A DNA stretch of 64,000 nt from Tribonema minus (Eukaryota > Sar > Xanthophyceae > Tribonematales > Tribonemataceae). A program made the position numbers and the translations under genes. Numbering within the stretch: position 1 is the stretch's first letter; each line of letters starts with the position of its first letter. The stretch lies in assembly GCA_017506865.1 (NCBI GenBank), contig JAFCMP010000002.1, positions 1,178,001 to 1,242,000 of the forward strand, given 5' to 3'. Shown here piece after piece: positions 1-64,000 of the stretch. The notes below the pieces were generated by a model. That model was not told the origin of the DNA, made no database searches, and was given only the letters and a program-made list of their open reading frames with translations.

Positions 1-132
1 TTGCAGGTAGCCTTGCCATCTGAGCTTCAGCTTGCCCAGATTTTAACCCTCTGTGATAAGACCTGAAGTAACGGTCAACAACACGCCACTTCACCAGAGA
101 CATCTACGCAGTTGACAATAACAACAACGCAC

Positions 133-238
133 CTTCAGAGTTGGACACCGCAATTTGGGTCTGTTCGAGTCGCGTGAGATTGGGAACAGCATCCCAGCTG
201 CCCTGTTCAAGCGTGCATAAGACCTGTTGAGGGGTCAC
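133..238 (-). pseudogene. Lone 'exon D' of family X (copy 0)
   Basis: On the minus strand, an acceptor (GCAG) precedes a segment beginning VTPQQVL and continuing with LEQGSWD, and a good donor (AAG|GTGCGT) follows. The same exon occurs at 1925-2036, 8192-8303 and 51891-52002, where it is 112 nt; this one is 106 nt, a two-codon difference. Copy 1 ends only 600 bases upstream on this strand and no exon A, B or C is seen between them, so this is either a stray exon or part of a rearranged copy continuing past the left edge. The function of the family is unknown. Confidence 0.5.
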
Positions 239-241
239 CTG

Positions 242-847
242 CGCCCCCCAAGCCGAGCACAGCATGCCAGTATTGAAGTTAGTCAGCAGCGTGCTGCATA
301 CAATGATGTCCTGTATATGATGATGTCAAGGCCATGTAATAGTTTGGGTACTTGCAAGCACGACGCTTCGCATGAACAGCACTTAGATACGTGGCCGTAT
401 GCCATTGTTGTATGCCATGTTAGCAGGACCGCCACAGCGTAGAGTACTACAAAACATGTGGGCTCAAACATACAAACGTAAATACCAGTTTTGCATGTCA
501 TTGAGACGTCGAAGTGCAAATGACGTCATTAGGCTCCAGGAAAACGAAGCACACTGAATACTGTAACCAGGTATTTAGAAAGCTCTGCACGAGCTTGGCA
601 GGGCATGGCCTGCTTGTTCTGCCTCAAAGAATGAACATTGCACGAGGCTTGAAGCTTTCATAAAAGTATTCCGTGAGGTGCCGTCATGAGGCTGCGCATC
701 GGCGCAAACCAATGCAACTGCCTCAAATCATCAGCAAGGCATGTCAGTGAGTCTATAAATATGCAGTCGCTGCCTCGAGCTAAATAACATCATATGTAGA
801 AGTGGTCAAGTTTGCTTCTGCTGCTGTGTGGTGCTTTGTGTGCCGTT
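242..847. other. Spacer, no gene recognised
   Basis: About 600 bases between the lone exon D and the end of family X copy 1. Short open frames exist on both strands, but none shows codon bias, splice-site support or resemblance to a known family. Confidence 0.4.
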
Positions 848-3800
848 TCAGCTCACAAACTCTACCACACACTCCAGGTCCTCCCGCTTCACCCCGCCCT
901 CGCCTGGTCCCACTGGCAGGTCAACAAAACGGCTGGACCGCTGCAGCACGTCGCGGCACGCGGCGTGCGCAGCGCTCAGCATTGCCAGCTCATTGTCGGT
1001 CACGTTAAGCGGCGGCAGCGGCAGCGCGATAAAGGAGTCCTCACGCGCGTTCAATTGACTCAAGTTCTTGATGAGGGCCCTTGTCTTGAACTCCATGCCG
1101 GCGTCATTGCAGGCGATGATCATTGCGCTTTGGTCGGTGGAGTCGGCCGCCACTGCCTGTGTCTCCTCAGGCTGATGACTTTGCACACCACCCTGCGGAG
1201 TGAGTGCACGTTGCTTCGCCGGCAACAAGTTGTGGAAGCCAGTCCAAAAGCAGGGGGGTTCTGTTGGGGCGGCGGGCGGCGGGGGGGGGGGGGGGAAGGG
1301 GGACCGGCAAGGAATTGGTGGCGGCACTTGGAGACTTAAGGCAGCACGACACAACATCTCAAAGCTCAGAAAGCGTAGCACAAAACTATGTGGCACAGTG
1401 TTTGACCCTTATTCGACATGGTGATCAGCTGGGCTTACTTCAAGAGTTATTTGCGCCTCAGCGAACAGCAGTTGAACGAGCGCAGTTACAACCTGACAGC
1501 CTGAAGTAATGTGCTGGCCGTACTACGTCAGTTCACACATTGGCATTATGGCATTCATGCTGTGAACAACAAAGAAAAGTCGCTACATTATGCAGTTGTG
1601 CATGCACGCACGACTGTCAAAGTGCACTGCAGCAATCTTTTTGATAAACTTGGCAACTGATCATTTGCTGTTGCATGCATGATGCGCTACGTGCAGAGTG
1701 CCTCTTGCAGCTACAGCACACCAAGCTGATGCCTTCCCCAACTCATTTAACCCCTGTCACCTCAGGCTGGGCTCAAGCTGGTCAAGACCTGTGCAAGGAA
1801 GTAGTGCTCCCTGACCGTTGCAATGGATTTCACCTCTGGGATGCCTCCGACTCAGCGCACACTACTGTAAAGCAGCTACTCCTGAACTTACCAGAGGGCT
1901 CTGTGCGGCAAACGATGTACATACCTGGCCATCCCTGTTTGTGCACCATCTGCTTTGTCTGATTGAGTTGCGTGAGCCCTGGGGAGTCATCCCAGCTGTC
2001 CTGTTCCAGGGCGATCAATACCTGCTGGGGGGTAACCTGCCCCCCCGCTCCCAAAATTCAAGCAGCACAGCAGGCAAGTTAGGTGGCAGCCTGCAAATGT
2101 AACCATGTCAGAAACAGCAATTTTGTATTTGCGAGGATTGTGGCACAAGCACCGTAGGAGCAGCAGTGGAAGCTGCAGCAATTGTGTAGTGCACTATGCA
2201 AGCAGGACCACGCGAAGCAACTTTAGAATTGTGGTGAGGTATGCAAGAATACACAGCATGAGTGGGCTCAGGTAGAACAATTGCACACCTGCAGCATGAT
2301 GCTCGTTAGAAATGCCATCAGCGCTTCTGTGTGCTGTGATGCGAGTGCGGAAAGGCCTCCTCAACCTCATGACTGCACCGTGGGCGAGTCACCATCGACT
2401 TTAACTTCATCATGATGCACGAGCCCCCCAACTGACTTGCCCAATGGCATGGGCATGATGATATGTTCTTACATACCATGGGATGGTGGGGAACGCATGT
2501 AAGACGGTATGCTTATGCTGGAGCCTTGCTTGTGAAGGCCCTGGGGGCCAGCCAGGCTGGCTTCAGTACAGCACTGTGCTCAGGGGGGGGGAAGGCAGAT
2601 GTGTTACGCAAGGCCGGGTTAGCTAAGCGTCAGATCCTCATTGAGCTGAGCATATCGCTGGCGCGGGAGTTGGCGGAGCGCGTCATGGCGTACACACGTG
2701 GAGCGCGAATGCTGGGCTGTGTTGCGGCGCCGGTATCCAAGCTCCTAGGGCACAGCGCAGACTAGGCTGCTGCGTTGACGCAAGCTTTTCGATTGCACAG
2801 GCAACCCGGCCTCCCTTGGGCCTTTATAAATACAAGTCCATACGTACTGTAGTGGTCTCCTGCTTGCAGCCCCAGAAGCAAGTTGGTCCAGAAGACGTGT
2901 AGGCTGACCTCAGTGGTTCGCCACCACCTCAGTGCTCAGCCAGACTCTGAATCAGACTCACTAGATGGGTGCTGGTCGGACTTGAAGACCTCGGACATCA
3001 TACAGGCAGACTGTGAGGAGCAGCACAGTCATCTGAACTGTTCCACAGCAGAGCCAAATCTTGTACCTGTATCACTTGTGTGCTGGCCCGCCATCGTCCG
3101 TATACAAAGCGGCAGGTTCAGCGAAGTTCTGTAGCTGAGGGTCACATTCTGTATGGCACTGTGCACAATTTAAAAAAATGCCCTTTCAATGAAATGAGCA
3201 CTGCGCCTGCATGACGCGCTTGGCGTTGATGTGTCAATGAGTGACCAGCTTGCCCCCAAACCCTGCCATCATGATGCACTCTGCTTTTCTCCAGGCCACT
3301 GAAAGCGGTGCAGTGATCCATTACGGTCACAAATGCGCACGTGCGTACGCTTGACATGAACACAAGAGTTGCATATCTTGCATTTTGCGTAGGGTTTCCG
3401 CTCCTAAAGCGGAAGTAAATGAAGCACAGCAACTGTCCTTTTGAGGCGGGCAAACAGGAACTTCAAGGGGGGTTGGGATGGTGTTTGCAATGCGCTCATC
3501 ATCTGCTCAGCATGTGTGACGTCAAAGGCGGCCATAATGTCAATCTGAATCGCGGAAATCTTGACTGATGTGGGGCACGCTGTTGTACTTGTCATCAATC
3601 ATCGCGTAGGAGGCAAAAAATCCAGGTACCAACAGAGTTGCTCAGCACAAAACATTTTTTAAGGCGTGTGAGAGAGGCTGTGCAATGCTTGCCCGAAGCG
3701 ACTTCAATAGGACATGCTCAGCAGCACACGCATGTTCACCTGTACAGCGTGCTTGACGTCGACTTGAACCCAATGTGCGTACTTTGAGGTACGGACGATC

Positions 3801-5782
3801 ATGTGCGGCGCAGGTTCAGCCCAGCCGAGTTCCTGGCAGTGCTTGCGCAGCTCCGCAAGGGCATCAGGTATGCCTTTCTCCGCAGCTACCTGCAGCAGCA
3901 CATCACAGCTGCTGGTGTTGACGTGTCTCTGCCGCAGGTCAGCAAGTGCAGCGTTGTGTGTTGTGGCAGTGAGACCAAGACATAAACTCTGCAGCGTTGT
4001 TGCACCAGCACCAAAAACTTGCCTCAGCAATTAAAAATCAACAGCATGTTGTTATTTCCCACATCAACAGCATGCACTCGCGTCACAGCTTGAGCACCTT
4101 TACCCACCTTGTGCACAGCTGCCTTCAGCAGCACACCGCATGTGACGCAAGCAATCACAATTAACATAGTGCCTTAAGTCACAGGAGGTGCTGTCATACG
4201 TGTAGGCACTCCTGAGGTAATGGTCATCTCAACAGCTTCATGGACAGCAGTCATGACTGCAGAGGCCTAAATGTTGTCCTCAAGTGCAATTCTGATGCCG
4301 CTTGCATCGGCGTGTGGCTTCGCAGTTATGTGCACGCTGTTTGCGCATCCACCATTCAGGTTGAGCCCTCATTAAGGTTGAGCCCTCATTAGCTGGGGCT
4401 TGAACACACCTGGCGGCACCAGCCCACAGTCACTTCAAAAAGCCTTGTCCAACAAAGTCTCTTTGGAACACCAACACCATACTAATAGGCCAGCACGTTC
4501 TTGTAACCGGCAGCGCACCCCAGCTGAGCATGTGCCACTGCGAAAGTCAAGTCCAACCTCTTTGCCAAAAAGAACTGCAGTTCTTTTTTGTGGAACCATT
4601 GCGCCTGTAAGTCTACCAACTTTTTTGGGCTGCAGTTGAGCCTGATAGCATACCTAGACAATGTGCACTGGAAGATGCACCCGTTGCTGCAAATGCCACA
4701 CCTTTTTGATCGCGGCGAGTGCCGATTCAGGTGGCGGCGGCCCAGGGGGCAGCAGCAGACCGCACTGCGACGCCTTTACCACCTTTAATTGTGAATCGTC
4801 GTGATCATAACAAAAGTCGACGGGAACATCGTAGAACTCGAAGGTGCAGCGTTCCAGCCGCACAATGGCAACATCCTCTACATCCTTTCGCCAGCCGGCG
4901 CTGTCCGTGTGCGTGATGCGCTCATGCTTGCGCCAGCACACTCCTATGCCTGCCAAGCCACAGTGTGCCACGACCGTCGCAGCGCAAAGGGTGTGCAGGT
5001 CAGGTGTGAGCAGTAAGCGTTACATGAGGTCAAGTTTATCTGTGTCCTGCAAATAGCAAGGCTGACTGCAGTGGTGACTAGGGGGGAGGTGCAGGTTTGG
5101 ATGCTGCAGTAGCGGTTGGGGACAGAGGTACGGTTGGGATGAAATAGGTAGCCAGCTATTTAGCCGTAAATAGTGAGGATAGCTTGCTTCCAGAGCACCG
5201 CCCAAACAGCATCAGTGCCACTGTAGCGCGTGTACTGCTTAAATGTGGGTATCGTGTGCCGCAAGTCAGCGGCCATGCCATGCGTCAGAGAATACGCACG
5301 CCCCGGTGGCCTGTACCGTGCTGTAGCTAGCGTGGATGACCTCTTGCCACCCGCTGCTGACTTGCACAGAGGGATTGTATGCAGTGTAGAGTTGCTGAAT
5401 TGCTATGCCCCAAGCAAGCAATCAGCCAGATTATTAGAGGCCCGTGACTGGCGCTACGTCGTCCACAATGTACAAATTTATGGCCCGGCCGCCACCCACC
5501 TGGGAAGCGCGACTCGCCTTCCTTGAACAGAGCCGCGACAGCCGTCTGAGCATCCAGAAGGTCTGCTTCCTCTAGCTTGAAACGCTTCAAGCCTTCAGGA
5601 GAATGCATGGAATCGTCGCTAAAGCCAGATGGTACTCGCCGCTGCACGTGGCCCACGATCAACCCCAAGTCGAAGCTCGCCCGCATGGGCGGCTGGCTCA
5701 TCCGCAGGCAGCCTCGGAGACAAAAGCTCACAGATGATATGGCAGCAGCAAGTACGCAGCATAGGCGACATCGTTGCCTCAT
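848..5782 (-). pseudogene. Family X copy 1, unrecognised multi-exon gene, probably decaying
   Basis: This is the most diverged copy of a gene I do not recognise. Exon A (5500-5782) starts at an ATG with a hydrophobic Cys/Ala-rich leader (MRQRCRLCCVLAAA), then RASFDLGL and QTAVAALF, ending at CAG|GTGGGT with one base left over. Exon B ends at 4702 before AAG|GTGTGG. Exon C, ending at 3740, carries AEKGIPDALAELRKHC and WAEPAPHMI and ends VQVDVKHAVQ before GTGAAC. Exon D is 1925-2036 (VTPQQVL, DSWDD). The last exon ends at 848 with LPLPPLNVTDNELAMLSAAH and REDLECVVEFVS. No clear AG acceptor precedes exon B, and the last exon is much altered. A retroelement fragment lies between exons C and D. 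The leader could be a signal peptide. Confidence 0.5.
2570..2843 (+). mobile_element. 5'-truncated retroelement 3' fragment (short copy)
   Basis: The open frame ends at 2765 with KADVLRKAGLAKRQ, ELAERVMAYTRG and PVSKLLGHSAD, followed by an untranslated tail ending in ...AAGTCCATAC. The same sequence, longer at its 5' end, lies on the minus strand at 50690-51147. Here it begins abruptly at AGCACTGTG and is flanked by GTAC on both sides. A truncated 5' end with a shared 3' end fits a non-LTR (LINE-like) element. It sits in an intron of family X copy 1, opposite to the gene. Confidence 0.55.
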
Positions 5783-8002
5783 CCAGCGCGTTCAAGGTGC
5801 GGTGCGCAATTCAGGCTTGAATAATAAAAAACTCCCTCCGGGTGGGTTCTTCAACATTTAATTGAAGTTGTTGAGTGGGGAGTGGGGGGCCGTGGGGTAC
5901 GTAAGGACATGTATTATGAACTGAAGTCTATTGAAAAACTGACTATTATTTATTGATTTTTTAAAACAAAGCACTTGCTTTTCTGACAAGAAGATGACGC
6001 AGCATTGTCGCTTGCGACGTCGAATTGAAACGTGTTGGAGAGCAGAAATCGTCGACTCTCGTTGTGCGCAAGATGCACGCTTCTCCAGGGTCCGCTGACA
6101 CCATGCGCGACAGCCCGGAACACAGATATATACGCAGATGTACAGGCCAGGAGCTCTTGCTGCAGGTGTCGGTGTCTTGTAAAACGTCGGGTGTTTGCAA
6201 CTGCACAATTCATTCCTTGATGTTGGATTTCATGATAAAGCTTTGCAAAAAACCTTCAACTTTGAAAATTCACATATGATAGTATTTGTTTGGGATCTTT
6301 CCGTATGTTTCATCGGGCTCTTTGCCGAGGCGCACAGTACGGTTGCAGAGAAGCCACTTCGAAAACTAGCACCAGAGGCAAAAACAAGCTATGCATTGTG
6401 TACTCTTGCGTAAATGCTCAGCTTCGCTCCTGATCGCAATTATCCCTGTACCCGGGGCAGGCGCATGTGCGTCACCCTCGCAGCTCGACAGCCTGATGTC
6501 AGGCCCGCATCAAAAGCTTACCGGGCTTTTGACGACGACGCCTGGTGACGCAGGCATGCAGCCCAAGATTTCATTTTTGAGTAATGCGCTGTTGCGGAAA
6601 GAGGCCAAGTATGTGCTGCCACGTGGTCCCTTGCACTGCGGTCTAGCACCAGCATTGCAACAGGCACTCCAGGTCCTCCCGCGTCAGCACCGCGCCCCCT
6701 TTCCCCCCCTCCCCCGCCGGCGGAAGCGCGTAATCGAACTCCCGCAGCGCGTCGCAGCACGCGGTGTGCGCAGCGCTCAGCACTGCCAGCTCGCCGTCCG
6801 TCACATTCAGCGGCGGCAGCGGCACCGCGTCAGCGCTGTGCCAGCGCCAGTCCCCGTCGTCGACGCGGGACCACGTCTTGAGCTCAGCGCCAGCGCCCTT
6901 GCAGGCGATGATCAGGCGCTTATCTGCATGGTCGGGTGGTATAATATCTGTGTGCTGGGCGAAACCGCCGTCCGCAAGGATTGTGAAGTTGTACTTCTCC
7001 CCCGGCTGGGGTCGTGGTGGCCGAAGAAGAAGAGGGGGGAGTCTGCGCGGGAGCAAGAGGCATCCGGGGTGGGAGCTGAGTGCGTATATAGTTTCTGTTG
7101 TTCTTAGAAGACACTTTGTGAATGTTGGTGCACCGCATCATTGGTAGGATTATTGCAATGTGCTGCAGTTGCTCTGAATACTCATGGCTTTTGGTGTGTC
7201 TGTGAACCCAGGTGCTGCAGCTGCGCTCTTTGGCTTCATTGAACCCACCGAGCTGAACAGTGGCTGTGGCTACAGTGCGCCCTTGATGGATAATGCATTG
7301 TTCCTGCTCCCCTGTGCATTTGCATAACGCGCTCAATTTGACGTGTTCATAGCATTTTGCCGAGCATTTGAAGTTTGCCGACTTTGCTCGGTGTGCAATA
7401 TGCAAAGGCGCTCTGAACAGTGTCACTAAATTCAGATTTTTGTCATGGACAGAACTTCATCAAAATCGGCCCTTTCCATTTCATGTTGATCATCTGCACC
7501 TTTTGTGCGTTATTTACGCGCTTGAAACAAAGTATACCTGCGCTCAATGATTAAATTCACTTGCACGTATGCTCAACAACGTCACAATTCAGCGCCCAGC
7601 TTCTGTTGCACTCACTCAAGTGATGGCAGCCAAAAAATGTGCCAACCCGAAGACCGGCTTAAGTGCAGCATGGACTCAAGTTGAAGTGCGCAGGTAGACC
7701 ATGCTCTGCGACTGTGCATGCACTGATTGTTGCGCATCTAAACATGCACAGACTGTAGTATACGCACAGTGGGGTGATTCAGAGTAATCATCTGCTGCAT
7801 TCCACGGTGTGCACTCCTGCTAGCAGCTGTGTGTCAGACCTTTGCAGTCGAGCATGTCGAACCACCCAACATCACGTTACATGAGCTGAAGCTTGTCGAG
7901 ATCAGGATAGCTGTGGAACTGCAAAAGCATTTTCATACCTGCATCAGAAGCATACCATTTACTCTCAGATCGCCTGTATGCATAACACTACTGCTGCAGT
8001 AC

Positions 8003-8126
8003 AAAGTGAGCGGTTGAGACACTTTCAAGGTGTTGAGAAAGCCACGTGTCAATTCCGGTCGTAAGTCCATGGACATCCACCATCTGGGCTTTTTCGCGCC
8101 CTGAGCGAGAGTTAATAATAGAGTAC
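8003..8126. mobile_element. ~120-bp insertion with GTAC target duplication
   Basis: The right arm reads straight through this site (around 52065), while here about 120 bases are inserted between two GTAC copies (7999-8002 and 8123-8126). Read on the minus strand, the insert starts with a ~35-base head containing TCTCGCTCAGGGCGCG and AAAAAGCCCAGATG. The same head opens a different, 66-bp insertion at 51163-51228. This suggests a small non-autonomous family inserting at GTAC-containing sites. The class is unknown. Confidence 0.55.
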
Positions 8127-11100
8127 ATAATGTGCTAAGATAGTCTAAAGTAACCCTGTGGGGGCATCTGTTGGTTTTCACGCATGCATGCCTTGTCCGG
8201 GCCAAGCATCCACAGCGAGAGCTGCCACCTCTTGTCGCGTGAAATAAGGGAAATCGCTCCAGCTGTCCGCTTTAAGCGCTTGGAAAAGTTGCTGAGGGGT
8301 GAGCTGCAGCCCCCCCTCCCCCCCACACACACAAGGACAGAATTTAAACATGACAGCATGCACTTGAGGTTTTGGTCTCCAGCACACCAGTGCTCAGCGA
8401 TACAAGTCCACGAGTAAAACGTGAAGTGAATTACAAAAATGACATGTGCTTGTGCAGTTGAGAGCGCAAGTCCAGCAGCCATGTGAGCAGCATCACAAGA
8501 ACGTAAGATGGGCCTGGCCTGGAGCCCACCTCGCCTGCTGCATTGTTTGAACAGCCTCACAACTTGTTGGCGAGCTGAAGGACTTTCATGATGTCATGTT
8601 GGAGCACAGACATACGCCAGTGCAGCATTCGCTGATGGCGCAAACATGCGCAGCAACTTGTTCAAATTCTTCATTGTAATAAGTTTCAGTTTGAGTCATT
8701 GTTTCACATTGTGTGTCTTGACTGTGAAGCTGTCTGTGAAATGAATGTTGAAAACGCTCTACCTTACGACGCAGTGCTTTACGATGCAGTGTGGCTACTC
8801 GAAGCAGGCGTGTGAGCGCGCACAGACTTTTGGCGTTGCAGACGTAGCGTGCTGTAATTCAAGCCACCCTTCGACAGCAGTCAAGTACGCTGTGCGTGAT
8901 GACCGTTGCGCAAGTACTTGTCATATGTATCCAGGTCGGAAGTATTGCATTTCATATTGATAATGGTGTTGCTTGAAAGAGACCTTCATCTAGCCTGTGC
9001 CGTTAGGTATGTATGATATGGTGTCGCACAGTGAGCTTGCTGACAGACCTGCCGGTGAGCACATTAGAGATTGCTATGCGCATATCACACTGTGTGGCAG
9101 CATGCAGGCTTGTCAAACTGCCACCGACATACGGCTCTTTTACGAGTGCGATGTGCTTTCTTTACTTCGCTTGGGCGGCGGCAACCCTATGCATATGCAC
9201 CAGCTATGTGCCTGGCGTCGATTTTAGGGTTAGAGTGTGCTGGGGTTAGGTGACGGTGGATGTTTGGGTTAGTTTAGACAATGCACGCCCCACACCTTCC
9301 ACAGCACCAAGTGCGGCTTTTCCGCTAGTGACAGCTGTGGGGGTTCAAAGGGGGGTAGTCTAGTTGCCTGCTAGCAAACCGCCTTAACTTGCTGTCAGCA
9401 AAGCAAATGGGTGCATCAGGCGCTCAGCAAAGCTTAGCTGACACCTCCCTCATCATGCTTTCTGTTCTGTGCCAAAGAGATTAAAGCGCGACACTGCGAT
9501 GCACCATCATACAGCGCACCGTGCAACATCATGATCATTTGCAGGCATCTTGCAGCCGTATGGCATGGCTGAAAGATGCGAACTTCACATGTAGCCCACC
9601 CCAGACCATTGTGAACTGCGCAGAGTGCCACACATGCAGTTTGTAAGGCACCATGAACGTGTACGTCAGAACGACACCACCAGGCTCACTATATGCATAT
9701 ACTATGCGCATCACCTGCACGGCGTACTTGACGTCGAACTGAAATTAGACGCCCCACCCGCCCTGCTCTGAGGCGTGGAAGATCATGTGCGGCGCGGGCT
9801 CAGGCCAGCCGTGCTCCTGGCAGCGGTCGCGCAGCTGCAGTAGGGACTCGGGGATCCCTTTCTCCAGCTCCATCAGCAAGAAGTTGCGTGCGCTGTCGTT
9901 GTCCCCATGTCTCTGCAGCAGGTCAGCGAGAGTGCACGCATCGTGCCGTGACAGGCGTGAAAAGAGGGCAGGCACTGGTACTGTGCCTCAGATTGTGACC
10001 GCAGCACAGCATGTAAATGTGAATCATTCATCAGTGCTGAGTGCTTGAGCAAGTACTTGGTAAAAAGTTGTTGAAGAAAAGACGGCTGTATGAAAGTGGC
10101 AATATGATGCAGGCACAAAGTGGGAAAACCCAGAAGCACCCCATAAGTCAACTGTTGTACGAATCTGAATTCAGAAGGCGCTTGAATGGCATTGCACTGC
10201 AACGGCTGTTTGAACGCCTACTAGAAATCATGCACTGGCGTGATGGTTCAGCGCTATGGTTCCTCAAACACTCTGCAGAATTAATTCACCACCAGTACTT
10301 CAGAGGCCAGACTTGAGAACATAGTGTATTTGTGTATTTGCTGGCAATACCGCCGGCTCTGAGTTGAAGCAGTACCAAATGTGCATGGTGCAGCCAGTGT
10401 CCAGCATGTAATGCACTGTTCATTCTTATTCGTCTTCAGTTTCTGAATAAATGCTCATTTAAGTGGAACGGCGATGCAGGCACGCAGTCCAAGTAGCACC
10501 AGACATGTGTGGCGCAGCTGAAGAACAGCTTGAATACGTGTCCTTTGGAGCATTATGAGGGACGGTGGTGTGACAGCGGCGGCATCACAACGGCTGAGAA
10601 AGTGGAGTCACACGTTCGCAGTATGAAACTACTAAGTCTGCAGCGGTGGCCTACTCGCTCACACAATTTGCGACCAACTTTTTGCAACAGCTGGAGGTGC
10701 AGCGTGCAGTGCACGCTGAAGAGGGCCAATGATTGCTTCTTGGTGAACCGTACGATTACACAGCTGTGGCAATTCTACACATAATTTCTAAGCATGTGTG
10801 TGCGGCCTTGTCACTGATGGCATAGGGCTTGAACACCTACCATTGGGGATCAAGGTACAACAGTTTTTTTACGAGAGAGAACATGTGCGCATTCGTGCCC
10901 CGCTGCAAAAACATGTTTGTTGGTGCTGAAAATGCAACAAGCTCCAACTTGAAAAGAGAAGCCACATTACAAAAAGTGCGCCATAAGCGGCAGCTGCATC
11001 ACCTTCCTGATTTCTTCAAGCCTCGATTCAGACGGCGGCGGGGGCAGCAGCAGGCCGCACTGCCGAGCGCTTTCCACAGCGAAGTGCGGCTTCCAGTCGC

Positions 11101-11412
11101 CGAAGCCGAGAAGAATGGTCTCCGAGTCGGCGCTGCAGCGGTCGAGAGACACGAATGCTATGTCCTTGACGTGGTTGACCCAGCCGCCGCTGTCGCTGTA
11201 TGTGTAGTGTCCGTCCTCTCGCCAGTTCACGCCGACGCCTGCTGAGGCGTGCCACGTGACAACTGTACAATTACGCGCAGCGCCGAGCATACATGATGCC
11301 GGTGCGATGCCATGCCATCTGAGCAAGTCATTAGCTGTACTAGTAGTTGCAGGAGAATGAGACGTGACTTCTATGCGCGATGTTCCTCTTTGTGCAAGAA
11401 AGAGTAGAATCG

Positions 11413-11570
11413 GGCGCAGGAATTGTGAGAAGTGGGGTGCGGGTTGGGTTGAAGCAGCTAGGGTTTACGTTAGCATGAAGCAGCTTGTGCAGGAACTGTG
11501 AGAAGTGGGGTGCGGGTCGGGTTGAACCAGCTAGGGTTTGCATTAGCATGAAGCAGCTTTGATTGTGTAG
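11413..11570. repeat. Two tandem ~80-bp units
   Basis: Two adjacent copies share GAGAAGTGGGGTGCGGG, GGTTGAA(G/C)CAGCTAGGG and TTAGCATGAAGCAGCTT. They lie in the exon A-B intron of family X copy 2. The right arm lacks the region because of its internal deletion. Confidence 0.6.
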
Positions 11571-12373
11571 GGTACAATAATATTATAGGGATGTGCCTCT
11601 ACAACTTCAAGCGCCATGTATTCTATGTCGGCATCAGATCCGCGTAGCAAGGACTTGCTCATGTCGAGTACAGTTATGCAGAAAGTAAGCAGTCGCATCA
11701 TGCAGAAGGATGATCACGCGAAACCTGTCAACGACCGCACACTGGCTATGCAGCGAAGCACAATGATCCTCTCTCAGCGTACTGGCTTGCACAAAAGGGG
11801 TCTTATGCAACGCAATCACTTGGCTGGACAGCAGCTGGCAGTGGGCAAGCGCGTCGTGTCCTAATGCTCTCACCACCTCGTCAAGAAGTATATTGAGTCC
11901 ATTCACTCGATCGTCTAGCCGCCGTCACCTGGAAATCGCGCAGAATCCTTCAACAATGCCGCGACGGCGGTCTGTGCTTCCGAAAGCCGTGCTGCCTCCA
12001 TCTTGCGACGCTTGACAGCCTGCGGAGATTCGTCGTCATCAACCACGCGCCGCAGCCCGTAGCCCACGGTCAGTCCCAGGTCGAAGCTTGCGTAATTTGC
12101 ATGCCTGCTCATCCGTAGGCAACCTCGTGAAAAAAAAACTCACAGAGGGCGCAAGTGCATCAGCAATGAGCAGGCAGCTCAGACAGAACCGCTGCTTCAT
12201 CCGCGAGATTGCGGCCGGCACCATGAAGAGAAGAGAAGAAGAAGGCGAAGGCAGCACCATATCAGAATAAACCTAGAAGTTGAAGTTGTATCCATCTTGA
12301 AGTTTGTGTCGCTGTGTCGGGGGTGCAGGAATCATGCTCGCAATAGTCAGAAGCTTGTTGAGAGTTTGTTGGC

Positions 12374-12718
12374 ATGCCCAGCTACATGCAGTCAAAAGTA
12401 ATGCGACACTCACCTCACGGCGGCGCGGCGCTGGCAGCAGCGGCGGCGCGCCGGCAGCAGTGGCGGCAGCTCAACCTTGACTTCAGTGACGTGCTACCCC
12501 CCTCAAACACCGCATCGACTTCCGTGGCACAGCGCTGTGGCGTCACTAACGCAGGATATAAGCGTAACTGCGCTGCCGTCGGCGGAGTGCGCGCGGTGAC
12601 AGCAACAGTTGCACAGCGCGCAGCGGGAGTGGCAGCTCAGCGAAGCTGCCCATTGGCGCAATTTATTGGGGGTTTTCAATTCACGCAATCAGGCACTGCA
12701 ACTGGCACTGCACACTAG
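12374..12718 (+). CDS. Hypothetical ORF, frame largely kept in both duplication arms (low confidence)
   Basis: This 114-residue frame begins MPSYMQSKVMRH and contains SVAQRCGVTNAG, PLAQFIGGF and TQSGTATGTA. The matching place in the right arm (47808-48125, minus) keeps the same frame over most of its length, with SVAQRCGVTNAG, PLAQFVGVF and AQSGTATGTA, and an in-frame length difference near the middle. However, the right copy has TGA right after MQSKVM. It lies upstream of, and divergent from, family X copy 2. It may be a small gene or a frame kept open by high GC. No domain recognised. Confidence 0.25.
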   Translation: MPSYMQSKVMRHSPHGGAALAAAAARRQQWRQLNLDFSDVLPPSNTASTSVAQRCGVTNAGYKRNCAAVGGVRAVTATVAQRAAGVAAQRSCPLAQFIGGFQFTQSGTATGTAH

Positions 12719-13216
12719 GATACCTGGTTAGCAGGCTGAGATCATTTTTCATGGTGCCTGAAAGTTAGCAGAAGAACTGTAATCTCTTCAGCATCACGCG
12801 GCCTCGATTAGCGTCTCATGCTTTCGGTTGGCCTGGCTGTTTTACCTCTGGCACGGTGGTGAGCTGCAGCATGCGCTCTCAAGTGGCAAGGCGTATTCGG
12901 GCGGCTGCGAGCATGAACTCTGCAAGTGCCAATGTGCGCAGCTGAACATCCAGTGCAACACGCAAGCTGCCTGTACACCATAGTGTACAAGTAATCATGC
13001 ACGGCGACCATACTCACAGACTGTCGCAGCACCACACAGCGCGAATGACACACAAGCGTCATGTGTTATGCCCTGTACATTTACGTTTGCCCTGCGCACA
13101 GGCCGCTGGCCCGCTTACTACTGCCGAACACGCTGCCTCTGCAGAGCGATCTGCGACCAACTAGAGTACCACGGATCACTAGCATATAACAGAACTATCC
13201 ATGCTCGGGAGCAGGC

Positions 13217-13885
13217 TTAGCGCCTGCCGGGGGGCCGCTCCTCCCCCCTCCCCCTCCACCACAACCCCCCATGCCATACCCCCCCCCGCCGCCCCCCCAT
13301 CGAATAGCTCGGAGGCGCCATGAGCGTGGCTAGCGGATCAGGCGGCGCCATCAGCGCGGCAAGCGGATTGTGCACGGCAGCAGCAGCAGCGGCAGCAGCG
13401 CTCGGCGCGGGCTGCGGCGCCGCGGCGCTGCCGAGGCCGGTCGGCGGCGGACCCAGCGGCGCCGGCGGCGGCGCCGCCTCCTCCCCCGGGAACACCCAGC
13501 ACTTCTTGTCCTTGTCGTAGTACGCCTTCATGGACTCGCCCTCGTGCGCAATCTCCGCGTCCGGGTGTGTGAGCTTGCTGATGAAGCGCCGCAGCAACCC
13601 GCCGCCGCTGCTGCTCTCGCGCGGGTTGTTGCGCGGCGCCGTTACAGGCGGACTTGTACTAGTGCTGCCGCCGCTGCCGCTGCCGCCGCCGCCGCCGACA
13701 GAGCGTCCGCTGCCGAGCATCTGCAGCAGGCGCATGGAGCTGACGCGACGGGCAGCGCCGGGGGCGCTTGCGGGCGTGGAGTCGCTGCCGCCGTTGGCGT
13801 CGCCACCGCGTGCCGGCACTGCCGCCGCCGCGGCTGCAGCATTGGCCGCGTCCACAGCAGCGGCATCGGACAGGGTGGAAGCTTG
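13217..13885 (-). pseudogene. Truncated duplicate of Sec16 C-terminus
   Basis: The translation matches the end of the intact Sec16 gene at 46525-47287: GDANGGSDS, ASAPGAARRVSSM, the conserved LLRRFISKL motif and the YYDKDKKCWVFPGEEA block, then APLGPPPTGLGSAAAPQ. Similarity begins abruptly near 13885 inside the exon. After PPSYSMGG the frame shifts at a G-run, and the true C-terminal segment is shortened, so the frame closes early with EERPPGRR. No upstream Sec16 exons exist on this side. A clear partial pseudogene made by the inverted duplication. Confidence 0.85.
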
Positions 13886-15256
13886 CCGTCCGAGTTCACA
13901 CGCACGCCGGCGATTGCGCCTGCATGACCTTAAGTTTAACTACAACTTCAACCCACACACGGCGTGAGCGCTCATGCCCTAAAGAGCGATGCCTGACCAC
14001 ATCAGCGACAGGCGCCGTCGCCGCCGCAGCCGCCGCGCTGTCGCCGCCGCTCTCTACGCATGTGCCATGCTTGTTGCTACTGCATGCATGTACACAGGCG
14101 CACGCCCTAGAAAGACATGACCATAGTGAATGGCGTGAACATCAACGCTGACGATGCTAGCCGTACAGGCAAGGCGCATTATGTGGCATGATGCTGAACA
14201 ACAGCCATGACGATGGTGGGCAAACAAGTGGAGGCAATAGCAGTGGAACCAGAGAGCATGCCTAAGTGTGCGTTGTTACCTACACAAACCACTTCGTGCT
14301 TCTCGTCCAACATTCGTTCACTTGTACACACTTGTGAGAATATATTGTAGAACTACACTATACACAGAATACAGGTGGGCCTGTACATAGCTGATCTTGA
14401 GATTCTAAGTGTCAATCACAAGTGCAACTACCACGAGCGCTGCTGCGAGAGTACAGTGGCGCAGGCACTGGCTGCAATAGATATTGCCAGCGCTCCATTG
14501 CAAGGCAAAAGTGCAAGAAGAACTGACCAAAGCTAAGGCTTTAGACTTCAGGTGCATCAACAAAAATTTTGTCAATTGTGCTGTCTGTATCATGCTCCCA
14601 GCAAGGGGGCACTCAGTTAACGTGTTGCCCCTGCTGCAGATCACCTCGCCCGATCCCAAGACCCTGTTGCACTTCACTCACAACACTGTATGATACAGCA
14701 ACAGACACAGAACTGAAGTACAAACTTGACAGCGCCGCGCAAGCGGCAGCAGCATGGATGCAGGAACAGCGCGCAGGCTTTTCCTGTGATACCGCTGCTG
14801 CCCAACACGCTGAGCACTGCAGCAGCACGTACCCCTTGCGCGGGACTGCGCGGACACCTCTGCAATCACGCCGAGGGCACGCCAGCGCATCGGTCCTCAG
14901 CTTGGACCACAAGCGCGTGAGCTGACAGCTGTAATGTGGAGCGCTGCCACCGCCGCCTGCCGCGCAGGGCGTGCGTGTCCGACCGTCTGGCCGTGCGGCG
15001 AGCGCACAGCGCCAAAAGGGCCGGTTCCATGTGCTCAAGCTGCCGCCCACAAGCCATGGCAGCGACTTTGAGCACACGTCGGGAGGCGACACCTGGCCGA
15101 TACCCCTCCCCTCTGATCGCATACATACCCCTTGCCCCCCCTGGGGCCGAATAGCGGCAGCGGCTGCTGCGCCGCGACCAGCGCTGTTGCAGCACTCCGT
15201 GGGAGCCTTGCAGTTAGTTCACTTGGGGTTCACTACGGGCGCAACACCAACAAGCC
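13886..15256. other. Spacer, no gene recognised
   Basis: About 1.4 kb between the Sec16 fragment and the 3' end of the ankyrin gene. It has a GCC/GCG-rich patch near 14010-14040 and several open frames on both strands (largest ~170 codons, minus, 14613-15122), but none has recognisable domains or convincing splice structure. It probably holds the 3' UTR of the ankyrin gene. Confidence 0.4.
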
Positions 15257-18200
15257 CTAGCCCTGGGTGGACTCCTCGTCGTCGCGGCCCCCCTCCAGTC
15301 TGAACACGTGGTCGAGCAGCTTGTCGCGCCAGCTGCCTCTGCCCTGCTGCAGCGCCAGCTCCAGGGGCGTCACGCCCTGCAGTTGAAGTTGCCGTGGCAA
15401 AGTAACGATCAGCGCCTGCAAGTGCCTGCAAGTGAGGTTTGGGCGTGATTCTTGAAAGTCTACCACAAGACAACTGAAGTGCTTCAGAGTGCATTGATCG
15501 CCGAGGCACACCTGCCCTAGCAGCACGTCAGCGCACCTATTGCGTCAAAAACATACGACGAAACGGCTGGTGTAGTGACATAAATGTTTCGAAGTACATG
15601 TGATGATCGAGGCATCATAATGTTTCGGGCGAGAACGGAAAACATTCATGCATGCATCAAAACAGCACAACACTATTCAGAAAATGTTTTTCGCACCTGG
15701 AACGCAGTGACCACAGAGGCGGCGTGCTCCAGCAGTGCGTCGTCGCACTTCAACTCAAAGCAGACTTGAAGTTCAGGTCATCGTTGAACTTATATTACAA
15801 CACTTTGAAGCGAAGCACACCTGGAAGGCGGTGACCACAGAGGCGCCATGCTCCAGCAGCGCGTCGGCGCACTTGGGGGCATCAAGCGACACGGCCAGGT
15901 GCAGGGGCGTGCCGCCATGGGCGCGCAGTATCTGCAATCGCGCAAAATGGCACAACTTCAATGTTGAAGTAGCCATGGGTACGCATGGCATGGCACCATT
16001 CAAGACGGACATAGACATGGGCGCGCAGCACCTGCAACGACCATACCACAGGGGGGGCAAGGTGAAACTTTGACGTTGAAGTAGTGATGTTCGCGCAGTC
16101 TCTGCGACCGTAGTGTGCACATTAGTGGCACCAGTATTTTTGCCGCTGATTTGGTGCCATGATGGGTGATATACAAGGGCAACTGAGGCGAGAATCAAGG
16201 ACAAAGTTCAACTCATCCAAAAGGCTCATTCTTGTGACAACAAACCCTCACAAAAAGACGCCCCACCCTTCTTTTTGCTCATTAAACTGTGCCCCCCCCC
16301 CCCCCCCCCCCTCCCCCTCCATTGTGCACACCCATATGCTGCGCGCATGACAACTGCTGCGGGTGCTCCTCGCAAAATTGAACGCCAGCGGTAGACCTGC
16401 GGATTACCGCAGTTTGGGTTAACGCCTTGCAGCAGCTCCTTAAGGAGCTTACATGCGCAGTGGGGTAATGTTACAATTTCAGGTGTGTGGTTGAATCAAT
16501 GAACTTGCGGCCAGGCGCAGGTGGGCAAATCTTATTGTGGAAGTACGTGATGTCGACAACAACTGCTGTAGATTCTGAAACCCTTCGTACAAAACTCAAT
16601 GCCAAATAGGTGTATACCTGCTGATTTCCGCAGTTTGGGTCAACGCCTTGCATGTCCAGCAGCTCCTTGAGGAGCTCCACTGACTGACTGCAGCACCATC
16701 AAAGTCACACCGGAACGGTGGGAACAGGCACAAGGGTAAGGCGAAGTGAGTCAGCATCATACCTGAGGCTTCCTCGTTCCATTGACGTAGAAAACCTGTC
16801 GCCTGCGCCTGCCTGTCGTCTGCGTCTTGTTTCTTTTCACCGAAGGCAAAAGGCAATGCCAAACGAGCTCACCGCCTACAGGTCATGCATTTGGGCTGTT
16901 GACTTGCATGGGCATTGCTAGAGTCGTCCTTTACTCCTAACCGTCAAAACACTTGTTCTTAACCGTGGAAACACTTGTTCTGAATCACCTAAGATTGCAA
17001 TTGCGGGCGCAGCGTCGTGCATATCCAGGAACGTGTTCTCAAGGAGGAAGGACGGCGGGGCATAAGGGAGAGGGTTTCCTGGGTCTGACCAATTGGGAGA
17101 AAGCATAGGCGCAAACGCGGTCGGACCCAGGATCAGGGAGGGCAATACATACCGCCCCCCTCCCCCTCTCCACAGAATGCCAATACATATCTCGACCACG
17201 TGAACAGCCTTGTGCTTTTTGTGTTCTTATGTGTGTCTGCTAGTGAGCAACTGCACTTGACCTCTCGACCTTGTACAAAAAGGTGCCAGCGGACCCCGCA
17301 GACCAAACCACTGTGTCGGACTGCATGCTATATTGCGGGGGCTTAGGGTAAGGCTAACCCTAACCCTAACCCTAACCCTAACCGTGTGGATCGTCAGACT
17401 GCATGCTGGTGGCACATACGACATAGCGGCAAAACTGTACTATTACGTCATTTGATTCATGATGACACACACACAGAATGTGATGTAATGCGAGCGCTTA
17501 CGTGCTGCGGGGGCTGGGGGGGGGGAGAGGGGTGGAGGCACCATGACCTCCTAGCCCCGCAGTGTGATGTCATGCATGTGAAACCCCAGATGCGGAGGAA
17601 CCTAATCTTGGCGGCTGGTATCGCACGCTGAGCGCTACCGATCTGGGAGCACCAACGTCTCACTTGCTGTAGAAGTTCAAGTTGAAGAAGCGCGCCACCT
17701 GCTGCTTGAAATTTTAAAAGGGAAGCATTCCAGTTTTGGTGTGCCACTCCTTGTGCAGGTGGCGGTGCGGACAGCTTGCGGCGGGACTTCGCATTGGACG
17801 CTGACAGAAGTAGCGGGACGAGCAACTTTCGTATCTGCAAACTGAGTTGCGGTACAAGATGAGGCCCAAATGCCATCAACAAATGTGGGTCAAACTGGCA
17901 GTTGAGGTCAAATCGTAATGGAAATACAACAAAGTGGGTCAACTGCAGGGAGTGACTTGCCTGTCCTCGACTCAGGATCAGGGTCAGGGCGAGTCACGGG
18001 CCGCAGTACAAAAGAGATTGTAACGAGAACTTCAATGAAGTGGATCAATCGCAGGACGTGACTTGCCTGTCCTCGACTCCGTCCTCGCCGTTCGCCGCAC
18101 TCACCACGCAGTTGCACAGTGCGCGCATGATCTCGCTCTCCCCCAGTGGCGCCCCCCCCTGTTGAGCCGTGCAACACAGCAAGACACACACGGGGGGAGC

Positions 18201-19005
18201 AGATATGTAAGTTACTTTCTGATTGCACTGCTCCTGCATCAAACAGAAGTCGTCCACACACAGGAGGCAGCGTGTAGGTAACTGACCCTCTGGTGGCACT
18301 GCTCCTGCAGCCAAACAGAACTCGTCACCTGAAACCCGCTGCTAAGCTGCAGCCCACGATGAGAGTCAGCCTTGCAGCATGGCACAAAATGCAATTCTCG
18401 CAGCAGTGGCGCAATCCCAAGTAAGTGCTGCATTGCTTCATTGACAGAACGAAAGTAAGCGTACGAGGCGCATTGTAGCTGCTGCACAGATGCGCCTCAA
18501 GCATCAGCTGTGGCATGCATGCGTGCGTCGTTTCGTTGTTTGCTTGAAAAAAAGTTGCTGTTTCTCTGCAGTGCGATACAGGACCTCGTACCCGCAAATG
18601 AAAAATGCATCCGAGCAGCAGCAGCGCAAACGACCACGTGCAGGCACAGCTACACCGCACTTAACACTTGCATCACATGAGGCTGCTCACTATATACCAA
18701 CAATATACTCCGAAGGTAAGAGGCAGAGCACCCACCTTAGCTCGCCCCAGCACTTTGTGCGGTGTCATCAGCAACGACGACAGATTGTCAACGTCTAGTC
18801 TCCGCCTCTTAGCCATCGGAGTCACCCTGCCACCGCTTGGCGCGCCGCTTTTGGCCATGGGGTCAACAGTGACCTTTTTTGGTCTCCCAGGAGCATTTGC
18901 AGGTGTAGAGAGACTGCTCTTTGGCGGAGGTGGCAGCAGTGAAGGTGCTGCTGCTGCTGCAGGGCTCGCTGCGCTTGCCTGAGCTGCATCCACCGGAGGC
19001 GCCAT
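15257..19005 (-). CDS. Ankyrin-repeat protein, 220 aa, five exons
   Basis: Exons (minus): 18736-19005, 18067-18158, 16618-16687, 15821-15931, 15257-15376; all phases agree and total 221 codons with the TAG. Residues 1-90 (MAPPVDAAQ...) are Ala/Pro-rich with a GRPKK AT-hook-like motif and a basic MAKRRRLD stretch, suggesting a nuclear protein (inference). From about 120 on come ankyrin-type units: ELLKELLDMQGVDPNCGN, GGTPLHLAV...ADALLEHGASV and GVTPLELALQQG; the tail is acidic (DDEES). Ankyrin repeats mediate protein binding; the partner is unknown. Exon 2 ends in a GC donor (ACAG|GCAAGT), which the phase requires; an in-exon GTGAGT is an alternative. Several exon edges are repeated in the introns. 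Confidence 0.7.
15690..16450 (-). repeat. Exon-edge duplications in ankyrin-gene introns
   Basis: Minus strand. The 3' end of exon 4 plus its donor recurs at about 15695-15765 (DDALLEHAASVVTAFQ before GTGCGA). The 5' end of exon 4 with its acceptor recurs at about 16010-16040 (GCAG|GTGCTGCGCGCCCATG). The 3' end of exon 3 with its donor recurs at about 16379-16446 (LLKELLQGVNPNCGN, then CAG|GTCTAC). None fits the main reading frame better than the exon it copies. A further copy of the exon 2 donor lies at about 17953-17975. Confidence 0.75.
17354..17382. repeat. Interstitial telomere-like (CCCTAA)n
   Basis: About five tandem CCCTAA units, that is TTAGGG on the other strand, lie inside an intron of the ankyrin gene. 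Degenerate versions occur near 9225-9250, 24535-24560, 26783-26800, 28092-28130 and 50310-50355. Green plants and many algae use TTTAGGG and Chlamydomonas TTTTAGGG, so the TTAGGG form is mildly informative about lineage. Confidence 0.75.
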
Positions 19006-20345
19006 GCTATTGATGTCTGCTTTTCCAACTGCCGAAACTCTGGGTCGCGCCCTCGAGAGGCAGAAAGGCGCAAAGGCGCGAAAGATGCCTGACACATGCA
19101 TGTTGTGACACCAGCATACCAAGTAGCACCATTATATGATGGCAAACTGCAGGCGCACCATGAAGATGTGAAACCTCACACGCTGCCTCTGACTAGCCAA
19201 CTGCCACGGCTGCAGGCTACTTGTTGTCAATTTGTCGTGTCACGCCCACATGTAAGCTTCAAGCGCGGCAATGCACAGCCATAGGGTTGGCATTCATCAC
19301 ACTTGTGTGTTGGATACACCTGGTGTATTGCTACAGTAACTTTGACAGTGTGCATCACATGGTCATTTTCTGGCATGCGCATTCTCTCGTACTGCACCCA
19401 GCGAGGCCCCAACACAGAGCAGTACATGCAGCTGTACATGCAACAAGTTCAGAAAGCCACAGCTTACATGCAGAAATAGGCAAGTAGGTACCACGGTGCT
19501 CAACCATGCTCAACAAACCGGACACTGGTTTGCACTCCAGCACAGCAAATTCCATCTGTGGCGCCAGAACAAAAATTGGCAATTTGCTACAGACGCGCGT
19601 AGAGAGGTAGGAACATATTTGCAAAAGGGGCCTGATGCACAGACTTGCATGCAAGTCGCAGCAAGGGGGGCTCAATAGTGCAAGCTTGCCGAGCAATGGA
19701 GAGTGAGCTCTCAGACATCAGGATGTGGTGCTGTGAATGGCCATTGTTGATGCAACGTATACGATCCAGGTTGTTGGCTCCGCCAGAAGGGCGGCAGTTG
19801 CGCGAAACCGCCGCAGCCGTGCTGCAGCTGTGATTGTCTCCCCTTTGTCTGTGAGTGTGTGACATCGTTCGCAGCAGCAGCAAAACCAGGACTCTGTACA
19901 GCTGTGACCGCCTGCCAGCGAGCCCGCATCCTCAACTGCCGCAACAGCTGCTGCTGCGGGGTCAAGGTGCTGCACCCCACCAGGGCAGAACTCGCCATGA
20001 AGTCGCATGCAGACTGTGACCCCCCCTCCCCCATCCCTCTTGCTTGTTGTGCATGCCAGATCTACAGCGCTCCGCCCGCGCCGCGCAGCCTGCGCACACG
20101 TTGCATGCCAGCCCCGCTCAATTGCTGTGCTCTGCCGCCCCCCTCTCCACAACCTGATTGTGTCTTTCGTGGTGGCGCTCCGCGCGTCCGCACCGCATAC
20201 ATACCCATGGCAGCAGGTGAAGACCTGAATGGTGCCTGCCAGCAGCAGCCTGCGTAGTGCGCACGCGCGCGGCCGCGCTTTTGGAGCGCTGCCACAGCAG
20301 CGGCAGCAGCAGCAGCAGCAGCGGCGGCAGCAGCAGCAGCAGCGC
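19006..20345. other. Spacer between ankyrin gene and CSN3
   Basis: About 1.3 kb. It should contain the promoter of the ankyrin gene and the 3' UTR of CSN3. Directly downstream of the CSN3 stop is a CAG/CTG-rich tract (about 20292-20342). Open frames in 19.6-20.2 kb, including one with TLTPQQQLLRQLRMRARW on the minus strand, have no recognisable family. Confidence 0.4.
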
Positions 20346-23300
20346 TCAGGTCAGGTAGTTGGGCATGTCCTCGTCCGCCCACGCGTGCGCCTGCGCACCG
20401 GCGGCGGCGGCGGCTGCAGCGGGCCCCGCCGCCGCGTGCTCGCTGGCGTGCGTGACGTAGGCGGGGTCGACGGAGAGGGCGGCGTCAACTGCGCGCACGC
20501 GCGCCGCCAGCGCCAGCGTCGCCTTGAGCTCGCCCTGGCGGCAGCGGCACGCAGAGAGGGGTGCGGAGGGCTCGATGTTGAAGTTTATGGAGGCGATTTC
20601 GGGAACGTCGCGCGAGGTCGGGGCGCAAGAGGGCTCTAGGCACAGTTTGCACGATTTGGTTCTGATGTTGCATGCGTCAGGAAAGGGGGGGGGTGGCGGC
20701 GGGGGGGGGGGGCTGAGCACTGGGTGACGTGCGGCAGAACTGAGAAGGCTGCACGCCGTAGCAGCGGAGCGCTGCTTCAGGCTGCGTTGTACCCTGAGCG
20801 CGCTGCGGCGTGAGAGGCACGGGCAAAGCTCAAATTGCAAGGGCTGCGCGGAGCCCGGGCGCATGTGCGCGGACCATGGGAGCGGTGCTGAGCATTCGTT
20901 CCAGTACCATATAATTATAAAGCTCACACACGCAGCTGCGTCAGCCCTCCACGGTGTCCTGAAGGATATGCACTTTTAAACGATTGTACATGTGCACACA
21001 TGAATGTGCCCGCACATGCAGCCGTGCCAGCGCATTTGCAGTCGCCTCGTCCTCCGGCTGGCATCGCAAACAGTACTGCAACGTACTGCCAAGCTCAATG
21101 GCAGTCTAAGTTGTTGGTGATGACATCTGCATAATGTACCCACACACGCTCACACGCCAACAAGCACTCAAACAAGATAAATGCCTCAGGAGCATGCCTA
21201 ATCACATGCAAAATTGAACGCGCCCACACCTGCAGCCGCGCCAGCGCATCCACGGTGGCCTCGTCCTACGGCTAGCACCACAAACACAAATATACCCACA
21301 CATACTTCAAGTACTTCTGAAGTACATTATTTGTTACAAACGCTTCTTGATATACGTGATGTACATGTGCATACGCGAACATGCTCACACCTGCAGCCGC
21401 GCCAGCGCATCCGCAGTGGCCTCGTCCTCCGCTTCATCCGCAAAGTGCACGGTCGCGCTGCCGACGGAGCCACTTGGCAGGTGCTCTATCCTGGCGGTGA
21501 TCAACTTCAACTCCACCTGCGACGCACCCAGGGGGTTTACTGACGGGGTCATGATCATAACGTTATCATCGTCCGTATAGACCACTGACTTCACAATGAT
21601 CACAGTTGTTGCTGCCTTGACGGACTTGGCAGAGAGGAGTGCGTCGATGTCAATCTACAATGAGCGTAGTCACAACTGTTGAGGCAGTGATACGACAAGA
21701 AATACATACTTCAGAAGTACATTTTTCAATCTGTGATTTGTGGTTGAATTTCTGTACGTGACAAAAAGGACACAATCGAGATTATTAATGCTGAAGTCCA
21801 GCTGCTCGGGGCACAATGCGAGGGCTCATCACATCCCAAAAGGTGTCAACATGCGATGAGAAGGACGTGGCGGCAGTGCTCAACAGCGATCAGAGAAATG
21901 CGGTGACAGTGCTCAAGAGCGATGGGGCGAGTGCTGCTGAAGAGAGGCGCAGCGACAGTGCTCAAGAGAGATGTGGTCACGTTTGCTCTGAGGAGCTACG
22001 GTAGCAGTGCTCAAGAGAGATGAGACGCAGTGACAGCGCTCACGGGAGTCGCTGCAGCAGCGCTCAGAAAGCATACAATGCTCAGTGGCAGTGCTCAGGA
22101 AAAAAGGTGATGGCAGTGCTCAGATAGATATGGTGGAATAGCGCTCGAGAGAGACGCTGCAGCAGCGCTCAGCAGTTATGGCGACAGCGCTCAGAGAGGA
22201 CTGGTGACAGTGCTCACGAGTGATGTGGTGACAGCGCTCACCATGCGCAGGATGTGCGCAAGGCTAAACCATTGAAACAGGCCTATGCAGCTGCTGCAGT
22301 TGCAAGCCGCGCAAGCCAGCGGCCTCCGGAGTGAGGTCTTCCTGTTGCGACACCCTTGCAGCCTCACGCTGACCTGCTGCAGTACCGTAAATGCCCGAGT
22401 AAACGTCCCTCCGGGCGTGCAGATCTGGACCCTTGCATGGGCGTTTACATGGGGGGGGGGCGCCTGTGCAAGTGGGGGGGGGGGCTTAGCTGCTCCATTT
22501 TGAATTGCCAGCTAGCAGAGGGGGCGTTTACAAGAGGGAGGGGGCGTTTACTAGGGCCCGGAGGGAGCGTTTACAAGGGTCGAGCACAGAGTTGTGTGTG
22601 GCGATAACGGACATCTCTGATAACGGCAATGGCAGTGCTGGCGAAGCTGCAGCAGCTACGACAGCTCTTGTCAAGCGAGCATTGTTGCCTGTGTGGCCAT
22701 GCGTCGGCAGTTGAGAAGCGCTCACAGAACGATAAAGAGTTGTAGTTCGGCTTAATTCGTTATTTTCCGGCTCTTTTGCAAGCCCCGTGCCAACCTGCAG
22801 TCATTATGGTTGCTGCGGGGCGTTTACAGGGGGGGGGGGGGGGCGTTGTTGCCCACTTCGCCCTGGCAAGCACGCCCATGGGCGTTTGCAAGGGGGATGG
22901 GCCTGTACAGGGGGGGGGCGTTTACTCGGGCATTTACGGTAACTCGGAGATGCAGTGCTCACCATGCGCAGACAGATGCAATGGCAGCGCTCACAGAAAA
23001 GCCGTGGCCTACATAGAGATGTGATATCCACAGTGCTCAACAGAGACGCAGCAACAGCGCTCAGACAAATATGGTGACAGCGCTTATCAGAGATAATCGG
23101 TGACAATGCTCAGGTAGATGTTGTGTGATGTCGCTCACCATGCGCAGGATGTGCGCCTCCGCTTCTTTCGGGCCGGAGAGCCCCACCTTGGTCGCAATGT
23201 CCTGTAGCGCACCAGGACCAGCACGCAGGGGGTGGCATAAGCAGAAGGAATGAGCAGGATAAGTCCAGGGCCATCACTGCACGCCACTACTGCGCGCCAT

Positions 23301-26300
23301 GCCAGTAAGTGCCCATGGCAACGTCAGCTTGAGAATCTTGAAATCAAGTTTCGAACTAGAAAAAATGGATGAAATTGATGTCCGAAGTTTCATGCCGTGG
23401 GAGTGCAGGGCGCACTTAGACTAGGAGCAGATGGTTCGATCAGCATCAAATCCACCAGCACGCCTTGATTTTTTTAACCAGCTTCTTCCAAATATGCGCA
23501 CAACCAGCTTCTTCAAAATATGCGCGCTCTTGGACAGAGGCACAATGTAGGTACCAAGTTACCCCACCTGAATAACGCAGTAGCGGCTTACAGGGACGCC
23601 GCAGCATCAGCGCAAAAATTAAATGCCGGTAGCCTATGAGACGTCACAACACTGCAATGAATACCTTGCTGTATCGTTGAGTTCAACACAGCGCATTGTG
23701 CTGAAGTTACGTTCAACTTTGTGAACCAAGTACTCGAGTTCAGCACCACGCAACGAGGCCCATTAACACATATCGAGGGCACACGCACATACATGACAAG
23801 GGACCATTGAAGCGTACTTCAAGAGCACGATACCCTTGAAATGTGTGTACTTCAACTGTGAGTTAGCGCACACCGAGAGCGCGTCGCGGGAGGCAAGCGA
23901 AAGGCGGCCGTAGGCCGCAGACGACGGTGCAAATTGCCATGCGCAGCATTGTCTGAGAATTGCGGCTTGAACCTCAAGAAACAGCACGACTGCGCACGCG
24001 GGACGACAGCTGTCATGCGCTGAGCGCTGACGCACGTCAAAGACGCTGCATGAGCTGAGGTGGCGTTCTGAGAGTTCCAGACAATTGCAGTATAAGTAAG
24101 ACGCTACTCCTGTACTGTACGTGAACTTGCACCGCGCATTGTCTGTGAAGCAGCTGTAGGCACCCAGGCAGCTCTGTACCACGCTGTGTACGCCTGACGG
24201 GCTCACTTCATGTGTCAGAACAAATGCCACAACATTGATGTACTGAGTAAGCCCGCACTCAACTCCTTGAAAGCAACAAACGACAAGAGGTGGTGGCACC
24301 ATTGACAAGGTCCACACTGTCATGCTTGCCTGCGAGAGCTGGGGTGGCATGCTAGGCGCTCCGCCATGCTACAGCGTCACCGCAAACCTGAGTAACGTCA
24401 CACTCACTCAGTTTCTGCTGTTAACAACTTGTGTTGACACCCGTTGTCATTTAGCAACTGCTGCAGGCACGCTCCGTCCGCACCTGCAGCGACAGCGTAA
24501 TGTACGCCTGCGCGAGCCTGCAGAACCTTAGTCTAGTAGGGTTAGGGGTAGGGCTAGCGCGCTGGGGCCTCCGCAGCACCACCGAAACCCCCTAGTAACC
24601 TCACATTCACTCAGTTGCCGTATGTTATAGCAGCTTGTGTTGACATCAAGATGTCCATCTTTATAAAATCAGCTACTGCTGTAAGCATGCTCCGCCCGTA
24701 CCTGCAGCGACAGCGTGATGTACGCCTGCGTGAGCTGCAGGGCCTTGGTACCCTAACCCTTGCCCTCAAACCTCACCGTGACCTTTACCTAACACCAACC
24801 CCAAGTGCCACGACCTCCGCAGCGCTTTAAATTAGCAGCTGTTGTAGCCACGCTCCACCCATACCTGCAGTGACAGCGTGATGTACGCCTGCGTGAGCTG
24901 CAGGACCTTGCGCCCGACGCGCGCCGCCGCCGCCTGATTGGCCAGCCCCAGGTTGCCGTCCGCAGTCAGTTGGTCCCGCGCGGTGTGCACCGCGCGCGCC
25001 GCGGCTGCCACGTCGTCTCTCTCAAACGCATCGGCAATCGCTGCGGCAGGAACACGGGCAGAAAATTGTTGTAAGACTGCGGCAAGGAAGAACAACATTG
25101 TAGTAAATCGGTCGCATAAATGTACATCAAATGCATCAGCAATGTATTTGCACCAATATTAAAGTAGAAAGATGCATCAGCAGCAGCTGCCACGTCGTTT
25201 CTCTCAAACGCATCGGCAATCGCTGCGGCAGGAAAATGAGTAGGAAACCGTAGTGAGGTTGCGGCAAAGGGGGGATAATGAGGATAGGCCACCAATGTGT
25301 ATGTACCGTAAAGTACCGGGTAAACGACCCCCGGGTCTTGGCTGGCAGAGGGCTCTGGTGCCATAGACTCAGGGGTCGTTTACAGCGCAGGGGGCGTTTA
25401 CCAAGAGGGGGGGGCTTGAGCTGGCATAGATGCGCGCTGGCAAGCTGCGCGTGGCAAAACACCCGGGCTGTTTGCCATGCACGGGCTCTTAACCGATTGC
25501 ATCTCCGCAGAAAGTACTCACAGCATAGCCTGCAGCGCTGCGCTTTGATTTTCAAGAGATCTAACACGCCAGTGCCTGGCGTGAGGACCAGCACTATACG
25601 TACTGCAGTCTGTTGCTAACAGAAAGGCGCCGGCATTATTCTCGTGATGACACAAATAGATGGCCCTCTCGGGCGCAGGCCTGACAAGTCAAGCAAAGGC
25701 TGCAACTCAGTTACAGCCTACAGCAGAATCGTGAGGTCGGGTCCATCGTAGCGTGGTCTCCCTTCGCTTTTCTCTCTAAAACAAACTTCAACAACTTGAA
25801 GAAGGGTTTGGTTGTTTTGCCTATATTGCCCCACAAACCGTTTCAACTAGTATGACATGACACAAAAACTTCAACAACAACTTGAAGAAGGGTTTGAGGT
25901 TTGCAGCCAGTTGTCCCATCGAACCGTTTATACCCCGCAACAGTAGTATGACATGTCTGCATTTTAGGACAGCATGTGCTGAGGCCCAGTGATGAAACAT
26001 ACACACCCGTCCACACACATCATTCATGGTACTTTGAGCATAATTGTAGTGACATGGACATAGCTAATGACAAAAGCATCACGTGGCAAACCACCCCCGG
26101 GTCTTTTACCATGTAGGGGGGGCTCAAGGTGGCAGTGACCCCCTGGTGCTATAAGACCCGTGGGTCTTTTACAGCACAGGAGCTGTTTACCGCTAGGGGG
26201 CTGTTTACCCGGTACTTTACGGTATATGCAGTGCACCAGCAGTATACTTGAATTCAAATACGCACAGCATTCACATCGTCCCCGTCTCAAACACATTGGC

Positions 26301-29300
26301 AGTTGCTGCGGCAGAGCAAAATATAGGATTGTATTGTCATCAGTGTCTGGCAGGGTAGACGATGAGGCGATGCCATGAACGTGTACATCAGACATGCACA
26401 AAGCATACGTCCCGCACTTAAAGTACTCCATATGAAGCAAACAATTGCCGTCAGGCAGCGGCTGTGAGTACTAGAAACGCATCCGCCATAAATGCGGCAG
26501 GCTTTTTTTTTTTTTTTGCGCGTAACCAAAGATTACCCGAAAACTAGCTTGTCCAAGTGCGCAGCGGCGCTGCATGCGCGCTTGCGGCCGGTGCGATGCC
26601 GTTGCTGCGCTGCACTGCTAGTTCTGCCCGCCCAACCGTGCTCAGCAGACGCATCGTACCCAATGACCCAAGTCAATGCCGAGCGAACGGCTGCCGCGCA
26701 CTTGAGCACTGGCAACCAAATGAATGACTCGCGCGATTTTCGGCGCTGGCAGCTGACAGCTATTTGTGAACTCACACAAACTTAGGGTTAGGGTAAGGGT
26801 TAGCACCGCCGTAGTACGCGCTAGCGTGCGCAGTCATGGAGCGCACCGGCGCGAGCGCTCACACTATTAACAAAGCCTACAAGTAGCAAAATACGCAACT
26901 TGAGCATCACTCATGTACGCGCTGAGGTGCGTGTTCATGGGGCGCACCGGCGCCGGCGCAAGCGCTTTCGATTGTAGTGAATATACATTCAAGTACTACA
27001 AGTAACGAACTACGGAGTATGGCTATATGTCAACTGAGCGTCACCTTCGTACGCGCTGAGGTGCGTAGTCATGCAGCGGCGGGTACACATCCACAATAAC
27101 TTTAGCAACACACGCACACTGAGCATCACCTGTGTATGCGCTGAGGTGCGTGGTCATGGCGTGCGCCGGCGCAGGCGCATGCGCTTTCTAGTTGTACAAA
27201 TATATTATTTTTGAAAGAGAATTGAACAACATAGTATCATTATGAACAGCTTTCTAGCTGTACAAATATAGTATTGTTGAACGAGAAATGAACTACATGG
27301 TATGCTTATGAACAGACTGAACATCACCTATGTAAGCGCTGAGGTGCGTGGTCATGGAGCGCGCCGGCACGGGCATGTACGCTTTCTATAAGGAACAGAT
27401 CTACAATCAGCAACATATGCAAACTGAGCATCACCTATGTATGCGCTGAGGTGCGTGGTCATGGAGAGCGCCGGCGCGGGCGCGTACGCTTTCTATTGTA
27501 AGACTACATATTTTTTTGAAAAGAAATGAACTACTTGGTATGATCATGTACAGACTGAGCATCACCTGTGTACGCGAGGTGTGTGGTCATGGAGCGGTGG
27601 GTACGCTTTCTATAAGAGACAAATCTACAATTAGCGATGCACGGAAACTGAGCATCACCTGTGTACGCGCTGAGGTGCGTGGTCATGGAGCGTGCCGGCG
27701 CGGGCGCGTACGGCGGCAGCGGCGGCGCCTCCCCCAGCAGCAGCAGCGACACGAGCACCGCCTTCTTGCGCGACTCCACCGCCAGCGCGCTGCAGATGCA
27801 GAGCATGTGAGCATACTTCAGGCACGTGAAACAACGTCACGATTGGTTGATTGCTAAAAATATTCATGTGGGTGTCGTGGCGACTCCACCGCCAGCGCAC
27901 TGCAGGTGCAGAGCATGGCACGTACTTAAAACACGTAAAATGACGTCGCAGTTGGGAAATTGCGGCAGCGCGGCGGTCCGCGGCAGGAGGTTGGCACCCA
28001 TTGATCGCTGCCGGCACTAGTATGTCATGTATAGAGTGCTATGCAGCACCATTTATATGGCTAGTTTCGCCTTGAAGTGAGGGGGCTCGGGCAGTTAGGG
28101 TTACGGTTAGGGTTAGAGGTAGGGTCAGAGGCGTTGCGCGACTCCACCGCCAGCGCGCTGAAGGCGCAGAGGATGGCACGTGCACCCATGAAATTATGTC
28201 TTGTACACGTTGACATTCATGTTGGCATGCTGCAAATCATTCACGGGTGTGTCACGGCGGCGCTTCACTGGCAACTACTGGGGGAGGGGGGGGGGGGGAG
28301 GAGGGGGGGGGAGGAGGGGGGGGGTTGAGCGCAGTCAGTACCGCACAGTCGTCAAACACGTGAGATCATGTCGAGATCAGCAGTGTCGGCCTAATTGCGG
28401 CAGCGTTGCAGCCTGCGGCAGAGTTTTCGCATCCACTGACCGCTGCCGCCACTCGTATCTTGTGTATAGCATGGTATATATGTAGTGGCATAAGTATAGC
28501 TGGTTTCGCCTCAAAGTGAAGCGGAGCTTGGGTCAAAGCAGAGGCGCTGCGCGACTCCCCCGCCAGCGCGCTGCACATGCAGAAGATGGCGCGCGCGTCC
28601 AAGGAGACCTCATTGCGTAAATGTCATGTTGCGAATCATTCATGTGGGTGTCACGGCGGCGCTTCACTGACAGTTACGGGAGGGGGGGGGGGGGGGGGTC
28701 GAGCGCTACCAGCACCGCACACGCATCAAACACGTGAGATGACATCGAGATCGGTTAATTGCGGCAGCGTTCGTGTCATTGCGGCAGCGTTGCAGTATTG
28801 GTAATTGCGGATGTCAGAAACATGATGCTGAAACACTCTAAATGTCACTCGCAGCTAAGCCGGGGGGGGGGGGAGTACCGTAGTCCTGGACGCCAGGATC
28901 ATCATCATGACTCATCATGATGACTCACGATAAGGGTGCAGCATTAGGGTTTGGCTCTCGTGGTCTCCTGAGAGCACCTTTGTTTCCATGTGTGCTGGCA
29001 AGGTTTTGTTCCGAGGGCAGCGACTAGGGATATCTCTATCACTTACATATCGTGCACACCGCACACCTCCATAAATGAGCTGCGGGGGCAGGCGCCGTGC
29101 ATATGCGATTGGTGCAGGGTATGCATGTATACCATATGCACTGCATACCTACATACCTGAGCTGCTGGGCGGGCGTCGTGCACGCCATGTGGAAGAAGTC
29201 AAGCGCCATACGCCACTGCTTCACGCCTGGGGGAGGGGGTCGACCGCAGACAGCAAAGGCAGTGCTCAGGTGATGAGGCAGCTGGTTTCAGCGACGGGTA

Positions 29301-32300
29301 ACAACAGGTAATGCGGCAGTAGTTTCAGCAACGGGTAATGAGGCCACCGTCTCATTAACAGCGAGAAAAAAGCCAGCCGTGTCAGCAACAGGTAACAAGG
29401 CAGGATTTACACCAATAGGTAATGCAGCACCAGCTGTCAGCAACAGGTTATGAAGCAGCCAGTCCAGCAACAGGTAATGCGGCAGCCATCTCAGCAACAG
29501 GGCGGCCGTTTGAGCAAAGGTGATGCAGCAGCAGTTTCAGCAACGGGTGATGAGGCAGCCGCTTCCAGCAATGAGTAATGCGGCAGCCGATCCATTAAGT
29601 TGTAACGAGGCAGCCGTCTCAGCAACAGGTAGATGCAGCAGCATGAGGCAGCCACTTCAGCAGCAATGAGGCACCCAACTCAGCAACAGGTGATGAGGAG
29701 CATAGAGCTTTCTTCGCGACAAACAAGGGTATAATGAAGCCGCAAGTGGCGCCCCCGCTGATGCCGCCAGTCCTCAGCATTCACACCACAAGGGCGGCAG
29801 GTACGTCATACAACCTCATGAGCAGCTTGAAGTATACAGTGCCATTCTCGACGGACATTTGTGACAGCAGCTAAGGCGTGGGACGGCAACCAGTGGCTTG
29901 ATGACACAACCTTTGATGTACATTTGTGAGGCTTGTCGTGCCCTTGTGAATGTTTCAACTAACAAGTACACGTGCACCTTGAAGCAGACAATTCTCAAGC
30001 ACACCAGCGGGTGCGTTGCCGCATCGCGCACCGCTTTGAAGTACTGTACATCCATACGTCTTTACACAAACTCAGGCTGTTCTTTTCTACTTCACAAGTA
30101 CGCCTGCAAGTGCACTGCAGCAGCGCTCAGCGCACTCACCTATGCAGACAACGCCGGCGTAGTACAGGTAGCGCATGAGGTGGTGCGGCGTCAGCGCCGT
30201 CTTCTTCGGCAGCACCTGCGGCGGTGACAAGCGGCAGCGCCAGTTGCTGAAATCACGTCATAAGTGAGAAGATGGATACGGTATTTATTCAGGCCAGAGT
30301 ACGACACCCGCAGTACAGTCAAGTACACATCTGAACAGTACACAGTTGAAGTGTACGTCTGTCGTGCGCCGTCTTCTTTGGCAGCACCTGCCTGACCAGC
30401 GGCAGCGGCACTTGCTCAGCTCACGGTCATATTTCTTGAAGTATGTGAGAAGACGATGGGATACGAATTCACTCAGGCCAGAGTACGACAGCCGTAGTAC
30501 AGTGAGTACACGTCTGAACAGTGAAGTGTACTCTGCGCCGTCTTCTTTGGCAGCACCTGCGGCGGTGACAAGCGGCAGCGGCAGTTGCTCGGCTCTCGGT
30601 CGTTTGGATACGTATCCTTTCAGGCCAGAATATGAGGGCCGTAGTACAATGCAGTACACGTCTGAACAGTACACAGTTGAAGTGTACACGTCAGCGCCGT
30701 CTATTCTTCGGCAGCACCTGCGGCGGTGACAAGCGGCAGTGGCAGTTGCTCAGCTCATGTCATCATTTCATGAAACCTGCTTACACGACCTACTTGAACG
30801 CGCCTACAGACCTACACTGGAGAACCTCCCAGAACTAACACGAGTAACTCCACTGTGGTGAGAGCCTGTGGGTGTTTAGGTTTCATACTCCGACACTTCT
30901 TGAAATATGTGAGAAGACTATGATCGGATACGTAACCATCCAGGCCAGAGTACGACAGCCGTAGTACAGTGCAGTACACGTCTGAACAGTACAGAGCAAG
31001 TGCACGTCAGCGCCGCCTTCTTCGGCAGCACCTGGCGAGGGGGCGGGGGGGGGGGTGAAGAGCCGCAGCGGCTGACGTCACAGTGTGCATTGCGCTGCGC
31101 CTCCGCAATCAGCGTGTGCGCGTTTCACAGTACAAGTACATACCCCATGCGCACGGCAACAGCAGCGCCTTGCGAGGTCCCCTAGCGGACCGCTTCCACA
31201 GCGCTCAGCGGGGATGCTTCGCAAGCCAGCCAGCCCCCGCATGTGCACGCATCGAGCACGCGGCAGCGCTCCGCTTGGATGCCACGCTGCGCCCTTGAGC
31301 AGCCCCTGTATTGGCACGCTCGCGAGTATACCTACCTACATGCTCCCGCTCGCCAGGATGTCTGGCGCGCGACGCGTCGCCACGGCAGCGCTCGGCTTGC
31401 AACTGCTGCTGCATGATGCGAAAGTGAACGGGCTCGTGGAGGCGCTGAACAGCAGCGCCGACGAGTCTGTCTAACGTACCCACCCCACCCACCTAGCGAT
31501 GAGGGGCATAACAAGCGAGTGTGTACCCTCTGTATATGGAAGCATCTGGTTATGCATTCAGCACTCCGGGACATCCACGTCAACTGACCTGCTGAGCGCT
31601 GAGCAGCGATACTCGGCAAGCCTACCGTACCTACCTACGCCCCACGCATCTACGCACCTTGTACACCGGGTGCACCGCGAGAGCCGGCGTGCGTCGACGT
31701 GGCAGCGCTTCGCGTCAATGCAACAGCGCTCAGCGAACCAACCATACCTACCCTACGCCACACACACATACATACCTTGTACACGGGGTGCGCCGCGAGC
31801 CAGCGCGCGCCCACGTGGTAGCACTTAGCGCGTATGCAGCAGAAGGCTGCTGCTGCATGGGGAAGCAGCGCTCAGCACGCCTACCATACCTACCCAACAC
31901 AGATGCGCACCTTGTACACGGGGTGCGCCGCGAGCCAGCGCGCGCCGACGCGGTAGCACTTGGCGTGTATGCAGCAGCGCTCAGCACGCCAACCATATTT
32001 ACCCCATGCCACACATGCGCACCTTGTACACGGGGTGCGCCGCGAGCCAGCGCGCGCCGATGTGGTAGCACTTGGCGTGTATGCAGCAGCGCTCACAGCA
32101 GGCCAACCGTACCAACCCTACGTCACACATACATACCTTGTACACGGGGTGCGCCGCGAGCCAGCGCGCGCCGATGTGGTAGCACTTGGCGTGTATGCAG
32201 CACTCCAGCAGATCGGCGTCCACCGCCGTCAGGCAGCCGTCCTCTGGGGCCAGCGCCTCCGCGGCGCGCCACAGCGGCGCAATCGCGTCCTGCCATCAGG

Positions 32301-34574
32301 ATAATGTGCATTGACGTCGTGGTTTAGTGCGACTTGCAAGCGATAGTGTCAGCGTGAGGTGCGTGCGTGGGGCATGTGGCACACTGAGGAGGCTGCGTCA
32401 CCGCAGGCGCTTTTGCACAAGGGGAACTTTGGCGCCAGCGCCTCCGCGGCGCGCGCCACAGGCGGTGCTATTGCGTCCTGTCGTGAATCAGCAATCACCT
32501 CGTCTGGAGCGCACGACTGATTCAAGCGCGTGACGCACTGCGGGCCCTCCATGTTGGTGCTGAAAGCACTGCGCAACAAGCGCATTGAGCCATCTGTAGC
32601 TGAGCGCTGATGCCACCATTCGTGCAGTGCTGCTGCTACCACTCGCGCTGTGCTGCGTCACCTGAGCGGCGGACGCGGCGATGCACACTGCGGCGCAGTG
32701 GCGGCAACGAGCAAATCGATCAATTCTATTGAGCACTGCTGTTGCCCACTACCCTGATCAATCTCACCCACCATTAGTTCAATCTTCTCTGCTGTTGCCT
32801 CCATGCGCAGAATATCCAGTGCTCAGTCGCCTGAGCGGCGGACGCAGCGATGCACGCCGCAGCGTAGTGTCGGCAACGAGCAAATATGGCAATTCTGTTG
32901 AGCACTGCTGCTCCCATTTGCGCGCAGTGCTCAGTCACACCTGAGCGGCGGACGCGGAGATGCACGCTGCGGCGTAGTGGCGGCAACGAGCAACTTTAGC
33001 CATTCTGTTGAGCGCACGACTGGCTCAAGTGCGTGAGAGTCGATTTGAGACACTGCGGCCTCAGTACACTGGTCTACATGCGTCAGCGCTGAAACCCTTG
33101 CGCAACAAGCGAATGGAGCCATCTACTAGCTCAGCGATGCTGCCACCGTTCGTGCAGCGGTCAGTCACCTGAGCGGCGGACGCGGCGATGCACGCCGCAG
33201 AATAGTGGTGGCACACCGCCGCGAAGGGGCGGCACGCGGCGCGCGCCTGCGGGCCGATAGCGCTCAGCAGCATCTCCCGCGCGACGCCGCAGAACGCCGC
33301 GTCCGGCACCTTGTTGCCCGCCCCCGCGCACTGCACGCTCGCCTCGTTGTTCCTGCACGCGTGTGAAGCATTGTGGAAGTGCGCTGACTTCATGAGGAGG
33401 GCTGACAGAGGCGCACACATACGTGCATGGGCGCGGTGCATACAAAAGCCTGACGGAGGAGCGTTGTTCCTGTAAACACGTGCGTTTCATACAAAGATGC
33501 ACACTGCACGCTCACCTTCCTGTGCACACACGCATTAAACACGGTTGATATGGAGGACCGACAGGGGTGTTGTGTCAAGTGATCAACATGCCTGCTCCAC
33601 TGGCGCAGTAACCCAAAAAATACACCTCGCGTACTTTGACGCACTTTGGAGTGTACTCCAAAGTACACACGGCGTGAGACAGCGGCGGCACATCAGACTT
33701 TGGCAGGGCTGCCGCGATGTGTTGCGTCGCGCGTGAAGTGTGCAGGAGTGGCGTCATGATGCGGCTGCCAAGTACCGCGTTACCATTAGCAATGTCAACA
33801 GAGATCTGCCGCCTCGCGCTGCGCTGCCACTGTGTTGCTGGCACGAGAGTGGCAGCTGGACCAGTGAGTGCAGGCTGTGATGGTCAGTAGTGAGTGGTGC
33901 TGATCACCTGCACCGGTTTGAGGCTGGCTTGTGGCCCGGATGACCTGCTTCACTTACACAAAGGGTGGACAGTCAAAATGCATGTAGCAGTGATACTCTT
34001 TTGAAAACCCTGTGCTTCGAGATGGAATGGCGTCTGTCAGTGTGCTGACAGCATCCCGCAGAGATCGAGTCCTGTCATACCACCAATTCCATGATGCTTG
34101 TTCAATCCTCAGGTTCTCTGAGGCACTGTTCAACTGAAGCAGCTTTTGGAGTACGTCTTTCTTGGCAGCGTTCATGAGGCTGTGCATTGTGATCAAAAGC
34201 CTGCTGGATGCTGAACGCTGTGCCAATCATGAATCGACGCAATGACTCAGGCTGTTGACTTCAGCACATATTTCTTCACATGTCTACCATGGACGATCTA
34301 TGCTGCAGTGCTGCCAGATACAGACCTATGTACATGGGACACACAATGTGGAATGCACTCACAGGAAGTGACTAGCAGCCACAGTTCTGGCACGGATCGA
34401 AGCAACCTGCACCGCCATCTCGAGCAAGGGAGACTGTCCCTGGTGAGAAGCGTGGAAGGCGCGAGCAGCATCTTGCATTTGACCATGCTGCCTGAAGAGC
34501 TGATCGCTTAGACCAGTCAGGCCCTCCTCGCTGAAGTTGTTGTGTCCCGACACGGTCCGCAGGATGGCATCCAT
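20346..34574 (-). CDS. CSN3: COP9 signalosome subunit 3
   Basis: PCI-domain subunit of the COP9 signalosome, which removes NEDD8 from cullins. Exons (minus): 34407-34574, one unresolved, 33169-33352, 32137-32289, 30140-30215, 29157-29226, 27659-27789, 24865-25040, 23139-23201, 21391-21654, 20346-20534. Phases agree from the third exon to the stop; the missing second exon must have a length of 3n+2. Family matches in order: CRPFAAVCHHY, LECCIHAKCYHIG, MRYLYYAGVVCIGVKQW, ALAVESRKKAVLVSLLLLG, ADGNLGLANQ, LQLTQAYITLSLQDIATKV, GPKEAEAHILRMI, and AVDAALSVDPAYV near the end. The product is slightly longer than the ~425 aa of plant and animal CSN3. About 1.5 kb of coding sequence spans 14 kb because introns are filled with copies of exon edges and two inserted elements. 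Divergent from Sec16. Confidence 0.92.
21020..21285 (-). repeat. Two copies of the 3' edge of a CSN3 exon
   Basis: The end of the exon at 21391-21654 plus its donor (CGGCTGCAG|GTGTG on the minus strand) recurs at about 21022-21065 and 21230-21280, including the codons for ATADALARLQ with substitutions. Both lie in the intron to the last exon. Confidence 0.8.
21830..23135 (-). repeat. Degenerate minisatellite built from a splice donor
   Basis: On the minus strand this intron holds several dozen irregular copies of a ~20-30 bp unit around GTGAGC(G/A)CTGTC(A/G)CC. The best copies read CCTGCGCATG|GTGAGCGCTG (about 22230-22260), which is the end of exon 23139-23201 and its donor. The array is interrupted by the element at 22383-22941. 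It appears to be an overgrown version of the exon-edge duplications seen at the other exons. Confidence 0.65.
22383..22941. mobile_element. 559-bp element with 23-bp terminal inverted repeats
   Basis: Both ends read TACCGTAAATGCCCGAGTAA followed by ACG, inverted and perfect. Inside are repeated GGGCGTTTAC boxes and long G-runs. No open frame resembling a transposase is seen, so it looks like a MITE-type non-autonomous element. If the outer TA is the target duplication, the element proper starts CCGTAAA. It is inserted in a CSN3 intron. Confidence 0.75.
24470..24760 (-). repeat. Copies of the 3' edge of CSN3 exon 24865-25040
   Basis: The exon end coding for ...LTQAYITLSLQ and its donor recurs at about 24690-24760 and, less completely, 24470-24525 (shared ACCTGCAGCGACAGCGTGATG-like core on the plus strand). 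Confidence 0.75.
25180..26320 (-). repeat. Copies of the 5' edge of CSN3 exon 24865-25040
   Basis: The acceptor and first codons (GCCGCAG|CGATTGCCGATGCG and the AFERDD codons) recur at about 25180-25235 and 26262-26315. The two copies flank the inverted-repeat element at 25304-26224. Confidence 0.75.
25304..26224. mobile_element. 921-bp element with 22-bp terminal inverted repeats
   Basis: The ends are perfect inverted copies of TACCGTAAAGTACCGGGT plus AAAC, and both flanks read TATG (25300-25303 and 26225-26228), a possible 4-bp target duplication (or TA). It shares the outer TACCGTAAA and the GTAAAC box with the element at 22383-22941, so the two form one family. No transposase frame is apparent. 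It lies in a CSN3 intron. Confidence 0.75.
26805..27658 (-). repeat. About seven tandem copies of a CSN3 exon 3' edge
   Basis: The end of exon 27659-27789 (codons for RSMTTHLSAYT) and its donor region CAG|GTGATGCTCAG recur at roughly 26815, 26910, 27050, 27125, 27330, 27430 and 27560, at irregular 70-200 base spacing and separated by AT-rich sequence. Copies keep the CATGACCACGCACCTCAGCG core (minus strand) and usually the GT donor. Confidence 0.85.
27870..28600 (-). repeat. Three copies of the 5' edge of CSN3 exon 27659-27789
   Basis: The acceptor and first codons (TGCAG|CGCGCTGGCGGTGGAG on the minus strand, coding ALAVESR) recur at about 27878-27915, 28135-28175 and 28550-28590. G-rich runs at 28280-28325 and 28680-28700 interrupt the intron. 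Confidence 0.8.
29245..29710. repeat. Minisatellite, ~26-30 bp units
   Basis: Tandem units of the form GCAGCCGTCTCAGCAACAGG followed by TAATG or TGATGAG, about fifteen copies with point changes. Located in the CSN3 intron just upstream (in gene direction) of exon 29157-29226. A shorter copy of that exon's 3' edge lies at about 29060-29110. Confidence 0.75.
30340..31045 (-). repeat. Four copies of the 5' edge of CSN3 exon 30140-30215
   Basis: The acceptor and first codons (CCGCAG|GTGCTGCCGAAGAAG on the minus strand, LPKK) recur at about 30365-30410, 30535-30590, 30690-30745 and 31005-31040, in ~150-320 base units that also contain shared intron sequence (AGTACACGTCTGAACAGTAC, ATACGTA, CAGGCCAGAGTACGA). 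Confidence 0.85.
31640..32136 (-). repeat. Tandem copies of the 3' edge of CSN3 exon 32137-32289
   Basis: The exon end (codons for CIHAKCYHIGARWLAAHPVYK) and donor AAG|GTATG or AAG|GTGCGC recur at about 31655-31740, 31775-31835, 31905-31985 and 32018-32095, in ~110-130 base units. A further diverged trace is near 31130-31210. Confidence 0.85.
32425..33000 (-). repeat. Copies of exon edges on both sides of a CSN3 intron
   Basis: The 5' edge of exon 32137-32289 (GACAG|GACGCAATAGCACCGCC on the minus strand) recurs once at about 32427-32480. The 3' edge of exon 33169-33352 (SAACIAASAAQ codons plus the CAG|GTGA donor) recurs at about 32660-32715, 32822-32880 and 32937-32995. Confidence 0.85.
33353..34406 (-). 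other. CSN3 region that must contain the unresolved second exon
   Basis: The first exon ends in phase 0 and the third starts needing two bases, so at least one exon of length 3n+2 should lie here. Candidates on the minus strand are a segment near 33640-33725 (GGCAG acceptor, GAG|GTGTAT donor) and the open frame at 33954-34226 (MHSLMNAAKKDVLQ). Neither shows clear family similarity. Confidence 0.4.
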
Positions 34575-34974
34575 GGCTCCTAGCTTGCCTTCGCTACGCG
34601 CACTTCTTCTTCCAGCGCTGCTCAAAGAGAAATCTTGGATCCAAAAGGTTTGAGCATCATCACCCGAGCGGATCCAAAAAAATCTGGCTTTTCTTTAGAA
34701 AGGTGCGTTTTGCCTCAGCTTGTGGTACTCGTAGGTTGCCAAGACCGCCAGCTATTTTCGTGATCGACCAATCGGCAGCCGGTTGCTGGAGCGTGAGCCT
34801 CAGTCATCGGGTCCAGAGCTCTCAGCGGACACAACAGAGCATTGTGCCTGCTGCTGACAGCATGACGGGCGATGAAGGCGACACTGTCGTGACTTCTTGA
34901 GCCAGAGGAGGAGGAGCAGCAGCAGCAGCAGCAGCAGCTTACAACAGTCGCTCAAGACTTCGCTGCAGCTCGCC
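34575..34974. promoter_or_regulatory. Bidirectional CSN3-Sec16 promoter region
   Basis: Only 400 bases separate the two divergent start codons. Two GGATCCAAAA repeats occur at about 34636 and 34670. A 12-codon upstream frame (34862-34900, MTGDEGDTVVTS) precedes Sec16, and a CAG run (34908-34935) lies in its probable leader. No TATA box is evident. Confidence 0.5.
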
Positions 34975-36186
34975 ATGGATTCACTTGGTTTCGAGTTTGG
35001 CCCCCCGCCGCCGCCGCAGCAGCAGCAGCCAGGTCCCATCCGATCCGCGGCAGCGCTGTTTGGCGCAGAAGATGACCCTGATTTGGATTCTCAGCACCAA
35101 CAGCCAGAGCTCTCGCCGGTGAAAGGCCTGCCCAGCGACGTTTTCGGTGATGCCAGCACCCTCTTCGGAGGCGGCAGCGAGCCGCCGCAGCCGAATTCGC
35201 CTTCAAGGGCACCGCTGAAGCCTCACAGCCCCCCCCCCATTTCCCAGATGCCGGATGACTTGTTCGGCAGCACCAATGGTGGAGGCGACGGCGGTAACGG
35301 CGGCACGGACTTCATGTTCTCTGGCCCGCAAGCCGCCAGTGATCACGGGTACGGCGCCTACGGGGGCCACTCCTACGGCCGCGCTGCTCCTCCGCCGCCT
35401 TCCCCGCATATGGGGGGCTGGAACATGTCGTCGCCAGCGCACGCGTTTGCGAACAAAGCTGGGGACTTCAGCGCTTTTGGGGGCCCTGGCGCCCCCTTCT
35501 CGCCGCAGCAGCAGCACCAGCAGGGCTACGCCGGCACCCCGCCGCCGCCACCGCCGCCGCCGGACGCAGCAGGCGGCTTCTTCTCTCACGCGCCGCAACA
35601 GACGAGCGCTGCTGCATTCGGGCTGCCGCCGCCGCCGCCGCAGCACGGGTCTGTCGCCAGCGGATTCACCGCGTCGGCGTCGGACTTTTTCGGTGCTGAC
35701 GATGACGCGTCGGCGGCGTTCGGCGGCGACAGCGCAGCGCCAGACTGGGCGGCAGCAGCGGAGGCGGATGTGACGGCGGAGGCGGCGGCAGCGGCAGCGC
35801 CGGGGCCCGCTGCGCAGGCGCAGCCTGCGCTGGGCGCTTTCGAGTGGCCGGGCTCCAGCCCTCCACAGGGCGGCAGCAGCGGCTTCAGCGGCGGCAGCGG
35901 CGCGGCAGCAGCAGATGCGGTGCCGCTGCCGCCTCCGCGCTCACATGAGGAGCAGGAGCACCTGGCCGCGGCATCTAGCATCGCTGAGGCGTGGGGAGGG
36001 GCAGCCAGTGGCGCTTTCGACCAACAGCAGCAGCAGCAGCAGCAGCATGGGAGCGATGCGTATGATGGGTGGGACATGGCGGCGGACGAGGGGGAGGATG
36101 CAGCGGCGAGCGCCCCCGCCGTGCGCAGTGACAGCGAGCCCAGTGAGCGTGGCGCATGTGCCAGTGATGCAGCGGACGGCGAAGCG

Positions 36187-36229
<43 letters not shown>

Positions 36230-39200
36230 AATGGCGCGAGGAAGTACACGACTCTTACGGCGCAGGTGACAGGGCGGCTTCCCACAGCTGGGCAGATCCT
36301 TTCGGTGGAAGTTCTAGGGAAGCAGTCAGCAGCACGCTTGCCTCGGCTGGGGAGCCAGCCGACGACAATGGCGGAACAGAAAGACCTGCGTCACAGGCTG
36401 AACCTGATGCTTGGCGCGAAGAGCTGCCGGCCAACAATGGCAGCTCCAGCAGCGGCGCGTTGCACGGCTGGAGCGGCGGCGGTGGCGCTGATGGTGCTAG
36501 CGGCACTGGCGCGCTGCCAGCGCCGCACGGCGCGTGGCGCGACAAGCCCGAGGACATGTTCGGCAGAGCCAGCCGCAGTGCTTCGTCAGCGGCTGCACGT
36601 GAAAGCAGCAGCGCTCATCCCGCCGCCGCCGGCGCCGCGCCCGCTGGTGACAGCACCACATCTCGCGCAGAGCCGGAGGAGAAGGCGGCTGCTGCGACGA
36701 CTCAGCTCACAAGCGCAGCGCGCAGCGCAGTCACTGACGATGCAGACCGCAGTGACAGCAGCGCTCAACGAGGCGATGACGATGCATCGGACACGTTCGG
36801 TCGCGCCAACAGGAGCTCTTTTGGAGTCGGCGGCGGCTGGAGCGGCGAGGAGGGCAGCAGCGCTCAGGCGCAGCATGGCTCAGCTGCAGCTGCGTTCGGC
36901 GACAGCAGCAGCGCCGCAGCGTCGCTGCTGCCGCCTACGGAGCTGTGGCAGCAGCAGTATGGGGGGTATGCGGGGGGCGGCGAGACAGGGGGGACTGGCG
37001 GGGGTCTTGAGACAGCGGCAGCTGCAGGGAAGGAGCACACGGCGCGGCACTCGCCGCACGCGTCACTGCCTGCAGGTACGAACGAGCATTGGTCAAATTA
37101 TACTTCAACTTGTGTAAGCACGCAAGGTGGGGAGATTGCTGCGTCCCGATGTAGTTTTTATAGCAATCAGCAAGCAACCTGATATGTCATAGCAGAGTTA
37201 CCGGACCGTAACATTTGCGCCGCAGCACTTGCAGGCAGTCAGCGTCTGCACATGACAGCCATTGCTCTGTGCTATATTGCCCGAGCGTAGTTGCGCATCT
37301 GAGGTGTGATCCACACAGACACATGAATAATCAATGAGCTCCGCATCCCTTAGCACCATATTGCGTCTCATATGTGTCATTCCCGCCCCTTTTCACACAC
37401 CACACGGAACAGCGGGGCCGCCTATGCCTCCACCGCCGATGTCAGCGCCGTTGCCGCCGCCATCCGTAGCGTTCGGACCCCCACCCGGTGGACGGTTGCC
37501 TGGCGCCAGCAGCAGCAGCACTGCCCGCGGCGTCAGCTCAGCATATGCGCTGTACCCAGACCCGGCGGCGCTGCCTGGTGCTGCGGTGGGTGATACTGGC
37601 GTGGCGGGTGGTTATGCGCTGTACGCGCCGCCGCCGCTGCCGCAGCAACAGCAGCAGCATGTCTCGAGCGGCAGCGCACCACCACATGTGACCATCAATT
37701 CGCCGCCACCGCCGGAGCGCATACACGTGGCGCCGCCGCCGTCAATCTACGCGGCGCAGACACATTGCACAGACAGTACACAAGGCCTCGCCTTTTACGG
37801 CAGTGGCTCGCCACCCAGCAGCGCCCAGGTGGCGCCTGCCGCTGCTGCTGCCGCCGCCGCCACTGCAACCGCTGCCTCTCTGACAGCTCAGGCGGCGGCA
37901 GCAGCGGCGGCGGTGTCTGCGGACAGCACGCCGCGCGGCAGCGACGTTGTCACGCCGAGCTCTGCTGCCGCGAGCAGACGGTCTACGACGCCCCGCAGCC
38001 CGCTACAGTCGGCTCAAACGGCGGCGGCGGTGGCATCAGCGGGCAGCACGCCGCGTGCGCAGCACGGCGGCGGCGCCGCCACGCCGGACTCCGCTGCGGC
38101 GAGCAGGGGCTCCACAACGCCGCGCAGCCCACTGGCGTCCGCCGCCTCTGGCAGCGTGCTCAACTCGCCGTCGCCGCCGCCGCCGTGGGCTGCTGCGGCG
38201 GCGTCGCCGTTCGCGCCGGGGCCGCAGATCGGTTCGCCGGGCGCCGCGAGCGCGTCGTCGCCGCCTGTCTCCGGCAGGTTCGAGCTGCTCGCGGCGGCGG
38301 CAGCGGCGCGCGCGTGCGGCGGCGCCGCGGACGCAGCTGCAGCGCGCAGCGGCGGCGGCGGCGATGGGGAACGCGAGCAGGGCGGCGGCGGGTGGGGGTC
38401 TGATGGGGAGGGGGACGGCAGCGGCGATGACGTCGCGTCTGCGCAGGCGACGCTGGCGGAGAGCTCATACCTGGGGTCGCTGCCGCGCACGCCGGATCCC
38501 TCGGTGAGCGGCGGCGGCGCCGGCGCCGGCAGCGCGCTGTCCCCCTGCAGCAGCGCGGGGCGCTACTCGGATGCGGCGGCGTCGCCGGGCGCTGGCTGCG
38601 GTGGCCACGAGCCATCGCTGCTGCGGTCGGCTGCGGAGCGCGGCGGGCGCAGCCGTGACGGCGGCGGCAGCGGCAGCGCGGCATCGAGCGCGTCGCCGGC
38701 CGCATCTGCTGCCAGGGCGGCAGCGGTCGGTGGTGCTTGGCATGCGGATGCGGGGCAGGGTGCGGGAGGGGACACCAGCCCTTCGTCTGCGGCAGCAGGG
38801 GTGCAGGCAGCAGCACAGGCGCCGCGTGCGTCGCCGGAGACGAGCGCGGCGGCGCACACGCGCACGCAGGAGCTGTCGCCACGTGCTGCTCTTGGCGCTG
38901 AGCAGCAGCAGCCGCAGCAGCGAGAGGCGGCGCAGAGCGGCGCTGCTGGCTCGCCGGCAGGGGCTGCTGCAGGCGCTTGGGAGTTTGATGACGACGACAT
39001 GGATGACCTGCGGCAGCAGTTGCCGCGTGCAGTTGCGCAGTTGCCATCTGCAGCTCCGTCGGCCGCTCCCACGGTGCAGCCGGCGGCAGAGCGCGGAACG
39101 CCCAAAACGCAAGCGGCGGCAGGACCGGCGGTGGGTGAAGGCGACGCGTCATATGCTGATGCTGCCGGCACGGCGCCCGCAGGGCCGCGTGCAGCAGCAC

Positions 39201-42200
39201 TCGCCAGCGGCGCCTCAAGGGCTGGCGATATCATTTGTGAGGAGCGCGAGGAGGAGCAAGCGAGTCACAGCTCAGCAGCAGCGCCCAACCGCTACCCTGC
39301 AGACGCGGCGCCACCAGTCCCCGCTGCCGTCAATGGCGTTGTTCCGCAGGATGCAGACCTGCATACCCCTGCCGCCGCTGCGGCGCTGCTGCCGCTGGTG
39401 CCGCCACCTGTGGACACGTCGCGTGGGCCGCCGCCGTCATGGGGGGTGCCGTCGCCGCCGCAGCAGCTGCGGCAGCAGCAGCAGCAGCAGCAGCCTGTGC
39501 GCCGCCAGCCGCAGCATGACGGTGCACGCAGCACCGATGACAGCGCTCCTGACGATGAGCGGCTGCCGCAGCGGCAGCAGTTTGACGGTCCGCCGCTGCC
39601 ACAAGGTGTGCCTCAACACCCTGGGCAACAGCAGCAGCGCTCGCCGCCGCCGTTTGCCGGTGAAAGTGCTGGCAGCCTGCAGCAGCAGCAGCAGCACCAT
39701 TCGCAACCGCCACGGCAGCAGCAGCAGCAGCAGTGGCGGTCGCCGCCTGCCGCGGGCGGCGCTCGCGGGCCGCCGCCGCAGCAGCAGCAGCAGCGGCAGA
39801 TGCCATCGTCGCCCTTGCGGCGCAGTGGCAGCGGCGGCGCGCCGCCGCAGAACGGTCCGCAGCACGGTCCGCCGATAAACGCGCAGATCGCTTTCGCTAA
39901 TCCCGGGGCGGGCGGAGCGCTGAAGCGGTCGCCGCCGCGCCGCGGCGGGCCGGTGCCGCCAGGAGGCGTGCAGCTGTCGCTGCAGAGGTATGTATGTATG
40001 GCGCGCTCTCGCTGTTGCTGGCAGGCCTGGCTCAGCCCTAGTGCGCTGTGCCTACGGCGCTTTCAGTTCAGATGGCAGAAGTGTGGGAGCTTGCCCGCTG
40101 GCGTCGATGGCGGACGCCGCCAAACGACCTCCGTTTGTATGTCGGCAGGCCCCTCGCACCTGCGGCTGTGTCTCTTCTCACACCATCTCGCTTCATCGCT
40201 GCATAGTCACATCCTTTGAATGGAAAGTCTATCAATGCATTGCCGTGTCGCGTCCGTGCGCTTCAGGCGCAGCATTGCTCATACGCAGTACGCGGCAGCC
40301 AGTAAGCAATTGTCCTCACGTGTCTCCGCCACATGTCGCGTGCACCCGTGCAGATCGCCTCCCGGCATGCAGCAGGGCGGCGCGCCCAGCGTCCAACGCG
40401 TGTCGCCGCCGCTCGGCGCTGTGCTGACCGCTGCACAGCAGCAGCAGCAGCAGCGCCCCGATGGTAGCAGCAGCGCGCCGCCACGCTCAGCTGCGTCGCC
40501 AGCGGGCCCATGCGGCCCGCCGCCGCAGCAGCAGCAGCCACGGCCCATGCAGCAGCAGCAGCAGCAGCGATCGCCTCCGGCAGGCTTCTACGACCCACCA
40601 ATGCGGCAGCAGAGCGCGCCACCGCAGCACCTGCAGCAGCTGCAGCAGCAGCAGCATACACCTTCGGCTGGCTCTCACGGTGCAGCGCTTGGACAGCAAA
40701 CGGTGCCGCCAGCGCAGCAGCAGATGCAGCTTCGCCGCTCGCCAGCCGCCGGTGCCTACGATAGCACTGCTGCGCAGCAGCAGCCGCGCATGACTTCCGC
40801 TGGCGCTGCTGATCCTGCGCAGCAGCAGCAGAGGGCGCCTTCGCTGCAGCAACAGGCGCAGCGATCGCCTGCCGCTGGTGCCTTTGGCCCCCCCACACAG
40901 CAGCAGCAGCAGCCGCAGCGGCGCCCGCAGGCATCGCCGCAACAGCAGCGCCAGTATCAGGCGCCACCCGGCATGCGTCGGCACGACGCGCCGGCGCAGC
41001 TGCAGCGGTGCAGCCCGCCTGGGTCGGTGCTGCAGATGCGGCCGCCGCAGCAGCAGGGCGACGGCAGGCCAATCCAGCAGCAGCAGCAGCAGCAGCAGCG
41101 CCCGCAGCAACAAGGCATGTCGCCGACAGAATACGTGGGCGTTGATCGGCAGCAGCGCCTGCAAGGCAGCGCGTTTCCTGTACAGCAACGCTCAGCTGAA
41201 AGTGATCAGCAGCAGCGCCGCCCATCGCCCTCGCCGCTGCCTCAGCAGCAGCAGCAGCAGCAGGCGAGCAAGGGGTTGCTGCCGCCTCAGCAGCTTCTGC
41301 GCCAGCCGCCGCAGCCGCGCATGCCGCCAGCACAGCAGCAGCAGCGTGTAGCGCCTGACGACATGCCCGCCCCTCAGCAGCAGCAGCCGCAGCGGCAGAC
41401 GCGTGATGCGCCACAAGACGGCGAAGTCGCACCACAGACGCAACGACACCAAATGCCACTGCCCTCGCAGCAGCTGCCGCTGCAGCAGCAGCAGCGGCCC
41501 GGCGTCTCGCCGCCACCAGCACGTACTGTCCCGTCCTCGCCAAGCGCGCCTCTCGCGCCACAGGCGCAGCGGCCGCAGCAGCAGCAGCAGCGGATGCACC
41601 GCAGCCTGTCGCCGCCGCCGCAGCGTGCGCCACTTGCGCGGCAGCAGGAGCAGCAACCGCAGGATCGGCTTGACGCCCAGCAGCAGCGCCCACCTATGCA
41701 GGAGCTCCTGAGCAGCGACGGTAATGGCGGCGGCGCTGCGGGTCGCGCCATCAGCAGCAGCGGCAGAGCCGCCGCAGGCGCTGCTGCCGCCGGCCCTCAC
41801 GCAGCGTTGGGCCCCAGCGCGAGGTCTCGAGAGGCGTCGGCAGCGGCAGCAGCAGATCACCGCTCCCTGAGTACGGCTGGTGATGACGCGTGGGAGATGG
41901 TAACGCCGCCGCCGCGCCCGCTCTCACTCGACAGTGCGTCGGTCGGCAGCAGCAGCGGCGGGGGCCACGGCGCTGCCAGCGGCGGCGGCGGCGGAAGCGG
42001 AACTAGCAGCAGCAGCAGCCACGCGGCGCCGCAGGCCGCGGCGTCCGCTGACGTGCCGCTGGGAGCGCCGCCGATGGACATGTGGGGCAGCCCTGATGGC
42101 GGCGACGCCTTCGGCGCAGCGCCGTCGCAGCAAGCGTTTCCCCTTCATGCCGACGCGTACTCGTTTGGCGCGCCGGCGCCGGGAGGAGGGGCAGCGCCAA

Positions 42201-45200
42201 AGGCGGCGCCGCCGCCGCTGCCGTCGCCGTACTTGGCGCCGCCGCCGCAGCAGCAGCAGCAGCGCGCGCCGCCGCAGCGTCCGCCGCCGCTGCTGGCAGG
42301 CGTGGCGAGCAATGCCACGCCGCCGCACGTCGCCGATGACCGCAAGACATCGCGCGCCTGGTCGGTGAGCACTGCCGCATCAGAGGCGAATGATGCGTGG
42401 GGCGGTGACGCCGCGCACAGCGGCGGCGGCGCGGCGCCGCTGCGGGCAGACCGCGCTGGCAGCGGCAGCGGCGGCGGCAGCAGCGGTCAGGCTAGTCAGT
42501 GGTCAGCGCCTTCGATGCCGCCGCCTCAGCAGCAGCACCTGGACGCGCAAGAAGCGGCGGCGGCAGCGCCGGCGCCACCGGCAGTGGCGGCAGCGCTTCC
42601 GAATCCCTGGGGCTTCTCACCGTCGCCACAGGCACGTGCGCAGCAGCAGCAGCAGCGCGGGGCGTCACAGATGCCACCGTCGCGACTGGCGTCTGTCAGC
42701 TACGCCGGCGCAGGAGGCTTGCCGCTGCCGGGTGGGCACTACGCTGCCGCAGCAAGACAGGCGCCGACGGCGCCCGGTCTGAGGCTTGCAGCATCGGCGG
42801 GCAGCGCTGAGCTGCTGCCGCAGCGCAGCGGCAGCGGCGCCAGCGACACGAGCGCAAGTGCGTCCTTGCTGATGGCGGCCGCGGCGGCGTCGCAGCCACC
42901 GCCACAGGCGGGCATGTTCAGCCACGCACCAGCGCAGCCCATGCCGCCGCAGCGGCAGCGCAGTGGCAGCGGTGCGAGCTACGACATGCCACCGCAGCAG
43001 CAGCAGCCCCTGCAGCAGCGGCAGCAGCATCAGCATCCAGAGCATGCTGCGCCGGGAGGAGCGCTGCCGCTGCCGGGCGGCGTGCATGCCGCCACAGCAG
43101 CGGGAGCGGCGGCGGCGGCGGCGGCGCACCACGCCGTCATGGCGCCGCCGCCGCAGCGCGGCCACCGCGGCACGTGCCTGCCGCTGTCGCGCGCGCCGCA
43201 CGCGTTCGTGACTCTGGGGTTCGGCGGCCGCGTCGTGGTCGCACGCTGCGGCGGAGGCGGCAGCGGCGGCGGCGGCAGCGGCGCGGCGGCGCTGCGGCTG
43301 CGCATCGCGAGCCTGCGCGACCTCGTCCCCGTGGGCGCGTTCGTTGCGGATGCGGACGCTTTTCCGGGTCCCGCGGACCCCGCGAATGTGGGCGCGCTGG
43401 CGGCGTTTGCGGCCGGGAAGGCGGCGGGGCGCGGCGGCGAGACGGAGGGGGAGAGGCTGCTTTGGGCCGTTGTGCAGGTGCGTATCGTCTGTATGTGTCG
43501 AGCGCTGTTGTATCTGTGATGGGTCGTCAGGGCTGCACGTTGTCGGAGGCGAGCACTGTAGGGACTATGGCTGGCGAGGGCTAGGGGGCGCCATACGGAG
43601 GCTCGTTTTTTCTGTTTAACATCGTCCCCCTGTTATTCTCGGAGCTCTGCTGATTGTTAGAGCTGACCTCACATTGTGCACATGTACAGCTTGCTTCGCA
43701 TATTGCAGCATGCGACTGGTGCGGGAGCATCACAAGTGCGCCTGTTTGCTTGCAGCCCACAACCACAGTGTTCACCCGCGCGCGCACCATCCGCACTAAC
43801 CTCTGCGTGCTCACGCATCGTACCGTTGGCCCCCGCGGCAGGTGGCGCTGCGCCATGGCGGCACGCTCGTAACCGCCGGCGGCGCGGCAGACGCATCATC
43901 GCCCGGCGCTGCCATCGTGGCAGCGCTCAAAGAGTCCCATGCGCGCGACTCCGCCGGCGCCGGCGCCGCATTCCTCTGCTCCCCCGGTGCCGCCCTGCGC
44001 ACATCGCCGCCGCAGTCGGCGGCGCGCAGCGGTGGCGGCAGCAGCGCGGCGGCGGCGGCGCGTGAGCCTCTGCCCGCGGCGGCGGAGCTCGCGGAAGCGG
44101 AGGAGAGGATGGTGGCGGGGGATACTGCGGGGGCGGTGGATGTGGCGATGCGCGCACGGCTGTGGGGGCTTGCGATCGTGCTGGCGGCGCAGCATCGCGG
44201 CGGCGGCGGTGGGAGCGGCGGCAGCGCGCTGTACGCGCGGGTGGTGCGGGCGTACGCAGACGCGCAGCTGCCGGTGGACTCGCCGCTGCACGAGCTGGTG
44301 CTTACGGCGGCAGCGAGCAGCGGCGGCGGCGGCAGCAGTGCTGCTGCGTCAGGTGAGCCGCACTGCGGGATGCCGCTGCGTACACGCATGCATATTCCGC
44401 TACTTCGTTCTTGATGCGAGCAGGCAGCCTTGCTCGGTGTTGTGCACCAGTGTGGAAGCCGTGCTACAACAGCTGCGTGTGCTGCAACAAAGTAGTATTA
44501 CCCAAGCTGATGGCCGCCTACGTCGAATCGCGACCACAGAAACTGGAAACGATGCCAACACCAGCTGGCGCGGCATATTGCGGTGCACATTGTCGCCATC
44601 CTGGCCGCCATCTGCTGGGCTTGTGGTCTGGGAGGGCACACTGTAGCTAGATTTCTGGCGTCGTGGCAAATACGCTCTCGGCTCCAACACGGCCTTGAAG
44701 GACACTCACACGTGCACCAGCCCGTCAGGTGCATAATCGACAGGGGAGACCACGCCCAATGCTTTTATTTGGGTGACCTACCGCAAGGTGCTGAGGCATG
44801 TTCTCGCTGCCGTCGCGCCAGCACCAGCCTCGCGCCACCCTTGACAGCGGTGGGCACCTGCCTCAGCACCTTCCGGCAGGTCTTCCGCATAGAATGTATT
44901 GATGCACTCCTGGTCTCCTCTTTCCTGAACGCACCTAACATGGTGGCGCCCGTGGAAGTGGCCCCGAAAGCTGTGTTCAAGTTGAGAGTGTCCTTGCCAC
45001 AACCCCAGAAATCTGGCGACGGTGCGCGTTCATAATCACCGTGGCTTTTGCGGTATTGCTGGAAGAACACACACTGTGCGCTGCGCGCGCTTGCTGAGCG
45101 CAGCTTTGATGATCGACCTGCCTTGTGATTGTGACAAGAGACAGTCGTCCAGTTGCGATAAGCCGAGATCCACACACTGGGAGGCGAGAGCAGGTGAGTG

Positions 45201-47287
45201 CTTGGCTTGAAGCAGCCGTGCCCTAGCCTGCTTTGCCCGCTTACGCACTCAGCTCTCAGGAACAGGGGCTTGCCCAGCTGACGCGCATGCCCACTTACAG
45301 ACGCGATCGCCATCGTGTTCAGACGGCTCACGCGCCCTGGGCGCCTCGCTGCACAGGCAGCGGCGGCAGCGGCGGCAGCGGCAGCGGCGACGACGGCGGC
45401 GGCAGAGCGCTGTCACGCGCGTGGAAGCTGGCGGCGGCAGCGGTCCTGGCGACGCGCGCCGGCAGCGAGGCCAAGGCGCAGCTGCTGGAGATCGGCGACA
45501 GGCTGCGGCGCGGCGGTGACTGGCGCGCCGCGCACGTCGCGTACCTCGCCGCGGGCTGGGGCGTCGAGAAGCCGCACCGCTCCGCGCGGCTCGTGCTGCC
45601 GGGCGTCGACCACGCGCGCGCGCACCACCGCGCGCTGCGCACGCCCGCCGCGACGGACGCGCTGCACGTGCTCGAGGCGCTGGAGGCGGCGCGCGGCGGC
45701 GACGGCGGCGGCGCCAGCGGCGGCGGCGGCAGCATCGTGCAGGGGCACAAGCTGCGGCTGGCGATGGTGCTCGCGGACCTCGGCTACGTGGAGACGGCGT
45801 GCGCGTACGCGCGCAGCGTGCGCGCCAAGGTGTCGCTCGGCGGCAGCGGCGGCGGCGGCAGCGCTGCCGCGACGGGCGGGCCGTACACGGACAAGTTCGT
45901 GACGGCGCTGCGCGTGTTCGAGGACCGCCTGTACACGTGCGCTGGCGTCAAGCACGACGGCGGCGGCGGCGGCAGCAACGCCGGCACGGGGTCGTGGATC
46001 TTCAGAAAGGTCACCGACCTCGTGAAGGCGTCCGTCGTGCCGAGCCCGGGCCCGCCGGAGCGTCGCAAGGCGGCAGCACCAGCAGAGAGCCCCGTGCAGA
46101 TGGCAGCAGCAGCGCCGCCGTTGATGCTGCGGCCCGGCGGCGTCACCGCACCGCCGCCCATGATGATGGCGCCGCAGATGCCATACGCGCAGCAGGCACA
46201 CCAGCCGGCGGCGGTGGCGGCGGCGCCGCCGGCAGCAGGGGCAGCGGCGCGCGGCGCTGACCAAGGATCGGCATCAGCGGCGCAATCGTCACCACCCGAC
46301 ACGCTGGCGATGCCGCTGCCGATGCCAGGTGGAGTTGTGCGGCGGCCTGCTGCGCAGCTGTACACGCCGGCGCCGTCCACAACGCCGCCACCGCCGCTGG
46401 CGGCGGCAGCGGCAGCAGCGCTGCACGCGCGCAGCTCCGCGCTGGCGAGCCTGCCCAACAGCCACTCGGCGCCGCAATTCAGCGTCATGTCGCGCTCGCC
46501 GCCGCCGCCGGCTCGTGAGGCGTCCGCCCTGTCAGATGCCGCTGCTGCGGACGCGGCCAACGATGCGGCCGCGGTGGCGGCGGTGGCGCGCGGCGGCGAC
46601 GCCAACGGCGGCAGCGACTCCGCGCCCGCGAGTGCCCCCGGCGCTGCGCGTCGCGTCAGCTCCATGAGCCTGCTGCAGATGCTCGGCGGCGGACGCTCTG
46701 TCAGCGGCGGCGGTGGCAGCACAAGCACGAGTCCGCCGGTGACGGCGCCGCGCAGCAACCCGCGCGACGGCGGCGGCAGCAGCGGCGCTGCCGCCACCGA
46801 CAGCGGCGGCGGCGGCGGGCTGCTGCGGCGCTTCATCAGCAAGCTCGCGCACCCGGATGCGAAGATTGCGCACGAGGGCGAGTCCATGAAGGCGTACTAC
46901 GACAAGGACAAGAAGTGCTGGGTGTTCCCGGGGGAGGAGGCGGCGCCGCCGCCGGCGCCGCTGGGGCCGCCGCCGACCGGCCTCGGCAGCGCCGCGGCGC
47001 CGCAGCTTGCGCCGAGCGCCGCTGCTGCCGCTGCTGCCGCGGACGATCCGCTTGCTGCGCTGATGGCGCCGCCGGATCCGATAGCCTCGCTCATGGCGCC
47101 ACCGAGCTACTCGATGGGGGGCGGCGGGGGGGGATATGGCATGGGGGGTTATGGGGGAGGGGGAGGGGGGAGGAGCGCCCCCCCAACAGGTGCCAAGCCC
47201 CCGGGACGGAAGGCGCCGCCGCCTTCATATGCGGTGTTTACGCCGGCAGCGGCGGCGCCCGCCGCGCCTGCTCCTGAGCATGGGTAG
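34975..47287 (+). CDS. SEC16: Sec16, COPII coat assembly scaffold at ER exit sites
   Basis: Scaffold that organises COPII budding sites on the ER. Exons: 34975-37075, 37413-39987, 40354-43477, 43842-44352, 45357-47287; all phases agree, giving about 3,413 residues, very long for the family. The ATG at 34975 has a strong context (GCCATGG); the frame is open further upstream but without an ATG. Residues 1-2490 are low complexity: acidic segments with DLFG, DVFG, DMFG and DTFG motifs, then Ala/Ser and very long Gln/Pro stretches. The central conserved domain starts near 2495 (HAFVTLGFGGRVVV, LWAVVQVALRHGG) and includes EAEERMVAGDTAGAVDVAM, LWGLAIVLAAQ, LEIGDRLRRGGDWRAAHVAYL and HKLRLAMVLADLGYVETA. 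The conserved C-terminal block lies near 3258-3300 (LLRRFISKL, YYDKDKKCWVFPGEEA). Its 3' end is duplicated at 13.2-13.9 kb. Confidence 0.93.
44353..45356 (+). other. Sec16 intron 4 (1,004 bp), no other gene seen
   Basis: This is the only long Sec16 intron; the others are 337, 366 and 364 bases. The donor is TCAG|GTGAGC and the acceptor CACAG|GCAGCG, with one base carried over. Open frames inside (for example 44583-45035 plus, 44765-45331 minus) show no known domain. No exon-edge copies are seen here. Confidence 0.6.
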
Positions 47288-47807
47288 TCGTGTTGTATGC
47301 TAGTCTTCCGTGGTACTCTAGTTGCAGATTGCTCTGCGGAAGCAGCGTGTGCGGCAGTAGTAAGCGGGCCAGCGGCGTGCGCCCAGGGCAAACGTAAATG
47401 TACAGGGCATCACATACGGCACTTTTGTGTCATACCCACTGCGTGGTGCTGCGACGGTCCGCAAGTACAGTCGCCTGCATGTATTTGTACACAACGGTTT
47501 ACAGGCAGCTTGAAGCTGCTTGCGTGACGCGTTGCACTTGATGTTGAGCTGCGCATATGGCACTTGCAGACGTCATGCTCGCAGCTGCCCGGATACGCCT
47601 TGCCACTTGAGAGCGCATGCTGCAGCACACCACTGTGCCAGAGGTATTTAAAAGAGACAGGCCAACCCCAAGTGTTCAAAACAGACAGGCCAACCCAAAG
47701 CACAGCGGAAGACGCTAGAAGAGGGCGCGTAATGCTGAGTGTATGCACTGCTCGGCCAACCTCCTCAGGCACCGTGAAAAATAGAGTCAGACTGCCAATC
47801 AGGTATC

Positions 47808-48125
47808 CTATTGTGCAGTACCAGTTGCAGTGCCTGACTGCGCGAAGTAAAAGACCCCAACGAACTGAGCCAATGGGCGTCTTTGCTGAACTGCGCAGCG
47901 CATCCGCGCGCCGTGGCACGGCACTCCTGCTGCGCGGTTCGCTGCTCTTGCTCTCACCGTGCGCACTCCGCCGCCAGCAGCACAGTCGCGCACATGTCCT
48001 GCGTTTGTGACGCCACAGCGCTGTGCAACGGAAGCCGATGCGATGTCTGAGGGGGGTAGCGCGACATTGGAGTTCAGGTTGCGCTGCCGCCGCTGCTGCC
48101 GCCGCGCCGCCGCTGCTGCCGGCAC
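47808..48125 (-). CDS. Right-arm counterpart of hypothetical ORF 12374-12718 (low confidence)
   Basis: Shares SVAQRCGVTNAG, RAAGV, PLAQFVGVF and AQSGTATGTA with the left-arm frame. A TGA follows the first codons homologous to the left start, so this copy lacks an equivalent ATG start. It sits in the ~1 kb between Sec16 and family X copy 3, on the opposite strand. Coding status is uncertain. Confidence 0.2.
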   Translation of the reverse strand: MPAAAAARRQQRRQRNLNSNVALPPSDIASASVAQRCGVTNAGHVRDCAAGGGVRTVRARAANRAAGVPCHGARMRCAVQQRRPLAQFVGVFYFAQSGTATGTAQ

Positions 48126-50689
48126 CGCGCCGCCGCAAGCCGAGTGTCACATTACTTTTGACTGCATGTAGCGGGGCATGGCAGCAAGCGCCCAACAAGC
48201 TTTTGATTGTTGCGCGCATTGTCCTGCACGCACCTGCGACGTAAACTTCAAGATGGAACTTCAAGGGGGGGGGCTGGATTTGGTTTATTCTGATGCTCTT
48301 CTCTTCTCTTCATGGTGCCGCAATCGCGGATGAAGCAGCGGTTCTGTCTGAGCTGCCTGCTCATTGCTGTTGCACTTGCACCCTCTGTGAGTTTTTTTTC
48401 ACGAGGTTGCCTACGGATGAGCAGGCATGCAAATTACGCAAGCTTCGACTTGGGACTGACCGTGGGCTACGGGCTGCGGCGCGTGGTTGATGACGACGAA
48501 TCTCCGCAGGCTGTCAAGCGTCGCTGCTGCTGCCCTCGCCGCCGTCTGAATCGAGGCTTGAAGAAATCAGGAAGGTGATGCAGCTGCCGCTTATGGCGCA
48601 CTTTTTGTAATGTGGCTTAAGAATTCTCTTTTCAAGCTGGAGCTTCTTGCATTTTCAGCACCAACAAACGTGCTTTTGCAGCGGGGCACGAATGCACTTA
48701 TGTTCTCTCTCGTAAGAAAAACTGTTGTACCTTGATCCCCAGTGGTAGGTGTTCAAGCCCCATGCCATCAGTGACAAAGCCGCACACACATGCTTAGAAA
48801 TTGTGAGTATAGAATTGCCACAGCTGAGTAATCATACGGTTCACCAAGAAGGAATTGGCCCTATTCCCCGTGTATCACGCGCCGCACCTCCAGCAGTTAC
48901 AAAACGTTGGTCACAACTTTGAAAGTGTGTCAATGTGTAGGCCGCCTTTGCGGTCTTGGTAGTTAGAAACTGCCAGTGCGAACATGTGACTCCACTTGAG
49001 TGCTTTCTCAGCCGTTGTGCTGTTGCCGCTGCCATACCACCGTCCCTCACAATGCTCCAAAGGACACATATTCAAGCTGGACATCAGCCGCGCCACACAT
49101 ATTGAGTGCTACTTATGTGCTTGCATCGTTGCTCCAAATAAATGAGCATTTATTCACAAGACTGAAAACCAAACTTAAAGATGCATTCCATATGCTGGAC
49201 ACCAGCTGCGCTATGCACATTTGTTACTGCTTCAACTCAGAGGCCGCAGTATTGCTAGCAAATACGATATTCACCAATTCCAATCTCTGAAGTACTAGTG
49301 GTGCAGCACTTCTGCAGAGGTCATCGAGTAACCATAGCGGTTAACCAACACACCAGTGCATGATTAGTGTGCTCACTCCCGAACAGCCATTCAAGCGCTG
49401 TCCAAATTCGGATTTGTGTAGCAGTTGAAATACGGGGTGTTTTTGGGGCTCGTCCACTTTGCACCAACATCATACCGCCACCTTTCATACTGCCGCCTGT
49501 TTTGTAACAATATTTCCCAAGTACTTGCTCAAGTACTCAGCACTGATGAATGATTCACATTTACATGCGTTTGCTGCGGTCACAATGAGGCACAGTACCA
49601 TGGTACTGTGCCTTCCCTCTTTTCACCCCAGTCACGGCACGATGCGTGCACTCTCGCTGACCTGCTGCAGAGACATGGGGACAACGACAGCGCACGCAAC
49701 TACCTGCTGATGGAGCTGGAGAAAGGGATCCCTGAGTCCCTACTGGAGCTGCGCGACCACTGCCAGGAGCACGGCTGGCCTGAGCCCGCGCCGCACATGA
49801 TCTGCCACGCCTCAGAGCAAGACGGGTAGGGCGTCTGTTTTCAGTTCGACGTCAAGTACGCCGTGCAGGTGATGCGCATAGTATATGCATATAGTGAGCC
49901 TGGTGGTGTCGTTCTGACGTACACGTTCAAGGTGCCTTATAAACTGCATGTGTGCCACATGGCACTCTGCGCAGCTCACAATGGTCTGGGGTGGGCTACA
50001 TTTGAAGTTTGCATCTTCTAGCCATGCCATACGGCTGCAAGGTGCCTGATTTTGCATGGTGCGCTGTATGATGGCGGATTGCAGTGTCGCGCTTTTATCT
50101 ATGGCACAGAACACATGACACGAGGGAGATGTCAGGTCAATTTCAAGCTTTGCTGAGGTGTTAGTACGCCGATTCGATTTGCTGACAGCAACTTAAGGCG
50201 GTTTGCTAGCAGGCAACTAGACTACCCCCCTTCAAACCCCCACAGCTGTCACAAGAGGAAAAGCCGCACTTGGTGCTGTGGGAGGTGTGGGGCGTGCATT
50301 GTTCAACCTAACCGTAACATCCACCCTCACCTAACCCTAGCACCACTAACCCTAAAGTCGACGCCGCCAAGCGCATCACTGGTATCTTGCCTTTCCATAG
50401 GATTTACGCCCCTCAATCGGAAGTATAATGACAGTACAACGCAAACTGTGAAAGAGCCGCATGTCGGTGACACTTTGGCAAGCCTGCATGCTGCCATATA
50501 GTATGCTATGCACATCGCAATCTCTAATGCGCTCCCTGGCAGGTCTGTCAGCAAGCTCACTGTGCGACACCATATCATACATACCTAGCGGCACAGACTA
50601 GATGAAGGTCCCTTTCAAGCAACACCATTATCAATCTGTTTACATAAATGTAATGCAAGACTTCCGACCTGGATACATACGACAAGTAC

Positions 50690-51147
50690 GTATGGACTTG
50701 TATTTATAAAGGCCCAAGGGAGGCCGGGTTGCCTATGCAATCGAAAAGCTTGCGTCAACGCAGCAGCCTAGTCTGCGCTGTGCCCTAGGAGTTTGGATAC
50801 CGGCGCCGCAACACAGCCCAGCATTCGCGCTCCACGTGTGTATGCCATGACGCGCTCCGCCAACTCCCGCGCCAGCGATATGCTCAGCTCAATGTGGATC
50901 TGACGCTTAGCTAACCCGGCCTTGCGTAACACATCTGCCTTCCCCCCCCCTGAGCACAGTGCTGAGTGCATTGCCAACTCCTTAACAAAAAGGCTTGTCT
51001 GCTTGCCCAGCCGTCCGTACGACTCCTGCACGAATGGCACAAAAGCCCAAGATGACGTCAAGGTGCCGGTGTGGTGCTTGACCTTCGCGTCCTCCCCCAC
51101 CCCAGCAGCATAGCCGTCCGTGTTCGAGGCATTTGTTTTGCTAACCC
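50690..51147 (-). mobile_element. LINE-like retroelement 3' fragment with 12-bp target duplication
   Basis: Flanked on both sides by TACGACAAGTAC (50678-50689 and 51148-51159). On the minus strand it encodes the C-terminal part of a larger protein: SSWAFVPFVQESYGRLGKQ, KADVLRKAGLAKRQ, SLARELAERVMAY and PVSKLLGHSAD*, then a short untranslated tail ending AAGTCCATAC. The FVPFVQESYGRLG motif resembles the end of algal non-LTR reverse-transcriptase proteins (from memory, unverified). 5' truncation and a long target duplication support that class. Confidence 0.6.
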
Positions 51148-51162
51148 TACGACAAGTACTTG

Positions 51163-51228
51163 TAGATTCCTTACAGCTAGATGCCAATCATCTGGGCTTT
51201 TTCGCGCCCTGAGCGAGAATTAATAAAA
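51163..51228. mobile_element. 66-bp insertion sharing the head of the 8003-8126 insert
   Basis: Lies between two copies of AAGTACTTG (51154-51162 and 51229-51237). The left arm has a single uninterrupted CAAGTACTTG (8911-8920). On the minus strand it begins with TTAATTCTCGCTCAGGG and AAAAAGCCCAGATG, as does the insert at 8003-8126. The retroelement fragment at 50690-51147 then landed in one of its target copies, so this insertion is the older of the two. Confidence 0.6.
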
Positions 51229-53416
51229 AGTACTTGCGTAACGGTCATCACGCACAGCGTACTTCCCTGCTGTCGAAGGGTGGCTTGAATTACAGCACGC
51301 TGCGTCTGCAATGCCAAAAGTCTGTGCGCGCTCGCACGCCTGCTTCGAGGAGCCACACTGCATTGTAAGGCACTGCGTCGTAAGGCAGAGCATGTGCGAC
51401 ACTCATTTAACAGACAGCTTCACAGTCTAGACAAACAATGAGAAACAACGACTCAAATGCGAAAATAAGATCTCACTGCGCCTGTGTTGTGTCATCAGGG
51501 TATGCTACGCTGACGTATTTCTTTGCTCCAACATGGCATCATGCAAATCCTTCAGCTCACCTGCAACTTGAAGTCGTGAAGTTGTTCAAACAATGCAACA
51601 GGCGAGGTGCGCTCCAGGCCAGGCCTATCTTACGTTCGTGCAATGCTAAATTTGAAATGTACTAATAATAATACTTGATACAATAATACTATAATAATAC
51701 TGCTCACATGGCTGCTGGACTTGCGCCCATTAACTGCACAGATACATGTATCTGTTGGAATTCACTTCGCATTTTACTCATGGACTTGTATCGCTGAGCA
51801 CTGGTGTACTGGAGCCCGAAAACTGACGTGCATGCTGTCATGATTAAATTCTGTCTTTGTGTGTGTGGGGGGGGGGGGGGGGGACTGCAGCTTACACCTC
51901 AACAAGTTCTACGAGTGTTCAAAGCAGACAGCTGGAGCGCCTTCCCTCACCTCACGCAACAAGAGCTGACAGGTCTCGCAGTGGATGCTTGTCCCGAACA
52001 AGGTGTGCATGCGTGAAAACCAACAGCTGCCCCCACAGGGTTACTCTAGACTATGTTGGCGCATCATCGTATTACAGCAGTATTGATTTGCATGAAGGAT
52101 ATCCAGGAGTGAATGGCATACTCCTGACATAGGTATGAAAGTGACTTTGCAGTTGCACAGCTGTCCTGATCTCAACAAGCTTCAGCGCATGTGACTTGAT
52201 GTTGGGTGGTTTGACATGCTCCACTGCGATGGTGTGACACACAGCAGGAGTGCACACCGTGGAATGCAGCAGACAATTACTCTGAATCACCCCACTGTGC
52301 GTATACTATAGTCTGTGCATGTTTAGATGCGCAACAATGAGTGCATGCACAGTCGCAGAGCATACCTACGCACTTCAACTTGAGTCCATGCTGCACTTAA
52401 GCCGGTCTTCGGGTTGGCACATTTTTTGGCTGCCATCACTTGAGTGAGTGCAACAGAAGCTGGGAGCTGCGCTGTAACGTTGTTGAGCATACGTGCAAGT
52501 GAATTTTATTATTAAGCGGAGGTATACTTTGTTTCGAGCGCGTAAATAGCGCACAAAAGGTGCAGATGATCAACATGAAATGGAAAGGGCCGATTTTGAT
52601 GAAGTTCTGTCCGAAACAAAATTCTAACTTTAGTGACACTGCTCAGAGCGCCTTTGCATGTTGCACGCCGAGCAAAGGCGGCAAAGCTCAAATGCTCGGC
52701 GAAATGCTATGAACACGTCAAATTGAGCGCATTGTGCAAATGCGCAGGGGAGCAGGAACAATGCATCAACCATCAGGGGCGCACTGTAGCCACAGCCACT
52801 GTTCAGCTTGGTGGGTTCAATCAAGTCAAAGAGCGCAGCTGCAGCACCTGCGTTCGCAGACACACCAAAGCCACAAGTATTCAAAAGCAATTGCAGCAAC
52901 ATTGCAATAATCCTAATCATGATGCGGTGCACCAACATTAACAAATTGTCTTCTAAGAACAACAGAAACGATGCCCGCACTCAGCTCTCGCCCCGGATGC
53001 CTCTTTCTCCCGCGCAGACTCCCCCCACTTCTTCGTTGGCCACCACGACCCCCAGCCAGAAGAGGAGTACAACTTCACATTCCTTCCCGAGGGCGGTTTC
53101 ACCCAGCACACGGAGGTCATACCACCTGACCCCGCGGATGAGCGCCTGATCATCGCCTGCAAGGGCGCCGGCGCTGAGCTCAAGATGTGGTCCCGCGTCG
53201 ATGAAGGGGACTGGCGCTGGCACAGCGCTGACGCGGTGCCTGCCGCCGCTGAACGTGACAGAAGCCGAAATGACAGTGCTGAGCGCTGCGGACGCCGCGT
53301 GCTGCGACGTGCTGCGCGAGTTCGATTACGCGCTGCCGCCGGTGGGGGAGGGGGGGGAAGGGGGCGCGGTGATGACACGGGAGGACCTGGAGTGCCTGTT
53401 GCAATGCTGGTGTTAG

Positions 53417-54991
53417 ACCGCAGTGCAAAGGAGCATATGCGGAAGTAGACACATAGCGTCTTTCTGCAACAGCGCGTCATGCAAAAATGAACATCTTGGG
53501 CTGCATGCCTGCGTCGCCAGGCGTCATCATCAAAAGCCCAGCACGCTTCAGATGCGGGCCTGACATCAGGCTGTCGAGCTGCGAGAGTGACGCACATGCG
53601 CCTGCCCCGGGTAAAGAGAAAATTGAGCAAAGCTGAGCATGTACACAAGAGTACACATTGCATAGCTTGTTTTTGCCTTTGGTGCTAGTTTTTCACGTGA
53701 CTTCTCTGCTACCGTAGTGTGCGCCTCGGCAAAGACACTAATGAAACACAATAAAAGATCCCAAACTAAAAATTACTTCGAAAAGATTAAAAAGCTTAAT
53801 TTGTTTACAGAAAATTACAGTACAATGGAATTTAAGTACCAAGGGAAGAATTATGCGGTAGCAAAATACCCATCTCTCACAAGACACCGACACCTGCAGC
53901 AACCCCCCCCCTGGCCTCTCAACCTGCGTATGTATCCGTGTTCATGGCTGTCGCGCATGTTCTCAACGGACCCTGGAGAAGCGTCTTGCGCACATCGACC
54001 ATTTCTGCTCCTCAACATGTTACAGTTCGACGTCGCAAGCAACGATGCTGCGTCGTCTTCTTTTCAGAAAAGCGTTGCTTGCTTTTATTAAAAATTGTAA
54101 AATATATTTCAATTCTCTGGGAGCAGTGGTGTTAACAAGTAGGGGGGGGGAGGTAGGGCTTTCAAACCAATTCCCATTTTTGTGCCCCTTGTTTCCTCGT
54201 GTTTCGCAAATGCGACACAAAAACAAGGATTGGTAGGAGGGCCACAACTAGGGTGCCCCCAAGTGTGCTGGCGCATAGAAACAGTCGAGCCGCAGCATAC
54301 CAGCTGCGTGACACTTGGTGAGGCCGCATAAGCCGCAAGGGCAACTTATTGTAAGTAGCCCAGCCCACCAACGCTCACAGGCAGCTTCATGGCGCGAGCA
54401 ACAGCAAAAGCAGCCTGCGTTTGAAGTTCTGCGCTTTTTCAGAGGCCGAATCCTGTAATTGCTTGCGTCAGGGTGCTTGCCAGCACGCCGTGGATAGCAG
54501 CCGACAGTCCACGATAGATAGCATCAGTTCGTCCCACTACGAGTGCAACGCGCGCACTGTGTCGACACCGGTTCATCGTGCTTTCTTGGTTGTTGCAACA
54601 GGCCCAACAACAAACGTACAGCAGTTGCAACACACAGCGAGAGCATGCACGTTGCAGCTGGCGATGTTTACTGGCTACTATAGGATACATTTGACATGGT
54701 GTGCGCCAATCGTTTGTGCGCGTGTGGCAACGCGCAAGCAATTGCATCTTGCAGAAAAGCATTCAGCAACACCAAAAATGCATTTTCGAGCCGGTGGCAT
54801 GAAGCAGACGATGTCGTGGGACACTATACGACAGTAGCAACCTGAATTGAGGCCACGGGCATGCGTGCGTGGCGTGTGCGCGCCGGTGGGGGGGTCGGGG
54901 GGGGAGGATTCCTCAATCAACTTGAACTAACACTTGAAGAATGAGAACGTTTATTCTGCCGCTGTAGCGTGTGCCGGACCGCAATTATTGG
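53417..54991. other. Spacer between family X copies 3 and 4
   Basis: The parts near 53420-54090 match the left arm (5.95-6.64 kb). About 54120-54920 has no obvious match there and may be an insertion, or a segment lost from the left arm. The 138-codon plus-strand frame at 54421-54837 in this stretch has no known domain. Confidence 0.4.
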
Positions 54992-55905
54992 ATGAGGCAA
55001 CGATGTCGCATATGTTGCGTGCTTGCTGCTGCCATATCGTCTGTGAGCTTTCGTCTTCGAGGCTGCCTACGGATGAGCCAGCCGCCCATGCGAGCGAGCT
55101 TCGACTTGGGTTTGACCGTGGGCCACGTGCAGCGTCGAGTACCATCCGACATGAACGGCGACTCCATAAACACTTCCGAGGGCTTAAAGCGTTTCAAGCT
55201 AGAGGAAGCAGATCTTCTGGATGCGCAGACCGCTGTTGCGGCCCTATTCAGGGAGTCGCGCTTCCCAGGTTAGTGGCGATCAAGTGCACCGGGCCATAAA
55301 TTTGTACATTTTGGACAATGTAGTGCCAGTCACATGCCTCTAACAATCTGACTGACTACGTGCTTGGGACATAGCACCTTTTGCACTGCATACAACCCCT
55401 CTGTGCAAGCCAGCAGCGGAGTGGCAAAAGGCCATCCACGCTACGGCACCGTCACGACGGTACAGACCGGGGCGTTGAAGTCTCTTGACGCATGGCATGG
55501 CCGCTTTTCTGCACACGCTGCCCACATTTGGGCAGAACACGCACCACAGCAGCACTGATGCTGTTTGGGTGGTGCTCTGGAAGCAAGCCATCCTCACTAT
55601 TTACGGCTAAGTACCTGGCTACCTGTTTCATCCCAAAAGCGCTCCCTGTCCCGAACCGCTACTGCAGCATCCAAACGTGCACCTCACCCCCCGTCACCAC
55701 TGCAGTCAGCTTTGCTATTTGAACGACACAGATAAATTTTACCACATGTAACGCTTACACCTCACACCTCACCTGCACACCCGCACAACTGCGACGTTCG
55801 TCGCACACCGCGGCTCAGCAGGCATCAGAGTGTGCTGGCGCAAGGACAAGCACATTAGGCCAACAGAGAGCGGCGGCTGGCGCAAGGCACACGTTGTGCG
55901 TTAGT
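54992..55905 (+). pseudogene. Family X copy 4, truncated
   Basis: Exon A, 54992-55268, is intact: MRQRCRICCVLAAA leader, MRASFDLGLTVGHVQRRVPS, FKLEEADLLDAQTAVAAL, then CAG|GTTAGT with one base over, exactly as in copy 1. A partial exon B follows near 55795-55900 (GSAGIRVCWRKDKH, ESGGWRKAHVV) and ends in a stop. Similarity to copy 1 stops at about 55905, next to the 3' side of the Fic gene, so exons C to E are missing. Confidence 0.65.
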
Positions 55906-56079
55906 GCAGACATTGAGCTCATCGCTGCTGCAACATTGCTCTTCGCGTTCATCGAGTTCTAATGAGCGCCAAACGCCAATGATGTCAATTAAAGCTCACC
56001 TGCGAAGCACCCTGCTCCCAGTGCACTCTCATCGCCCCCAGGTAGCACTGAGTCTCTCATTTGCCTGCCCCCACCTGCC

Positions 56080-57093
56080 GCTGACGGTCTGCCTCGTAAT
56101 CGCTCCAGCTGCCAGCCAGGCACAGCAGAAAATAGCTGTACAGGCTGCGCCTATCGCCCACGGTGTCCGCCCTCCGCAAGCACCTCATGAGGTGCATGGC
56201 GCTTCGCTTGTGGCCGTTGCACAACGCGCAGGGAAAGGCACGCCAGCGCACATGAATGCGTAGCTGGCCAGCAGGCGGCACAAGCGTCCGTTGCCGTCTT
56301 GGAAAGGGTGTGTTGTGATTATGGCGTAGAAGAGATCCGCTGCCGCTTGCACGGGATGCTGAGTTGTGAGAGCGGCGTTGAAGTTGTCCACAGCGGACTG
56401 CACCTCAGCTCGTATATTCTGGGCCTTTGAGTAGATAAACCCGGTGCCTGAATGACAAGGCGTTGTCCTGAATGCGCCCGCCGTCACAGCTTTGCCGTCA
56501 TCGTCAGAGAGGCCTTCCATGAGGAGGTGATGGGTGCGCAGAAGCATGTCCACCGTGAATGGCTTCGAGCCGGGCGCGCATTGAAAGCACCAATACTTGA
56601 GGGCCGCCACGTGCTGCCAGAGCTGCTGCCTCATACGCAGCTCCTCCAAGTCTGGTCGCCCTCCTGTCGCTGCGATTGCTGATGCGGTGTCTGGCGCAGC
56701 GATGCCGACGGCCTGCTCGTCATAGATCTTTTCCAACGTGGCGTGAATGGCAGCAGGCGCTGCAGTGCCGACGAAGGTCTGCTCAAGTTTGTTGGAGAGG
56801 TAGACGGTCATGATCGAGCTGCGCTTCACAAAGGTGTCCATGTACAACGCATCGGCTTCCGCCTTGTTTGCCAGGTAGTCACGCAGCAGACGAGTGCTGT
56901 TGATGTTGGCGGCGTGCAGGTCCTCCGCTAACGCGTACGGCAATGCTGCCATCGGCAACTCAATCATCCATCCCATCGATGCCATCGATGGACTGATTCT
57001 CGTGACTGCCTGTATGGGCTGGCTGAACAGCAAACCCCGTAGACACACTGCGCTTAAGCTCCGCATCGCTTGCCTATGTGTTGTGGCACACAT
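56080..57093 (-). CDS. Fic domain protein (AMP-transferase family), frameshifted
   Basis: Fic enzymes usually transfer AMP from ATP to hydroxyl side chains of target proteins. From the ATG at 57093 the frame runs 302 codons. The catalytic motif HPFQDGNGRLCR (residues 262-273) is complete, with the His, Asp/Asn and both Arg expected. SNKLEQ at 100-105 resembles the inhibitory (S/T)xxxE(G/N) motif, with the Glu kept and the last position changed. Near 56230-56237 the family's expected continuation (CNGHKRSAMH..., SYFLLCLAGSW) moves to another frame, one base out of register, and runs to a possible donor (CAG|GTGGGG) at about 56080. So the gene is frameshifted, or the sequence has a one-base error. 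No signal peptide or membrane segment is obvious. The 3' exons were not found and may have been lost at the duplication edge. Confidence 0.8.
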
Positions 57094-57119
57094 GCTGCCA
57101 GGTTGACTACGACCTTTTA

Positions 57120-58450
57120 TTCTTCAGGGTTACGACTTGAGTTCGTTCCAAAGGGGGTATCAGTAGCGTATATCATGCCCCCATCATTGATGGCTGGCTG
57201 AAGCCACAAGCAGAAGGTGGTTGGTGATTGGTTGGTTGTTGTGGCTGTTGTTGCCAGTGAGTGCAGTGACCCATCGGGATCAGGAAATACGATCTTGCCA
57301 CAGGTGAATTTAGGCTGAGCAGACTCTCGGATACATAGGCTCAGGCTGGTTCTGCCTGGGGCAGCCTGACCTGCATGATATGCCATTAATGGATTCATGC
57401 AGGCTAACACCGCCATCACACAGCAACCATGTTTACCTCAACATACGCCAAATCCAGCCCTTGGAAGTGGCCATCACTGCCACATACCCCCCTGTGAGTT
57501 ACACCCGCATCAACTGCTGACAAATATGGAAAATTTGAGGCCGCCCAGACTCTCAGAGAACATGTTGTAGACATATTAACCTGGATACAACCACGCCCCC
57601 GGTGGTCAAGGCCCCATATGGACAGCATGTAGACGCGTCTGATGTGACCCAGCGCCAGTCCAGATTATCTGATCAGCAAGCCAGGCACAGCACATGCCAT
57701 CAGTGATTGTCCCAGACCTTCGAGTTTGGAAGCGTTGGAACGCAGTGACAACATTGACATCTGAAGATGACATCACATCATGATGCGGCGCCGCCTTTAG
57801 CACTCAGTCTGCCATGATTCTATAGACTCACTTGAAGTAGTGGATTGTCCGACTGAGTTACACCGGCAACAGCCCCCCTTCATCGACGTTTTCTGGGAGG
57901 TTGCAACTTCATTGAACCTCAAGGCACTAGTTGATTTTGCCAGTGGTACGTCATGAACCTTGGACCTTGACTATACTAGGAGCTACGGACATTGCTTCGA
58001 CCTCCCTGTCCACCGACCTGGTCTGTTTGCCGACAAAAGCAACTTGATGGGTCAGGGGTACATCGTTCTGTGCAGATCAGCTACCTTGTTCTACTAGAGC
58101 ATCGTGAAGTGCCAATACCAGCCAGCCGCTGAGGCCACTTCAAGCAAACTTTACAAAATGTAGTCCTGATTGGCACCTGATGTCCAGGTCGTGGCAGGCC
58201 GCACATTCAATGTGATTTTTTGAAGTGGGCAAGAGCGAGACCGTATGATGTGCCGTGAAGTTTCTTGAAGTTTACAGGCCACTTGTGATTCACGCACCTT
58301 AACACAGCAGAACAGCATCATAAATGTGTACTACAGTATAACCCCCCCCCGCCCTGCTGCTGCTGTCAATTGGCGGGAGTAGGGTCACCGCAGCAGTGTA
58401 ACCGCCTTGTGCGCGAACTGGCGCGCAGACCAAACGTCCGCACGCCAAGT
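57120..58450. other. Spacer, no gene recognised
   Basis: About 1.3 kb upstream of the Fic start. Small frames on both strands (for example 57117-57419 and 57416-57628, minus) show no known domain. A C-run at 58341-58350 is the only notable tract. It should hold the Fic promoter. Confidence 0.4.
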
Positions 58451-58486
58451 AACTCGCTGGCTCCAGGTCAATCGCGCCCATGTACG

Positions 58487-59009
58487 TCAAGCCCTAGGCT
58501 GGCATAGCGTGCACGGCATGACTGGCAGCATGACGTTCAACTTGGCGGCCACATAGTCTACTCCTTGCAGTGTGCGCGTAATGTCCGGCAGGGGATGCAT
58601 GGGTTGCAGACCTGGGACCTGCAGCACTTGGTTGAAGCTGAGTACCAGCGACTCCTGAGCGCTGGCCACGCCGTCCTGCCGCTACTCGTAGTGAGGCGGT
58701 GGTTGCTGGCTGATGCCGCAGTCACGGTGTGGCGCTGGGCCAGAAGATTGCAAAAGAAAACATGTTGGGAAAATGACACTGTGTCACCAACTTGAATGGG
58801 TACGCATGCCCTATTCTTGCTTGCCTTTATGATGCAGTGCGCTGAAACGTGTGCCTGACCCTGTGCATGTGAGATGGCAGTACATATACCTCCGATTCAA
58901 GACAGCTTTTGAGGTCGGCTTTGAAGATAACTTGAAGCTGGTGTACTTCGGGTGCATCTGCATCAAACAGCTGCGCCTGTCGTTTGATAAACTCGAAATT
59001 GAGTGGCAT
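58487..59009 (-). CDS. Possible exons of an unrecognised minus-strand gene
   Basis: Two segments look coding. One starts at an ATG near 59009 (MPLNFEFIKRQAQLFDAD, EVHQLQ). The other follows a CGGCAG acceptor near 58675 (GVASAQESLVLSFNQVLQV, GLQPMHPLPDITRTLQGVD) and stops near 58487. Composition and even amino-acid use differ from the surrounding spurious frames. The link between the two is not resolved, and I do not recognise the family. Confidence 0.3.
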
Positions 59010-59266
59010 TTTGTGCTGGCATGATCGATAAAAACAACCGTTCCCAACTGCCAGAACTTCAACTTGAACATTAATTTCGGATCAGAACCTCAGCAGAGAC
59101 AGCGACATCAGATCAGTGGTAGCTACCGTGCTGCTTGTGTAAAGCACATTTTTTGCTACAGTGTCGGCAGGCAAGTGCCACTCGTTTTTGTTTCTGGGAT
59201 GTAAAGGTCTCAACAATCATGGATCATCCGAAAAGATCCAACTGACCAGGCTGGCACCGCAGAGCC

Positions 59267-61825
59267 ATGGACGGAGGCGGAGCCAGGCTGCGGCGGCCTC
59301 AACGCACAGCTCGTGGCGCGGCCGCTGCTCAGCACGAAGCAGAAGACGCAGACCAAGCACCTGTAACATATGATGCAGGGGATTCTGGATTGCTGACCCA
59401 AGCGCTGTCTGAGCTGAGGAGCCACTGGTGCGTGGTGGTGGCCGTGAGCCTAGTCTGTGGGCTGCTGGCTGCAGGCGTGGTCCTTAGTCAGACTGGCGCG
59501 GCATGGGGACCTCTGCACAGCGACGCTGGGGCCGTCCACAAGGCCGCAACTGCTGCTGCGCAGGCAAGATTAGGGTGTCTGTGCAGTCATATGCTATTTA
59601 CTCTGCAAAGACACACAGGGTATGATTATTTGATTTGTTGCTAGAAGACGCGCACAACAAATTGTAGCATTGGTGTTTATGTCCTGGTTTCCCCAGCTTG
59701 TAGTGGTGCGCACACAGGAATGATGAGAGTACAAGCGTTGCTGCGCGTTCGTGCGTCGCTGTGTTACCGCCATCATGCGCGTGTGCCAGCCACGTGCATG
59801 CACACAGGCCGTGCACGCGCAAACCTTCAGCTCGAATCCCCTCCACTCTCGCAGATGCGCGCCGTGCCGACGCCGGACGAGCAAGCGCGCATGCACGGCG
59901 TACTCCTGCGCGCGGCAGCCACCGCGCAGCTCGGCGCGCGCCGCGGCGAAACGGTTCGCATCCAGGCGCTGCAACCTGCCTCAGATGGTGATCGTGCACG
60001 CGCCGCGCCGCCGCTGCCGAAGCAGTTCTACACGGGGCGACACCTGGGGGTGAGCGCGTGGAATCCGTGGGGCGCGCGGGCGGGGCGCGCGGAGAACGGC
60101 GCGCGGAACGCGCGGCTGCGGCGCGCGCTCGAGGCGCTGGACCCGCAGCCCGACGGCGTCTACGACTGGTGAGTGGAAGTCCGAATCTTAGTGTATAAAA
60201 TGCAGCACACGAGAGTCGAAGTCTCTGCAATACTATTGGTAGCAGTGAGAATGCAGACGGAACGCGCGGCTGCGGCGCGCGCTCGGGGCGCTGGACCCGC
60301 GGCCCGGCGCCTACGACTGGTGAGTTGAATTTTTAGTTGAAGTAATCGGAATGCAGCACGCACGATCTATAGCCCTTTCTATATCACTGGTGGCAGTGAG
60401 AATGCAGGCCACGTTTTGCGTTTTAGAGAGGCGAACGGCGCGCGCAAAGCGCGGCTGCGGCGCCAGCTCGGGGCGTTGGACCCGCGGCCCCAGACGGCGT
60501 CTACGATTGGTGAGTTGTCCTTGTGGTTGAAGGTCATCGAATGCAGCACGCAGGATCTGAAACCCTGTTTATGCCACTGGTGGCAGTGAGAACGCAGTTC
60601 ACATTTTTGCCTTCCAGAGAGAAACACGGCGCATGGAACGCGCGGCTGCAGAGCACGCTGCACTCGCATTCTGACACGCCTGGTGCGTCGCCTGTGCTGA
60701 TGGTCTACATATGTGAAGATTTGTGGAAGGCGATAAGCGCATACATTTGCCCAACCAGACCAGTGGTCGTCGCAGTGAGGACGCAGTGGAGCACTTGTCT
60801 TCCACGACAGAAAATGGTGCGCGGGATAAGCGGCGGCGGTTGTATCGGAGGCTTCCGCAGCACAACCAGTTCACACCTGTCCCTTGCGCGTCCGTTGGGC
60901 GCTCAGCACGTCGGCGTGCTTTACTTGAAAATCAACAAATGTGGCAAAGCAGTTGATGGCTGCAGCGGGCACCCTTGCACGCAGCAGCCTCAGCGCTCGG
61001 CAACTCACGAGAGATCCGCAATGTGGGAGCGTTGTGATGCAGCAGCGCTCCACACAGAGGCATGTTCAACAGCGCTGGAGTCGTGGTTCTTACCTACCAC
61101 TGACTCTAGCTTTAACCTGGACCCGGAAACCCTAACGCAATGTTGCACTTGGGGGTGCTCTATCATAATGATCATGTGTGCGCTGCGGCGATCACCCATA
61201 GGCTGGATGCACTGCAGCAGTGCGCTCGCGCTGCGCGTTTGCAGCTGACGCGCCCCGTGTCAGCACGGGCGCGTGCGCGTGCGCTCACGTGACGACCAGC
61301 AGCAGCGCTGAACAGCAGTGCGCCGCCGCGTCGCACCGCTCTCAACTCTGCCAGCACCTGCGCCATAGCCAACGCCTTCAATTCACCATGACACAAAGCG
61401 GGCCGCCCCTACATCCAATCCCAACTTCAACGTTGAAGTCATTTACTTCAACCCCTGACTCCCCATCACACCTTAACACTCTCAACCGCAGCACGTGGAC
61501 CTGGGAAGACGAGCGCTGGGAGGGCTTCATTGTGGAGTACGCGCTGAGCAGCCTAGCAGCAGCGGCAGGCGGCGCAAAGCACACGCGTGCAGCCCCAATA
61601 TGGGGGCCCGCGCGCGAAGCAGTGCTCCGCACGGCACGTCACTTCCAGCAGTTTGCGGTGTACGAGTGGTACCCTACGGTGTGGGGGGAGGGCGCTGCGG
61701 CGGCAGCGGCGGGGGTGGGCGGTGATGCGCACCGGCATACTAGCGTGCTGCAGGTGGTCACGCCGACGCGCACGGGCTTGCAGGCTCTGCGGTCCTCGGC
61801 GGTAGCGTACGCCGCGCCTGCCTGA
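59267..61825 (+). CDS. Membrane-anchored DUF3293-like protein, three exons
   Basis: Exons: 59267-59563, 59855-60168, 61492-61825. Exon 1 joins exon 2 in phase 0 through a GC donor (CAG|GCAAGA); exon 2 (TACGACTG|GTGAGT) joins exon 3 (CCGCAG|CACGTGG) with two bases carried over. Residues near 48-70 form one membrane helix (WCVVVAVSLVCGLLAAG). The rest resembles the DUF3293 pattern: GVSAWNPWG, AENGARNARLRRAL, then WEGFIVEYA and TARHFQQFAVYEW. The spacing between the two halves fits direct splicing across 1.3 kb of intron that holds extra copies of the exon 2 edge. Function is unknown; from the helix I infer membrane anchoring. A TGTAA lies 8 bases after the stop. The domain call is from remembered motifs. 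Confidence 0.6.
60200..60840 (+). repeat. Tandem copies of the 3' edge of exon 2 (DUF3293-like gene)
   Basis: The end of exon 59855-60168 (CGGAACGCGCGGCTGCGGCG, GACCCGC, GTCTACGACTGGTGAGT) recurs at about 60257-60325 and 60430-60520, each ending in TACGA(C/T)TGGTGAGTTG, plus a shorter third copy at about 60610-60665 and a trace at 60775-60835. Units of ~170-190 bases also share the intron tract GGAATGCAGCACGCA...GGTGGCAGTGAGAA. Confidence 0.85.
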
Positions 61826-62222
61826 GGCGTAATGTAACTGCCGGCCTGCCCATCAGGGGTGTTTGAAATGGCGGTGCTCGTACCTTGGTGCATGGTGTTT
61901 GTTGAGTGTGCGGTTGCTGTTTGAAAAAAGTGCATGTGTTGTGTTGTTGTCTCGGCGAGCGACGCCCGATCTTTCCTGCACTCGAACGTAGCAAGTGTGT
62001 CAAAGGCAGCTGCGCATCTGTGGGCTTGAGGGGTTGTTGACTGCATCATGTCAGCGCAGGTATATCTTTGTCATATTCTTGTTTATGCGTTGTCCAGCTT
62101 TGCACTTGCTACAGCAGTGCTGTGCACTTCCAGGCTGTGCAGTCCCAGACTCCAATCACACAGATTTGTCAAAGTTTGCCCAGCTCAGGCTTGTGTTTTA
62201 AAAAATAGCACCAACAGGTAGG

Positions 62223-62230
62223 TATATATA
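62223..62230 (+). promoter_or_regulatory. Probable TATA box of the eIF2-beta gene
   Basis: TATATATA about 100 bases before a likely 5'-UTR donor (AAGG|GTGAGT at 62322). The matching acceptor would be CCACGCCAG ending at 62587, 14 bases before the start codon. The only strong TATA match between the DUF3293-like gene and this start. Confidence 0.5.
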
Positions 62231-62601
62231 TTTGGCTATGGCCCGAATCGGGCCCGAGCGGGACTCACAGCGATCAAACAAAGCAGCGAGCGAAAGAGGA
62301 CACAGGAGAGCAGCGCAAAGGGTGAGTGTGTGGAGCTGGCTGAGGCCGCGAAGTACATGCTGCCTCGTCCTGGTGTTTGTCCGTGGCCGTCAGCGCTTGT
62401 GGTTTGCCCTTGATCAGCGCTACAAAAGTGTATGGGTTTGCACAAGGCAAAGCTTCGGCCGCCGTTTGCGATGGCGTGCGAGTAATAGCAACGGTGTACT
62501 AGCGCTGCAAAGATGAACATACTTTGATTGCTGGCGATGTCCTCTGTGAGCTCATTGTGCCCACATCTTTCCCTCTGTCCACGCCAGGAATAGCCTCACT
62601 C

Positions 62602-62841
62602 ATGGCGGACGAGGAACCAGATACTGCCGCCTCAGCCGCTGGCGGTGAGGATGCAGCAGCAGCTGCAGAGGGTGGCGATGCCGCCGTCGATATGAATGCC
62701 ATGTTCGATCTTAGCGTAAAGAAAAAGAAAAAGAAGAAGCCCAAGAAGGCAGAAGGAGAGGACGGAGAACCAGCAGAGGGCGGCAAGGCCGCCGAAGGCA
62801 TCTGCAGCTACCCCTACGAAACACTGCTTGAAAGAATACAG
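62602..62841 (+). CDS. eIF2-beta-like, first coding exon (gene continues past the window)
   Basis: eIF2 beta is the subunit of the ternary complex that binds eIF5 and eIF2B through lysine blocks and helps in start-codon selection. The 80 codons from the ATG read MADEEPD, an acidic Ala/Gly-rich stretch, then MFDLSVKKKKKKKPKK (lysine block, residues 34-49), another acidic spacer, and SYPYETLLERIQ, which matches the (Y)xYEELLxRV start of the eIF2-beta core. It ends at CAG|GCAAGT, a textbook GC donor in phase 0. Only one lysine block is seen here. Later exons, including the zinc-binding domain, are beyond the window, so the call rests on the N-terminal part. Confidence 0.7.
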
Positions 62842-62926
62842 GCAAGTTGCGGCTCTCTGAGTACCTAGTATTGTTGACACATTCAGTTTCAGTTTAGTTT
62901 GTATGCTTGTGCGCGCGCCGTGCCCA

Positions 62927-63016
62927 GGTCTATGATCGACAAGATGAGCGCTGAATGGTTACCGACTACTGGTGTTGACCATATTATGCCATACCACACA
63001 CCCATAAGCTGAGACC
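62927..63016 (+). mobile_element. 90-bp inverted-repeat element, copy 1
   Basis: Starts GGTCTATGATCGACAAGATG and ends AAGCTGAGACC, with GGTCT/AGACC at the tips. Nearly identical to copies at 63359, 63535 and 63897. Lies in the first coding-region intron of the eIF2-beta-like gene. Confidence 0.75.
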
Positions 63017-63358
63017 ACGGCACCGCAGCGCGCGCACACACTCTTCATCACTCACCTGCATTTGCAAGTACTACCCTCTGTGATGATTTAATTTGACATG
63101 AGTTGCAGTACTTTGGAGTCAGTGCACTTGCCAAGCTCGCATTACATGCGTAGGCATCGCCAAGACAGGCACTGCGATTTGGCTGAGGCGGATGAGTGGA
63201 ACGCACCCGTTGCCAATGTCAGCAAGACGTAACTTTGTAGAGCTTGCACCTTAGTCAAAGTCTGACCTCATTGAGGCGGAATGCTTTTGTAGACGGCAGA
63301 GCTAGTTGCGCTTTCGCAGTTGCAAGCGCTGTACCTATTGCATTAACGATGTCACCGC

Positions 63359-63448
63359 GGTCTATGATCGACAAGATGAGCGCTGAATGGTTACCGACTA
63401 CTGGTGTTGACCATACTATGCCATACCACACACCCATAAGCTGAGACC
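63359..63448 (+). mobile_element. 90-bp inverted-repeat element, copy 2
   Basis: Same length and ends as copy 1. Flanking bases extend the inverted repeat: GTCACCGC before and AGAGTGAC after. Confidence 0.75.
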
Positions 63449-63534
63449 AGAGTGACGTCGTTTTTATGTTAGTGCTGTACTACCATTTGTACCTCGAGTA
63501 GAACTTTCAACTGTATTGCAGCTGAAGTCACTGC

Positions 63535-63624
63535 GGTCTATGATCGACAAGATGAGCGCTGAATGGTTACCGACTACTGGTGTTGACCATATTATGCCAT
63601 ACCACACACCCATAAGCTGAGACC
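63535..63624 (+). mobile_element. 90-bp inverted-repeat element, copy 3
   Basis: Same core. With flanks the tips read GTCACTGCGGTCT and AGACCACAGTGAC, inverted at 12 of 13 positions (63527-63632), the best preserved ends of the four. Confidence 0.8.
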
Positions 63625-63896
63625 ACAGTGACGACAGCATCAGCCAACTATACACAAGTGTTGGATTACGGAAGTTTTGGTATTGTTTGGTTGATGGCGG
63701 AGCAGAAGCCACGAGTTCTTGCCAGTATTCAACATATCACCCTTTGCTACCTAGTACTCAACATCAAGAGGCGCAGTCACACTGCATGCATGGCATCATA
63801 TGGAACTGACCGACGCCTGTGAAGTATCGTCGGATCACAAACTTTGATGTGAAGAAGCAGCTGTCTACACAATCCTGCCAAAACACAATTCACTAC

Positions 63897-63987
63897 GGTC
63901 TGTGATAGACAACGTGAGCACTGAATGGTCCATCGACTTCTGGTCGTGACCTTGACGTTTACCAAATCACCCATAGAATCTGAGACC
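63897..63987 (+). mobile_element. 90-bp inverted-repeat element, copy 4 (diverged)
   Basis: Begins TTCACTACGGTCTGTGATAG and ends GAGACCAGCGTGA. Same layout with more substitutions, so an older copy. Confidence 0.65.
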
Positions 63988-64000
63988 AGCGTGATTTCTG

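Follow-up and report, generated by a model that had tools for sequence, protein, structure and literature searches.

In the yellow-green alga Tribonema minus, the gene CSN3 lies on the minus strand of the 64,000-nucleotide stretch of DNA that was analysed (the window), and its introns hold copies of exon ends together with the adjoining splice sites. This raises the question of whether such copies are placed by a process directed at exon-intron junctions or are the by-product of something more general, and what becomes of the spare splice sites. A chain of nine exons (33352..20346, minus strand) is translated without an internal stop and matches solved CSN3 at E 4e-44, in keeping with the initial annotation of this DNA, which had considered the intact chain identifiable. 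The annotated T. minus protein P0001 includes the whole nine-exon chain, with extra pieces interspersed, while the transcript-derived protein P0002 of a close relative matches it at about 97%, from within exon 5 to the end. The exons are numbered by our own count, in which 33352-33169 is exon 3; P0001 reads into this exon from a start codon lying immediately 5′. Preceding exons were sought at the 5′ end of the gene (34574 to about 33354), and none was placed there. The true chain is as follows.

33169..33352, minus strand: exon 3, the first placeable exon (translation, CSN3 match, protein alignment)
32137..32289, minus strand: exon 4 (translation, protein alignment)
30140..30215, minus strand: exon 5 (translation, protein alignment)
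29157..29226, minus strand: exon 6, without edge copies at E<=1e-3 (translation, self-alignment)
27659..27789, minus strand: exon 7, copies of both ends (translation, self-alignment)
24865..25040, minus strand: exon 8, copies of both ends (translation, self-alignment)
23139..23201, minus strand: exon 9, donor edge copied (translation, self-alignment)
21391..21516, minus strand: exon 10, donor edge copied (translation, self-alignment)
20346..20534, minus strand: exon 11, including the stop codon (translation)

Self-alignment of the CSN3 region yielded 60 forward self-matches (E<=1e-3); 28 reach an exon edge and 32 do not. Ten of the 16 internal edges, distributed over seven of the nine exons, are copied into the adjoining intron; the donors of exons 3, 4, 7, 8, 9, and 10 and the acceptors of exons 4, 5, 7, and 8 are concerned. 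Each edge has from one to six or seven copies, and each copy joins the exon end and its splice site to an intron segment of variable length, the longest match per edge containing 18-66 exon bases. The description in the initial annotation of at least six affected exons, of one to about seven copies, and of repeats composed of exon end, splice site, and some intron is thereby borne out. The match at the exon 4 acceptor extends 3 bp only into the intron; if at least 5 bp are required on the intron side, 9 of the 16 edges remain. The copies, termed decoys in the following, and one further array are located at these positions.

32630..32985, minus strand: three exon 3 donor-edge decoys (exon-like parts 32985-32941, 32875-32831, and 32706-32662; one has GC, not GT; self-alignment)
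32427..32480, minus strand: exon 4 acceptor-edge decoy, intron side 3 bp only (self-alignment)
31632..32088, minus strand: four exon 4 donor-edge decoys (32088-32023, 31976-31911, 31841-31776, and 31725-31658), spaced by 112-135 bp (self-alignment)
30366..31034, minus strand: four exon 5 acceptor-edge decoys (exon-like starts 31031, 30717, 30556, and 30387; self-alignment)
29302..29698, minus strand: tandem array of a unit of about 27 bp in intron 5-6, without an exon edge (Tandem Repeats Finder, self-alignment)
27880..28583, minus strand: three exon 7 acceptor-edge decoys (near 28571, 28158, and 27900; self-alignment)
26800..27600, minus strand: six exon 7 donor-edge decoys (junctions 27566, 27435, 27328, 27130, 27045, and 26911) and a degraded seventh near 26810 (self-alignment)
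25180..25267, minus strand: exon 8 acceptor-edge decoy; a second, more diverged one is at 26314-26272 (self-alignment)
24448..24748, minus strand: two exon 8 donor-edge decoys (junctions 24702 and 24484; self-alignment)
22140..22259, minus strand: exon 9 donor-edge decoy, 897 bp off, with a terminal-inverted-repeat (TIR) element (22383-22941) between it and exon 9 (self-alignment)
20985..21270, minus strand: two exon 10 donor-edge decoys (junctions 21230 and 21016; self-alignment)

Local duplications account for about 45% of the CSN3 intron sequence. Block-shuffled window sequence gave zero local matches, and zero local inverted matches were found in the window pieces. Tandem Repeats Finder classes some of the arrays as ordinary tandem repeats (at exon 4, for example, 114 bp x 3), and to that extent they resemble intronic tandem repeats or minisatellites; they differ from these in that the repeated unit can take in coding sequence and a splice site, and in that many copies are too few or too diverged to be within reach of that program.

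The same pattern is found in genes other than CSN3 and is thus more general than had been seen in the first reading of this locus. The assembly comprises 158 Mb in 554 contigs, from which 20 loci of 10 kb were picked at regular intervals along four contigs, among them that of the window; owing to the regular spacing, this is a systematic and not a random sample. Local direct duplications cover on average 9.6% of these loci (median, 2.2%), compared with 0.5% for inverted duplications and 0 for shuffled sequence. Five GC-rich loci with many predicted coding segments (L012, L014, L016, L019, and L020; GC 0.60-0.65) have 0-1% local duplication, and four others (L009, L024, L025, and L027; GC 0.53-0.58) have 22-49%. 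At L028:8117-9046, an open coding frame contains a 117-bp unit in about eight copies; here the products of the same duplication process may have survived within an exon.

Among individual genes, 6 of the 12 edges are copied in the CNNM metal-transporter gene at L027, its exons being fixed by the annotated protein P0003 and the last one placed by similarity to the paralogue P0004; this locus is a biased pick, since it was chosen for its visible decoys. The chaperonin family, in contrast, was picked blind. Its 56 exon matches fall in ten loci, eight of which were analysed (C516 and C544 were left out, and C51 is partial). Edge copies occur in five of the eight chaperonin genes, one of the five qualifying by a single 21-bp match; they are frequent in the genes on C5, C51, and C135 and in one on C279, the other C279 gene being the one with the 21-bp match only. 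Variation between genes is strong, G4, G5, and G8 having no spanned edge, though one match in G4 comes within 3 bp of a donor. Among eight PCI-domain loci, copies of donor edges appear to be present in two (L002 and L005), as judged from exon ends read by eye, and a kinesin search (132 matches) gave overlapping query ranges from which exon ends seem to be doubled in a row on C511 and C246. Locus L006 was left unused as an apparent false family match.

In the pooled genes, 41 donor-edge matches lie downstream and 26 acceptor-edge matches upstream of the true exon, in the same intron, compared with 0 and 0 on the wrong side; a wrong-side match was counted from 10 bp on both sides of the junction, a right-side match from 10 bp on the exon side with 1 bp or more past the junction. 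These 67 matches sit at 30 distinct edges out of 84. Copies are direct and neighbouring, as expected of local tandem duplication, with a median spacing of 177 bp over the 132 nearest pairs at most 1000 bp apart (window included), the nearest copies lying mostly 60-400 bp apart with a mode at 100-160 bp (117/132 pairs). Locality extends to the sequences themselves, 155 of 160 duplication arms being without a match in the other sampled loci; a genome search with the CSN3 exon 4 unit returned five matches, all at CSN3.

Breakpoints and ages of the duplications could be approached through the more similar pairs. Among 40 listed pairs of at least 86% identity, five overlap by 1-3 bp and two are separated by 2-3 bp, which fits end joining and not recombination between repeats. 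In 17 of the same 40 pairs, 13-132 bp lie between the copies, with some of the gaps holding a further copy, and others of the non-abutting pairs are members of arrays; simple fill-in end joining may therefore not explain all cases. Young pairs are few (7/132 at an identity of at least 92.5%; mode, 80-85%), which suggests that duplication was probably commoner in the past, as a steady process with losses would leave most pairs young. Elsewhere in the window, 62927-63633 holds three copies of a 91-110 bp sequence that are 96-99% identical and separated by unrelated stretches; no match was obtained in Rfam and tRNA searches covering the window, this repeat included.

In line with the lengthening of introns suggested in the initial annotation, the duplicated fraction is 0.02 in introns below 400 bp (n = 9), compared with means of 0.27-0.38 above that length. 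Over all 42 introns, length and duplicated fraction are correlated with a Spearman coefficient of 0.62.

With regard to the fate of the decoys, divergence between true and decoy sequence is 0.086 in the exon parts and 0.185 in the intron parts. Substitutions between true exons and decoys are concentrated at the third codon position (68/1020, 57/1020, and 138/1016 at positions 1, 2, and 3, i.e., 0.067, 0.056, and 0.136; p = 2.7e-11). When changes were polarised at the 16 edges that have two or more decoys (54 decoys), those private to a single decoy were distributed almost evenly over the three positions (42/780, 37/784, and 52/783, or 0.054, 0.047, and 0.066; p = 0.24), compared with 1/229, 1/234, and 6/234 for those private to the true exon (p = 0.044). 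The contrast between the two classes is 6:2 versus 52:79, a Fisher p of 0.067 on few changes. The decoys thus look neutral, the overall pattern being that of one constrained exon with neutral copies. Divergence in the intron parts exceeds that at codon positions 1 and 2 about three-fold, against a simple expectation of two-fold; exon-to-decoy gene conversion or alignment effects may therefore also act. Coding constraint on the decoys themselves had been considered in view of the raw decoy-decoy divergence (0.166 in exon versus 0.362 in intron parts) and was rejected, as a limit to aligned homology cut these values to about 0.11 versus 0.16 and the polarised test gave no support.

Most decoys retain the dinucleotides of a splice site (GT in 36/40, AG in 25/26), as the initial annotation had supposed in speaking of decoy splice sites left behind. 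Mean site scores of true and decoy sites are 9.0 versus 7.6 for donors and 9.8 versus 7.6 for acceptors, the chaperonin true sites in this comparison having been chosen partly by score; the decoy reaches or exceeds the true score at 21/40 donors and 6/26 acceptors. As true sites outscore decoys on average, site strength may help in the choice between them. In both the CSN3 and the CNNM chain, the donor in use heads its series and the acceptor in use comes last, which is exactly what recognition of the exon as a unit would pick, while pairing across the intron would meet closer decoys on either side.

It remains to weigh what else could have produced these arrangements, beginning with a process that targets exon-intron junctions, for instance by transcription- or splicing-coupled breakage (R-loops, spliceosome stalling), and hence prefers edges. 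This was the first hypothesis. It was evaluated by asking how often edges, compared with points in introns of the same genes at least 50 bp from an exon, fall inside a duplication, and was dropped on the CSN3, CNNM, and pooled counts. The raw numbers partly lean towards the edges: in the pooled nine genes with 42 introns, 27/84 edges lie inside a local duplication versus 22.7 expected (gene G2 dropped out of this count with the exclusion of nine exon pairs whose family match had a gap), CNNM alone has 6/12 edges against an interior share of 0.27 (circular shift 0.10), and predicted exons of the 20 systematic loci have 15/68 spanned edges versus 7.1 expected. The pooled excess is, however, small, falls to 19/84 edges once at least 25 bp are required on the intron side, and is absent from the seven chaperonin genes taken alone (12/56 versus 12.6); CSN3 alone, with the exon 3 acceptor counted, has 9/17 edges against an interior share of 0.43 (circular shift 0.27). 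Moreover, exon parts diverge about half as fast as intron parts, which favours the detection of edge copies. The two-fold excess at predicted edges, of which three of the 15 come from a single 1-kb duplication in L024, is tentatively attributed to slower decay on the exon side, to decoys counted as exons, and to intergenic DNA in the control. Exon interiors are covered less than intron interiors (0.185 versus 0.427 in CSN3, 0.097 versus 0.265 in CNNM). Edges are thus caught about as often as points in the intron interior, which argues for a general process, and junction targeting is considered improbable. Of the earlier proposal that DNA is duplicated across exon-intron junctions, the crossing of junctions holds, and a process that copies edges as such is not supported (27/84 versus 22.7).

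That the copies are real alternative exons, or functional alternative or recursive splice sites, would agree with the retention of GT and AG in nearly all decoys and with P0001, the public CSN3 model, which contains seven decoy-matching pieces (three exon 4 ends, one exon 5 start, two exon 8 ends, and one exon 10 end) besides a further 30-residue insert. These pieces may, on the other hand, be the product of gene prediction alone. P0002, deduced from transcripts of a close relative whose own gene may lack decoys, has no decoy or inserted piece within its CSN3 match, nor is there one in the annotated CNNM protein P0003, and no other isoform protein was returned for a shorter query; the codon-position bias of decoy-private changes, by which coding constraint on a copy would be recognised, is not significant (p = 0.24). 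Alternative exons are therefore judged quite unlikely, more so than junction targeting. An artefact of assembly or sequencing has in its favour that a single assembly underlies the analysis, yet most copies differ from each other by 5-35%, each with its own indels, where mis-assembly would repeat near-identical sequence; divergence furthermore tracks codon positions, and the pattern is repeated on several contigs, which leaves very little room for this explanation. The lowest probability is assigned to a family of mobile elements or introners that carry or capture exon edges. Two TIR elements do lie in CSN3 introns (window 22383-22941 and 25298-26230), and 22 bases from the end of the first one occur 59 times in the genome (at most 1 mismatch), often forming inverted pairs at a distance of about 550-580 bp; the listed edge copies are nevertheless outside both elements by their coordinates. 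Introners are families common to different genes, inserting whole introns. They and the T. minus copies both alter intron content on a large scale, but such sharing of similar sequence among introns of different genes was not seen for 155 of the 160 arms, nor for the exon 4 unit, and within what was searched the copies match their own locus only.

The tandem geometry and locality of the copies, their link with intron length, and the lack of detectable edge targeting or of any sign of coding constraint on the decoys, all observed in the sampled genes, are best accounted for by many short local tandem duplications in T. minus genes that are blind to exon edges and filtered by selection, the edge copies being a by-product that persists as neutral decoys. 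A probability of about 0.82 is given to this reading. The starting lesion would be a staggered break that is filled in and end-joined. Duplications would concentrate in genes with introns longer than about 400 bp, leaving copies mostly 60-400 bp apart. Where a duplication extends from an exon into the next intron, the original exon would stay whole and a second exon tail with its donor would be placed downstream; where it extends from an intron into the next exon, a spare acceptor and exon head would be placed upstream. Some arrays would have been extended to about seven copies, presumably by slippage or unequal exchange. Duplications inside exons would mostly be purged, those that leave the exon intact would be tolerated, and most of the duplication would belong to an older wave. 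Splicing would ignore the decoys if the true exon is recognised as a unit, with use of the first donor after the true acceptor and of the last acceptor before the true donor.

Tandem duplication over an exon-intron boundary has already been described for potato RdRp (PMC4974935); the initial annotation had known of no named element class that behaves in this way. The cases in PMC3443670 and PMC4974935 are like those in T. minus in that a short tandem duplication within a gene takes its splice signals from the parent copy, the potato one spanning the intron-exon boundary; they are different in that a new intron and an altered mRNA resulted in one gene, whereas T. minus has intronic decoys, arrays, and several genes affected, though intron gain may have occurred here as well. 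According to a further report (PMC8355091), small tandem duplications arise when breaks with 3′ overhangs are filled in by CST and Pol alpha-primase and then end-joined. The products are similar to the abutting T. minus pairs (7/40), which are direct, head to tail, and share hardly any homology where they join; the density in T. minus, the preferred spacing of 100-160 bp, and the sequence lying between many copies may not be explained by that mechanism, and its operation in T. minus can be only suggested. The kind of event is thus known from single cases, while the amount of intron made and the load of competent decoys look unusual, judged within T. minus alone. Titles and abstract openings among the literature matches listed gave no account of T. 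minus introns or of genome-wide duplication of exon edges.

If the sampled rate holds (12/56 chaperonin edges; 27/84 with CSN3 and CNNM), thousands of natural decoy splice sites would be present genome-wide, and the choice of the spliceosome among near-equal sites would be testable without engineering, each decoy standing in its own exon context. The duplications would also constitute a countable route of intron growth. Decoys may mislead gene prediction, and in view of the seven decoy pieces in the public CSN3 model, internal repeats in predicted T. minus proteins need checking.

A second mark of this genome is the motif TTAGGG, which forms the terminal repeat at three of 16 contig ends examined and is also scattered internally. 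In 339 kb of sampled sequence, 56 clusters of short TTAGGG runs were counted versus 1.0 in shuffles, about one per 6 kb. The 10-base pieces of the six rotations occur 38-45 times each (same-composition hexamers: mean 1.3, maximum 6), and the 18-base form has 11,474 perfect genome hits, with telomere arrays and overlapping hits included, compared with 0 for a backward control. Interstitial runs in the window lie near 9224, 17354, 24538, 24751, 26782, 28107, and 50346. In primates and rodents, TTAGGG-type runs are reported to have been inserted during break repair (PMC7215372). Telomere-like repeats as a signature of duplication junctions were rejected, 17/56 being inside duplicated spans versus 16.8 expected and 20/51 within 40 bp of an arm end versus 15.7 expected. 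Since the runs are not clearly nearer to duplications than by chance, a common cause is only a possibility. It is conceivable, if on balance doubtful, that a lineage-wide wave of unusual break repair made both the short tandem duplications, which would supply much of the length of long introns and furnish between a fifth and a third of exon edges with competent decoys, and thousands of TTAGGG insertions, possibly via one telomere-end route (CST, Pol alpha-primase, telomerase) acting at internal breaks and tolerated by exon-unit recognition.

On a larger scale, the window contains three open frames at 37331-47287, two of them very long and GC-rich, with 962 and 1099 residues, and the third with 686. 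The CSN3 region is flanked by a large inverted duplication (2569-13882 and 46520-55887), the pieces of which are mostly 80-86% identical, with one 280-bp piece at 98.6%; sequence from the end of the open-frame region recurs in the inverted arm at 13.2-13.9 kb.
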